This document shows positions 1 through 64,000 of a stretch of 64,000 bases of DNA, piece after piece. Source of the DNA: Ilex aquifolium (Eukaryota; Streptophyta; Magnoliopsida; Aquifoliales; Aquifoliaceae); contig OX637403.1 of assembly GCA_951799425.1 (NCBI GenBank), forward strand, positions 32,900,811 through 32,964,810, written 5' to 3'. A model generated the notes under the pieces. It worked only from the letters and a program-made list of their open reading frames with translations. It ran no database searches and was not told the origin of the DNA. Positions within the stretch are counted from its first letter, which is position 1. Each line of letters starts with the position of its first letter. Made by a program: the position numbers and the translations under genes.

Positions 1-732
1 AATAAAAAATAGTAAACAATAAACATATTTGTATTCATATCCATAATCAAATCACAAACATAGAGAAGAGATAAAAAAATTTAAGCATCAATTTGTAGTG
101 GGGTGAGAGGTGGTGGGTGGCAGTGGTAGTGGTAGGAGACGGTGATGGTTGTGGTGGGTGGCAATGACCGTGATGTCGGTTGTGGTGGGTGGCAATGACC
201 GTGGTGGCAGTGGTAGTGGCGGCAAGGGCAGTGGCGACGGCAATGACGGTAGTGGTGGCGGTGGTGGAGGCGGTGGTGGTGGTTGTGGTGGTGGTGGTGA
301 TTGCGGTAGTGGCTGTGGCGGTGGTGGTGATTGCGGTAGTGGCGGCGGCGACAGTAATGGTGGCAGTAGTGGCGGTGGCGGCGGCAATGGTGGTGGTGGT
401 GGTGGCGGCGGCGGCGGCGATGGTGACGGTGGCGGTGGCGGCGGCGACAGCGACGGCGATGGTGGTGGCGGTGGCAGTGGTGGCGGTGGTGGGACGGTTT
501 CAAACACTATCTTTTTTTTAAAGTATTTATGAGAAATAATTTCTATAAGTACTTTTAAAAAGTCACTCCAAACACACCCTTAGAGGCCTATTTTTCCTAT
601 TAAATTTAAGGTGTTAATATTAGCCGTTAGATTAACTAAAAAATAAAATTTAAAGTGATCTCAACCGCGAATAGCAGAAGTCATTTTATTTATCTTTTGA
701 GAATTGAATTGGAAGCTACTTTATTATATAGA
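1..732 (-). mobile_element. Helitron-like unit A1 (3' end cut by the window)
   Basis: The unit reads on the minus strand. Its 5' end is at 732, where the minus strand begins TC-TATATAATAAAG, the classic plant Helitron start. The right part (about 500-732) is AT-rich and shared with all other units. Positions 105-500 are a GGT/GGC/GAC-type trinucleotide minisatellite. The 3' hairpin lies beyond the left window edge. Long Gly-, Val-, Pro- or His-rich open frames here result from the trinucleotide repeat and are not genes. No replicase or helicase is present, so the unit is non-autonomous. Confidence 0.65.
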
Positions 733-1308
733 CTAGTTATTGTCTATACCTGAAGGCACAGTGTAATAAAAAATGGTAAACAATAAACATATTTGTATTC
801 ATATCAAAAATCAAATCACAAACATAAAGAAGAGATAAATGAATCTAAACATCGATTTTGTAGTGGGGGTAAGAGGTGGTGGGCTATAGTGGTGGTGGTA
901 GGAGACGGTGATGGTTGTGGTGGGGGCGGGGTGGTGGTGGCGACGACAGCGATGGTGGTGGTAGTGGCGACGACGACGACGGCGATGGTGGTGGTGGCGA
1001 CGGCGACGGTGGTGGCGACGGCGGCTGCAGTGGTGGTGGTGGCGGCGGTGGTGGTGGTAGAAGTAGTGGTGTGACGGTTTGAAACACTATTATTTTTTTA
1101 AAGTACTTATGAGAAATAATTTCTATAAATACTTTTAAAAATCACTCCAAACACACCCTTAGAGACCTATTTTTCCTATTAAATTTAGGGTGTTAATATT
1201 AGCCGTTAGATTAATTTTAAAATAAAATTTAAACGATCTTAACCACGAATAGCAAAAGTCATTTTGTTTATCTTTTGAAATTTGAATTGTAAATTACTTT
1301 ATTATATA
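733..1308 (-). mobile_element. Helitron-like unit A2
   Basis: The minus-strand 3' end is CTAG at 733-736, directly abutting the TC of unit A1. The 3' hairpin (about 744-760) is degenerate. The GGN minisatellite spans about 875-1075. The 5' end near 1308 reads TATATAATAAAG directly against the next CTAG and lacks the extra TC seen at other junctions. The piece from about 1019 to 1308 reappears at 8064-8397. Confidence 0.65.
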
Positions 1309-2090
1309 CTAGTTATTACCTGTGCCTGAAGGCACAGAGTAAAAAAAATGGTAAATAATAAACATATTTGTATTTATATCCAAAATCAAATTACAAACAT
1401 AGATGAGAGATAAATGAATTTAAGTATCGGTTGCAGTGGGGGTGAGAGGTGGTGGTTGTGGTAGGAGACGGTGATGGTTGTGGTGGGTGGCAATGACCAC
1501 GGCGACGGGGGTGGTGATGGTGGTGGCGACGACGATGGCATTGTTGGCGGCGGCGATGGCGGTGGTGGTGGCGGCGATGGCGGTGGTGGCGGCGATGGCG
1601 ATGGCGGTGGTGGCGACGGTGGTGACGAGGGTGGGGGGCAGCGGCGACTGTGGCGGTGGTGGTGGCGGTGGTGGTGGCGGTGGTGATGGTGGCGGCGATG
1701 ACGATGGCGATAGCGGCGACAGCGACGATGGTGGTGGTGGTGACGGTGGTGGTGATGGTGGTGGTGGCGGTGGCGACAATGGTGGTGGTGGCGACGACGA
1801 CGGTGGTGGCCGTGGTGGTGGTAGAGGTAGTGGTGGTGGGGGTGGTGGTGGGACGGTTTCAAACACTAATTTTTTTAAAAAAATACTTATGAGAAATAAT
1901 TTCTAGAAGTACTTTTAAAAAGCAACTCCAAACACACCCTTAGGGCCCTATTTTTCCTATTAAATTTAGGGTGTTAATATTAGTCGTTAGATTAACTTTA
2001 AAGTAAAATTTAAAGCGATCTCAATCGCGAAAAGTAAAAGTCATTTTGTTTATCTTTTGAGATTTGAATTGTAAGCTACTTTATTATATA
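1309..2090 (-). mobile_element. Helitron-like unit A3
   Basis: CTAG at 1309-1312 is the minus-strand 3' terminus. The adjacent hairpin CTGTGCC-TGAA-GGCACAG (about 1321-1338) has a 7-bp stem and 4-nt loop, correctly placed for a Helitron 3' end. The minisatellite is about 1435-1855, the longest of this array, and includes GAC/GAT variants. The unit is 782 bp, the same length as its duplicate B3 (8398-9179). Confidence 0.7.
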
Positions 2091-2645
2091 CTAGTTATTG
2101 TCTGTGTCTGAAGGCACAGTGTAATAAAAAATGGTAAACAATAAACATATTTGTATTCATATCCAAAATCAAATCACAAACATAGAGAAGAGATAAATGA
2201 ATTTAAGCATCGATTTGAAGTGGGGGTGAGAGGTGGTAGGCAAGAGTGGTGGTGGTGGCGGAGGTGATGGTGACGGTGGTGGCGGCGGTGGTGGTGGTGG
2301 CGGCGGCGACGACAGTGGTGGTGGCGGTGGCGACGATGGTGGTTGTGGGGGTGGTGGTGGCGGCGACGGTTATAGTGGCGGTGGTGGTGGGGGTGATAGT
2401 GGTGGAGCGGTTTCAAACACTATTTTTTTTTTAAAGTACTTATGAGAAATAATTTCTAGAAGTACTTTTAAAAAGTCACTCCAAACACATCCTTAGAGGC
2501 CTATTTTCCTTATTAAATTTAGGGTGTTAATATTAGCCGTTATATTAACTTTAAAGTAAAATTTAAAGCGATCTGAACCGCGAATAGCAAAAGTCATTTT
2601 GTTTATCTATTGGAATTTGAATTGTAAGCTACTTTATTATATAGA
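2091..2645 (-). mobile_element. Helitron-like unit A4
   Basis: CTAG at 2091-2094 is the 3' end and the 5' TC is at 2644-2645, adjoining the next CTAG. The minisatellite (about 2220-2410) is short. The AT-rich 5' third matches the other units. Its duplicate is B4 (9180-9733). Confidence 0.7.
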
Positions 2646-3213
2646 CTAGTTATTGTCTGTGCCTGAAGGCACAAAATAATAAAAAATGGTAAACAATAAA
2701 CATATTTGTATTCATATTCAAAATCAAATCACAAACATAGAAAATAGATAAATGAATTTAAGCATCGATTTGTAGTGGGGGTGAGAGGTGGTGGGCGGCA
2801 GTGGAGGTGGTAGGAGACGGTGATGGTTGTGGTGGGTGGCAATGACCGTGGTGGAAGTGGCGACGGCGATGGCAGTGGTGGTGGTTGTGGAGGTGGCGGT
2901 GACGGTGGTGGTCGCGGTGGTGGCCGCGGTGGTGATGGTGGCGGTGGTGGTGGTAGAGGTTGTGGTGGGGGCGGTTTCAAACACTATATTTTTTTTAAAG
3001 TATTTATGAGAAATAATTTCTAGAAATAATTTTAAAAAATCACTCCAAACACACGCTTAAGGCCCTATTTTTCATATTAAATTTAGGGTGTTAATATTAG
3101 CCGTTAGATTAACTTTAAAGTAAAATTTAAAGTGATCTCAACCGCGAATAGTAAAAGTCATTTTGTTTATCTTTTGAGATTTGAGTTGTAAGCTACTTTA
3201 TTATATAAATATA
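2646..3213 (-). mobile_element. Helitron-like unit A5
   Basis: CTAG is at 2646-2649, followed on the plus strand by the GTGCCTGAAGGCAC palindrome. The minisatellite is about 2775-2975. The right end is slightly altered (an extra AT-rich stretch near 3205-3213) before the next CTAG at 3214. Its duplicate is B5 (9734-10306). Confidence 0.68.
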
Positions 3214-6104
3214 CTAGTCATTGCCCGTGCCTGAAGGCACTATGTAATACAAAAAAAATTGTAACCAGTTGCCTAGATTTAAAAAGAATGGCTAAAAAAC
3301 ATTCATACTAATTTTTCTTTTAAAATGACTTAAAATATATTGTCGACTGTATCCTCCATATTAATGGAACTATCATAAAAATGTACAAAAAAATCACCAA
3401 AATAAAATCACATATACAAATACCTCAAAACAACATCACATGTAATTTATTACCACTATCACCATTCAACTCAATAATACAACATAAATATAAACTCAAT
3501 TACTAAATTTTCAACTCGCTAAAAAAATAACGCATTATTCAATAAAAAACATGTGAATTGAAAGAAAAATGAATAAAAACACACGACTTCCATCTTTCTC
3601 TCTTTCAAAGAGAAAAATGCAGCCTAATAACACAACATTTAGGAATCCAAAGGCCGACAACCTCTCAAAATTTGTCAGCTTGTCACAAATAAATAAATAA
3701 ATAAAAATAATACTATGAAACATGAGTTTGTACCAAAAATGAGTAGAAATACAATGCGCACATCATGCTCGAGAAAATTTCTGCTATGAAACAACAAATA
3801 AAAGGAAATCCCTATAAAGTAGTTTTTGCAAGAAAACAAAAGAGGTCAAAAATTATTGTTCATACAATTCATCTCAAGCCTTGATACCAATTGATTTACA
3901 ATTATTTTAGCAGACATATCACCATCATACAACACCACGAAGGTAGTAACCATCAAAATAAACACCGCAACTCAGAGTTTCACCCTAAACTAAAATACCA
4001 ACATCACAAAAATAATTATGACATTTAAATTTAATCCCCTAAGCATAATTGATATCAAATACACCATTTAATTTCAATGATAGCAAACTTTGAAATAAGA
4101 GTTACACGCATCATGTAATTTCAATTGAAATATAATTAAATTGATTTAATACAACTTAAGAAATTGATCCCAAATTAATAGAGCCCTAAGACAATTCGAA
4201 TAAAAATCAGCATTTGATAAAACCTGAAACATAGTTTGACTCAAAAAAAATAACGATTTAATTTCGATAGAAACAAACTTAGTTATGAGATAGAAAAATC
4301 ACAAAAAACTATGGATGAATATCATGATAGCGCAAATGGTTAATTAAAGACAACCTACAAAATCAAACAAAATTTGAATGCAGTAGACAAATAATAGTAG
4401 ATAGCATGGCTTAGAGAAATAGTAATAGACACCATGAATTAGACAAATGGAACACGTAAGACACCATGAGTTATAGAAATAGTAGTATGATGTAGACACC
4501 ATGACTTAGACAAATTAAACACATTAGACACCATGAAGAGAAGTTATCTCAATAGAGAGAGATCCTACCTCCTCCAAAATTTATTGCCTAGTTGATTTTA
4601 TTCATCAATTTAGCCCTGTTCAAAGGATAGTCATCAACATAATTTGAATTCTCTATTTATTTTCTTTAAGTTATGCACATAATATAGAGAAAATCCATGC
4701 CGCTAGTTATCCATACTTTCTATTTCTAGAAAGTTAGCACCAAAAAATTACACATTCAACACACTTTTTTATCAGAAATGCATACGAACAAAAGTGGGTG
4801 GACCTTCTATCCAAAGTTAGAGATGCAACACAATTCTTCCCCCTAGTGCTGAAACCCACAAACAAAATTCAACCTTTTTTTTTCCAAAATTACACAATGA
4901 ACACAAAAAGGCATAAAGTATTTCAACAATCTCAGTTCCAAGCTCTTGGTCAATCCTCTACTATCAGAAATGGCATAAAGTATGCTTGAATCACTTCAAC
5001 AAATCCAAGCAAACTCATAGTACTTAATAGTACTCCACTTTAACCAATTAGTCGATACCAAAATCAATGCAAACAATCAAATGAATAAAGCAAGAAATTC
5101 CCTATCTAACCCTCAACGAATAAAGAAAGTAAAAAAGCAAGAGGACTTCTTACTATTATACAATTGGAAGCAATCCAAACATCAACACATTTGTTATCCA
5201 CTATATTTAGTACCTCTACTTGCAGCAAAATGTAATTGTAATTACAAATATTCAATTTAAAAAGTGAATACATGCTCGCATAAAAATTAGAAGAAGAGAG
5301 AAAAAAAATTAAAAAATGGTCTAAGATGCTACTTAAAGCGGTTTAGTTTGTTAGAATCAAATCAATACTAAGTTTCTTCTTTCTTTATCTTATTGAACTA
5401 ATAAAAACTCATCAGTTGTGTACGAACTATGAGTTTATACAAATCATATGACAATTAAAAGTGAAACCATGGAGGACATGTTTCCATCAAGTTTGTAAAT
5501 AGTGTGTCTAATTAAGGTATACACAAATTCAATACCACAAAGAATATTAAGCACCCACTTAGACAGTGCAAGGCAAGAACCCAAAGTTTTCCGATTAACG
5601 AAACCCTTACCTTCTAAAACTATCTGAGTAGGAGCATCGGTCTTTTCCTGATGCATAACTGAGCATCCTATTTTGCCAATATTTCTCCTTTCTCTAATGG
5701 ATGCCTGGATGGTATTATGAATTAGAATTAGTAATTGAATATTGATATAAATGTGTAATTAGAATAAAAATGTGTAAAAACTAACGAAAAATTTACAGAA
5801 ATGTCACATTGAAATACTTCTCAAAATGTCACATTTACAGAAATGTCCAAGTGAAGTATGTCGGCTATTCACAAATTTTATCCAAATTACACAACTAACC
5901 AAACAGGAAAAAAGAAAAAAAAGAACTAAAAGTCACTTACGTGATCTTTCCAAAACCATCACCACCTACTAAAATCCACAAATAGGGGGTCAATTTATGA
6001 GAACTCAACAAATAGGAATATTAGTACCCTGTAGAATTGAACTACATAAGTTATTGTTTCACATAATAGCAACAACAATGCAAGACAACAAAAGTTTTCC
6101 TTAC

Positions 6105-6270
6105 CGGTCCCTAGCTTGGAAAATGTTGTACATGAGCAATCCATCCATTGTAGCAAAAACAAAACTATAGGTGCCAAAGGATTGTAGACCAATTTTATTT
6201 GAAGACATGCACCACCCTTGCCTATCGGAACTGAAGCTGCCCTACAAACATCATTCACAGGAACCAACAA
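6105..6270 (-). pseudogene. Captured exon of an AIRP2-like RING E3 ubiquitin ligase
   Basis: The minus-strand translation contains GGACLQIKLVYNPLAPI followed by a hydrophobic stretch ending LLQWMDCSC. From memory of the family this matches the N-terminal region of plant AIRP2-type RING proteins, where GGACLQ-R/K-L-Y-P-LAP is followed by LFL-QWMD. The open stretch ends at a plausible splice donor (AG-rich exon end, GTAAGG at 6104-6099). The RING domain and the rest of the gene are absent, so this is a fragment. It lies within the chimeric Helitron, which explains its isolation. The identification is by motif only. Confidence 0.5.
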
Positions 6271-6684
6271 AGCACAATTATTTCAGGCAACCAGTCAATC
6301 CTCCTAAAATTTTAGTCACCTAATTATTCACCATAAAGTCTCAAGTGAATTCAGGAACTTAAAATTACAAACGAAAGAAAAATAAAATTTTAGATTTACC
6401 AATGAATTTTATATTTTAGATTTCAAGTGAATTCGGGAACTTAAAATCCTACACGCGTGCACATACATAGGTTGGTAAGAATCGAGGGACAATGCCCCTA
6501 ACCTAAGTGGGCCTACCAGCGAAGCAACTGGTAGTAAATCGGTCGACGGGGTGGTTTGGGTTATCTAAGTATATGTTAAAAGACACATTTCTGTAGAAAA
6601 AACCTACAATATTTAATTAAATTTTCACTTAATTTGAAACACAACTAATTTCTATCTGTATATGCACACATCAACCCATGAAAC

Positions 6685-6970
6685 CTTTTTCTCTTTCTGG
6701 GTTTGTAGAGACAATGATTGGCTACAAAACCCAGATGGATAAAACCAGCAGAAGAAGTCTGAGAATGCAGAGTAAGGTTTGGCTAGTGGAACAAACTGGT
6801 TTTTCAAAGAGACCCAATCTCTCTCTTACTGGGTTTGTGCAGACATTGATTGGCTAGTAATATCCCAGATGAATAAAACCAGCAAAGAAAGTCTAAGAAT
6901 GCAGAGTAAGGTTTTGCTTGTGGAACAAAATGGTTTTCACAAAGAGACCCCAATCTCTCTTTAAGAACGG
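6685..6970. repeat. Tandem duplication, about 131-bp period
   Basis: A segment beginning with TGGGTTTGTAGAGAC near 6698 is repeated with substitutions near 6829 and includes GATTGGCTA, CAGATGGATAAAACCAG and GCAGAGTAAGGTTT landmarks. Two imperfect copies are seen. The source is not recognised. Confidence 0.55.
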
Positions 6971-7478
6971 AAAGATGAGAGAGAAGGACAATGACTTGGT
7001 CTTTACTTACAGTTTTGAATTTTGAGCGTTTTTGGTCTTTGACTGTGTTCACTACATTGGTTGAGCGACTATGAAGGAGAATGACTATGTAGGGAAGAGC
7101 AAATGAAGTTGAATCAAACAAAACTAATCAAAAAGGAACATAAATTCAACTCATCTATAAAATATTTCCCACAGACATTTCAACAAACACTTCATATGCA
7201 TGATGATTAACAACAAATCAACATCAAATTCACCAAGCGTCGAGTGTGGGTGTGAATGGGTGACTTTTAGTGTCTAGTGTGTGATGTGTGTGTGTGCAGA
7301 GATGAAGATGGAGAGAGAGAGAGAGAGAAAATGAGTTAGAGAGGAGAGAGACGAAGAGGAGTGGGTGGTGTTCTGTGAGTGTGTGTAACCTCTAATCAGT
7401 ATTTCAAAGAATGAGTGTAGAAATTACAATCTTAGGGTGAGATTGACAAATAAAATCATACCAAAAAACGCCAAATCA

Positions 7479-7588
7479 ACTGGCGAAGATGTCATTGATG
7501 AAACTGTTCATAATCCCCATGGTTTTGCTTGAAATTTCGATATCTGGTGGACTTGCTTCAAGACCTTGAAGATGTAGATCTTGTAGGC
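7479..7588 (-). pseudogene. Histone H2B fragment with a frameshift
   Basis: On the minus strand the sequence encodes YKIYIFKVLKQVH in one frame and then DIEISSKTMGIMNSFINDIF in the next. These are the central histone-fold residues of plant H2B. One base is missing at the H/D junction, so the frame is broken. The similarity starts and stops abruptly and the flanks are not H2B, as expected for a captured fragment. The fragment follows a plausible GT-AG intron (7723-7601) whose upstream exon is the CT-rich leader. A chimeric transcript is therefore possible, but it would not make functional H2B. Confidence 0.8.
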
Positions 7589-8397
7589 ATTTGCGGGTAT
7601 CTGTGGAGGGGGAGGGGGAGGGGGGTAGTATGCACATAAAAAAGAAAAAAAAACTAAGCAAGAATTGAATCTTACACACATGAACACACATGCAAAAAAA
7701 AAAAAAGAGATCCACAGGAGATACCTGGACTCCTTGCTAGCGGTGTTGCTGGAAGGTTACAGTGGCTGGCTGGGTGTCGGGTGAGGTAGAAAGAGATAAG
7801 GGAGAGAGTGAGAGAGGCGCGATATAGAGAGAGAGGCGTGAGACTGTGAGAGAGAGGGAGAGGCAGAACTGAGTGGGATTTCGTGAGAGAGAGACGTGAT
7901 AGGGCTCAGCTGGGCGGGAAAATTTTTTTTAGTAATCATCGTAGATCGTTAGATCATAATTTTTGAGGTGATCTGAACCGTCTTTTATGTTGAGATTACG
8001 TTGTCCGTTAGATTTGTCTCAAAACAATCTGGACCTCTCTTTGTCTTTTGGATTCAAACTTCGCTCTACAGTGGCGGCTGCAGTGGTGGTGGTGGTGGTG
8101 GTGGTGGTGGTGGCGGCGGTGGCGGCGGTGGCGGCGGCGGTGGTGGTAGAAGTAGTGGTGTGACGGTTTGAAACACTATTATTTTTTTAAAGTACTTATG
8201 AGAAATAATTTCTATAAATACTTTTAAAAATCACTCCAAACACACCCTTAGAGACCTATTTTTCCTATTAAATTTAGGGTGTTAATATTAACCGTTAGAT
8301 TAATTTTAAAATAAAATTTAAACGATCTTAACCATGAATAACAAAAGTCATTTTGTTTATCTTTTGAAATTTGAATTGTAAATTACTTTATTATATA

Positions 8398-9179
8398 CTA
8401 GTTATTGCCTGTGCCTGAAGGCACAGAGTAAAAAAAATGGTAAATAATAAACATATTTGTATTTATATCCAAAATCAAATTACAAACATAGATGAGAGAT
8501 AAATGAATTTAAGTATCGGTTGTAGTGGGGGTGAGAGGTGGTGGTTGTGGTAGGAGACGGTGATGGTTGTGGTGGGTGGCAATGACCACGGCGACGGGGG
8601 TGGTGATGGTGGTGGCGACGACGATGGCATTGTTGGCGGCGGCGATGGCGGTGGTGGTGGCTGCGATGGCGGTGGTGGCGGCGATGGCGGTGGCGATGGC
8701 GGTGGTGGCGACGGTGGTGACGGGGGTGGGGGGCAGCGGCGACGGTGGCGGTGGCGGTGGTTGTGGCGGTGGTGATGGTGGCGGCGATGACGATGGCGAT
8801 AGCGGCGACAGCGACGATGGTGGTGGTGGTGACGGTGGTGGTGATGGTGGTGGTGGCGGTGGCGACAATGGTGGTGGTGGCGACGACGACGGTGGTGGCC
8901 GTGGTGGTGGTAGAGGTAGTGGTGGTGGGGGTGGTGGTGGGACGGTTTCAAACACTAATTTTTTTTTAAAAATACTTATGAGAAATAATTTCTAGAAGTA
9001 CTTTTAAAAAGCAACTCCAAACACACCCTTAGGGCCCTATTTTTCCTATTAAATTTAGGGTGTTAATATTAGTCGTTAGATTAACTTTAAAGTAAAATTT
9101 AAAGCGATCTCAATCGCGAAAAGTAAAAGTCATTTTGTTTATCTTTTGAGATTTGAATTGTAAGCTACTTTATTATATA
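8398..9179 (-). mobile_element. Helitron-like unit B3 (duplicate of A3)
   Basis: CTAG is at 8398-8401 with the hairpin CTGTGCC-TGAA-GGCACAG. At 782 bp it is the same length as A3 and aligned at an offset of 7,089 bp. Differences are concentrated in the minisatellite (about 8525-8945), where GGC/GAT triplets have been substituted or shifted. Confidence 0.7.
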
Positions 9180-9733
9180 CTAGTTATTGTCTGTGTCTGA
9201 AGGCACAGTGTAATAAAAAATGGTAAACAATAAACATATTTGTATTCATATCCAAAATCAAATCACAAACATAGAGAAGAGATAAATGAATTTAAGCATC
9301 GATTTGAAGTGGGGGTGAGAGGTGGTAGGCAAGAGTGGTGGTGGTGGCGGAGGTGATGGTGACGGTGGTGGCGGCGGTGGTGGTGGTGGCGGCGGCGACG
9401 ACAGTGGTGATGGCGGTGGCGGCGATGGTGGTTGTGGGGGTGGTGGTGGCGGCGACGGTTATAGTGGCGGTGGTGGTGGGGGTGATAGTGGTGGAGCGGT
9501 TTCAAACACTATTTTTTTTTAAAGTACTTATGAGAAATAATTTCTAGAAGTACTTTTAAAAAGTCACTCCAAACACATCCTTAGAGGCCTATTTTCCTTA
9601 TTAAATTTAGGGTGTTAATATTAGCCGTTAGATTAACTTTAAAGTAAAATTTAAAGCGATCTGAACCACGAATAGCAAAAGTCATTTTGTTTATCTATTG
9701 GAATTTGAATTGTAAGCTACTTTATTATATAGA
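9180..9733 (-). mobile_element. Helitron-like unit B4 (duplicate of A4)
   Basis: The 3' CTAG is at 9180-9183, and the TC 5' end at 9732-9733 abuts the next CTAG. The unit is nearly identical to A4 (2091-2645), one base shorter. The minisatellite is about 9310-9500. Confidence 0.7.
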
Positions 9734-10306
9734 CTAGTTATTGTCTGTGCCTGAAGGCACAAAGTAATAAAAAATGGTAAACAATAAACATATTTGTATT
9801 CATATTCAAAATCAAATCACAAACATAGAAAATAGATAAATGAATTTAAGCATCGATTTGTAGTGGGGGTGAGAGGTGGTGGGCGGCAGTGGAGGTGGTA
9901 GGAGACGGTGATGGTTGTGGTGGGTGGCAATGACCGTGGTGGCGGTGGCGACGGCGATGGCAGTGGTGGTGGTTGTGGCGGTGGCGGTGACGGTGGTGGT
10001 GGCGGTGGTCGCGGTGGTGGCGGCGGTGGTGATGGTGGCGGTGGTGGTGGTAGAGGTTGTGGTGGGGGCGGTTTCAAACACTATATTTTTTTTAAAGTAT
10101 TTATGAGAAATAATTTCTAGAAATAATTTTAAAAAATCACTCCAAACACACGCTTAAGGCCCTATTTTTCATATTAAATTTAGGGTGTTAATATTAGCCG
10201 TTAGATTAACTTTAAAGTAAAATTTAAAGTGATCTCAACCGCGAATAGTAAAAGTCATTTTGTTTATCTTTTGAGATTTGAGTTGTAAGCTACTTTATTA
10301 TATAGA
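9734..10306 (-). mobile_element. Helitron-like unit B5 (duplicate of A5)
   Basis: CTAG is at 9734-9737. The 5' end at 10306 reads A|TC-TATATAATAAAG on the minus strand. This is the best-preserved Helitron 5' terminus in the window, with the expected A of an AT target next to it. The minisatellite (about 9865-10075) is a few triplets longer than in A5. A TA/TG/CG microsatellite begins immediately outside the element (10307-10331). Confidence 0.7.
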
Positions 10307-10331
10307 TATATGTGTGTGTGCGCGCGCGCAT

Positions 10332-10807
10332 AACATCAGAATTTGTATACAATCTCAATTTCATGAGACAGATGCAACCTTATTTTACTTCATCTCTATT
10401 AGTTACGTGAACGTGATGCAAATTTGATCTCGGGTTTTGCTATTGCTGGCCGGTGATCTACCCAAGACTGTAACTAACATGACATGCCATGATATAAGAC
10501 TGACTAACGAGCAAGCAAAAGAAGCAATCCATCCTATTACAAGGAAGACCCATCAAGTCCTATTCATATCTTACTTTCAATTGCTCTCAGACTCGGTGTA
10601 ATCTTTCACAATATCTATATTTATGTCTATATCTATTTTTTCTATTGTTGACTAATCAAAAAATTTCTAGAACGAAAGTACTTGTGTATTTTATTAGGAA
10701 TTAGAATCTCATAAAGATTGTATCATTATGTTAATGTCATATACGAAATTATAAACATGTGAAACATAAATTTTTTTTTTGGTGAATAAATGAATTTATT
10801 GATAGAT
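10332..10807. other. Intergenic, nothing recognised
   Basis: AT-rich sequence between the Helitron array and the next tandem repeat. No convincing coding frame, terminal repeat or RNA gene was found. Confidence 0.5.
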
Positions 10808-11240
10808 AAAACAAGAGTTTTTTGGATGTCGGTACCTAGGTCCAATAGGATTCCAAAACAAAAATTCACTCGCCAATTTATTTTTGGATTACATCCTTGT
10901 TGAAAAGTCAAAACAATTGATATAACTAACGTTCTTTAAAATTGCAAAAATAACGATAGCATTACGTAATTGAAATACCTATTTTAAAAAGTTACGTCAT
11001 CATAATATATCTTATTCTCCATAAAACAAGAGTTTTTTGGACGTCAGTACCTAGGTCCAATAGGATTCCAAAAAAAATTCACTCGCCAATTTACTTTTGG
11101 ATTACATCCTTGTTGAAAAGTCAAAACAATAGATATAACTAACATTCTTTAAAATTGCAAAAATAACGATAGCATCACGTAATTGAAATACCTATTCTAA
11201 AAAGTTACGTCATCATAATATATTTTATTCTCCATAAACA
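10808..11240. repeat. Two-copy tandem duplication, 215-bp period
   Basis: The block starting AAAACAAGAGTTTTTTGGA at about 10808 recurs at about 11023, with landmarks GTACCTAGGTCCAATAGG, CACTCGCCAATTTA and GTTACGTCATCATAATAT in both copies. The copies differ by a few substitutions and a small deletion. Confidence 0.85.
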
Positions 11241-11569
11241 TAGATCGTCAGACAAGTACACTAAAAAAGATGATTTGTTCTCAATTAACGTACCCATTAA
11301 TTGGTGGTTCGCAAGTATACTGAGATACATTTACTAATAGCGGGTGAATTCAGCATATTTCTAGAACAGATACATGAGATAAGACATTTGGACAGACGTC
11401 TCTTCAATTAATTACGCAATTAATACCATAATGAACATACATTTAAACATCATCATCTACCCCATGGAAATATCTCTATAAATAGCGTATCAAAAAATCA
11501 GAACAAAAACACAAAAAAATGGATCAGTCAAGGGAGCATAGAACATAGAGTAACATACAAATGCTTACA

Positions 11570-12060
11570 GGTTTAATTGAGAAGAAGGTACATATACGTC
11601 ATTACAGGTACATAAGTACATAAACTAGTAAATAAAATTTTATCACAGAAGTTACGTATCCATCCTCAGCAAAACTAAAAATTGAATATGATTTGCTCAC
11701 AAACATTCATGATTATACACACACAAAAAATGTATTAACAAACACAATAGGTACGTAATTAATATATACATATTTACATATGTACATAACATATCATATA
11801 TGTCGAATAACATACACAATCATTCAGGCGCATTATACGAATATATACATCAATGAGATATGTACATCAGTATTTAATTGAGAAGAATATACATATACGT
11901 CATTACAGGTACACAAGTACATATACATGTTTACATAGGTACACAACATATCATATATGTCGAATAACATACACGATCATTCAGGTACATTATACCAATA
12001 TATACATCAATGAGATATGTACATCAGTATTTAATTGAGAAGAAGGTACATATACGCCAT
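11570..12060. repeat. Imperfect tandem repeats, about 157-bp period
   Basis: TTTAATTGAGAAGAA followed by ACATATACG(T/C)CATTA occurs near 11573, 11873 and 12030. A longer block with CATATCATATATGTCGAATA and CAATGAGATATGTACATCAG occurs twice, with CAATGAGATA at 11851 and 12008. The array is rich in GTACAT/ATGTAC words. Confidence 0.75.
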
Positions 12061-12762
12061 TATAGGTAGACAAATACATAAAACTAAACACAATTTAAAA
12101 TTACATAAATCATAACGAACATGTATCTAGACCTAGCAACGAATACGTAAAACTTAACTGTTAATTTATGTACCTATCAAATTAACGTTTAAGATAAACG
12201 ACAAGTATATTCCAAATTGCTTGGTTCACGAATTTGAAATTCAAAACTGATAGACAACACCACAAAATCCTCAATAACAAACGCAAAAAAAAAAAGGAAA
12301 CTAATTATATTTTAGGCTGAAATCATGTGATGAGGGCAAAATGGGTATGAAAACACACTAATTGTCCAACCTCCATACGTTCACGCCTACACAGGGACCG
12401 CATCCAATTTTTTTAAAAAAACTTAGAGGACCTTTTTATATATTAAATATTCAGTATGACTAAATTAGTTTACACATTAAAGGAGGGACCCTAACCTAAT
12501 TAACTAATAAAACAATGGATTTTTGGAAGCCGGTATAATGTCTTTGACTATTAGGAGGAAACATTCAAGGAGATATTTTTTGAGATTTTAAGGACATGTA
12601 TTTATACAAAGATCGAAAATACCCAAATCTATTTCAAAACACAATTCAAAATTCAAAAATCAAATAAAATCAAATCTCCTTAATTTTACATATTTTATAA
12701 TTAAACTATCAATATAAAATTCACATTTCAAAATTTAAAATAGATTCAAATATCCTTTATTT

Positions 12763-12772
12763 ATGTGTGTGT

Positions 12773-12803
<31 letters not shown>
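12763..12803. repeat. Alternating purine-pyrimidine palindrome (TG)n(CG)n(CA)n
   Basis: About 40 bp run TG repeats, then CG repeats, then CA repeats, so the tract is self-complementary and strictly alternates purine and pyrimidine. Such tracts are classic Z-DNA or cruciform formers. A related TA/TG/CG tract lies at 10307-10331. Confidence 0.85.
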
Positions 12804-12814
12804 TTTGGGACGTT

Positions 12815-12995
12815 AGCAACGTCACTGTTACTATCCACACGACAGTAAAAAATGCCTCTATTACTGTCCCACGACAAAACAATACCTCTGTTACTGTCCT
12901 GAGGTAGTGAAAATATTTCACTGTTACTATCTTTGAGACAGTAATAATGCCTATGTTATTGTTCACACGATAGTAAAAGTGCATTTATTACTGTC
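12815..12995. repeat. Degenerate short repeats around GTTACTGTCC / GACAGTAA
   Basis: Words such as TGTTACTATC, ATTACTGTCCCA, GTTACTGTCCTGAGG and their partial complements GACAGTAA and GATAGTAA recur every 30-40 bp, often with (T/A)TGCCT(C/A)T between them. Direct and inverted copies are interleaved, so the stretch can fold. No gene was found. Confidence 0.5.
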
Positions 12996-13493
12996 CCATA
13001 AAAAAATTTAATCTTTTTTTTCTCACACTTTCTCCCCAAACAAACACAACAAATTTGGGATTCACAGAAAAAGAACAACCACTCAAAAACAGATCACTAA
13101 CAAAAAAAAAAAAAAAAAAATAGAATCACACATAGAGAGAACAACGAAAACTGAAACTAAAAAGAAAACGAGCTTGATGTGGATGGGAACGAACGAACCA
13201 GTCTTTTTTGGACAACATCAGGTAGGGATGATAGTGGACCGAGAAAAAACGAGTATTCGTCCAAACCTACCCCGTATTGGATGGTAGACGTATACGGAGA
13301 CACCCATATAAACTTGTGCGGGGATGAAGGCGGAGATGAACTTACCCTTACACCCGTCCCGCCCGAAAAAAAAATATATATATATATATACTCCCAAGTT
13401 AAAATCCCTAACTTACTCTCCACTATCAACCGCCCGCCTCCTTTGCCCTCTGCTGTTCCTCAACGCCAACTGTTCCTCACAGCCTCACAGGTC

Positions 13494-13540
<47 letters not shown>

Positions 13541-13689
13541 TTGCTCGCTGATCTCAGTCCACAGACCTCGGTCCTCTGTTTTCAACCATAACAAATTGTC
13601 TACTTAACTCAACAACATGTTTGCACTCACTTCCTTCTATTCCTTTGGTAATAATCATTCCAGATCTCCTACCATTGTTCAGTGATTTC

Positions 13690-14370
13690 TGATGGGTCAA
13701 GCCCAAATGGCCCAATCTATATAGAAAGCCCAAAGAAGAGTCCAATCCATTACCCAAGCCCAAGCCCACTAAAGAGAAAATTCTAGAGAATGTTAGATAA
13801 GAATTTGAATGTTAGATAAGTATTAGAATGTTAGATTTGAATGTTAGATAGGTATTATTTAATTTGTGCGGTTTGGATTGATTCACGTTGTACGGCTAGG
13901 ATTGATTCCCTACTACTATAAATAGACCACCCATTTGGGTGTTCTAGGATGAAGAAAGAAGCAAAGCTTCTAAGAGTGAGTTTAAGAGAGAGTTCTCTTG
14001 AGATTCTTAGTATGCTCTGTGGTTGCAGTTTAGACTGATCTGCCACATCAGAAAAGATTTCTAGAGATTGAGAGTGTAAGTTGTGAGCTTACTATTGAGT
14101 GTTTGCTTCTCTCTCTCTCTACCTCTCAAGCATTGTAAAACTCTCCGGAGTATCACCATGATTGATCAATAAAACATCCCAGGCCACCGTCGCCTTTCGA
14201 AGAGTGGACGTAGGTCATCCGAGACCGAACCACTATAAACCTCCTGTGTTGATCCCTTATTTACAATTTCGTCATTGATTGTCATTGATTGCCTATTAAT
14301 TGTTTATTAATCATACTCGTACACATTCTTGACTGTTGATCTTGCACGAAGACCAATTTGTGCATCATCA
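13690..14370 (+). repeat. 5' LTR of the gag-only element
   Basis: 681 bp, TGATGGGTC...GCATCATCA. It contains a TATA box (13917-13924) and a CT-rich tract near 14107-14120. Confidence 0.93.
13917..13924 (+). promoter_or_regulatory. LTR TATA box
   Basis: TATAAATA lies about 230 bp into the 5' LTR in a suitable place to start the genomic RNA. The same site is in the 3' LTR at about 17339-17346. Confidence 0.65.
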
Positions 14371-14373
14371 GTT

Positions 14374-14390
14374 TGGCGCCGTCTGTGGGA
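14374..14390 (+). other. Primer-binding site
   Basis: TGGCGCCGTCTGTGGGA starts 3 bases after the 5' LTR. The first nine bases complement an ACGGCGCCA-3' tRNA end, such as plant tRNA-Asp. The same sequence occurs in inverse orientation in the two other LTR elements of this window. Confidence 0.75.
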
Positions 14391-14422
14391 ACGACGTAGT
14401 CTTCCTACCTCTCCCGCAATCC

Positions 14423-15583
14423 ATGGCAATCACCACCAGATCAAAGTCTCATCAACCCGGAGACAACAACCCCGTGCACCAGGAGGAGGCTCCGCCTAAC
14501 AACTCTGTGCACCGGGAGGAGGCTCCACCTCCCCTCGCACCCGAAGGACCCCCTGCTACGGCGACTCCCGCCGTTGGGTCACAACAACAACTCCTGCAGA
14601 CTATGCAGCTGCTGGTGAACCAAAACCAGCAGATCATCCAGTTGATGCTCTCTCAAGGAGGAGTCACCCATCACCCTGTTGGAGGAGTCCCACTCCCTCC
14701 AACAAAGGAAGAGCCACTGCCTGTCTTTTCTGGGCATCAAGTCCCCTACCATGGAGTCCCTCGCCCGAACGCTCCAGGACCACGTCGAGGAGTCCCACAT
14801 CCAGTTCCTCCTCCGCGCGCAGGGGGCACACAGGTACGCCTTTCATGCGACCTAGTGCCGGAAGACGAAGAAGAAAGCCAGTATGGGGATCACGAGAACC
14901 AGTACCAACACCAGACGGAGGATGTCCCCAACCAGTGGGACGAGAAGATAAGGGAAGTGCAAAACCAACTCGGTAAAGCCCTCAACGCCATCAAGGCACA
15001 GGCGCCAACGACCGTGGACCACCTGGTAAGACGCACTGACACACACTTCATTGCTGATATTGTCAACTATCCACTGCCCTCAAAGTTCAAGATGCCCATC
15101 ATCGAGACATTTGATGGCAACAAAGACCCCCTCGAACATCTGGACACCTACAAGTCTCTCATGCAGCTCCACAATGTGCCTGAAGAGATCATGTGCCGGG
15201 CGTTCCCCACCACTTTGAAGGGAACCGCTCGTCAATGGTTCTCCAAGCTCAGGCCCTCTTCCATCCGTTCTTTCGAAGAACTAAGCATGTCATTCGTCTC
15301 CCGCTTCATTGGGGGACACCGCCATCAGAAGCCTATGACCCACCTGCTCACCATCAAGCAGGATAGGGATGAAAGCCTTCGTGAATACCTCGCTCGCTTC
15401 AATAAGGAGGTGCTCCAGATTGATGAGTCGGATGATAAAGTAGTCATGGCTGCCCTTATCGCCGGACTCCGCACGTCCAACTTTATGTTCTCAGTCATCA
15501 AGAAGCCTCCCTTCAGTATGCCCGAACTACTGTCCAGGGCCCAGAAGTATATAAACGTCGAGGACGTCACTAAGGCCCGCTAA
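14423..15583 (+). CDS. Gag polyprotein of the gag-only element
   Basis: An intact 386-aa frame. The start at 14423 (MAITTRSKSH) is chosen because it is the first ATG after the primer-binding site; the open frame upstream runs into the LTR. The N-terminal third is Pro/Gln-rich and low complexity. The retrotransposon gag domain is in the C-terminal half, with the typical W-DEKI, F-DPLEHL-YKSLM, CRAF-LKGTARQWF and SLREYL-RFNKEVL signatures. No zinc knuckle follows, because the frame stops at 15583 soon after YINVEDVTKAR. Gag would form the virus-like particle; Pol functions must come from elsewhere. The high GC and intact frame fit a recent insertion. Confidence 0.88.
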   Translation: MAITTRSKSHQPGDNNPVHQEEAPPNNSVHREEAPPPLAPEGPPATATPAVGSQQQLLQTMQLLVNQNQQIIQLMLSQGGVTHHPVGGVPLPPTKEEPLPVFSGHQVPYHGVPRPNAPGPRRGVPHPVPPPRAGGTQVRLSCDLVPEDEEESQYGDHENQYQHQTEDVPNQWDEKIREVQNQLGKALNAIKAQAPTTVDHLVRRTDTHFIADIVNYPLPSKFKMPIIETFDGNKDPLEHLDTYKSLMQLHNVPEEIMCRAFPTTLKGTARQWFSKLRPSSIRSFEELSMSFVSRFIGGHRHQKPMTHLLTIKQDRDESLREYLARFNKEVLQIDESDDKVVMAALIAGLRTSNFMFSVIKKPPFSMPELLSRAQKYINVEDVTKAR

Positions 15584-15669
15584 GGTGAGTCCTCACGAGG
15601 AGGGGACAAAAGGAAAGAAAGCCGAAAGACTCTCCACCAGAGGCGCCCCATGACGGCCTCTCCCTCCTC

Positions 15670-15885
15670 AACTCCATCTCACCGGAATGAGTCAATAGAA
15701 GGAGTCTCAGACGTCTAGCTCCACAGAGCCCTCCTAACCTCCATCTCACCGGAATGAATCAATGGAAGGACTCTCAGACGTCCAGCTCCACAGAGCCCTC
15801 CTCATCTCCATCTCAATGGAATGAGCCTCAGGCGTCAAGCTCCTCAGCGCCCTCCTCATCTCCGTATCAATGAAATGAGCCTCTG
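15670..15885 (+). repeat. Tandem repeat, about 67-bp period
   Basis: CTCCATCTCACCGGAATGA-type units start near 15672, 15739, 15806 and 15860, and most contain CAGACGTC and CAGCTCC. The last unit is shortened. Confidence 0.75.
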
Positions 15886-16500
15886 CTACGGCAGCCATCT
15901 CCCGAGACTATACGTAGCTCGGCTTCTATGACTTTGCTCTCGCGCAAGTAGTCACCCCTGCCACGGCAGCCATCTCCGAGACTATACGTAGCTCGGCCTC
16001 TATGACTCTGCTCTCGCGCAAGTAGTCACCCCTGCCACGGCAGCCATCTCCGAGACTATACGTAGCTCGGCCTCTATGACTCTGCTCTCGCGCAAGTCTA
16101 TCTCCCGAGACTATACGTAGCTCGGCCTCTATGACTCTGCTCTCGCGCAAGTAGTCACCCCTGCCACGGTAGCCATCTCCGAGACTATACGTAGCTCGGC
16201 CTCTATGACTCTGCTCTCGCGCAAGTCTATCTCCCGAGACTATACGTAGCTCGGCCTTTATGACTCTGCTCTCGCGCAAGTCTATCTCCCGAGACTATAC
16301 GTAGCTCGGCCTCTATGACTCTGCTCTCGCGCAAGTCTATCTCCCGAGACTATACGTAGCTCGGCCTTTATGACTCTGCTCTCGCGCAAGTCTATCTCCC
16401 GAGACTATACGTAGCTCGGCCTCTATGACTCTGCTCTCGCGCAAGTAGTCACCCCTGCCACGGCAGTCATCTCCCGAGACTATACGTAACTCAGTCTTAG
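15885..16500 (+). repeat. Minisatellite, 55-bp core unit with a longer variant
   Basis: The core GAGACTATACGTAGCTCGG followed by CTATGACTCTGCTCTCGCG repeats about ten times. Units alternate between a short form preceded by CTATCTCCC and a long form preceded by GTCACCCCTGCCACGGCAG. The block lies in the untranslated region between gag and the 3' LTR. Confidence 0.88.
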
Positions 16501-16639
16501 CTCATGCGGCCCTCTCACGGGACATCCACAGCTCTCCCTCTCCTAGCTGTACCCGAGCAGCTTACCAGATATCGGCACTGTTCTCAAACAGGCAGCCTAA
16601 CTCCAGCTTAGCGGCTCTCTCGCGGGTCGCCAAAAAAGC

Positions 16640-16815
16640 TTGACATATCTCTGCTCTGCTCTTAAGCAGCAGCCTACTGCTCTCAAGCAGACAACCTACC
16701 TCTGCACTGCTCTCAAGCAGGCAGCCTACCTACCTCCGCACTACTCTCAAGCAGACAACCTACCTCTGCACTGCTCTCAAGCAGGCAGCCTACCTACCTC
16801 CGCACTATTCTCAAG
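16640..16815 (+). repeat. Tandem repeat around GCTCTCAAGCAG
   Basis: CTCTGCACTGCTCTCAAGCAG and CTACCTCCGCACTACTCTC-type units alternate several times. A related block, in reverse orientation and more diverged, is at 57020-57460 in the other gag-only element. Confidence 0.75.
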
Positions 16816-17096
16816 CGCCGAGCACATGCGTCAAGACCCCCCAGGCTCGCCCAAGGCAACTCCGGCTCGCCCAAGACAACTCTAGGTGCTCAAAATGGGG
16901 CTTATAATATATCAAATCGAAGCTCTCGACGAGCCCTACAAAACTCACTTCCTTAGGCAATAATTGATGCTGTAAAAAGTCCAAAAAAAGGCTCAGAAAT
17001 AGCTGTTTTGGCCTCCCGAAGTTCTTCCAGTTATGCCGGTCAGCCGAAAATTCGAGTTTAACCGAATGCCCTCCTCTCCAAGTTTCATTGGACACA

Positions 17097-17113
17097 GGGC
17101 ATTGGGGGGCAAA
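17097..17113 (+). other. Polypurine tract
   Basis: GGGCATTGGGGGGCAAA lies immediately before the 3' LTR. The counterpart in the element at 54904-59269 is the reverse complement of CATTTGCCCCTCAATGCCC, showing that the two elements are related. Confidence 0.7.
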
Positions 17114-17792
17114 TGATGGGTCAAGCCCAAATGGCCCAATCTATATAGAAAGCCCAAAGAAGAGTCCAATCCATTACCCAAGCCCAAGCCCACTAAAGAG
17201 AAAATTCTAGAGAATGTTAGATAAGAATTTGAATGTTAGATAAGTATTAGAATGTTAGATTTGAATGTTAGATAGGTATTATTTAATTTGTGCGGTTTGG
17301 ATTGATTCACGTTGTACGGCTAGGATTGATTCCCTACTACTATAAATAGACCACCCATTTGGGTGTTCTAGGATGAAGAAAGAAGCAAAGCTTCTAAGAG
17401 TGAGTTTAAGAGAGAGTTCTCTTGAGATTCTTAGTATGCTCTGTGGTTGCAGTTTAGACTGATCTGCCACATCAGAAAAGATTTCTAGAGATTGAGAGTG
17501 TAAGTTGTGAGCTTACTATTGAGTGTTTGCTTCTCTCTCTCTACCTCTCAAGCATTGTAAAACTCTCCGGAGTATCACCATGATTGATCAATAAAACATC
17601 CCAGGCCACCGTCGCCTTTCGAAGAGTGGACGTAGGTCATCCGAGACCGAACCACTATAAACCTCCTGTGTTGATCCCTTATTTACAATTTCGTCATTGA
17701 TTGTCATTGATTGCCTATTAATTGTTTATTAATCATACTCGTACACATTCTTGACTGTTGATCTTGCACGAAGACCAATTTGTGCATCATCA
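17114..17792 (+). repeat. 3' LTR of the gag-only element
   Basis: 679 bp, identical by eye to the 5' LTR apart from one CT dinucleotide. It is followed by the target repeat ATTTC. Confidence 0.93.
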
Positions 17793-18827
17793 ATTTCAAT
17801 GAAGTCTGTTTCCCTCCCTCATCCCCCTGCTATTCTATTTCACAGCTTGCATTACCAAATAGTTCCAACAAATCACACAATTCTTGTTCAACGAGAATGA
17901 AAAATTATATCGACATCCCTCAGTAACGTAAATCAACTACCCAGTAGGGTCCCCATTGAAGTTGACCAGGAAAATTTTCCGTTAAATCTTCAGTTCCCTC
18001 TTCACACTTAGCACAGATGAGCACCGAAGGCAGAATAGAACATCTAGTAGTTCTCAATAAAGCCATTCTTTTTTAACAATATTAAACCTCTGCAATTAAG
18101 ATAATATTTTTATTATTGATTACTTGAATAATCATGTCTGGCTCTGGATTTGGCCCTCCTAGAAAGGATAAGACAGAAGATTTAACTTCACGACATTGCA
18201 AGAACTTTCTTTCATGAGCCAGTTTGAGAAAAGCAATCCCTCAAAATGGGTTAAGGGTGGGTTTAAGAACGAACACCATTTTGGAATGATTTGTAGCCAA
18301 TACAATTTTTCATGATTTTCTTCTTTCAAGATTCAATTTAATTCCATTTTTATACTTTTAAAGAAGCAACCTATATTAGCTTGCCTTCAAATGTAACACA
18401 AGGTTTCGCTTATTATAATGTGGGTCAAAAGCAAACAAAACCTCATCCTTGTTGACCTTCTCAATAAAAATATGCTACTCTACCATTTTTCATCCTATTT
18501 TGACCTTGGTAATTTTTTAATTTCAACCAACCAATTTTATTAGTAAATACAAAATATTTTTTATACAATTATTATAGTTTTTTATGTTTTATTTTTTTTA
18601 TTAAATTACAGGTGTGAAACTACATGGCCGAAAAGTTTATCCATTACGTTGTTTGTGTTATGTTGAATTATATCAAATTCAAGTATTATTTTGGACATTT
18701 ATTGTTTGTGTTATGTTGGAATATGTTATTCTACATTATGTTGTGTTAGATTATTTAGAATGTTGTTGGATTATTTAAAATGTTATATTTATTTAGAATT
18801 TTGGATTATGTTGGTTTGAGCTTGGAC

Positions 18828-18888
18828 TTGGGCTTGGGCTTAGGCTTGGGCTTGGGCTTGGGCTTAGGCTTAGGCTTGGGCTTGAGTG
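18828..18888 (+). repeat. GGGCTT / AGGCTT hexamer tract
   Basis: About ten hexamers of GGGCTT and AGGCTT in the right arm of the hAT-like element. Confidence 0.8.
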
Positions 18889-19064
18889 GGTACGAGGGAA
18901 GCGAGGATGGGGGCAGGGATTAGAAATTTACCCGCGGACAGAGATGGGAAGGAAAACTATACCCGTTAATGGAGGTGGACCGGGGATGGACGGAGTTTTT
19001 TTAAGTAGGTACGGGAATGGAGACTACACCCCCCCGCCCCCGCTTCGGTCCACTGACATCCCTA

Positions 19065-19751
19065 CCATCAGGCTTGATCATGATAAAAATTTGTTTTATT
19101 TCTTCATTCTGTGATGTTTTTAATCTAGCGAGGAATTGAACGAACATGGTGAGGAAGGAGATACAAAAAATGATATATAATATAAAAGAGAGAGGAGAGA
19201 GAAATTAAAGGAAGAGAGAAGAGAGATGAGAGAGAAATTAAAGGAAGAAATATGAGTCTTAAAAAGATATGTGTGATCCACTAAAAGTCAAAATAGGGAA
19301 AAAAAAAATAAGTAAAAAAACTATTAGATCTACTTATAAAAAAGTATATAATATGTGTCATTAATAAACCAAAGAAATTGCACATGTCCTTATTGATAAA
19401 AGAGTTAACTTAAATGTTGTATATTGTTAATCACTAGATAAAATTACTCATTATTTTAATACTCTATTTAATTTTATCTTTTGTTCATCTGTATTACATT
19501 AGACTGTATTCATTTATTCAACCCATCTATTTCTAATAAATCAAACGAGGCCATGTAGTCCCCATCCCCATATAAAGCTACAGCAACCCTCAAAGAAGGC
19601 CCTCAACTCAACGGCCTAGGTCTAATCTAATATTTACAAAACAATACCGTCTCTCATCATAACCATTGCTGCTTCATCTTCTTGTGTATTTACTTCATCA
19701 GTTATCTTCTATTCTTGCAATCTTTTCCCCGAGAATTAATGTCTGTATTTA
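19065..19751. other. Intergenic, AT-rich with possible promoter
   Basis: AT-rich DNA with GAGA tracts (19190-19250). A TATAAA at about 19570 lies upstream of the short interrupted reading frame described next. No other gene was recognised. Confidence 0.35.
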
Positions 19752-19873
19752 GTTCATCGGTTGGGTCGGTCATTACTGCCGACTACTTTGGTGACGAACA
19801 AGAAGGGAGTCATCAAACCAGTGGATCAACTTGGCTATTCCACAGCTCCTGTCGTCGATAACAAAAAGAAAAG
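19752..19873 (+). pseudogene. Possible terminal exon split by the Tat insertion
   Basis: After a good acceptor-like site (TGTATTTAG at about 19751) an open frame reads TNKKGVIKPVDQLGYSTAP and runs into the Tat element. If the element and one copy of its target repeat are ignored, the frame continues at 32185 and stops at about 32209 in a Lys/Asn-rich tail. The product is unknown and upstream exons were not found. The tail may be chance, so this is a weak call. Confidence 0.28.
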
Positions 19874-20557
19874 TGATGGTGCGAATCTACGCGAATGAGC
19901 TATGGAACAGGGTTATTTAATATGAACGATCCGGGTGAAGCTGAGTACGATGTCTGAGCTGCAAGGCTCGTGCTTGATAAGACAATATGATGCTTAGGGG
20001 ATTTTGGAAAGGGGGTGATAACAAGACAAGATTATAGTAGTTCACCGGCCTGAGCTCGGCTAGTCCACTCTGCAATGGAGTTTCTTGCTCCTCTCTTTCT
20101 TATTGAACCAGTTGAACGTATTACAGTCGTATATGCCCCCCGTGGGGCTCTATTGCCTCCCTTTTATAGCCTCATGCTTACCTCTAATTCGAAATCACCT
20201 CATTTATTGAAGGGATCGTGCCCTATCTTCGTCTATAATCTCGGAGTTACCTAAACTTCCTATGGCTGGCTTCAAACGGCGAGATCTTTGTCTTCTATCA
20301 TGGGATCCTCTCCTTGGTTTTAGGAGAGGATCTTGGTTGTTTACGGGTTTCACGCCTTGGATCAGCCTAATTCCCATTGCGAAGGTATCCGCTGTCATCT
20401 CGCTGCCCTCTTGTCATTTCTCAGTTCACATCTTCAGCTGGGAACCCTTGCGCCCGGCTGGATGAGCTCATACCATGGCTGGATGAGCTCTGCTTATTTT
20501 ACCTGGGCTGAGCTCACTTTCTAAGCTCGTGTCTAGGGCTTATTTTAGGTATCATCA
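19874..20557 (-). repeat. 3' LTR of the Tat element
   Basis: 684 bp bounded by TGATGG and ATCATCA. A minus-strand TATAAAAG lies at 20161-20168. Confidence 0.93.
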
Positions 20558-20644
20558 GTTGCCCCCCAGCCCTTGCCTTAAGTTAGCTTAGGCAGGGGCT
20601 GACCTGTTTTTAAACCAAGCTAGAGTCTGACTGACCTAGGCTTG

Positions 20645-20650
20645 TATAAA
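20645..20650 (+). promoter_or_regulatory. Putative TATA box of the antisense gene A
   Basis: TATAAA in GGCTTGTATAAAGGCAC lies 90 bp upstream of the first ATG of antisense frame A and just inside the LTR. This suggests a dedicated antisense promoter. Confidence 0.45.
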
Positions 20651-20735
20651 GGCACTGCCTTTTTGACGGTTTTCTGTCAATCATGGTCTCCTCGATTCCC
20701 GCGCATGTTCCAGCCCACGTCCTCTCAAGCCATAA

Positions 20736-22674
20736 ATGTCCAAACGGTCATCAAAACCCTCATTCTCACTCTGTTCACCTTCTTCACCGCTCTTCGTCTC
20801 CATTATTCTTGTGATTTCAGACCATCTTACTCAAACTTTCCTGATTTCCTGTCTGAAACCGAATTCCCGGCTCTCGTCTTTGAAGACTTGCAGCGCCTTC
20901 TTCCTTCGTTATTGCTCCAGGCTTCTGTTCGCCGCTATTCCTGAGTTAGGTACGTCCTTTGCTCCTTTCATTTCCTCCTTTGTCCTGGATCCCTCGAATT
21001 CGAGGGAGATATTGGCGAGGTGCACCCCAAGAAGGTATTCCGAGCTCATTCTGCCTTGGGTTTTGGTGGACAGAGGGTTCAGCCTCCCTGAGGTAGAGAT
21101 TGAGGCTCCGCTTCCAATTTATGTGGTCAGACCTGAAGGAGCTGCTGGTAACCCCCTTTTCCTAAGGGTTCCTTTATCTTACTTTTCATTTCTTTTTATC
21201 TAACTGTTTTAGCTCAGATCTTCCACTATGAAGCTTAACCCGGAGGAAATCCAGGCCAAGGTGGATAAGTTGTCAAAGAGTGGCAGAGGTAGCAAGCGAA
21301 AGGTCCAGGTTGGTTCTGGGAGTAGCTCTGCTCCTCAGACCAAAGTTCAAAAAGTGGGGGGGCCAACTTCTTCTTTAGCTGCTAAGGATCTGGCTCCTTC
21401 ACCTAGCTCCTCCGAGGTTGTGAAGACCCCTCCTTCTCCAAAAACCCAGCCTATCTTGGCGGGAGGACAGACCTCTCCTTCCTCGTCAGAGATTGAGAAG
21501 GCTTTGGATGTGATCCCGCGTATCCGACCTGGTAGTTTCAAATACAGCTCTTCAGGGAAGATTATTAAGACACCACCGGTGGGTTCTGAGGGCAAGAAGG
21601 GGACGCTACCCGACGTGAAGGAAGATGATGATTCCTTTTTTGAAAACATGGAGCTCGCCGCAGGGGCTGTTTCCTCTATTCTCCCCGAGTCTGACATCAA
21701 GAGGGCTGCCACTATGGAGCTTGAAGAGTCCATCGCCTCAGCTCTTCAGGGAGCACCTCTGTAAGTCTCGATATTCTCAGTCACCCGCTTAACCTTACGC
21801 CATAGCTGTTTGCCGCTTGCTTTATTTACCTTTGTCTTTTTAGATGGCTATCCACGTAAAGGGCCTGTTGAGGAGAGTTCGGTCTTCCGAGTCTTCTGTT
21901 AAAGCTCTGAAGGCGTATGAGCTCAAGGTTGCGGAGCAGGCTTTTGAGAATGAGGATCTCAGAAACCAAGTAAAGGACCTAACCTAACAGTTGGAGAAGC
22001 AATCCTCTGATCTCAAGGGCTTTCAAGCGGCCAAGCTCAAGGCTGAGGAGGGAGAGAAGAAGGCTCGCGACGAGCTAAGGATTGTGGGGGATGAGCTGAA
22101 GCACAAAACTGAGCTCTGGGCTAAGGCTAACCAGGATGCTTTTGACACCCGCAACTCTCTTGAATTCACAAAGAGAGAATATGACACCATTTGCGAGGCC
22201 AATGAGATTCTCCACAAGGAGGTCAAGGAGAAGAGTGATTTAATAGCTGAGCTGACTGATGAAGCTACCACCCAATGGGCCTCTGGATGGATTGCTTTTC
22301 AGCGCAAGGCTTGCAAGAATTTTCCTGACCTAGATTTCAATTTTCCTATCCCAGCAGAAGGGGAATTGGAAGAAACTGACTCTGATGGTGAGGAAGATAC
22401 CTCAGCTCTTCCTCCTGAAGCCCCGCTCCAGGATATACCTGCTCCTCCCTCTATTGTTCGTGTTGCGTCCTTCTCTGCTGACCTGGTGACCGAAGATCTT
22501 GAACAAGGATCATTACCAGATAGGGCAGAGGCTCCTGGGGTCAGCGTTCCTGACAATTCTACTCCTCCAGCTTTGGGATCCTTGCCCCCTGAGTTCCTGA
22601 GTTCTGCCACTCCTGTTGAGGCTGCATCCGCCGAGCTGCAGGATCTTCTGTCCACTCCCCCTCCAGAAACTTAG
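20736..22674 (+). pseudogene. Antisense gene A of the Tat element (coiled-coil protein, decayed)
   Basis: Several same-strand open stretches look like exons of one gene: 20736-about 21149, 21228-about 21762 and 21844-22674. Intron-like gaps between them start GTAACC or GTAAGT and end TTTTAG. The middle part is Ser/Pro/Lys-rich and low complexity. The last part is a Lys/Glu-rich coiled coil (KAKLKAEEGEKKARDEL) followed by an acidic, Pro/Ser-rich tail. A stop codon at 21985-21987 interrupts the coiled coil, and the best splice sites do not keep the frame, so I treat it as broken. Its opposite orientation to gag-pol matches the extra antisense frames known in Tat elements. The function is unknown. 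Confidence 0.5.
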
Positions 22675-22984
22675 GATTTTTTAGTTGTAACCTCTTTTCT
22701 TTGTAAGAATGTTTTTTTTTTTTTTTTGATGCAACTTTGCCTCGGTCTAGGATTTTTGTGTTACTTTGCAATCTTCATCTGTTTTTCCTTTGCTGGCTTA
22801 GCACATATATACATTTGAATTTCGATTTCGAACTGCACACTTACTTGTTTTGCTTTACATACTCCCCTTCCCCCCTTCGCTTTGAGGGGTGCTGTGCACT
22901 TCTTGAAGCGACATTACTAGATTTGAAGAGTATAGAAGACTTGGTGTTGAGCTCGGTATTTGGAATATTAGGGATCCCTTCCCT

Positions 22985-23145
22985 TTTCTTCTTCATTCTG
23001 AGCCACACAGCTTGATATTGTGAACTGGCGAGTTCCTTCTGAGCTACATGGCTCGAGTTTGTGAATTTAGGAATTCTTACTGAGCTATATAGCTCTTTTT
23101 GTGACCTTAAAAGCTCTTTCTGAGCTTCATGGCTCTTTTAATAGA
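22985..23145 (+). repeat. Short palindromic GAGCT...AGCTC repeats
   Basis: GAGCTACATGGCTC, GAGCTATATAGCTC and GAGCTTCATGGCTC, plus a GAGCCACACAGCTT variant, occur at about 30-60 bp spacing downstream of antisense gene A. They resemble the array at 25280-25885. Confidence 0.6.
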
Positions 23146-23723
23146 CCCTTACTGGAATAAATAACAAATTCCACTGCTTTATTTTTCTGAACTTTCTTCT
23201 GAGTTCTCTTATCCTTCCCTTATCCCCCTTTGCTTTGAGAAGTGCTTCAGTCCTTCTTCAAACAAGATTATGGACTTCATGAGCTGCTAAGTTCTTTTGA
23301 TGAACTGGGGAACCCATCAGGAACTTTATCATTCTGATGTGAGCAAAACTCTTAGAGCTGCAGGTCTGAGAGATCACGCTGAGGTGCAATGTTGCCAACC
23401 GGGCTGAGCTCCGAATTGAGGAATACTCTGGTGGGGTCAGAACTTTCTTCGGTCGTTTTGAGTGCGATAGGAGGGTTAATCTTGCGCTGATTCCTTTCCC
23501 CGCCTTTTTCCCAATCGTTTTCCATAACCGTAACCACCTTTATTAATTAAGAAACCAAAAAGGCAGCCGACTCCCTTTCGCGTGGCTCTTGGTTTCCTAA
23601 ATACTTACAACGTTCTTTAAGTCTCCTATCTTCTGCTGAGTTTCTTTCTTCTTTTGCAAAAAAATATTCCTGAGTTTCTTCTTGATTCTTCGTGGTTACC
23701 CTCTGTTTTCTTCGCAAGCTTTA

Positions 23724-24814
23724 ATGACTGCCCCTACTTCTTCTTTGTTCCAAGGAAGGACTTCCTTCGGGATCGACTGGAAGTGGCATTGCCGCTATTT
23801 ATCTCCATCGTCCCTAGAATCCTCTGATTTGAAAGCCATCCAGAAACGGTTCTTTCCTGATCTCGATCTGCCTTTGCAAATCCCTACCCCGGATGAGCCC
23901 TGTAACTACCTTCCTCGAGGGGAAGTCTGCTTCTTCGAAGGTGCCCTGGACATGAGACTTCGCCTTCACATTCATCCGGCCATAGGGCGAGTTCTTGCCT
24001 ACTATGGCCTATGCCCTTCTCGCCTTTCCCCACGGGGATGGGCTGCTATGGTAAGCTTCTTCCTGTTCTGCCGCCTACATGGTCTTGGCAGGTTCCCCTT
24101 TGTCTCTGAGTTTCTATACTTCTTTGAGATCGAAGAAGACGATGCCCCCTGCTTCAGCTTCTTCCGTTGGAGGAATTTCAAATTACGCCCTTTGGTTCTA
24201 GGCCTTCCCTCCAATCCTGAAGGATGGTCTAGACGCTTCTTTTTTGCTTCTAGGGAGTCTTGGCGGTCCCCTGAGGATCGCTGCCGTGAAGCTAGGATTA
24301 CACAGTCCTGGAAGAGCTTCTCTCGTATTGGTAGGTTCGATCTGAGCTCTCTTGACTTTAAACTTTTCTTGACGATATATTCTCATTATACTCTTCTTGC
24401 TCAGGTCCTCCTGACTTGGATGTGCCCGAGATGATAAATATTGATGAATTGCTGCTTGCTGAGTCTAGGACTTATTTTGAGCTGATGACGAGTGCCAACC
24501 TTTATTTGCTTGGGGCTGAGGCTACTGAATTTGAATTTTCCACTGTTCCTTACCCTTCCTGGACTTCTTTCTCTGACTCTGACGACGAAGGGGATTCCGA
24601 TGAGGATGGGGACGCTGGTGCGAGCTCAAAGAGGCGTAGGAGGGATGGCTCTTTTTCCCCTGATTCTCTGTCCACTATCTTCCTCACCCCGGCAGGTCAG
24701 AAGCTTCTTGATTCACTTTATAAGGCTGAGCAAGAAAGGGACGAGCTGAAGAAGGAGAATGCTAGCCTGAAGGAAGAAATTGCTGAGCTGAAGTCTCAGC
24801 TTAAAAAAGATTAG
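23724..24814 (+). CDS. Antisense gene B of the Tat element (gypsy-type transposon domain protein)
   Basis: Two exons, 23724-24330 and 24405-24814, total 1,017 nt (338 aa). The intron of 74 bp begins GTAGGT and ends CTTGCTCAG, and the phase is kept across it. The N-terminal half (FFEGALDMRLRLHIHP, then LSPRGWAAMVSFFLFC) resembles the plant 'putative gypsy-type transposon' domain found in many Tat antisense frames. The C-terminal part has an acidic Asp/Glu stretch, a SKRRRR basic cluster that could be a nuclear signal, and a final heptad coiled coil ending LKEEIAELKSQLKKD. The open frame extends upstream without an ATG; 23724 (MTAPTSS) is the first ATG. It is on the strand opposite to pol. No biochemical role is established. 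Confidence 0.7.
24331..24404 (+). other. Intron of antisense gene B
   Basis: 74 bp, with GTAGGT donor and a pyrimidine-rich CTTCTTGCTCAG acceptor. Removing it joins two long open frames in phase. Confidence 0.7.
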
Positions 24815-25279
24815 GGCCTCTATCCCCTTGCATTTCCTTTCTTTTTTTGAACGTTGCCAAATTATGGCTCTCTTTAAATGTTTCTTGAATGTTTGTATTC
24901 TGAATACCAGATCTTTCATTTCTGAATCTTTATGAACTGAGGAGTCCGACCCGAATTCTGTAAACTTATTTCAGCACACTCTTTGGGTTCAGAACACGAA
25001 CGTAGATGGAAAACAGAAGATCATGTTTGTACCGTCCTTAGTCCATGACTGGTTCCACAGGTCGGACCATGAATATTGATGGAAAACAGAAGATCGTGTT
25101 TGCACTGACCTTAATTCCTAACTGATTCTCGTAGATGATCTCTGCTGCACCAAACATATTGGGGTCTTCGAGTGCGTCGGCAGTGCATAAGGACTACTGG
25201 TCGTGGGGAAAGACTGTTGGTGTCTCCAAGAAGAGACCAGCTTTGAATTTTATGAGCCTAGAAGTGTGTCGTTTGCGTA
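24815..25279 (+). other. 3' region of antisense gene B
   Basis: Non-coding, T-rich just after the stop. An imperfect duplication contains GATGGAAAACAGAAGATC near 25006 and 25079. Confidence 0.5.
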
Positions 25280-25885
25280 TGAGCTGAAGAGCTCATCTTG
25301 ACCTTTTTAAGCTGAGAAGCTTATCCCTTATTTATGAGCTGAAGAGCTCATCTTGTATTTTATAAGTTTAGAAGCTTATCGCTTATTTATGAGCTGAAGA
25401 GCTCATCTTGTATTTTATAAGCTTAGAAGCTTAGAAGCTTATTTATGAGCTGAAGAGCTCATCTTGATTTTTATAAGCTGATAAGCTTATCGTTTACTTA
25501 TGAGCTGAAGAGCTCATCTTGATTTTTTATAAGCTGAGAAGCTTATCGTTTGTTTATGAGCTGAAGAGCTCATCTTAATTTTTATAAGCTAAGAAGCTTA
25601 TCGTTTGTTTATGAGCTGAAGAGCTCATCTTGATTTTTATAAGCTGAGAAGTTTATCGTTTGTTTATGAGCTGAAGAGTTCATCTTGATTTTTATAAGCT
25701 GAGAAGCTTATCGTTTGTTTATGAGCTGAAGAGCTCATCTTGATTTTTATAAGCTGAGAAGCTTATCGTTTGTTTATGAGCTGAAGAGCTCATCTTGATT
25801 TTTATAAGCTGAGAAGCTTATCGTTTATTTATGAGCTGAAGAGCTCATCCTGATTTTTATAAGCTGAGAAGCTTATCGTTAGTTG
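25280..25885. repeat. 55-bp tandem array of paired hairpins, 11 copies
   Basis: Each unit contains ATGAGCT-GAAG-AGCTCAT and ATAAGCT-GAGA-AGCTTAT, two 18-base palindromes with 7-bp arms and 4-base loops, separated by T-rich spacers. TGAGCTGAAG starts are at 25280, 25334, 25390, 25446, 25501, 25557, 25612, 25667, 25722, 25777 and 25832. Both palindromes are kept in most units; a few have one arm substitution (near 25651 and 25678). The array is between the ends of antisense gene B and pol, which converge on it. Confidence 0.92.
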
Positions 25886-25963
25886 TAGAGCTTATTGCAC
25901 CTTCCTTTACTTTGGAAACCATACAAGGGTGAATAAAAGACTCGTTTATTCTTATTAAAACAG

Positions 25964-28900
25964 CTATGTTATAAATAACACTTGCTGAAAGAACTTCTTA
26001 AGGTGTTCGGCGTTCCAAGAGTGTGGTAGGACCTTCCCCTCCTCTGTTTGTAACTCATAGTTCCCTGGTCTGATTACCCTTGATACGATATAGGGTCCTT
26101 CCCAGTTGGGTCCCAACTTCCCATGCGTGGGATCCTTCCTTGCAAGCAGAAGCCTCCTAAGTACCAAGTCTCCAGCCTTGAAACTTCTGTGCCTTACCTT
26201 CCTGTCGTAGTATCTTGCAGTTTTCCTTTGGTAAATTTGGACACGATGCAGAGCTTTGTCTCTTTTTTCATCCAAGAGATCGAGGTTTAATAAGAGAGAC
26301 TCATCATTGTGTTCGGCATCTGCAAATTCCACCCTTGGTGATTGGAGCCCCACCTCAACAGGGGCTACCGCTTCGGTTCCAAAGGCCAAAGCGAAGGGGG
26401 TTTCCTGAGTTGCAGACCTGACGGTGGTCCTGTAGGCCCACAGCACCTCAGGGATGTACTCCACCCACTTGCCTTTTAGGTTTTCTAATTTGGTCTTCAG
26501 AGCTGTCTTTATGGTTCTGATTGTGACATCTGCTTGCCCATTGGATTGAGGATGTGCAGGAGCTGAGAAATAGTTCTTTATCCCAAGCTCAGCACAAAAG
26601 CTCTTAAACTTTGAGTTGTCAAACTGCTTCCCATTGTCAGACACGACTGCTCTGGGAACCCCAAATCTGCAAACTATCGACTTCCAAACAAAGTTTTGGA
26701 CTTTTTGTTCGGTGATTATTGCCAAAGGTTCGACCTCTGCCCACTTGGTGAAGTAATCCACCCCTATAATAGCAAACTTGCATTGTCCCACACCGGTCGG
26801 AAGGGGTCCAAGAATATCCAAACCCCACTATTGGAAGGGCCATGGGCTTACCACCGAGGTTAGCAGCTCAGGTGGACAGTGGGAAACATTGGCATGTTCC
26901 TGGCAAACCTTGCATTTTTTTACTAAATCGGTGGCATCTTTGAGCATGGTTGGCCAATAATATCCTTGTCTCAGTACTTTTCCTGCCAAGGCCCGAGCTC
27001 CTATATGATTGCCACATATCACTTCATGTACTTCTCTGAGTATATAGTTGGCATCTTCATCTCCCACGCACTTAAGGAGAGGCGTTGAGAATCCTTGTTT
27101 GTACAGATTTCCTTGCAGCAAGGAAAACCTAGCTGACCTGGTCCTCAGCTTGGATGCCTCCTTGGCATCGCTTAGCAGAGTCCCACTCTGCAGGTACCCT
27201 ATGATGGGTCCATCCAGCTCGGCTGAGCTTCAATTGGTAGTATGTCCTCTTCTTCGATACCCACTGAAGGCTCTGGAATGTGCTCTACTGGTATTAGTCT
27301 ATCCAAATCTTCTTGTGAAGCAGTTGCTAACCTCGCCAATGCATCCGCTCGTGCATTCTCTGCTCAGGGCACGTGTCTGACGTGAACCTGCACAAATTTT
27401 TTCATTAGTTCTCGTACCTTTCTGAGGTAAAGGACCATTTTTTCGCATCTCGCTTCGTAGGACTCCTCTATCTGCTTTACTACCAGTTGAGAGTCACTGC
27501 AGATCTCTAGCTGCTCTGCTTCCATAGAATAAGCAAGATTGAGCCCAGCGATGACAGCTTCATATTCTGCCTCGTTATTTGAAGCCTTGAACCCAAACCT
27601 AAGGGCATACTCGACATCTATTCCTTCTGGAGAGGTCAAGATCATTCCTGCACCGCTTCCCTGAGCATTGGCAGCTCCATCTACTGAAAGCCTCCATATG
27701 GGGAGGTCTAGTATTAAATCTGTGGTCTCCCTAGGCGCTGCTGCTGTGAACTCTGCGATGAAATCCGCCAAAATTTGCCCTTTGATCGCAGTTCTTGGCT
27801 TATATCTGATATCAAACTCACTGAGCTCTATGGCCCATTTAACCAGCCTCCCCGAGAACTCTGGCTTATGCAACACTTGCTTCAATGGCTGGTCTGTTGG
27901 AATCTCGATAGTATGAGCCTGGAAATAGGGTCTAAGTCTCCTGGCTGTTGTAACCAATGCTAGAACGAGTTTTTCCATCTTTGGATATCTCTCCTCTGCC
28001 CCCCTCAGAGCTCTGCTACAGTAGTAGACTGGTTGCTGAGCTCTGTCTCGTTCTCTAACCAGCGCTGCGCTTGTTGAAAAATCTGAAACTGCTAGGTAGA
28101 GAGTAAGGACTTCCCCTACTAAAGGGCTCACCAAAACAGGAGGAGAGCTCATATAATTTTTCAGGGCTTCGAATGCTTCTTCACACCTGGTATCCCACTG
28201 GAACGCCTTCTTCAAGATCTGAAAGAATGGCTGGCACTTATCGCTTGACCTAGACACAAAACGGTTCAAGGCAGTTATCCTGCCTGTCAAGCGTTGCACC
28301 TCCCTTGTGTTGGACGGTGATTGCATTTCCACCATTGCCCTAACCTTCTCTGGGTTAGCTTCAATCCCTCTGCTGCTAACTATAAAACCCAGGAATTTTC
28401 CTGCCGAGACCCCAAATGCGCATTTCGCAGGGTTGAGCTTCATTTTGTACTCCTTTAGAATCTGGAATGATTCGGCTAGGTGCTCGATGTGGAGCTCTGC
28501 TTTTAGTGACTTTATTAACATGTCATCGATGTAAACTTCCATGGATGCTCCTATTTGTTTTTGGAACATCCTATTTACCAGTCGCTGGTAAGTGGCTCCA
28601 GCGTTCTTTAGTCCGAAAGGCATGACTTGATAACAGTATGTTCCCTGTTCAGTTACAAAGGAGGTCTTCTCTTGGTCATTGGGATCCATCCTAATCTGGT
28701 TATAACCTGAGAAGACGTCCATGAAGCTCAGCAGCTCGTGTCCAGCTGTGGCATCCACTATTAAGTCGATCCGAGGTAAGGGAAAACAATCATTGGGGCA
28801 TGCTCGGTTGAGATCAGTGAAGTCGATGCACAGTCGCCATTTGCCATTGGTTTTCTTAACGAGGACCACGTTCGCCAACCAGGTAGGGTAGTCAACTTCC

Positions 28901-29948
28901 CTGATAGCCTTGGCATGGAGGAGTTTGCTGACCTCCTCATTAATTGCCCTTTGCCTTTCGGAGGCAAAGCTTCTCCTCTTTTGTTTGACGGGCTTGCAAG
29001 TTGGGTTCACGCTTAGCTTATGGGTAATAACCGAAGGGTCAATTCCTTCCATGTCTTCTTGCTTCCAAGCAAACACTCTTATATTCTCCTTCAGGAACTG
29101 GATGAGGAGGCCTTTGAGCTCAGCATTCAGTCTGGAACCTACGTAAACGAGGTGTTCTGGCTTCCCATCAAGATGAATTGGTTCCAGCTCTTCTGAGGGC
29201 ATTGGTCTTGTCTCCATTTCATCTCTCATGTCGAGTTCATCCAATTGGATGTTCTCAACCTCCTTCCTCTTTACAGAAGCCATGTAGCATTCTCTTGCTA
29301 TACGCTGGTCTCCTCGGACTGCTTCGATTCCATTTTCTGTAGGGAATTTGACGACCAAGTGATAGGCAGAAGGGATTGCCTTCATAGAATTAAGGGATGG
29401 CTTTCCAAGCAAGATGTTGTATGCAGAGGGTGCATCGACCACTAAGAATTTTACGGTTGTGGTGGCTTGGCAAGGTGGGTCCCCTGGGGGAGCACCCTTT
29501 CCCCGGAGAATCCTAGCAAGTGAGTGTTTACAGGTTCTAGTCTCTCCCTTCCTATGTCCATCTTGTAGAATGCAGGTGCGAAAATGATATCCACCGAGCT
29601 CCCGTTATCGATTAGAACCCGATGAACGGTTCTATTAGCCACCACAGCTCGCACCACCAATGGATCATCATGAGGGTACTGGCATCCCTCCAAATCAGCA
29701 TCTGAAAAAGTGATAGCTGTATCTAAGCGTGGTGCTTTGGATACAGCGTGTACTTCGAGAGCTTCTTCGGCTCTGATCCGTCGGAGGTGTGCTTTCCTGG
29801 CTGAGCTGGACTCTCCGCCTCCAGCGAACCCTCCAAATATTACTCTGATCTCACCTAGAGGTTGCTGATGTGGTGCAGGTGCCCGCTGTTGGGGTGGTGG
29901 AGGTGGAAGAGCTTGGTCCTGGTTGTCATGGGCTACGAAGCGACGTAA
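25964..29948 (-). pseudogene. Pol polyprotein of the Tat element (protease, RT, dual RNase H, integrase), broken
   Basis: Domains in minus-strand order are as follows. Protease has [15 protein letters not shown] near 29610. RT has [13 protein letters not shown] and catalytic YIDDM near 28530. The first RNase H runs about 28130-27750. A second, cellular-type RNase H ([24 protein letters not shown]) runs about 27690-27400. The integrase zinc finger (HEVICGNHIG, CKVCQEHAN) is at about 27030-26890, and the integrase core starts at MDILGPLP (26821) and ends at 25964. The breaks I see are a TAG separating gag from pol (29949-29951), a frameshift around 29450-29500, a stop at about 27364, a frameshift near 27200 and a stop near 26827. 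At least five lesions make this copy non-functional. Confidence 0.9.
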
Positions 29949-31424
29949 CTAACCTCGCCGGATCAAGAACTCGATTTCCTTCTTTAGTTGAACGCAGTCA
30001 TCAGTGTGGTGACCATGATCTCTGTGGTAATCGCAGTACTTCGTGGGGTCTCTCTTGGCCGGATCTGCCTTCATCCGAGGTGGCCATCTTAAGAACTTCT
30101 CGTTTTGGAGCTCATACAGGACTTGTGATACAGCGGCAGTGAGTGGGGTGAATCGCTGAGGTCCGTATCTGGGCTGTAGTTCAGGCTGCATGGGGCCCAG
30201 GCGATCTCTGACATTTCCTCTTCTCTTTGGCGAGCGGTCCCTATCCCTTCTTGGAGACCTCTCTCGCCCTTTTTCCTTCTTGGGACTTCGGTCCCTCCTC
30301 TTTTCTTCCTTTTCCTTCTCCTTTCGTGAGGATGTACCCCCTACTTTGGAAAGGAGTGCCTCTTCACCATTTATATACTTCTCTGCCTTGGCTAACACCT
30401 CAGCCATACTTGTCTGAGGATTCTTCGATATGGAGAACATTAAATCATTTGATTGTACTCCTAACCCTGCAATAAAGGCAGTTATGGCGAATTTTTCGTC
30501 TGGAACGTCTACTTTTAGTGTCTCCGAGTTGAACCTTTGGACATAAGATCTCAGGTTTTCTTGGGGCCCCTGTTTCACATTCAGTAGGTGGTAGCTCGAC
30601 TTTCTGTATATCCTGGCTCCTATAAAGTGAGATACGAAAGCTATGGAGAGTTCTTTAAAGGATGAGATCGAGGCCGGTGGAAGCCTGTGAAACCAGGCTA
30701 GGGCGGAGCCTTTCAATATGATGGCAAAAGCTCTGCAACGTACAGGATCCTGGTATCCATGCAGCTCCATTTGGTTCTTGTAAGTGTTGAGATGATCTAC
30801 GGGATCTTTCGTTCCTTCAAAGACCTCTACTTGCGGCATCCTGAACTTTGGTGGGAGGGGAAAGTGTAGCACTCCAGTGGTGAATGGGGACTCGGTTTGT
30901 TGCACTAGGACATCCATTGTAACCGGAGTCTTGCTCTTTACAGCCTCCTTCATGTGGTTGAGCTCTTGCTGGATGTCTTTGAAGCGTTGCTCCCAATGCT
31001 GTTCTCTTCTGTCTTGCGGGTAAGGGAAAAAATCGTCCCTCTCACCCCCATCGTTCTGACTTTGCACTTCATCGTTGTGGCCATTTCTAGGGGGTAGGTA
31101 AGGAGCATGCCCCCTGGTCTGGCTGCTCTCTCCTCCTTCGTCGACCTCTCTAAGGGGGTCCCAGTGTCGTTGTTCCCTATGAGGGGGATTATTCTGGCCT
31201 TCTTGGGCCGGTCGTGCCTCCTGCGGGCGCTGTATGAGCTTTGATAGCTCTGCATTTTCCCTTAGCAAACGTTGATTGACGAGGCGAAGGGCCTCCATCT
31301 CGTTATTAATGGGGGAATTAGCCTCTTGAACGTTCCCGGGTTGTCTGCCGTTGGTAGCTTCCTGCTGATCTTGCATTCGTGGTAGGTTTGTTTGACTTCT
31401 GCTCATATTTCGAGTTGTTACCAT
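29949..31424 (-). CDS. Gag polyprotein of the Tat element
   Basis: An intact 491-aa frame starting MVTTRNMSRSQ about 40 bases after the primer-binding site. The N-terminal part is Gln/Glu-rich and low complexity. The central gag domain shows VDHLNTYKNQM, CRAFAIILKGSALAWFHRL and ENLRSYVQRFN. A basic Arg/Lys/Ser-rich segment (RSPRRDRDRSPKRRG) precedes a C-terminal zinc-binding CDYHRDHGHHTDDC motif. The frame stops with TAG after EIEFLIRRG, and the same frame continues into protease. This stop may be a mutation or a readthrough site. Gag of the gag-only elements shows the same domain at lower similarity. Confidence 0.9.
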   Translation of the reverse strand: MVTTRNMSRSQTNLPRMQDQQEATNGRQPGNVQEANSPINNEMEALRLVNQRLLRENAELSKLIQRPQEARPAQEGQNNPPHREQRHWDPLREVDEGGESSQTRGHAPYLPPRNGHNDEVQSQNDGGERDDFFPYPQDRREQHWEQRFKDIQQELNHMKEAVKSKTPVTMDVLVQQTESPFTTGVLHFPLPPKFRMPQVEVFEGTKDPVDHLNTYKNQMELHGYQDPVRCRAFAIILKGSALAWFHRLPPASISSFKELSIAFVSHFIGARIYRKSSYHLLNVKQGPQENLRSYVQRFNSETLKVDVPDEKFAITAFIAGLGVQSNDLMFSISKNPQTSMAEVLAKAEKYINGEEALLSKVGGTSSRKEKEKEEKRRDRSPKKEKGRERSPRRDRDRSPKRRGNVRDRLGPMQPELQPRYGPQRFTPLTAAVSQVLYELQNEKFLRWPPRMKADPAKRDPTKYCDYHRDHGHHTDDCVQLKKEIEFLIRRG

Positions 31425-31466
31425 CAGTCACTGAGAGATCAGCTTATTTGTAAATAGGAACAGTCG

Positions 31467-31485
31467 TTCCCACAGACGGCGCCAA
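31467..31485 (-). other. Primer-binding site of the Tat element
   Basis: The minus strand reads TGGCGCCGTCTGTGGGAAC just inside the 5' LTR, identical over its core to the site at 14374-14390. Confidence 0.75.
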
Positions 31486-31487
31486 AC

Positions 31488-32179
31488 TGATGGTGCGAAT
31501 CTACGCGAATGAGCTATGGAACAGGGTTATTTAATATGAACGATCCGGGTGAAGCTGAGTACGATGTCTGAGCTGCAAGGCTCGTGCTTGATAAGGCAAT
31601 ATGATGCTTAGGGGATTTTGGAAAGGGGGTGATAACAAGACAAGATTATAGTGGTTCACCGGCCTGAGCTCGGCTAGTCCACTCTGCAATGGAGTTTCTT
31701 GCTCCTCTCTTTCTTATTGAACCAGTTGAACGTATTACAGTCGTATATGCCCCCCGTGGGGCTCTATTGCCTCCCTTTTATAGCCTCATGCTTACCTTTA
31801 ATTCGAAATCACCTCCTTTATTGAAGGGATCGTGCCCTATCTTCGTCTATAATCTCGGAGTTACCTAAACTTCCTATGGCTGGCTTCAAACGGCGAGATC
31901 TTTGCCTTCTATCATGGGATCCTCTCCTTGGTTTTAGGAGAGGATCTTGGTTGTTTACGGGTTTCACGCCTTGGATCAGCCTAATTCCCATTGCGAAGGT
32001 ATCCGCTGTCATCTCGCTGCCCTCTTGTCATTTCTCAGTTCACATCTTCAGCTGGGAACCCTTGCGCCCGGCTGGATGAGCTCAGACCATGGCTGGATGA
32101 GCTCTGCTTATTTTACCTGGGCTCCTGGGCTGAGCTCACTTTCTAAGCTCGTGTCTAGGGCTTATTTTAGGTATCATCA
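31488..32179 (-). repeat. 5' LTR of the Tat element
   Basis: 692 bp. It differs from the other LTR by about six substitutions and an 8-bp tandem duplication (CCTGGGCT) near 32118. Confidence 0.93.
31775..31782 (-). promoter_or_regulatory. Tat LTR TATA box
   Basis: On the minus strand GGCTATAAAAGGGAGG contains TATAAAAG. It is conserved in the other LTR (20161-20168) and in the solo LTR (32708-32715). Confidence 0.7.
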
Positions 32180-32184
32180 AAAAG

Positions 32185-32440
32185 TATCAATGGTCATAAC
32201 AAGAAGAAGTGATCATTAGTAGTGGGACTCTCACCCGCCTTTGATGGGCTCAATTCTTTTGAGATGCTCGTCTTGTATTGATTATATTGTCATATTATAC
32301 TTTTTTTCAGGATTTCATGATGTTCATTGTTAAAGTCTAGCTGTAATCTATTTCGTTGATGTTTGATGTTGAGTAAAATTGTCTTTGTTATTGGAGAAGT
32401 TGGGTTATGTGATCCAAGTTTTTCTATTTGCAATTATTCT
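32185..32440 (+). other. Host DNA between the Tat element and the solo LTR
   Basis: The first 25 bases may continue the frame split at 19873. The rest is T-rich, 3'-UTR-like and otherwise unremarkable. Confidence 0.35.
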
Positions 32441-33098
32441 TGATAGTGTTTGTCAAAGATGAGCAAATGAAGTCAAGTGTGGTGTCAGAGCTACAAGGCT
32501 CATGTCAAACAATATTGGTAGATACTAAAGGGAATTGAGGACAGGGAGATAGTACAACGGAATTACAGTGGTTCACCGGCTTGAGAGCTCGGCTAGTCCA
32601 CTCTGCAATGGAGACGCTTGTTCCTATTTTCTCATTGATTGCGTTGGGTGTGTTACAGAGTAATGTGGAAAAAATCCCCCCCCCCCCCCTCGTGGCTTTC
32701 TTGCCCTCTTTTATAGCCTCATACTTACCTCTAAACTAATTTTACTTCCTACCCTCAAGGGATCTTCCTCCCTCTCTCCTCTCAATCCCGGAGTTTCCTA
32801 AACTCCATATGGCTGGCTTCAAACGGTCTATATCCCGAGATCTTAGCCTTCTACCGTGGGATCCTCCTTAATATTTGGAGAGGATTTTGGTTGGTTGAGA
32901 GTTTCGTGCCTTGGTTCTTGCTTCCTAGTTATTCTGTCGGTATCCGTTGTTGTCCAGCTGTCTCCTTTTCTTCCTTGTTGCGATCTCACCTGTAGGGAGC
33001 TCTGGCTCTGGGCCTCTGATTTATGAATCCTTCGCCTGACCTCCTGAGCTGAGCTCTGTGCCTGAGCTCTCATTTAAAATTTATTTTAGGCATCATCA
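32441..33098 (-). mobile_element. Solo LTR related to the Tat element
   Basis: 658 bp starting TGATAGTG and ending GCATCATCA, flanked by perfect ATTCT repeats (32436-32440 and 33099-33103). It shares with the neighbouring Tat LTR the blocks GGTTCACCGGC, CTCGGCTAGTCCACTCTGCA, TATGGCTGGCTTCAAACGG and TTATTTTAGG, but is clearly diverged and has a poly-C run. No internal region remains, as after LTR-LTR recombination. Confidence 0.88.
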
Positions 33099-33103
33099 AT
33101 TCT

Positions 33104-33758
33104 AATTTCAGATGACTTTATTCTTTTTGTTTTACAACCCAAAAAATCGATGATCATGACTATAGTATAGATGATGATGTTATGCTAATCTCTAAGTGCA
33201 TGTACTTTGATCTATATCAAGTTACTGGCTAGTCTCGTGATTTGGTGCTTATTGATTACTTGCTACTCTACATACAACATGATATACACTTAAATAAATA
33301 ACCCCACGTCTGAATGAAGCCATTAATTAATTGATTGACATATGCATAATGCACGGAATGGGGCAAGCAGAGTAGGCAGGAGGAGTTTTGTTCAGACCCA
33401 GTCTGGAAATATCAAAGCATGACTCAGAGAATTCGGGTCAAATAGTCTAATGAATATATTTTATTATTCGATGCACATCATTACCATGGTAAATGCTGCC
33501 CATACAATAAATAGCTTCTGTCATGAATGTGGCCCACCGCTTAGTTTTGGCTTGGCAACCATTCTTTTCTTTCTCTCTCCCACATTCGATTGTGGACACT
33601 CCAATCAGTCATGCTTGTGGACTCCAATTAGCATAGCATTGGGTACGGTACGTACATGACTTGAAAGCCTGTTGCTGCTGGGGAGGGAACCTGGGTTAGA
33701 GTTGCGAACTGGCAAAATTGTCATTAGTGTCCACATGAAGAGATCGATCCTCAACTGC
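33104..33758. other. Intergenic, nothing recognised
   Basis: No convincing coding frame, RNA gene or terminal repeat found. Confidence 0.4.
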
Positions 33759-34172
33759 CAGGGCCGGCCCTATAGTGTTAAAAAAAAAAGCATGGGCTTT
33801 AGGTCCCAAATTTTTAGAAGGCCCCCTAATTGTGAATACATAACTAGTCCACATAAAAAAATTAAATCCATGAAAATTTTAGGCCTTATAAAAAGGGCCC
33901 AAAAAATTTAAGTCCAATCAAAAAATTATAATTTCAATAATTTGGACTTACAATTCAATCCATAATATTAGAAACTCAAAAATCAAAATTTTAAAAAATA
34001 AATAAATAAAATCTCTCCCTCTCTTAAAAAAACAAAAATAAAGTATCACATCCTCCTCTCTAACTTAAAAAAAAAATTAAAAATATTTTCTTTTAAAAAT
34101 AATACTAAAAATAAAAAAGACCTCATTTAGTATTACCGCTTTAGGCCTCAATTTACCTTGAGCCACCCCCTG
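33759..34172. mobile_element. hAT-type MITE
   Basis: 414 bp beginning CAGGGCCGGCCCT and ending AGCCACCCCCTG, with perfect 8-bp TCAACTGC repeats on both sides (33751-33758 and 34173-34180). The interior is AT-rich and non-coding. Confidence 0.85.
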
Positions 34173-34724
34173 TCAACTGCCCACTCTGTTGATAAATATA
34201 TATGCTGCTAAAACTGATGTTTTTATTTACCATTGACAATATAGTTTCTAGCTATGAATTGAATTGAATTGAATTGAATAACTGGTTGTAGCCTCGCAAA
34301 AAAAAAGGACATTCATTGTTTTTCCTTTCCATTTCTATACAACGTTTACCAAGTATCCTGATTTCACAAGAACATTTACCGACTTTTGTTCAAAGTCTTG
34401 GTGCATGCAACACAATTAACAAAAACAAAATTAATATAGAAGGCAACCACCAGATAGATGACAGAGAAAGTAGATCTGCCTATTTGTTATATCTGCAGCA
34501 TAACATCCTTCAATGATATTTCAATTTTCTATGAACAACACTATATTACCTATTCTCTTTTTCTGATGCTGCCTCAGGGCTCAAACAAAAAAAAAAAAGA
34601 AAAAAGAATACAAACTTCTCTGCTACATCAGCACAGCAAGGAATCCAGTTTTTGGATGTCCCACGCTGCAAGAGCATGTTTCCGTTAGCAGTGTCTTTGA
34701 ATGGATATGCCAGAGCACCCAGCA
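34173..34724. other. Downstream region and probable 3' UTR of the START gene
   Basis: AT-rich and non-coding. The part nearest 34724 would be the 3' UTR of the minus-strand START gene. A GAATT repeat is at 34256-34280. Confidence 0.45.
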
Positions 34725-37700
34725 TCACAACCTCTTCCCAATCTTTGCAAATCTTCTGGCAATTCCAAATATAACTGCCTTGGTCAAAAGCCCCTGATCA
34801 AGACTACAAGCAAGTGCAATAGCCCCACCAACAACTAGAATCTTGGGTATGTTCCTCCCTAATGGTTTCTCGGACGAATCCAGGGGTTCAACCTCGGATG
34901 AACTTGTTCTTCTGCATTCCAAGGATCTCAAGTAGTCTGCACTAACCTTGGTGTTGATCTGAGCCATGACCGCACAACGTGATAGTGAGGCCCCAGATGC
35001 CCTCTCTCCGTGGTATGCACGTACACTTGGGTCAATCTTCTTCACAGTCCCCCACATACCTTGCCGGACACCAAGTTTTGCAATTTCCCAAGGAATACCC
35101 ATATCTTCATGATGAAAGAGTAGCACCTCACACGCAGTCAGTTGGCCATCCCCTCTCTTTGATTCCACTGATTTATGTAAACAGAAATTTTTGTCATTGA
35201 TTGGACCAGATAGTAAGACTACTTGTTTAAGGAGAGAGAAAGGTTTATACTTTTTTATTTTTACAATTGCAAGTTATTTCATCTTTCAGGTATAGAAGTT
35301 GCTTTTCTCATTTCATGGAGGCTCAAATGACCAGTCACCAGGAGAGTTTTATACAAAATACAAACAGATGAAAATTGAAAAATGCATGCATAAACAATCA
35401 AAGTTCTTGATCCAATTGCAAGGATTATTGCCAAATATGTTGTCCACAGATGTTTAGGTCAGCATGCGATCTTTCAAGTAAATTGCTTAAATGTCCGTGG
35501 AAGCAATGAAAGAGCTTGAGCAGTAAACCCGCCTATGATTTTTATAAATAGAGTAGTAAAGCCTTAATTACCTGCACGAATACACCAACTTGAATAGTAC
35601 AAATCAACACGTCTTGGTTTGTTGCGCCGTGGCACAGAGGAGCAGGGTACACCCTGAAACATACAGAACCCATTCAAATTATCATTTCCAGGCACCATAA
35701 ACTATCCAAAAGAAAACTGATAACTTTTATTCAAGCACTATATAAAATGACTGCATATTAATCTTCCTGAATGGTCAAGTCCATCTCTCTCTCCCTCCCC
35801 TCTCCCAGCAATCCCTAAGAATGTCATGACTGATTGAAGATTTGAGTCCATTATTTCAATGGGGGACTTCTACTAATTCCTATTGTCTCTTCGACAGCAA
35901 CCCCACAATCAGTAACTGCAGCACCATTATCTTGCCTATGCAGATATGAGGCCACAGAGACAATGACAAACATTGCAAAAAATGAACCACAGAAGGATTA
36001 TATCAATCTTCTTTAGCACTCTAATCCACCAACTTCTACACCTGCAGAGTATGTATCCAGACGGAACAAGCTATGACTCATGATGGATAGCCAGTAATCA
36101 TACAGCAACACTGCAAAAGATTGATTGAAAATGACCCAGACAAACATCCAACAGACTAATGGAACCTAAGCTGAATTTGTATTAGCTTCACAACCATCAA
36201 GCTGGCAAAATACTGTCTTGCAGAACTTGCAAATGTTAAGATTGTCCTCCATTTCTGTAATCCAACTTGCAAACCCTTTTTCTTCTACATAAGGCCTTTC
36301 TCATACAAATAGTGCAAGAATTAGGGAATGAAAAATATGAAGTATATGTTAACCATTTAGCCTTCTGCCAAAAGGTTATAAATAGCTTGGCAAAGATTAA
36401 CTGATGAGAGATTGGGAGGTGAAACATAGATGCTTTCTCAATGGATAGACAGACTCTGCACCATCTAGGAGGCAGTGAAAGAGAAAAGTTGGTACTGTAA
36501 TTTACACAGCTAAAATTAGAAAGTGGAGCATAAATAGAGCTACCCTATCCAAATCTTAAATTGCATACTTGCAACTTTATTTGTGAAACTTCAGCCATTA
36601 TATGCCATATTTCACAGCAAATATTAAATTTTATTGTGCACACTTGTACTCTCCATGTACCCGCACACAATATAACCAAATTATCTAAGTCCCACACTGC
36701 CAATATTCCTCCAGTACAAGCTTAATCTCAATGACACTGAATTTTCTCCAACAGCATTTTTTTTTATAAAAGTATTATACGTATGAATAGTAACACCTAG
36801 GAAGAAAAGGAAGCAGGAATAATTTGTTTCCTTAGGTACATGAGACTGAAAATAAGAACTGTTTCATAACATCCAAACATGATGTTAAAGTAATACTCAG
36901 GCATAAATAATAAGCAGATATACCAAATAGATGGAGGATAACAAGATCAGGATAATTCTTGTGTCTCACCTTAGTCACGCAATAGTACATTCGTCCCGAT
37001 TCCCAGATTCGACGGCCTATTATGTATTCCCTGTCACTACAAAAGAAGGGAAACTGTGCCATTGCAAAGCATTGCCTAATATTAGCCTAGGTTACAAAGA
37101 GAAACAAAGCATAAAAAAAACACAATAGATGCATGCTATTCCTACCTTGCGCACCCACTTGACTACCATGTTCCCTGTGATGGGGCAATCCTCCAAGGTT
37201 TCAGCATGTATAAGCATGTCATCCCACTGCAGTCGAAATTCATCGTCCCAAAAGAAGTCTCTCATCATTTCAGGAGTGGCATCCTCAAAGACACTTCTGG
37301 TACGATACTGTGGAGGCCCAGTCTAGCAAAGCAATGAAGATGTAATGCAATTAATTACCCAGGTAGCGTAAACACTACCGAATCATGCAATGAAAGATTG
37401 TATAAACACCATCCGTAGGTGCTATAAAACGCCAATGGATCACATGTCCAAAATTACCACATTGAGAGAACAAAGCATACCTCAGGATCTCTTCGCCAAG
37501 CTTTATAGCTCATAGTAGCTGTAGATCGATCCATCATCTGGATCCAAGCAGGGCCTCCATCCTTTTCCTCGACAAGTCGGCATAAATGCTCCAGGTCATC
37601 TTCCGTCACGAGACCCAATTTTTCTCGTCCTAGCTGAGATGAACTGAACGTAGACAATCTCGTCGTCAAAAAGGTACCAGCTTTGCAATTCAACTTTTAA

Positions 37701-38191
37701 TTCGAATATGCGAATGAAATTATGTAGCATCCGTCAAATTGTTAAATTTTTGACTAAGAAGTTGAACACATAGTAACGTAATAATTTTTGCTTTATTTAT
37801 CGACCCAATACAGAGAAATTTCAAACTTTGCGAATTCAACAAACCTGCAGTCAGAACTAGAGTTTGACGACACCAACGAAGTTTCCTTCTCAAAGTCATT
37901 GCCAGCAATCCAAGAAATCCAGCTGGGCAGTTGCAGTTTGACTGAATTCAATCTCGGAATCGAAGCACAGGCCGTCAGCAATGGCCGCCCAGAAGACGAA
38001 CTGAGCGATGCTGTAGAATCTTCGAAGAATACCCTATTCAAATTGGCCCATTTAGGCTTCCAAGACCATCCAACAAGAACCCCAACAAAAATCGCAATCC
38101 AAAGTGGTGCCATGAAGAGCATGAGCTCAAGCAACACATCCCCAATTGTGGGTTGCTGTAAGATCTGAAAAAAAGCCGAATCCAAAGCCAT
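34725..38191 (-). CDS. START-domain lipid-binding membrane protein
   Basis: Six exons: 38191-37845, 37643-37481, 37322-37146, 37053-36970, 35653-35572 and 35167-34725, 1,296 nt in total (431 aa). All introns are GT-AG and the phase is kept throughout. Residues 20-42 form a hydrophobic segment (MAPLWIAIFVGVLVGW), probably a membrane anchor. The START domain, about residues 126-345, shows KDGGPAWIQMMDRS, MSYKAWRRDPE, FFWDDEFRLQWDDML, FPFFCSDREYIIGRRIW and HHEDMGIPWEIAKLGVRQGM. A second hydrophobic stretch lies near the C-terminus (ILVVGGAIALACS). The family is the plant polyketide cyclase/START type, similar to Arabidopsis At3g13062, At1g55960 and At4g14500 by memory; the ligand is unknown, with phospholipid or sterol inferred from the fold. 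The start at 38191 is preferred over an in-frame ATG 13 codons upstream because family members begin close to this anchor. Confidence 0.93.
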
Positions 38192-38654
38192 ATGAACCCT
38201 CACCCTCCCAGGAATACTAGTTAACGACAACCAAAAAAAAGAAGCCGATGCAGAAAATGAAGAGAGAGATGCGAAAACAAAGAAAAGCCCTCAAGTCAAT
38301 GGAATAAAGGTGAAGCCCTAAAGCAAAGCGATGAGTGGAGGGTTCGGCAGAGAAGAAAAGAAAAACCCTAGCTACATAAGCAGGAGGATTGAGGAGAAGA
38401 TTTCAGAGAGAGATGAGACGTAGATTACATATACGTAGTGCGTTTGTGAGAAGAGGTGAGTGAAGAAGAGAAAGAGGGATGTTGGAAATAGGATAAGGAT
38501 GAGGCGAGACAGAAGAGAAGCGGTAGAGTGGTGGTGTTGGGGATTGCCGTAGGCCCGCTTCTATTTCAATTCACGATTTTCCGCAAACTCTGTCCAACAT
38601 TTGGCACTTTGTCTTTCCCTTTCTCTTTGTGATTGTCTCCTTAAAAATACACAC

Positions 38655-38694
<40 letters not shown>

Positions 38695-39074
38695 CTACCT
38701 TACTTAGATTGGATGCTCCAATCAAATATATAGACCAAATCAGAATTGCGAACCTGTTAGTTTCTTTCTAATTGGATATACTTTTTTTGATTCGACCAAA
38801 AAGATTTTTAAAAAATGCTGACAACAAATGAGAGGAGTTACTTGAATATATATATATAGTATAGTATAGTGTAGATATATTTAATGGGGTACACTGTGCT
38901 ACCGCGTCCTCCTTTTTCACATTTTACATACTAAACTTTGATATTCTCTCTCTCTCTCTTGATGGTGAAGGTACCCCGAGACGCGTTTGGCCAGTTCCAC
39001 ATCACTGTGTTCAACTTCAAAGAAGTCGTCCACTTTGACGGACCATGATGGTCAAATCAAAACTTTAACATATT
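38192..39074. other. Upstream region of the START gene
   Basis: Contains the likely 5' UTR and promoter, a GA-rich stretch (38395-38520), a CACATA microsatellite (about 38649-38694) and CT repeats at 38945-38960. No clear TATA box was assigned. Confidence 0.45.
38649..38694. repeat. CACATA microsatellite
   Basis: About seven CACATA/ACACAC hexamers. Confidence 0.85.
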
Positions 39075-39995
39075 GGGCGTGTTTGGTGATCTTCTCAAAA
39101 ACAGTTTTTTATTCTCAAAATTTTAAAAATACTCAAAATTTGTTTGTTTAGTATTTTTGTTCTCAAAATTTTGAAAAAAAAAATGAGATTTAAGGCAAAG
39201 AAACAGGAAACAAATGTAGCTTGTTTTCAGAGTTTTTTTTGAAAATTTTGGAAACACGGAGAACAGTTTTGGGGCTTTAATGAGTTTGTCATTTGAGTCT
39301 CCTTAGCAGCAAAAGTCTTCATTCCTTTTTTTTTTCTTCCTCTCTCTCTCTCTAGCGTCTCCATCTCCTCTCTCTCTCTCCAACGAAGGTGGAGCACCGA
39401 AGCACAGATCTGAAACAACGAAGTCGAATCTGCTTCAACTCTGTGTTATTGTGTGACTGTGTGTGTGCATGTGTGTATATATATATATATAGATTGTGTG
39501 TGTTATGGGTGTGTTGTGTATTGTGTAACTGCGTGTGTGTGCAGGTATATATATATATTGTGTGATGGTGTGAGTGTTCTTCGGTGTTATTTGTTTTTTT
39601 TTTTTTTTTTGAAAAAAAATTATTGGTGTTTGTATATTTTTTCTATTGAATATGTTTGGTTTTATTTTAGATGAAGGTCATTGATGTATTTTTTTATATT
39701 GATTTTATTTTTGATGAAGATTATTGAATATGTTTGGTTTATTGAATTTTTTTTTATGAAATTGTCAATCTAAAAATAACTTTCTTATATTTTTTTATTA
39801 ATTTTTAAATTACTGTTCAAACATATACTTAGGCTGTCCAAACAGGTTTTACTATTTTCTGTACTGTAAAATTGTTTTTGAAATTATCTAACCAAATAAG
39901 TTTTTTGTCTCAAAAAATATCAAAATCACTTTTTTAAAACTCTTCTCAAAAACTATTTTCAAATACTATTTTTTGAAACGCAAACCAAACAAGCT
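39075..39995. mobile_element. Probable non-autonomous element with inverted terminal repeats
   Basis: The left end GGGCGTGTTTGGTGATC followed by TTCTCAAAAACAGTTTTT is matched in reverse complement on the right by GAGCTTGTTTGGTTTGCG, with AGTTTTTGAGAAGAG inside. The interior has CT, TA and TG microsatellites and no gene. A target duplication was not found, so the boundaries and superfamily are uncertain. Confidence 0.45.
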
Positions 39996-41467
39996 CATAG
40001 TCTTACAAATTCCATTAATATCCAATTCCAGTACACCACACCACACATACAGTTCTATCTCCTTGCTGCCCCTCTGCAGCTTCAACTGTATTCTTGTGTT
40101 CCTGGTTCTCGTACCCATCATCTTTTTCATGAGAATTTCGAGTGTGGTACCTCTAAAGAACAGTCCAATGGATTGTCTATAGATTCTAATCATTTATCTG
40201 AATGTCTTACATAAGCATAATACTAAACAATAAATGTATGATAAGTCATTGTTAACGCAGATTCATGTAGACATCACTGATTATTGTTGAACGTTTGAAA
40301 CATGGTCGGTCCCTTACAAAATTACGGGGGTGATACAAATTCCTCAAAAGCTGAAAACTTGGAACAACTTTTTGACTTTCCAAGATAATGCAGTCCACGG
40401 TCCCCGTTACTTTAGCCAAATCAAATTACTTTTACACGATTAAAATGTGGGCCGGCCTCTCAAATCAAGAATATATGATAGAGTATGTAGTTGACAAAAA
40501 AGAAAAAAGGAAGAAGAAGAAATGAGCTGCAACTAACTAACAGCTAGATCTCCGTCCAGAAATGGCCCAGCCAGCCACCCCACCCATCACTCTCTTCTAC
40601 TACTACACCACTTCCGCCTAACAGTCCAGAAACTTCTATTATATATGATTGGTTGCCAACAATTTTAGTGGGCGTTATTAAGATTTGAAGGACGGCCACA
40701 GTGACATATTCCGGCCAAGCACCGTCCAAAACTGGCCTACCTCCTTTCAATGATATAATATAGTATAGAAACGTTGCCTGGTACTGGTAGTCTTTTGTCA
40801 CACATTTTAAATTAGCACAGGAAACTAAATCAAAGAGTAAATTTTTTTTTTTTTATTTTGGTTAAATAATTTCAAAGTTTATCAATAATTGAGCTGCATA
40901 CCCACCAAAATTGGGTGTTTCAAAAGCGATTCAACTCCAAACGATATTTCCTGCATGCCCAAAATCTCTTATGGAAAGACTCGGTTTCTTTTAGATTTTG
41001 ATCCCAATGTACTCCAAACTCATTAAAGACTCCAGCAAGTTACTTTAGCTAATCTCACCATCCCATTCCCCCACTGCATCTTTTAGGTTCTTATTCAAGT
41101 CTGCAATGTCTTTTTCTCCTTTGGTCACTATGCAGCCAACACAAGATAAAGCCCAAAACCATTAACAACTTTTGAGAGGAACACAGGTATTTGGCTCTAG
41201 GGTAGAATACCTGGCAAATAAAATTTAGGTTTGGCTGTCGACTTGGTAGGCTTTAGAAGTAGAAACATAAAACACCTATAATTCAACTGTAAACTAAAGA
41301 ATTCATTCATTTCTTTTCTCTAATCAGAGTCCGTGTGAGCAGTCAATAACTAAATGATCAACCAGCCGTCCCGAGACATAATGAGAAAAAATGGGGCAGA
41401 TGGTGTTCTCTAACCATTCACATGATTACACATTGCACAAACATAATACAACCAATTGAAGGTGGTT
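39996..41467. other. Intergenic, downstream of the galactosyltransferase
   Basis: No convincing gene. Short open frames lack family similarity. The part next to 41467 should be the 3' UTR of the minus-strand galactosyltransferase. Confidence 0.45.
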
Positions 41468-44400
41468 TCAAAAACTAGTATGCCAGATTGCTCCATCCCC
41501 CTCTCCGCAGCGCTGGTGAACCTCCTCCATTCTCTCCACCGATTTGCAGATGCCACTACAGCTCCAATCAAATGATGCCGCACAAGGGTTCCCTGCTTGA
41601 GCCTTCCACTCACAATCTATTTGCAAGACCAAAAAAAAAAAAAGACATGATGGACATGCATTGCTCCATTTATTATTTTTTATGGGGTTGACAATAATCT
41701 CAGAGTTATGTTCTTTAAATCTAACATTTAAATGCCAAACTATATCTAGCTAGGGCAGAATATTCCAGGGAACTAGCAGTCTTTTGCTGCATACTTAATT
41801 CTGTTTAGTAAATCAGCAGAAAATGTAGAGTGGCAATAATGATGGTGTAAACAGGCAGAAAGCTATATATCCCTACCAAGGCTTCAACACCAATAAGTTT
41901 GGATTGGATTCAGTCCAAAGAATAAAAGTTGATGAGGTTGCTCACTGGCCAAAGTCCCAACCCTACTTAGCAAAGATTTGAAATGTCCAATTCAAGCTCA
42001 TTTATGGTCAGGTCAGCCAATTAACAAACATTATCACCAACATTTTCCTTTTTCTTTTTCTGAACTGGGATTTGTCATCAACTAAAAGTAGTCATACTTT
42101 CTATCTGCTGCTGAATTTATGTTAGAGAGTATGGACGATCAGTTCCGGTAAAACATGTTTGGTTGTTAAAATATAGTCATTAGCGTTTGACACTAAAAGC
42201 ATAATTATGGTGCATTTTATAAGCTTATGTCTGATTGAATTCGTGTTTGGTATGCTGTCATAGAACTCAACTCAACCCAGGCCCAACCCAACTTAAGGTC
42301 AAGTTGGGATTCATTTTAAAACAATCACAACCCGAAGTCCAAAGCGTAGACACATGTTAGCATGTTAGCTAGGTTCAGCTTTACATAAATCCAAGCATGA
42401 ACTCCATATTAGACTTACACACTAGGCAAAGTTCGTATTGTGAGGAACTTAATGTTAGTAGTATGCCCTAAGACCAATCATATAGATGATATTTTGGAAT
42501 TGTACTAACATTTCATTATTTAATTAAATAAAAGAGCAAGTGTATTTATCATGTTTCTTCTTTATTTCATTTTGATATACATGATATAGTCCATAAAGGA
42601 TAAGTTAAGAAGATAATTTCTCAAGACGTTGAGAATATAGTAATTCCATATCCTAGTGATTCAATTGGGGCAGTGTGTGATAGAAAGATTTGAATTACAT
42701 GACAACTATAGACTGAATGAATTCTTTACCTACTTCGTGTTATTCAGGGTTGATTATGATATGCTGCTAGGATCATTTATAATTAGTAGAAGTCTGAAGA
42801 ACAAAATAATATGAATATATAATGTTCTTCATAAAGGAAGAATTAGAAGAGTTCTAATTCAAACAAAATTAGAATGAGTTCCGATTTGATATGCTATTTG
42901 AAGTTAGTGTCTAATGCCTGCAACCGGATATGTTTGAACTTATAGGGTCACACACAATAGATTGAAAATTAAAAGATAAATGAGAGAAAATCAATTAAGA
43001 ATTAATTGAAGTGAAAACCTAATTAAGAGTTAATTAGGGATTTCGTTACAATTAATGGTCAAGAAAATGGACCGTTGTGTAATTATGGGATAATTGCAAT
43101 TAGACTCAAATGAGGACTGAGGTCATCTAAGACTCTATAAATACCCTCATAGAGGAGGAGGATGATAACTACACACTCTTGCAAGCACAAAAAAATTCAC
43201 TCATCTCTTTTTACCTCGTTCATCATGTTGATTGTTGAGCTAGATGCTTCAAATTTGTCCGTTCATGTGACGATAGAGGCCAAACAATTGCAAGTCTCAG
43301 AGTAAAGATCAAATTTAGATTTAAAGAGCAAAACTCCTTGAAAAAAACTTCGAAGAATATTATAAACACAATTCAAGAGGTAACCCTTAATCTTCTCTAT
43401 TGATCAGGGTTCCCGGTTTGTATTAAACATGAATAAATCTTGGACTGAGGAATCAAATTTAAAAAAAAAAAAAAAATTCCCCTACGTTTTTTATATGATT
43501 CTTTACACTTATGTCCCAGTAATTATGTCACTGGTGTATCAATGGCTCTTGTTGGTCCAAGTTAGCCTTTAAACATCAATGTTAATTGCAAATATGCTGA
43601 AGAATACCAACTTGAATCTAAATAACTACAGTGGAATAAAAATTTTGTGAGAGCAGATAATTGTCTGCTCTCACAGATCAAGCCACACAGAATGAGACTA
43701 ATGACGACTCACAGAATTGAAGTACATATTGGAAAATATCATACCTGGTGGGGTACCACAGCACAGGCTTCGTTCATCAATATGCTCAACATCAAGACCA
43801 ATAAACCAAGAACCAAGAGAGACATCTTCATTTGCAAACCTATGAAGTATATGTCTACAGAGAAAATCCTCATTAATAAACAGATTAAATTTACAAAAAT
43901 AATGAAAATATGTTGAGACAAGGATCTACCGATTAGCTGAAACATAGGTCGCCAGATCTTTGGAGATCGCATATATTTGTCCAGTTGCATGCCTAAAGTA
44001 CTTATTTCCCTCCTCTCCAAATTTCCAGTATTCTGGTTCATGATACTTGACTCCTCTGCATGCATGGTAGATTATGAAACGAGTAAACCGCAATTCAAAA
44101 TATGTCACAAGATTTCACGGTCTTACTTCTGTGCCAAAACAGGTCCAGACTTCATACAACCGATATAGACACGAGGTTTTGACTGATGACGGGCCAAAAT
44201 AGAACCGACTATACCTGTCAAGATTATTAATCAAATCAACGCCCCCCACATTTGCATCTGACCATTAAGAGTTCGGGCTTTTGGAGAGTTGAGATATTAT
44301 CATGCTTACCAAGATTGACATGCACATCATCATCAACTTTAATATAAAAGTCGGCATCCCACTTTGCAGCAGCTGTTGAAAAGTAGATTTGGGTTTTTGA

Positions 44401-47400
44401 GGACAATTCATGGTATCCTTCTACATGGTTCTGCAATAGAGAAACCACATATATGAATTTAAATATGCGAATTGAGCTTTGTCAAAAACCATAAAACTCT
44501 GGCCGATAAGGAAAGCCCTCCAAACTGTTCTAAGAATTAAGTTCTCTTCCTGACCATTAGACCATGCATGATGCAACCAGCTCAAAATATGTTTAGAACA
44601 TTTGATAACAAAACATAGTCCATTTTAATTTGCATTTGAAGCTGGAAATAGACCAAACGTTAAATCTAAAGAACAATAGCCACCAACTGGTAAGCTAATA
44701 ATTTTATGTAGAAACATGTATAACAATGTGGTAATCAATGTTACAGTAGTAGGTAGTTGGAAATGTAACACAGTAACACACTAGTCGCAAAAAATCTTTA
44801 TGTTGTTCATCTTCGGCATCAACGGCACGATCTAAAACTCCACCTGGTGTTGCACTGCAGAACATATAGATCAATCCATCAACTTACGGAAACCATGGCC
44901 CTTTAAGCAAGTCATATCTTCAATCACAAGTAATTTAAGAACAAGCTACCTGTGCCCTATTACAAAACGTATTACAATTCCCTTCTCTTTCTCCAGCTTC
45001 CTCAAATCCTTCCCTGGTTTATAAACCAAAAGATTGGGAAACTGGGTTAGATCTAGAGCCATCCAAGGTTAATGTGAGAACATTTTCGAACTAAAAAATC
45101 GAACCTTGAGGCATCCAAGTTTCTCTGATTGAATCCCTGCGCTTTCTGCTGCTAAATGCAGTAATGATTCCCATGACAAAGAAAACCTTTTGGCGCTCAT
45201 TTATTTGCTCATTTCTTGGGTTTGTTTTCTCTGAAGATCGTTTCTCATTGTCGGCTTTAGCAGCTCTAGCTGCAGCAAGCTGCATTTCCAGCGAAGAGAT
45301 GGTCTTGTCTAAAGTCCTGAAAATTTTGTTAGAAGAGTGCAGCATAAGACCATCAGAAAATATATCCATAATTGGAGTTTCTAAATTACAGAAATGAGGA
45401 TGAAAGAAATGAGAAATACAATAGTAAGATTGCAACAAAATTGGAAACTGTATACATTAAGCTGGATGCAGAAAGTTACATGATTACATCATGAGTTTGG
45501 GAAACTTGAGAAAGGATGTCCCCTGCCTCGACAGAAGCCTCCTGCAGTAACACAGTAAAATTATCTAGACACACAAGTGGAGGTCATGAGGCCCAAAACA
45601 AATCATCCATGCAACTTGCCTTCTTCTCACACTTAACAACAGGCTGAAGTTCTCCTGATTTATGTTTGTCCACGGATAAAGCCTCATCCATTTTGACTGG
45701 ATCAGTGGTAGTCCAAAACCTATGAACAAGTCATAAATAGCTCATCAGAGCACATTCAAGTACAACTATAAGACATAGCTACATATATGAGAATTCTAAC
45801 AAAGTCGTGTGAACAATAGTTAATATGTTGTATAAGTTGACCTAGTTGATCGAAATTAGAAAATTGGAAAGGTTCCTAGGATTTAAAAGGGTGAAAATAT
45901 GCAAATGATTTGGCATCCATGAGGGGTGTACAAATAGCAAACCATAACCCTAAAAAGGGCATCCCAGTGCACAAAGCTCCAACAACGGATCAAATGTACA
46001 CAACCTTGCTAAATGAGCTAAAATTATCACAAGATGGCCACATAATCCAACAACAGTGCCACACAAGTGCCTGCAACCATACACATCTTTAGTATATGAC
46101 TTCCACCGAGGCAAAAACCCTGGATAGATGCAGGCCTAATTGATACCATATACCAATGGGCCTTTGGTCCAATGGTACTCCTTGCCTTGTGAAGGCTTTG
46201 CCTTCTTGAGGTTAAGAGTTCACACCCCCTTCTCCCCTCCCCCTCCCCAAAAAAATAAAATAAAATAAAATTGATACCATATGACATATGCCACATGTTT
46301 ATTCAACAAATGACATTTCCTAGGGTCAAGACAAGAACTATGTCAGAACAAAATACAAATAAAAAATGAGGCCATGTGTAACTACAGTTTCACAACATAG
46401 TAATTGTTGCAAGTTACCTAGGTTTTAGTAGTCAAGCAACAATCAAAACATCATGGTCAAAAGGTAACAGCTCGTTGCAAAATAATATTTTGCATCTATA
46501 AAGTTATAGCAACACTATTTTTTTTCTTCTTTTGCATGGCTATCAAAAATTCTAAAATTAACTTTTCATTTGGCAAAATTGGTCTAAAAAACCATCAAAA
46601 GAATAAAAAATCCACATGCTAACCCATTCTCCCTTCAAATTGACTTTCCAGTCTCAACCTTAGAATCTAAGCTCATCACTAACGATCAATTAGAGAAAAG
46701 TTGCTTTGATGTGTCATGAATGCACACACAGTGCATTGCCTCCTCCCCCCACCCGGCCCTCGTGGCGGCAGCAATGAGGTTACCTTGATGATGGCGCTCA
46801 AATTCCCCACATATCAGATAGCATGGGATAGGACAACATCTACTTTTACAAGATCTTACATTTAAGAAAAATGGACATTTAAATCAATATAATGACACTT
46901 ATTACTATGTCGTGTTCCAACCTTGGGTTGTGCTTCTTCTCCTCATTAACAAAAGAGAAAAATATGAAATCATCAGACATTGGTAAGACCATGTTTTCCA
47001 ACCCAATTCGAGGATGATATGTCACAAGTGATGTTATGAGGAAATATTATTTTGTGAGAATACTAAGATGTAATCACTAGAGTTATCTCTTCACCCAACT
47101 CAGAGTTTGGACCCCAGTATGTTCGTAGCTGAGGATTAAGAGAGCAGAATAATCTACAACTTGCAACGATATCTAATATGATAATTTACAAATCCATTGC
47201 TTGGGCTTTTAGTTTCAATAAAAAAGTATGACACTGATACATATTAGCTATACTTATCAGGGTTAAGTACTAAATGCTAGCTATACTTACCAGGGTTAAG
47301 TAAATGAATGAAAATTGTCATAAATCACAAAAACAATCTCTAGTAGTCATTACATATGACTTGGCCTCAGACTTTCAGGAGATTAGAAACTACATTAACA

Positions 47401-49095
47401 TTGATCCCAGAGATAAGATAAAGCTAATACAGAGTATTATAAAACTAATATTGGTTCTCAAAGGCAATAATGAGCAATCTGTATTAGTTGTATTCATAAT
47501 TATAGAAGATTAACGCGGTAAAACAATCCTCCAATCTTGTTTAACTAACATCTACTCTAAAAGTTTAAACCAATAAAGAGAAGTGTAACATCTATATCTA
47601 TCTAATACTCCCACACGTGTGACCCCTCTTTGGTGGTCCATTCACGTGACATTGTTTTTTAGAAAGTGAGGAGCTTTGTTGGGATTTAAACTTTTAGAGT
47701 AGATAGTAGTTCAACATAATATCAAAGTCTAGAGGTCTTCAGTTTCTTGGTGGTCCATTCACGTGACAATGTTTTTATTGTTTTTTAGTAAGTGAGAGAT
47801 TTGTTGGGATTTAAACTAAAGCCCTCTAGACTTTAATATCATGTTGAACCACCATCTACTCTAAAAATTTAAACTGATAGAGACTAATGTAACACATGCA
47901 TTTATCTAATAAATCTTACATCACCAAAACACATAACAACTGTATAGCATATGATGCATGTAGAGGCACTCACCAATTTCGAGCATTTACAAAATATCTT
48001 CGCTTAGTTTAAGATACTGATTATGGCTAGACTTGATCACAACCTATATATGTACAAAAGTGAGATTTTGGAACTTTAGTTTCCATATAACATGGTTTCC
48101 AGTTTATTTTCCAAAATTGTGCTTTGCAAATATCATTCTACATTGAAAAACCATGCTTTCATGAAAACCACCGCTGTTTGAGAAATAAGTTGTAAAGTAC
48201 TACGAAAAAAAAAAAAAACAGTGGTGTGAAGTTGACTCTAGGGTGAGCCTTATGCTCGAATGTATTTGACTCTTGCTGGTATCTATTGGGCTTATCCATG
48301 ACTTGTGGGTCATTGTTGGTATTCGGAATTTTTTGTCAAAGAGATGGGTCCAAAAGTCCTGCCTTGGAGAAGATCCTCCTGGTAAAGAAAAAGTTAAAAA
48401 AAAGGGTGGTTTGATTATTGATTTCAAGTGAGATCACCCTTTGTTTCCAGTTATAGGTTTTTACATAAGTAAAAGGGGGAAAGAACAGAACAAACAAGAA
48501 CTAATTACAAGAATGTGACCAAAAGTCCCCATGATCCTTATTCATGAGCTTCGTGCGCAAGCAATTTAGTTCATTGGTTTGGGGAGAGAGAGAGAGAGAG
48601 AGAGAGCAAAAGGGTTGGTCGAAATAAACAACCACCCAGCAAATAGTAACCCAAAGCACGCAAATTTAGTGAAGTAAATTAACAACATAGAATTGCGTAA
48701 AATCCAAACTTATAAACATGGGTTCGGAGACAAAGCCCTGGAATTCAGATATCAAAGGCTCATCTCCGGGACGGGGAAAAAATCAAGGGGCCCAACCAAA
48801 AAGCCTCCACTAAATTGAAGTGTTGGAGTGTAAAAATCTGACCTGGGAAAGTATAACTAACCACTAAAAATTACTGAACAATCGAGATCCTGAAAACTAC
48901 AAGATGATCATTTTATGAGAACACCCTAAGCATTTTCACTGAAGAAAACAATAATAATGAGAGGGAGTAGTGGAAGGACCTGTTGATAACTAGGACTCCC
49001 AAGCAGAAGCTAGCAATGCAGAAGACGGAGACCCATCGAGTAGAGATACCATTGCCACCCTTGTGTGGTGGTCTGGTACCCAGCATCAACCCCAT
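41468..49095 (-). CDS. Probable beta-1,3-galactosyltransferase (GT31 family, DUF4094)
   Basis: Eleven exons: 49095-48980, 45719-45620, 45541-45480, 45316-45105, 45013-44950, 44854-44782, 44430-44310, 44214-44127, 44055-43930, 43854-43745 and 41616-41468, 1,221 nt in total (406 aa), in phase at every junction. It would be a type II Golgi protein: a short cytosolic tail, then an anchor at residues 20-38 ([17 protein letters not shown]). DUF4094 follows, with the coiled segment [20 protein letters not shown]. The GT31 domain starts at about residue 136 ([21 protein letters not shown]). The metal-binding DxD is VDDDV (241-245); other marks are [25 protein letters not shown] and a Cys-rich end ([25 protein letters not shown]). 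It is similar to Arabidopsis B3GALT1-8 by memory, which are thought to galactosylate glycoproteins such as arabinogalactan proteins. Intron 2 has a GC donor (GCAAGT at 45619). Confidence 0.94.
42453..43480. mobile_element. LTR-like sequence in intron 10 of the galactosyltransferase
   Basis: It begins TGTTAGTAGTATGCCCTAAG, which resembles the start of plant Copia LTRs, and contains CTATAAATACC at about 43135, a TATA box followed by leader-like sequence. I could not find the CA end or a target repeat, so it is either a diverged solo LTR or unrelated AT-rich DNA. Confidence 0.35.
46153..46268 (+). mobile_element. tRNA-derived SINE
   Basis: About 116 bp. A Pol III box-A-like TGGTCCAATGGTACTCC and box-B-like GGTTAAGAGTTCACACC lie at tRNA-like spacing, followed by a C-rich stretch and an A-rich tail (AAAATAAAATAAAATAAAA). 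It is flanked by direct repeats of AATTGATACCATAT (46139-46152 and 46269-46282). It lies in intron 1 of the galactosyltransferase, opposite to that gene. Confidence 0.75.
47547..47911. repeat. Direct and inverted repeat block in intron 1
   Basis: CATCTACTCTAAAA(G/A)TTTAAAC begins direct copies at about 47550 and 47851. Between them, GGGATTTAAACTTTTAGAGTAGAT and AAAGTCTAGAG (47677-47733) are complementary to CTCTAGACTTTAATATCATG and CATCTACTCTAAAA (47822-47872), giving about 50-bp arms around a short loop. TTGGTGGTCCATTCACGTGACA is also present twice. It is probably a rearranged MITE. Confidence 0.6.
48584..48606. repeat. GA microsatellite
   Basis: About eleven GA repeats in intron 1 of the galactosyltransferase, about 370 bp from exon 1. 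Confidence 0.85.
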
Positions 49096-49560
49096 TGTCC
49101 CAAACGACCCACAAAAGCTTGGGTGGCCTTCAGCTAAAGCTTTTTTACCCTTTTACGATTGTGTGAGAAGAGAGAGCGAACTTGTGACGGATTCCATTGG
49201 AGAGAAGAGTAGGATTCCGAGGAAAAGATTACAGCCAAAAGCAGAACAACGTTAAGGGTATCGAACGAGCTCTCGATTGTCTTGAACCAGTTAGGAGAAT
49301 TCGTCAGATCAACTCCCCAACTACAAACAGTGAGATGAGAGATGGGGCAAGTTGTAATTATATTGAATTTCATCGCTTCATCTGGAGACATTTATTTATA
49401 AATAATGGAAAGACAAAAGTCACAACAGCTTTCACTACCACGAGTGCCCTTTTTTGCAACTCATATTACTAATATCTCCTCTGTCGTTTTGGGTAATGTG
49501 AATAAATTTACATCTGTCTTTAACATGTTGAACACCACTATTGCAATATATATATATATA
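49096..49560 (-). promoter_or_regulatory. Promoter and 5' UTR region of the galactosyltransferase
   Basis: The 465 bp between the start codon and the Helitron array. GA-rich sequence at 49160-49215 may be 5' UTR. A TA microsatellite (49546-49560) adjoins the Helitron end. No TATA box was assigned with confidence. Confidence 0.4.
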
Positions 49561-50143
49561 CTAGTTATTGCATGTGTTTGAAGGTACAGAGTAATAAAAA
49601 ATAGTAAACAATAAATATATTTGTATTCATATTCAAAATCAAATCACAAACATAAAAAAGAGATAAAAGAATTTAAGTATCGGTTTGTAGTGGGGGTGAG
49701 AGGTGGTTGGCGGCAGTGGTGGGTGGTAGGAGACGGTGATGGTTGTGGTGGGTGGCAATGACCGTGGTGGCGGCGACAGCGACGGTGGTGGTGGTGACAG
49801 CGGTGTTGGTGGAGGCGGTGGCGGTGGAGGCGATGGTGGTAGTGATGGCAGTGGCGGTGGTGGTGATGGTGGCAGTGGCGGCGGTGGTGGTAGAGGTAGT
49901 GGTGGAGCGGTTTCAAACACTATTTTTTTTTTAAAAGTACTTATGAGAAATAATTTTTAGAAGTACTTTTAAAAAGTCACCCCAAACACACCCTTAGGGC
50001 CCTATTTTCCTATTAAATTTAGGGTGCTAATATTAGCTATTAGATTAATTTTAAAATAAAATTTAAAGCGATCTGAACCGCGAATAGCAAAAATCATTTT
50101 GTTTATCTTTTGAAATTTGAATTGTAAGCTACTTTATTATATA
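49561..50143 (-). mobile_element. Helitron-like unit C1
   Basis: CTAG is at 49561-49564, with a degenerate 3' hairpin (TGCATGTGTTTGAAGGTACA). The minisatellite is about 49690-49910. The AT-rich 5' third matches the A and B units. The left flank is a TA repeat. Confidence 0.65.
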
Positions 50144-50664
50144 TTAGTTATTGCATGTGTCTAAAGGCACAGAGTAATAAAAAATGGTAAACAATAAACA
50201 TATTTGTATTCATATTCAAAATCAAATCACAAACATAGAGGAGAAATAAATAAATTTAAACATTGGTTGTAGTGGGGGTGAGATGTGGTGGTGGTTGTGG
50301 TGCATGGCAATGACCGTGGTGGCGGTGGTGGTGGCGGCGATGTTGGCATCGGTGGCGGCGACGGCGGCGGCAACGATGGTGGTGGTGACGGCGGTGGCAG
50401 TGGTGGTGGTGGTGATGGTAGAGGTAGTGGTGGGACGGTTTCTAACACTATTTTTTTTTTTAAGTACTTATGAGAAATAATTTTTAAAAGTCACTCCAAA
50501 CACACCCTTAAGGGTCTATTTTTCTTATTAAATTTAGGGTGTTAATATTAGCTGTTAGATTAACTTTAAAGTAAAATTTAAAGCGATCTCAACCACGAAA
50601 AACAAAAATCATTTTGTTTATCTTTTGATATTTGAATTGTAAGCTACTTTATTTTATATATATA
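50144..50664 (-). mobile_element. Helitron-like unit C2
   Basis: The plus-strand TTAG at 50144-50147 reads CTAA on the minus strand, which still fits the Helitron CTRR rule. The minisatellite is about 50270-50440. The shortest complete unit (521 bp). Confidence 0.62.
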
Positions 50665-51345
50665 CTAGTTATTGCTTGTGCCTGAAGGCACGGAGTAATA
50701 AAAAATGGTAAACAATAAGTATATTTGTATTCATATTCAAAATCAAATTACAAACATAGAAGAGAGATAAATGAATTTAAGCATCGGTTGTAGTGGGGGT
50801 GAGAGGTGGTGGTGGTAGGAGACGGTGATAGTTGTGGTGGGTGGCAATCATCATGGTGGCGGTGGTGGTGGTGGCGGCGGCGGTGGGAGTGACGGCGGCA
50901 ACAGTGGTGGTGGAGGCGGTGGCAGTGGCGGCGGTGGTGATGGCGATGGCGGCGGTGGTGGCGACGGCGGCGACGATGGTGGTGGCAGTGGCGGCAATGA
51001 TGGTGGTGGTGGTGACGGCGGTGATGGTGGTAGCGGCTGTGGTGGTGGCGACAGCGATGGTGGTGGTGGCGGCGGCGATGGTGGTGGCGACGATGGTGGT
51101 GGGGTATTGGTGGGGGCAGTTTTAATCACTATTTTTTTTTTTTAAAATACTTATGAGAAATAATTTCTAGAAGTACTTTTAAAAAGTCACTCCAAACACA
51201 CCCTTAGGGACTTATTTTTCCTATTAAATTTAGAGTGTTAATATTAACCGTTAGATTAATTTTAAAATAAAATTTAAAGTAATCTGAACCGCGAAAAACA
51301 AAAGTCATTTTATTTATCTTTTGAGATTTAAATTGTAAGCTACTT

Positions 51346-51350
<5 letters not shown>
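50665..51350 (-). mobile_element. Helitron-like unit C3
   Basis: CTAG is at 50665-50668, followed by GTGCCTGAAGGCAC. The minisatellite (50795-51115) is long. The 5' end dissolves into a TA then TG microsatellite (51351-51408), so the TC terminus is not visible. Confidence 0.62.

Positions 51351-51408
<58 letters not shown>
51351..51408. repeat. TA / TG microsatellite
   Basis: About 30 bp of TA followed by about 28 bp of TG, at the 5' edge of Helitron unit C3. Confidence 0.9.
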
Positions 51409-51990
51409 ACTTAGTTTTATAGTCGAGGGGAATTATTTATATGACTTAGTTTTATAGTCGATATCTAATAATTATTATATTCTAAATAATAATCATTGAT
51501 TAACATCCAAGTCAATTCTTTCTTGTTTTCAAAATGAGTTTTAATGAAGTAGAGTTTTAGGTTAGTGGTAACTTACTTGCTGAGTGTTGATTAGAATATT
51601 ATTATTATTATTGTAGGATTTAGAAACTCTAAAAGAAATGATGCAATTTGTGTGTGCCAACTGTTTACTGACTCTTACTTGAATCATTATTTATGGGACT
51701 AAAAAGGGTAATTCGGTCCATACGGAAAAGTAAGGGTTCGCCCTGGTGCTGTACAGTGTACAGTGTACTCGTGTAGGAAAGAGGGTTCAAATTTTGAAGC
51801 AAAATGGGGGGCAGCTAGACAAAGGAAAGGAGAAGGAGACCAAAGGTGGGTGGAGGATGCTTTCGTAATTTTATTATGAGAAAAAGAACACAGTGCGTCT
51901 ATGCAGGAGGAGAGAGAATGTTCGAAGACGACATGACAGAATCGAGTACGCCAGGATCCGAATCGCCACCCCCCCGCCCAACCCAATGCT
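51409..51990. other. Intergenic, nothing recognised
   Basis: Contains a repeated GACTTAGTTTTATAGTCGA (51409 and 51441). A minus-strand 95-aa open frame (51699-51986) has no recognised similarity. Confidence 0.4.
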
Positions 51991-53939
51991 ATATGGGTGT
52001 GTTTGGGTAATGGGGTAGGATAGGATAGGATTTTTTTTTTTATATCCTAACCCATCCAAGTCAAATCCACTCATCCACATTAAAACCTTAACCCAAGGTT
52101 ATATCCAATCCTAACTTTTGTTTGGGAAACAAATGTATAATTCAGTGGGCCCCATAGATTACACAAATAATTTTATAGTAATTTACCATTTTACCCATGA
52201 CTCTATCCATTCCAATCCAAACCAATTATATCCTGTGTTTGGTTAACCCATCCAAGCCTAATAAAATTATACATTTTCCACATATACATGAAAACATATA
52301 AAAATAAAGAAAATTATATATATATATTTTTGTATTTTTTTTTCCAAACAAATAACACTTTATTTCATTTCTTAAAAACCAATGTAGCAACAAATTTTTT
52401 TTTAAAAAAAAAAGGGGAGAAATTTTATTTCCAATGAATCAAAGATTTACAAGAATCAAAAGGAAAGAAATACATTTCAATCCTATTTTCATGACTATAA
52501 TCCTTCAATAATGACAAAACTACAATAAAACTCCTCCCAGACTCTTCAATCTGAATCAGGCTACCATTCATTCCATCCATACCAGAAATAAATCCATCAA
52601 AGGCATTATCAACATGCCTAAGCAACTCTGTCAGTCTTCTACACCTTAAACAACCACACATTACCTTAACCTTGATCATCAAAAACCAGAACTTGCTTGG
52701 TTCTTAGAACAGGTAAACACCTCTGGTCTTGCACCAGACTTTGCAGCACAGCAGCACGCAGCTGGTTGTTTCCAGAAAAATCAGAAGAAAAACCTGACAA
52801 CATAAGGCAAAACAATACCCAAACTTTGTAGCATTTTCCTACCCCAATTATTATCCAGAACTCTTGGCCTAATATTCCTCACCTGAAACCTCAACAGACT
52901 GCAGATAATCCAGGCAACTTCAACCAACCATTCACATTTAAGTTCAACCAACCATTAACTGGAGGAATCCAGGTAATCCATAGGGCTCTCAACTCCACCC
53001 TACCACACCATTCTACTCCTAAGGCCTGCAAGAACTCCTTTCTTCCTCCATTCTCAGGAACCCTAGGTCTCACTCCTTTTGTTTGCAACCTAAGCACAAA
53101 ACAAATTCTCAGAAAAAGAGAATATAACAAACATATATAATTGTAATAACTTTGTATCCTTACATCTTGTTAAAATATCTCCATATGACAAACAATAATT
53201 TTACTTTGAACTATCCAATGATTGCAAGAAAAATGAGCAATAATTGCACAATAAACTTATGAGAAATCTTTAGTCTACAATTACATCACAAGTGAAATAA
53301 GTAGAACAAGGTCTTATTCTCCAAACCCAAAACCTAGGTAGGATAGGATACTATAACAGAGCATCTAAATTAACAATGGAGTATTTTTAAGTCCAACCAT
53401 CCAATTCAATGCCACCCATGAGCAAAAAAATATGTACTCTTAGTTATTGAAAGATGGGCCAATAGATTCAGTGAATAATCCTTAATATCTACCTCAATCA
53501 TTCAACAACAACCACAAAACTGAAACATTACCTCTTAAATCATGATGAATCCTAAATTCCGTAATCCAAGTCCCCAAACTATAGATCCAAACACTGACTA
53601 AGAAACTAATTAAACAAACAAATCAAAACCGACTCAAATTCAAACACCAACCCAGATTCAAAAACATCACTATAAACCAGGATTCACATAATCCACAAAT
53701 CCAAAACAAATAAACAAATTGATAATTCAAATACAGTCAAACAAAATTGTGTCTGTACCTGTACATGAAAATATCCAAGCCATGACGAAGCTTCTTGCAG
53801 AGATTGCAAGAATTAAGAAAATCCGAGGCCCCAAACTCTGGTAAATCGCCTTCACTCGCAGCAGCCGGCGAAGAAGCAGAGAACACCCCTGAACCAGCAC
53901 AGTGAACCAGATCTTTGGGCAATGGGTTTTCGTTCGGTC

Positions 53940-53973
<34 letters not shown>

Positions 53974-54383
53974 AAAAAACGCTTACCTCTGATTATCCCA
54001 TTCGTCTTCTTCGCGGTGTTCTTCGTCGCCTTCACTGAGAGAGCACCTCTCTCAAGCACAAGCCTTAACGAGAAACGAGAGCGGCATCAGAGGGTGTGGT
54101 ATCAAATCTTGAGCAAGAAACGAGAGTGTTGTAAGGGGTAAATAAGTAATAACCTTACCTTGTCCATGCAGTTGGGATTTAAACCCAAGGGGGAGGTGGG
54201 TTAATTTTAACCCATCTAGGAGGGTTAAAAATGACTGTAGCATCCGAGTCGAGTTTTGACCCGGGTTTTCTATCCTATCTCATTTTGTCATCCCAAACAA
54301 AGGATTTGTGGGCCCCATTGCATTGTTAACCCATCCTAATTGATGTTAACCCACCTTATCCCACTATCCAAACACACCCATAT
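51991..54383. mobile_element. Inverted-repeat element containing an FLZ gene fragment
   Basis: The outer 16 bases, ATATGGGTGTGTTTGG at 51991-52006, are exactly complementary to the right end (54368-54383). Further inside, the two arms share imperfect complementary blocks, including GGGCCCCAT and TTGTTTGGGA. The interior has two short minus-strand open stretches without recognised similarity and an FLZ gene fragment. No transposase was found. A target duplication is unclear because ATAT is itself palindromic. Confidence 0.5.
53755..53946 (-). pseudogene. FLZ (FCS-like zinc finger, DUF581) gene fragment
   Basis: The minus-strand frame reads LPKDLVHCAGSGVFSAS and then GASDFLNSCNLCKKLRHG followed by LDIFMYR. 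This is the first half of the FLZ zinc finger (C-x2-C, then L-DI-MYR). It stops at a splice-donor-like CAG|GTACAG, where FLZ genes normally have their intron. The second half, with the FCS motif and two further Cys, was not found in the next 2 kb. No in-frame ATG precedes it; a CT microsatellite (53953-53972) lies directly upstream. FLZ proteins are SnRK1-interacting adaptors, but this fragment should not function. Confidence 0.7.
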
Positions 54384-54903
54384 GGCTATTGCTATTTGCT
54401 ACCCCTCTCCTTGTCACGGGTTCTGATTTCTAATTTATGAATGACAGATTGGTCCCCACCACCACTTCCGATCCGACTCATGTATTTTATTTTATTTTTT
54501 GTTGAGGAAATACACTTTAGAAGTGACACATAAATCCCTTACCGTTTTAATTTAAGTGACCATTTTAATTTTACCAATCATAAAAACCAACTTTTTATAT
54601 GATACAAACAAAATAATTTTCATTTATTATTCTAAATAAACATGAACAACAAAGACATTCAAATTTTCTTGGGGTAAATTTCAACTAAATCATATTCATA
54701 TATTATTACATTAAAGCAAATTATTTTTTCAAATCTCCAAAATTGCCTATAATTGATTAATGCTAAACTACGTTTCTTGTTAATTCCTTTTAATATAACA
54801 CCATTAGAGAGAGTCTGTGATGGAATCATTATTTATTTTTGTGACAAATTTAAGATGCTGAACTCATACTTTATTTTGTTGAGAAATTAATTATTTAAGA
54901 TGG
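54384..54903. other. Intergenic, nothing recognised
   Basis: AT-rich sequence without a supported gene or terminal repeat. Confidence 0.45.
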
Positions 54904-55334
54904 TGATGATGCGCAAATTAATTTTGTAAACCACCTGTCAAGTGACTGATAATTAATGCAGTAATTAATGAGTAAGAGAACAACACAAGCAAGACAAAGA
55001 TGTAGAGTGGTTCGGTCAACATGACCTACGTCCACATTGAAAGGCTAGGATCACCTGGATATTTTATTACTTCGAGTAGCGTAGGGAGATACAAGTTATG
55101 AGAGATAGATGAGAGTGATAGCAGATGTGCTTAATTCTGTGTGATGCCCCCCAAATATTGGAGGGGCTTACAATTTATAGTCGCCTCCTGACAGATTGAG
55201 GCGGTTTACCAGTAACTAAAAGGCTAATTTGGTGGAGCTAACACCATCTTCTCAACGGATGAGGCAGTTACGACGCTCCCCATAAGATCTGGTCAAAAGG
55301 ATGACGTGGTGGTTGACTTCTTCCAAAGCGGCGT

Positions 55335-55520
55335 GGATGAGACTCTTGAATGACCCTTACTCCAAGGTGGCTTGGATGAGGCTCTTGGGATGACACTTAC
55401 TCTAAGGTGGCTTAGATGAGGCTCTTGGGATAGCCCTTACTCCAAAGTGGCTTGGATGAGGCTCTTGGAATGACCCTTACTCCAACGTGGATTGGATGAG
55501 GCTCTTGGGATAACTCTGTC
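55335..55520 (-). repeat. LTR minisatellite, about 42-bp units
   Basis: Units of GGATGAGGCTCTTGGGATGAC and CTTACTCCAAGGTGGCTT are repeated about five times. The same repeat occurs at 55990-56175 (about five copies) and at 59055-59125 (two copies) in the 5' LTR. Confidence 0.85.
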
Positions 55521-55989
55521 TACTCCTTAAATTGGTTTTGTACACCACCTGTCAAGTAACTGATAATTAATGTAGTAAATAATAAGTAAGAGAGCACACA
55601 AGCAAGACAAAGATGTAGAGTGGTATATTTAGCTTGTATCAACCTACTCCTTAAATTTAGCTTGTATCAACGTGACCTACGTTCACTATGAAAGGCTAGG
55701 GTCGCCTGGGTATTTTATTACTTCGAGGACCGTAGGGAGAGCAGGGAGATACAAGCTATGAGAGATAGATGAGAGTGATAGCAGATGTACTTGATTGTGT
55801 GTAATGTCCCCCAAATATTGGTGGGGCTAACAATTTATAGTCGCCTCATAACAAATTGAGGCGGTTTATCAGCAACTAAAATGCTAAATTGGTGGAGCTG
55901 ACACCATCTTCTCAACAGATGAGGCAGTTACGACGCTCCCCATAAGATCCGGTCAAAGTATGACGTGGTAGTTGACTTCTTCTAAAGCG

Positions 55990-56175
55990 GCGTGGATGAG
56001 GCTCTTGGGATGGCACTTACTCCAAGGTTTCTTAGATGAGGCTCTTGGGATGGCCCTTACTCCAAGGTGGCTTGGATGAGGCTCTTGGGATGGTCCTTAC
56101 TCCACGTGGCTTGAATGAGGCTCTTGGGATGACCCTTACTCCAATGTGACTTGGATGAGGCTCTTGGGATGACCC
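55990..56175 (-). repeat. LTR minisatellite, second block
   Basis: About five units of the same sequence as at 55335-55520, in the second LTR copy. Confidence 0.85.
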
Positions 56176-56329
56176 TGCCAACTCCCTTGGTGCTGTAGCT
56201 CCTCGAACCCTGATAAGCTTGACTGGGCGTGGACCTCTTTTGGGTTGGATCCATTGGATCTTGTCTAGTTAGATTCTTTATTCAAATTGGACTTACAACA
56301 TGAGTTGGGCCCTTGGGCCTGACCCATCA

Positions 56330-57480
56330 TTTGCCCCTCAATGCCCTGTTTCCAATGAAACTTAGAGAAGAAGACATTTAGTTGAATCTGGATCTTGGCT
56401 GGTAAAGACTCCTCTTCATTACAGAATCAAGGTCAATGTCAAGGTGATCAGTTTCAACCCAACAAGGACTTTCTAGCAATTTGAGACAAATCCAACTACG
56501 TCTATGTTCTGCTTCGACTGAATTTCGAGGATCGACCTGTCCGGTTAGGTCACCGGGTTCCACTTGCCCGGTCAGGTCGTATGGTTCCACCTGTCCGGTC
56601 AGGTGGCAGGGGCTCGGAGGAGAGGCAACCCAAGCAATGGGCGCAGAGGCACCGTTGGGCGTGGCGCTGTTGGGCGAGGCTCCGTTTCTAGAGGCGCCGT
56701 TTGGAGGAGCGTCATGTGCGTTGGAGCAGGGGAGCTAGTACCCAGGAGTAGGTGCCAGATCCTTAGTGTTGGGAGCATAGACATGCCTTGTGTGCGCTAG
56801 GTGTTAAGCACGGGAGCGCTGCGGCAACGAGGCGGCGGTGCCCGATGGGCGCAAAAAGGATGAGACCCGATTATTGACATTCAATCTAATATAGTCCCCC
56901 GGTTTACAGTCGACCTGAGTTTCAAGAGCGGGTCTAGAGATGACAAAAACAATGTTACTCGAACATCAAAATATCCAACATAATTACCTTGAGAGAGGGG
57001 CAGACACATCAGCCTGTAGAGAAATAGTGGCTGCTTGAGTGAGAGCAAAAACAAAGTTTGATGTTGCTCATGAGAGAGCTGTGACTCTTGAGACCGAGCT
57101 TCTGGCGACCGTGAGATAGTCGATAAGTTGGAGGTAAATTGACTGTGAGGCTGCCCGCATGAGAACAGAGGCAGAATTTGAGGGTTGCTTGTGAGAAAGC
57201 TATACCTTTTGAGGCCGAGCTTTTGGCGACCCGCGAGAGAGCCACAAAGCTGGAGAAATAGGCTGCCTGCTTGAGAGCAGAGTAGAGATAGGCCAAGATT
57301 TTGGCAATCCGCAAGAGAGTCGCTAAGTTGGAGACATAGACTATCTGCTTAAGAGCATAGCAGAGATAGGCCAAGCTTTTGACGACCCGCTAGAGAGCCG
57401 CTAAGTTGGAGACATAGACTGCCTTCTTAAGAGCAAAGTAGAGATATGTCAAATTTTTGGCGACCTGCGAGATGATTCAC
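56330..57480 (-). other. Untranslated internal region of the gag-only element
   Basis: Contains two GTTCCACCTG/TTGTCCGGTCAGGT-type repeats (56530-56610), GGCGCCGTT-type repeats (56640-56710) and diverged repeats with CTGCTTGAGAGCA (57020-57460). No coding frame. Confidence 0.6.
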
Positions 57481-57489
57481 CTTGCCTGG

Positions 57490-58569
57490 ACCTGTTGATT
57501 TCCTCAGCATTCATATATTTTTAAGTTTTTGCCAATAGCTCTGACATGCTCTTTGGTGGTCGTTTCATTACTGAAATGAGAAAACTGGATGAGCGGAGGC
57601 CTTCTAGAAAGACGGTCATGGTGACTTTGTTATTGGGCTCCTCAATTTGGAGGACCTCCTCGTTAAAACGAGTGAGGTAACTCCTTAGACTCTCGTCTCG
57701 ATCCTGTTTTACGCTAAGCAGATGGGTGACAGACTTCTGCTAGCGGCGTCCACCAATGAACTGTACCACAAAGGATCTGCTTAGTTCGACGAAGGAGCCT
57801 ATGGAGGTTAGGTGAGTTTGGCGAACCACTGTCTGGCAGATCCCTTCAAGGTAGTCGGAAAAAGCCCTACACATGATTTCATCAGGAACATTGTGTAGTT
57901 GCATCAACGACTTGTAAGTTTCAAGGTGATCAAGTGGGTCTTTTGTACCGTCAAAAGTTTCGACGGATAGCATTTTGAATTTTTGGGAGGTGGTGTAGTT
58001 TGCCACGTCTGGCACAAAAGGCGTGTCAGTTCGCCTTACAAGATAGTCCACAATATCGGGTCCTTGTGCCTTCATGGCGTTGAAGACGTCGCCCAGTTGA
58101 TTTTGCACCTCTTTGATTTTTTCGTCCCAGTGATTGAGAGCTTCTTTGGAATTGTCATGGAAATGACTCCCATATTCCACACTTTGATTTTCGCCCTCAT
58201 CCTCTTGGAAATGAGGGTCTTCACCATGAGAAGAGAGAGCTTGAGGAGGAGGTGGATGTGCCTCATGGTTCTGGTGCGGGGCTCCCTGTATGGGGCGCCC
58301 TAGGGAGCTCCCAAAGGGGTGCCCAAGTGGGGAGCTCCTTGATGCCCAGGGCGTGGAGCTCCTATGGCTTGAGGTCCTCTGGGTTGTGCTCCTCTTTGTT
58401 GTCCAACGAGCATCAGTTGCTGGATCTGTTGATTTTGAGTTACGAGCTGCTGCATTGTTTCCAGCATCTGTTGTGCATTTAGAACATGATTGGTTGATGG
58501 AGGAGCAACCTCCTCCTCTCATGGTGGATTGTCTTCAGGTTGATTCATGGATCTAGTGGTGATCGTCAT
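57490..58569 (-). pseudogene. Decayed gag of the gag-only element
   Basis: The likely start is MTITTRSMNQPEDNPP (58569), similar to MAITTRS at 14423, but a stop follows after 16 codons. The gag domain (WDEKIKEVQNQLGDVFNAMK, DPLDHLETYKSLMQLHNV) is visible in another frame at about 58130-57740. Downstream gag signatures are in further frames to about 57500. Several frameshifts make it non-coding. Confidence 0.85.
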
Positions 58570-58607
58570 AGGTATAGGAAGAAGAGTGCTTGGGTGAGAA
58601 CTTTGTC

Positions 58608-58627
58608 GTTTCCCACAGACGGCGCCA
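58608..58627 (-). other. Primer-binding site
   Basis: The minus strand reads TGGCGCCGTCTGTGGGAAA, the same as in the other two LTR elements. Confidence 0.75.
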
Positions 58628-58630
58628 AAC

Positions 58631-59269
58631 TGATGATGCACAAATTGGTTTTGTACACCACCTGTCAAGTGATTGATAATTAATACAGTAATTAATGAGT
58701 AAGAGAGAAACACAAGCAAGACAAAGATGTAGAGTGGTTCGGTCAACATGACCTATGTCCACTATGAAATGCTAGGGTCGCCTGGGTATTTTATTACTCC
58801 GAGGAGCGTAGGGAGAGCAAGGAGATACTATGAGAGATAGATGAGAGTGATAACAGATGTGTTTGATTGTGTGTGATGCCCCTAAAATATTGACGGGGTT
58901 TACAATTTATAGTCGCTTCCTAACAGATTGAGTTGGTTTATTAGCAATTAAAAGACTAATTTGGTAGAGCTGGCGCCATCTTCTCAACGAATGAGGTAGT
59001 TACGACGCTCCCCATAAGATCCGGTCAAAGGATGACGTGGTGGTTGATTTTTTCCAAAGCGGCGTGGATGAGGTTCTTGGGATGACCCTTACTCCAAGGT
59101 GGCTTGGATGAGGCTCTTGGGATGACCCTGCTTACTCCTTTGGTGATGTAGCTCTTCGAACCCTGATGAGTTTGACTGAGCATGAACCTCTTTTGGGCTG
59201 CACCCATTGAATCTTGTGTAGTTAGATTTTTTATTCAAACTAAACTTATAACATAAGTTGGGCCCATCA
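58631..59269 (-). repeat. 5' LTR of the older gag-only element
   Basis: 639 bp. A minus-strand TATAAATT is at 58904-58911. It holds only two minisatellite units. Confidence 0.88.
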
Positions 59270-59274
59270 GATGG

Positions 59275-60002
59275 TAAAAAAATACTTTTGGGTTAACGCA
59301 TTTTGCCGTCTACATTTATCATGCTTTTATGGGTTTATGAACTACAAACTTACCAAAAAACGATCGAAAGCAACTAGCTACATAATTGTTTTCAAAAAAT
59401 ATGGGATAGATATGTTATTTTTATCAATATTTATATAGGTCAGAACATTTGACATCTGTTTTAATCAATTCACATATAACAATATTTAATTTTAGGGGTG
59501 AGTGGACCATGAATTTTCTAAAAATAAACAAGAGCAGGACCCACTATACTAATTTTCAAAAAAAGTAAGAGAGGATAATTGAGAAGCAAGTGTCCGTTTT
59601 CGTCCATGAGTGGGTCCGCCACTGTATGCAACTGTTCTGCTAGTCCTTCAGTTAAAAATATTGTTGGCTTCTAAATTTTCACACACAAACTCGTACTCTA
59701 TCTCAATATATATTTTGTTTGCTTGTTTGTTTGTGAAAACTTGAATTTGAGATAGTATAGATTAATTATTACAACATAGATAGATGTAAATGTTGAACAT
59801 AGGCAATTAAATGGTATTCTAATGCAGTCTCCGTTAATTGTTGAATGATTGTTCATGCATTTGATTTTGGAGGTGGCATTGCAAATCCCAATGGTGCAGC
59901 GGACCTTGGTATGGTGAATGACATTGGCATAGAGGATTATGTTTATCATCTCTGCCTTGAGGATTATGTTCATACATCTACATACAGTACACACCTTGCC
60001 GT
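59275..60002. other. Intergenic, nothing recognised
   Basis: AT-rich, without a supported gene or terminal repeat. Confidence 0.45.
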
Positions 60003-60450
60003 CTATTCGTTTGCTGGAAACAGCAAAGATCTACATAAGGGGAAACTCACTCGGCCCTCATCCACCCAACTATATATCCAGGCACTCTCGCTGGAATACA
60101 TGACCATAATTGGACAGCTCTCTAATTTCCTGGTTCTCCTCAATACTGCTCAAACAAACCGCACAATATGTTTCTTCATCTTCCTGTATCCTGCACTTTT
60201 CGTGAAAAACACAATAATTGATAACTGCAAGTTCTTTTTTGATTGATGTTTTGCGTAAGTGTGTTGGTAGTAGGACTAATGAAGGTGATGGTTGATCCAC
60301 GACAAAAAGAGAACTGGCAGGGTGTAAACAAAAGTATAATAATAGTCCTGCTCTAGTGGATGATTGAATAAATGCAGGCGAGAGTGTGGTATCATAAGAC
60401 ATAAATTTGATAGAGATGGTGTAAAAGGTTTGATAAAACTGAGATTGCAA
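60003..60450 (-). pseudogene. RING-H2 finger pseudogene (RHA/BRH1-like)
   Basis: The minus-strand frame ends with YCAVCLSSIEENQEIRELSN, then YGHVFQREC. A frameshift separates this from the final RING part, GRVSFPLCRSLLFPANE and a stop at 60003. One zinc ligand appears as Tyr where Cys is expected (NYGH), and a His ligand appears as Gln (VFQREC). Together with the frameshift this means no functional E3 domain. The upstream half (HPASSLFV) is consistent with a short membrane-type RING-H2 protein. A plus-strand 133-aa frame on the opposite strand is a shadow. Confidence 0.75.
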
Positions 60451-60967
60451 TGTTTCACTTTGTCACTGTGAACCCACCACAAGGGAATCCCATGAGGTAA
60501 CATAACAGTGGATTGAACTAAAGAGAGGTAGGAAAACAATTAACAGACTGGTTGGAGGAGAGCATCCGGAGAGGGGATGCATATATTTTTGCTTGGGAAA
60601 ATTGCAGAGGGCATCTATTTTTTGCTTTTAAAAAAAGAAAAAAGAAAAATGGTCTTGGGGTCGGTAAAACCAACATTCCAGATTGGAGCAGCTGGTGATT
60701 GTGATGAACTCAGGACTCAAGCCTTATTCATCTTAGTCAGCCATCCAGTCGTGGGCGGAATGAAATTACACAGAGAAAGTAAAGGGTAGATTGAAGAACC
60801 AATACAATATTCCAGCCCGAAATTAGGCATTAGTTACTCTGAGATCATCAGTACAACTCACAACAATCAAACAGACAGATGCGGGCCAAGTCTAAATGTG
60901 TAAGTGAATTAAATAATATGTTTTATTAGTTTGTATGCTTGGGATGGGAGACTGTTTTATAACAAGA

Positions 60968-61285
60968 AGGGTAATAATAGTTAATTCCTAAACTTTGTCT
61001 TCAATTTTAATTTAGTTCTTGAACTTTTACTTTTTTTAATTTAGTCCATCAACTATCAATTTTATCTCAATTAAATTTTTTTATTTATCCATTTTCACTG
61101 TTAGATCAATTCTGAAATATATCAGATTGGGTTAGTCTCTAGTTGATCTAACGATGAAAATTCATGGAAGGACTTAATTAAGTTGAAATTATTTTTTGAG
61201 GGTCTAAATTAGAATAATTGAAAGTTAAGGAACCAAATTAAAATTAAAGACAAAATTCAGGGACCAAGTATGAATTTTGACCTAA
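60968..61285. mobile_element. Foldback-type MITE
   Basis: The left arm (AATTCCTAAACTTTGTC and AATTTTAATTTAGTTC) is the imperfect reverse complement of the right arm (GAACCAAATTAAAATTAAAG followed by ACAAAATTCAGGGACC). The arms are over 60 bp and the interior is AT-rich. A target duplication was not identified. Confidence 0.55.
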
Positions 61286-61396
61286 CAACAATCGGGAACA
61301 AGTCTACGGGCTTAGACTTGGGCGCCCACTATTTACGCTGCTACGCTCTCTTCTCACCACAAGCCTATATTTGTCATCTAAGTTGAGCAGTCTCCC

Positions 61397-61404
61397 TATA
61401 TAAA
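61397..61404 (+). promoter_or_regulatory. Putative TATA box of the pyrophosphatase gene
   Basis: TATATAAA in CTCCCTATATAAACTCC is about 455 bp upstream of the ATG. The stretch between may include a 5'-UTR intron: there is a donor-like GTACAC at about 61491, and a strong acceptor, TTCTTGATCCCATCAG, ends at 61846, 7 bases before the ATG. Confidence 0.5.
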
Positions 61405-61853
61405 CTCCATTCATTCTTTCTATACAACCAAAAGCCAAAAGCCAGAAGTTGAGTTCGTTGTTACATCGATCTAATCTATTGACCAACCTGGTACACTACA
61501 GGCCTTTGTATATTTGAATATAAATCTTGCATTTGTATTCTGAATTTGATGCACTATTCAAGGAATGGTAGTCTGTCCAACATGAACATGCACGTGTTGA
61601 CTTTTTGGTGTTTTTTACTTATCCCATTTCCCCTTTTAAAGAAGCTTTTTTTCTTTCTTTTCTGAGAATATTGTACCCTCCTCCAAAACCATTCCATTCT
61701 AAAAATTTCCAAACTCCAAATCTTGTGTTTTCGTTTGTTTATACTATATATGGAATTTACTTCTCTTGCCTCTGTTGCGAATTCATTATTTGCTGGAACA
61801 AGTCCTGACAGCCGTGGCACCTTTCATTTCTTCTTGATCCCATCAGAAACAAA

Positions 61854-63912
61854 ATGAGCAATGATACAAATGAAAATGGAGCTCAATCTGCACCACAAAG
61901 AAATGCTCCCCGCCTGAATGAGAGGATCCTTTCAACTTTGTCCAGGAGATCCGTTGCTGCTCATCCTTGGCATGATCTTGAGATAGGTAAGTATATATCA
62001 CATGGACACTTTCATAACTCAAGCCTCTGCTCTGCATACGATTGACAATAAATTCAATACCTTTGGCGCAGGACCCGGAGCTCCTCAGATTGTCAATGTT
62101 GTATGTACTCATTCAACTTATGCCTCTTCTTAAGCATCGATTTAAACATAGTTAAATAATGTTGGCAAAACCTGATATACAGGCAAAACATATGATATTG
62201 TCCCAGTTCCAGTGAAGTACTGATACACCTTCCGTTTGTTTCTACATCTCTTGTTTAACTTAAGACCTATTGTTCTTCGGTAGTCGGTACCAAGGAAGAT
62301 GAGATCATATATTTTGTTGCATGCCAGTTGACCATACCCCAGAATTTTGATCTGCTCTTGCACTGCATTTATCCAAAATTACCCCAACATCATTCAGATT
62401 CAACACGATTTATCATTCCTTATCCTGATCTATTTTATCTTTTGACAAATTAATCTAGTATTAATTTACACAACAGAACACTGTTTTACTAGTTGTTTGA
62501 TGGTCTCTATCTTCCACGTTGACCCTATTAAAGTCCGGATTGAATATGACACAGGTTCTCTATTGCCATCTTATTGGAACTTAGTTTACTTTGATTGGTA
62601 GATTCATCAACTGCCTAGTTGAGACTTACTATCGTTTGGTGTTTAGCCCATATGGCCGTTGATTTGTCAATTAAATGCTGCTTCTATACAGGTTACTGAG
62701 ATAACTAAAGGAAGTAAAGTGAAATATGAACTTGACAAGAAGACTGGTTTGATCAAGGTACGACAGAACCTTCTGTTTCTTGCTTTAAATATTTAATTAT
62801 CAGATCCTACTTTACAGATACTTTTAAGTATATACTAATCAAGATCTACCACGAGGACAAGCCATATGTACTTCTGTATTATTGGCTTTAGCTTTGCATT
62901 CTGATCATTCCCTTGATAGCTTTTTTTCTCACAATTCCAATGGACGCTCAGGTTGATCGCATCTTATATTCATCAGTGGTCTATCCTCATAACTATGGCT
63001 TCATTCCTCGGACATTGTGCGAAGATAATGACCCAATGGACGTATTAGTCCTCATGCAGGTAGGTCAAACATATAGTAAGCATAAATGTATAGGTAAAAG
63101 AACTCTTGTTTTTGCCATACAACCAAGGCATTGGTGGAGAAACATTCTGATATGTTGTAAGGAAGAATCACTAGTCCTCCTTTTCTTTTGCAAGCCAAAG
63201 CTTTAATTTCCAGTTTTTGTAAGATGATCAACTGAAAATAATTCGATCCCTTCAACAGGAACCAGTCCTTCCTGGCTGTTTTCTTCGAGCCAGGGCAATA
63301 GGACTGATGCCTATGATTGATCAGGTATTACTGATGCCTTGAAACTAAACATTTTTGTTCGTTTTGGGTAAATAATATATCAATAACATAATTATGTGTG
63401 TTTATTAGGGAGAGAAGGATGATAAAATCATCGCAGTCTGTGCTGATGATCCAGAGTATCGCCACTACACTGATATCAACCAGCTTGCCCCTCACCGTCT
63501 AACTGAGATCCGTCGGTTCTTTGAAGATTGTATCCTTTTCATCTTTTGAGTTTAAGCTTTCTCAAGAACCTTGTGTGAGATGCGAGGTATTGATCATATG
63601 AGTAAAAAAAATTGCGAACAGAGAATTTTCTTGACAAATATTTAGACAAGAAGAATGAGAACAAAGAGGTTGCAGTTGATGAGTTTCTGCCTTCAACTAC
63701 TGCTCATGATGCTATCCAGTACTCCATGTAAGTTTTACATTTGAAAAATGGATACATGGCAAAGTGAAACTCAAATTTCCATCACTCGCTACAATATCTA
63801 GTTTAGCTCTGTTATTGAATTGAATCATGTGTTTCGTTTTGATTTGATTTTATGGTATTTATTATGCAGGGACCTCTATGCTGAGTACATCATGCAGACC
63901 TTGAGGAAATAG
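61854..63912 (+). CDS. PPA: Soluble inorganic pyrophosphatase (family I)
   Basis: Eight exons: 61854-61986, 62072-62100, 62692-62757, 62952-63059, 63259-63324, 63409-63529, 63646-63727 and 63870-63912, 648 nt in total (215 aa). All introns are GT-AG and in phase. The enzyme hydrolyses pyrophosphate to two phosphates with Mg2+, driving biosynthetic reactions in the cytosol. The active-site signature DNDPMDV is in exon 4; nearby are [20 protein letters not shown] and [14 protein letters not shown]. Exon 6 has [10 protein letters not shown] and [11 protein letters not shown], exon 7 [16 protein letters not shown]. Length and residues match plant PPA proteins (about 212-218 aa). The N-terminal 35 residues are polar with no signal peptide. 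Nothing is missing. The start is the first ATG after the putative leader acceptor. Confidence 0.97.
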
Positions 63913-64000
63913 GCGGATGGGATTTGTGCCTTTGTTATTTGTTGTTTAATGTTTAATTTGGTGCTACTTTTGGTGAAGAAAAAGCGGTTGATTCCAAAGC
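63913..64000 (+). other. 3' UTR of the pyrophosphatase gene (cut by the window)
   Basis: T-rich sequence after the TAG stop. The polyadenylation site is beyond the window. Confidence 0.7.

Follow-up and report, generated by a model that had tools for sequence, protein, structure and literature searches.

A conserved palindromic dyad in tandem arrays of Retand-type retrotransposons, tentatively read as a row of protein-binding sites

Tandem arrays are already known from Tat/Retand LTR retrotransposons. They were described by Vondrak et al. 2019 (PMC7004042), citing Macas et al. 2009, and excerpts of PMC11963269 report them in about half of the Retand elements surveyed, stating that their origin and function are unknown and that the role of the antisense TRP28 gene is unknown as well. 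The arrays of this lineage are described as hypervariable or family-specific. Hairpins are not mentioned in PMC11963269, where palindromes occur only in a cited title, and palindromes are not mentioned in PMC7004042; among the papers listed by literature searches, none dealt, judged by title or start of abstract, with palindromic arrays of Tat elements.

Two further systems are close in design. In the plant VANDAL transposons, short motifs are gathered in dense non-coding tandem arrays and recognised by an element-encoded protein; VANC21 has a 9-base same-orientation motif to which binding was shown, and the targets vary considerably between related elements (excerpts of PMC5735166 and PMC10398659). 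The Drosophila gypsy insulator is made of twelve Su(Hw) repeats, lies in the 5' untranslated region and is bound by a host zinc-finger protein (excerpts of PMC2493044).

The array described here agrees with the known Tat/Retand arrays in lineage, region and scale and in the presence of a TRP28 antisense ORF, and differs from them in that one dyad motif is kept across families within one genome. Unlike the targets of VANC, it consists of a conserved dyad in an LTR element, and its sites are putative. With the gypsy insulator it shares the layout of about a dozen units inside a gypsy-type element, but it is found between pol and the 3' LTR. We know of no dyad design in the gypsy insulator. What appears to be new, judged from sequence and within the literature searched, is the conservation of the dyad across families of different unit length, the constraint at the level of sequence, and the retention of the arrays in a young gag-plus-array derivative.

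The window, that is, the whole 64-kb stretch of DNA analysed (C13:32900811-32964810 of an 800-Mb plant genome), carries on its minus strand a 12.3-kb LTR element of Retand/Tat type (Ty3) that is flanked by the target duplication AAAAG and hosts the array (Table 1). Its LTR pair shows 6 differences over 684 aligned positions, plus 8 gap columns. Pfam revealed the Ty3 order of gag, reverse transcriptase/RNase H and integrase, and the match of the antisense ORF to PF04195 (E 2.7e-07, 31.1 bits) lies above the Pfam cut-off of 26.2. The element was assigned to Retand because the Ty3 gene order and the antisense TRP28 ORF match the lineage features given in the excerpts of PMC11963269. The further antisense ORFs had no Pfam match at E 0.01, and a homologue search with the protein of the TRP28 ORF gave none among 420 candidates at E <= 0.001. 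The interval between the pol stop and the 3' LTR (20558-25963) spans 5.4 kb. The setting proposed in the first-pass annotation, a Tat element with the array between convergent genes, is borne out by the Pfam order and the antisense TRP28 ORF. The array had also been placed between the 3' ends of the two genes, which is accurate for pol, whose integrase stop is 71 bp off, but loose for the antisense gene, which ends at 24434, about 0.8 kb away.

Table 1. Positions in the window of the features of the Retand element and its arrays.
Feature	Position	Strand	Remarks
3' LTR	19874..20557	-	TSD AAAAG at 19869-19873
Further antisense ORFs	20736..22674	+	20736-21203, 21228-21764, 21991-22674
Second, weaker array, between antisense ORFs	22992..23135	.	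41-bp units
AATAAA, ~20 bp past second array	23156..23161	+	
Antisense ORF with TRP28/Transposase_28 domain (PF04195), gene B	23682..24434	+	
Two 67-bp direct repeats, 73 bp apart, adjoining array	24989..25128	.	
Main array	25243..25892	.	55-bp units, 22 dyads, degenerate edges
AATAAA, ~40 bp past main array, before pol stop	25932..25937	+	
pol, integrase part (Pfam rve)	25964..26821	-	stop codon 25964-25966
pol, reverse transcriptase + RNase H part	27364..29442	-	
gag (Pfam Retrotrans_gag)	29949..31424	-	
5' LTR	31488..32179	-	TSD AAAAG at 32180-32184

The main array has a period of 55 bp, with 11.8 copies at 91% matches (TRF), so that at least three tandem units are present between pol and the 3' LTR. 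A scan for dyads with 7-bp arms and a 4-bp centre identified 11 dyads of type A (ATGAGCT-N4-AGCTCAT; 10 perfect; 25279-25848) and 11 of type B (ATAAGCT-N4-AGCTTAT; 7 perfect; 25307-25876), which alternate at a spacing of mostly 28/27 bp. The array of two-dyad units first noticed at 25280-25885 is therefore confirmed as the TRF array minus its degenerate edges. As 11 two-hairpin units, it was described correctly in the number of dyads but too regularly, given that the central 4 bp of the B dyads vary (GAGA, TAGA, GATA, AAGA) and that one unit, near 25417-25442, is irregular. The four-base centre is constant in the main dyad classes. Perfect dyads number 17 inside the array versus 48 across the entire window, and dinucleotide shuffling of the array left on average 0.092 (at most 3 in any of 1000 shuffles). 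A shuffled unit (55 bases plus the unit's own first 17) contained two or more dyads in 2 of 20,000 cases. Genome-wide, 11,900 exact type A and 7,852 exact type B dyads were counted, versus 3 and 2 for the reversed-pattern controls. Chance palindromes are ruled out by the shuffles and these controls, and the earlier impression that the two-palindrome design looks selected holds in so far as the design is kept beyond chance.

Other repeats were seen at the locus and in its surroundings. At the site of the direct repeats, related copies have 112-bp units holding ATGAGCT-AAGG-AGCTCAT-like dyads, and in a sister subfamily 112-bp tandem units occupy the linker between the TRP28 ORF and the array (L017 905-1146, L013 1091-1243). 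The second array comprises 3.5 units of 41 bp, each with two short dyads of the GAACT-N4-AGTTC and GAGC-N6-GCTC types; it is recognisable in 6 of 11 other regions (L106, L108, L110-L113) and, at its edge, in a seventh region as well. Elsewhere in the window, a 40-bp tandem unit (TCCAAGGTGGCTTGGATGAGGCTCTTGGGATGACCCTTAC type) forms several blocks (55322-56185, 59053-59129), and long GGT/GGC-rich minisatellite blocks lie at 1-3264, 8071-10321 and 49549-51361; the stretches 1008-3213 and 8097-10310 among these are 97.7% identical across 2.2 kb.

The distribution of the array was explored in related copies. The first ten places with A dyads on C1 are all inside Retand-type elements, nine directly after the integrase and the tenth (L071) after a cut gag, which on this small sample rules out a free-standing satellite. 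In the nine integrase-adjoining loci, the purine-rich centre lies on the non-pol strand in nearly all dyads. Loci found by the A pattern (L063-L072) are biased by choice as regards arm conservation. Copies were therefore also chosen by integrase alone: arrays are present in all of 20 copies (L073-L092) spread over 136 hits that are 94-100% identical to the integrase of the window, and in all of 8 copies of a more divergent sample (L117-L124, from 150 hits 81-100% identical to a query, L069, that had itself been found by the A pattern). Absence of the array from most copies of the family, which would have spoken against a role, was thus not observed, with arrays in 28 of 28 integrase-sampled copies. 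The position after the integrase is fixed, and the dyad recurs across unit lengths of 27, 28, 40, 41, 47, 54 and 55 bp. Four of the more divergent Retand copies (L118, L120, L122, L123) have a 47-bp unit type with dyads 19 and 28 bp apart. Regions located by TRP28 gave a different picture: an array was found in 2 of 10 (L093, L101) and none in the other 8 (L094-L100, L102), where the integrase is in view only for L094; these regions were taken at a guessed distance from the TRP28 hits and may miss arrays. L094, a Retand relative with 72% integrase identity, has no dyad array within 1.1 kb past the integrase. Weak 29-32-bp repeats rich in GGACCCGGTG follow its integrase.

The arms were compared with their surroundings by counting transversions. 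Between neighbouring units of the same type in the 20 integrase-sampled loci, the values are 0.009 for the arms, 0.046 for the 4-base centre and 0.038 for the spacers. When the 54-bp family is compared with the 55-bp family (10 loci each), the arms stay at 0.009, whereas the centre rises to 0.202 and the spacers to 0.182. The arm/spacer ratio therefore falls from 0.244 within arrays to 0.049 between families, a 4.8-fold drop (2.8-8.1 in 300 bootstrap draws over loci); a wider, partly dyad-chosen sample gave 0.203 and 0.051. Only spacers of equal length enter this contrast, the 4-base centres posing no alignment problem, and the 20 arrays include three gaps that suggest a missed unit. Within this one genome, spacers, centres and periods thus differ between families and the dyad arms hardly do. 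Since arm transversions are the same within and between families while those of centres and spacers rise, the arms are constrained: centres and spacers have been turned over and the arms have not. This agrees with the initial observation of largely preserved arms and varying spacers, and the opposite outcome, arms changing as often as spacers, did not occur.

Conserved palindromic arms may reflect either pairing in RNA or the sequence itself, and covariation was analysed over 1323 dyad places from 74 loci (227 distinct 18-mers), dyads with more than 4 arm mismatches, of which L117-L124 hold 5, being left uncounted. Among the distinct dyads, the Watson-Crick fraction at pair 3, the position that separates types A and B, is 0.846 versus 0.496 expected under independence, and that at pair 5, the position that sets apart the ATGAACT/AGTTCAT arms of the 40-bp arrays, is 0.793 versus 0.730. 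Pairs 1, 2, 4, 6 and 7 are within 0.035 of independence; the largest deviation is that of pair 2 (0.771 versus 0.738), where T-A has in a few cases been replaced by C-G on both arms. Covariation of the arms, proposed as a test, is accordingly clear at one pair, mild at a second and near independence at the other five, and the general compensatory change characteristic of a structured RNA was not found. Genome-wide, mixed dyads with one A arm and one B arm number 979 versus 19,752 unmixed, and pair 5 shows 1,253 two-sided changes (any centre) versus 359 and 258 one-sided ones (purine/pyrimidine centres only), all of these counts being non-independent owing to array duplication. An excess at pair 5 of right-arm C>T (36) over left-arm G>A (8) was discarded, being reversed genome-wide in type A (258 versus 359).

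Wobble pairs were used to look for a preferred strand. The 227 distinct dyads hold 101 G-U pairs on the plus-strand RNA and 107 on the minus-strand RNA. Over the 1154 dyad places of the first wobble set, which leaves out the window's copy and L071, the figures are 150 and 117, the places not being independent. A scan of 22600-26400 against Rfam gave a single match, at 20 bits far below the cut-off of 50, and a known RNA family was rejected. An RNA hairpin under pairing selection was rejected as well, with clear compensation confined to pairs 3 and 5 and no consistent strand preference in the wobble; the suggested roles in RNA packaging or small-RNA production thereby find little support. It seems that sequence rather than RNA pairing has been kept, within a covariation test that is limited by the strong sequence identity. 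On balance, a symmetric sequence recognised in double-stranded DNA fits better than a pairing-selected hairpin, because compensation is nearly lacking outside pairs 3 and 5 and the G-U pairs of the distinct dyads are equal on both strands.

Short elements with arrays were also found. One of them (L103; C1:4806200-4812200, element 787-4373) is a whole element with LTRs 99.83% identical, in which gag runs to codon 408 and is followed by dyad arrays with units of 27 and 40 bp, which extend to less than 0.2 kb from the 3' LTR. It retains the LTRs, the leader, part of gag and the arrays. There is no room for pol, since 1.1 kb separates gag from the 3' LTR and the arrays take up about 0.94 kb of this; the absence of pol rests on this gap and on searches with protein pieces, of which that for the second half of reverse transcriptase/RNase H is uninformative (1/8). 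Integrase and TRP28, looked for by protein pieces, were not found. Two further copies, L104 (LTRs 99.64% identical) and L105, have the same gag/array junction, and the 40-bp array of the derivative has 16-18 units, compared with 3.5 units of 41 bp in the window. Counting L103 itself, at least 40 places match the junction at 97-100%, with 40 of the 658 candidates having been scored. The group is a young, multi-copy, non-autonomous Retand derivative. TR-GAG elements are a class of non-autonomous LTR elements, which the derivative resembles in having only LTRs and gag; unlike them, it has a gag that breaks off at codon 408, where about 0.9 kb of dyad arrays is attached. Recent copies without convergent genes thus still carry arrays, as expected of cis-acting sites and equally of passive hitch-hiking. 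A second short LTR-gag-LTR element lies in the window itself (13690-17796; repeats of 685 bp, 99.6% identical; gag ORF 14336-15583, with 40% identity to the Retand gag in the part that matches). Its tandem arrays at 15662-16816 are without dyads of 6 or more base pairs, so that gag-plus-array elements need no palindromes and arrays can arise and persist without them, which calls for caution in ascribing a function to the dyads.

The reading that we favour, with a probability of roughly 40%, is that the array is an iteron-like, cis-acting row of two-fold-symmetric, sequence-specific protein-binding sites. The grounds for it are the dyads, their constant centre, the conservation of the arms with little compensation, the lack of a clear strand preference, the fixed position and the retention in derivatives. 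The putative site would have the core (R)AGCT-N4-AGCT(Y), present about 20 times at 27-28 bp in double-stranded DNA, and a dimeric protein would bind the dyads cooperatively. We infer the binding, the identity of the protein and its effect: the binder may be the antisense-encoded TRP28 of the element, acting in trans, or a host factor, and the bound protein would regulate the chromatin or transcription of the element, by analogy with VANC on the VANDAL motifs and Su(Hw) on gypsy. TRP28 is a natural candidate, its ORF standing beside the array and its DNA-binding residues having been predicted by others (excerpts of PMC11963269). That gag-only copies in which TRP28 was not detected keep the sites is what one would expect if a protein acting in trans targeted them. 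A more specific proposal, in which the dyads would be the operator array of TRP28 in an element-encoded, VANC-like regulatory or anti-silencing system that gag-only derivatives exploit in trans, is in our judgement quite unlikely. Several observations run counter to a site array in general. The spacing, at 27-28 bp, does not correspond to an integral number of helical turns, the 8 of 10 TRP28-located regions lack an array as described above, and the arrays of the second gag-plus-array element have no dyads. The excess of plus-strand wobble over all places also counts against it, as does the second dyad of the 40-bp units in L103-L105, which keeps T opposite G (U-G in plus-strand RNA) in 47 of 54 units.

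The main alternative, possible if somewhat unlikely, is a hairpin minisatellite that propagates itself without selected function. The dyads would pause the reverse transcriptase and cause template switching, so that units with intact dyads would be duplicated preferentially and broken ones lost; the arms would be conserved by molecular drive, or by repair of one arm from the other. Such behaviour is consistent with periods that change freely (the unit lengths listed above and 112 bp), with array lengths that differ between copies and with the recurrence of the gag-plus-tandem-array design in an element without dyads. Moreover, one published proposal derives the tandem repeats of Tat elements from abnormal strand transfer (Vondrak et al., excerpts of PMC7004042). 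Repair of arm from arm should, however, compensate throughout, while compensation is conspicuous at pairs 3 and 5 alone, and a minisatellite on its own gives no reason to expect the same arms in families that differ by transversions at about one fifth of their centre and spacer positions.

It is unlikely that the arrays are RNA elements of antisense mRNAs, lying in 3' untranslated regions, where, in the plus direction alone, they would help to form the 3' end or to stabilise the transcript. On the element's plus strand, AATAAA occurs only at 23156, 25932 and 30471, and two of these three directly follow the two arrays; that at 25932 is a candidate poly(A) signal of an antisense transcript. An exact AATAAA is found after the main array in 28 of 40 loci, the window's copy included; of the 6 other copies having the second array, 4 show AATAAA past that array. 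T-rich tails come after nine of the plus-strand dyads; the nine plus-strand hits of a bacterial-type terminator scan restate this combination of dyad and T-run and are uninformative on a plant polymerase. Compared with shuffles, two units fold better on either strand (z -2.5 on plus, -4.8 on minus), and the U-G of the 40-bp units and the wobble excess over places point to plus-strand RNA. On the other hand, the distinct dyads have no such excess, the minus strand folds better relative to shuffles, and arrays persist in gag-only derivatives where no antisense gene was found. In the more divergent sample, AATAAA is present in 1 of 8 copies (L124, of the 54-bp type) while all 8 have arrays, and for this reason a one-way antisense 3'-end role is possible in the subfamilies of the window but is not common to all array-bearing families.

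A function in the genomic RNA, with hairpins of the sense strand aiding packaging, dimerisation or strand transfer, is considered very unlikely. The young derivative is multi-copy, as its junction matches indicate, and combines the arrays with LTRs, leader and part of gag, and the sense strand is the one that folds best against shuffles. These points are set against the absence of a sense-strand wobble preference, the scarcity of compensation and the absence of the array in the relative L094. The two-way transcription terminator or insulator between convergent genes that was first suggested, although matching the place of the array between pol and the antisense gene in the window's element, is most improbable, because transcription of the genomic RNA has to pass the array before the 3' LTR is reached and the gag-only derivative without detected antisense genes retains its arrays.

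A conserved dyad that occurs thousands of times in one genome offers a concrete target for the questions of what the Tat/Retand arrays do and what TRP28 is for. Should no protein bind it, the arrays would instead illustrate well how biased amplification can maintain the arms of a palindromic minisatellite. If TRP28 or a host factor binds AGCT-N4-AGCT, LTR elements would share a site-array strategy with the VANDAL transposons and the gypsy insulator.
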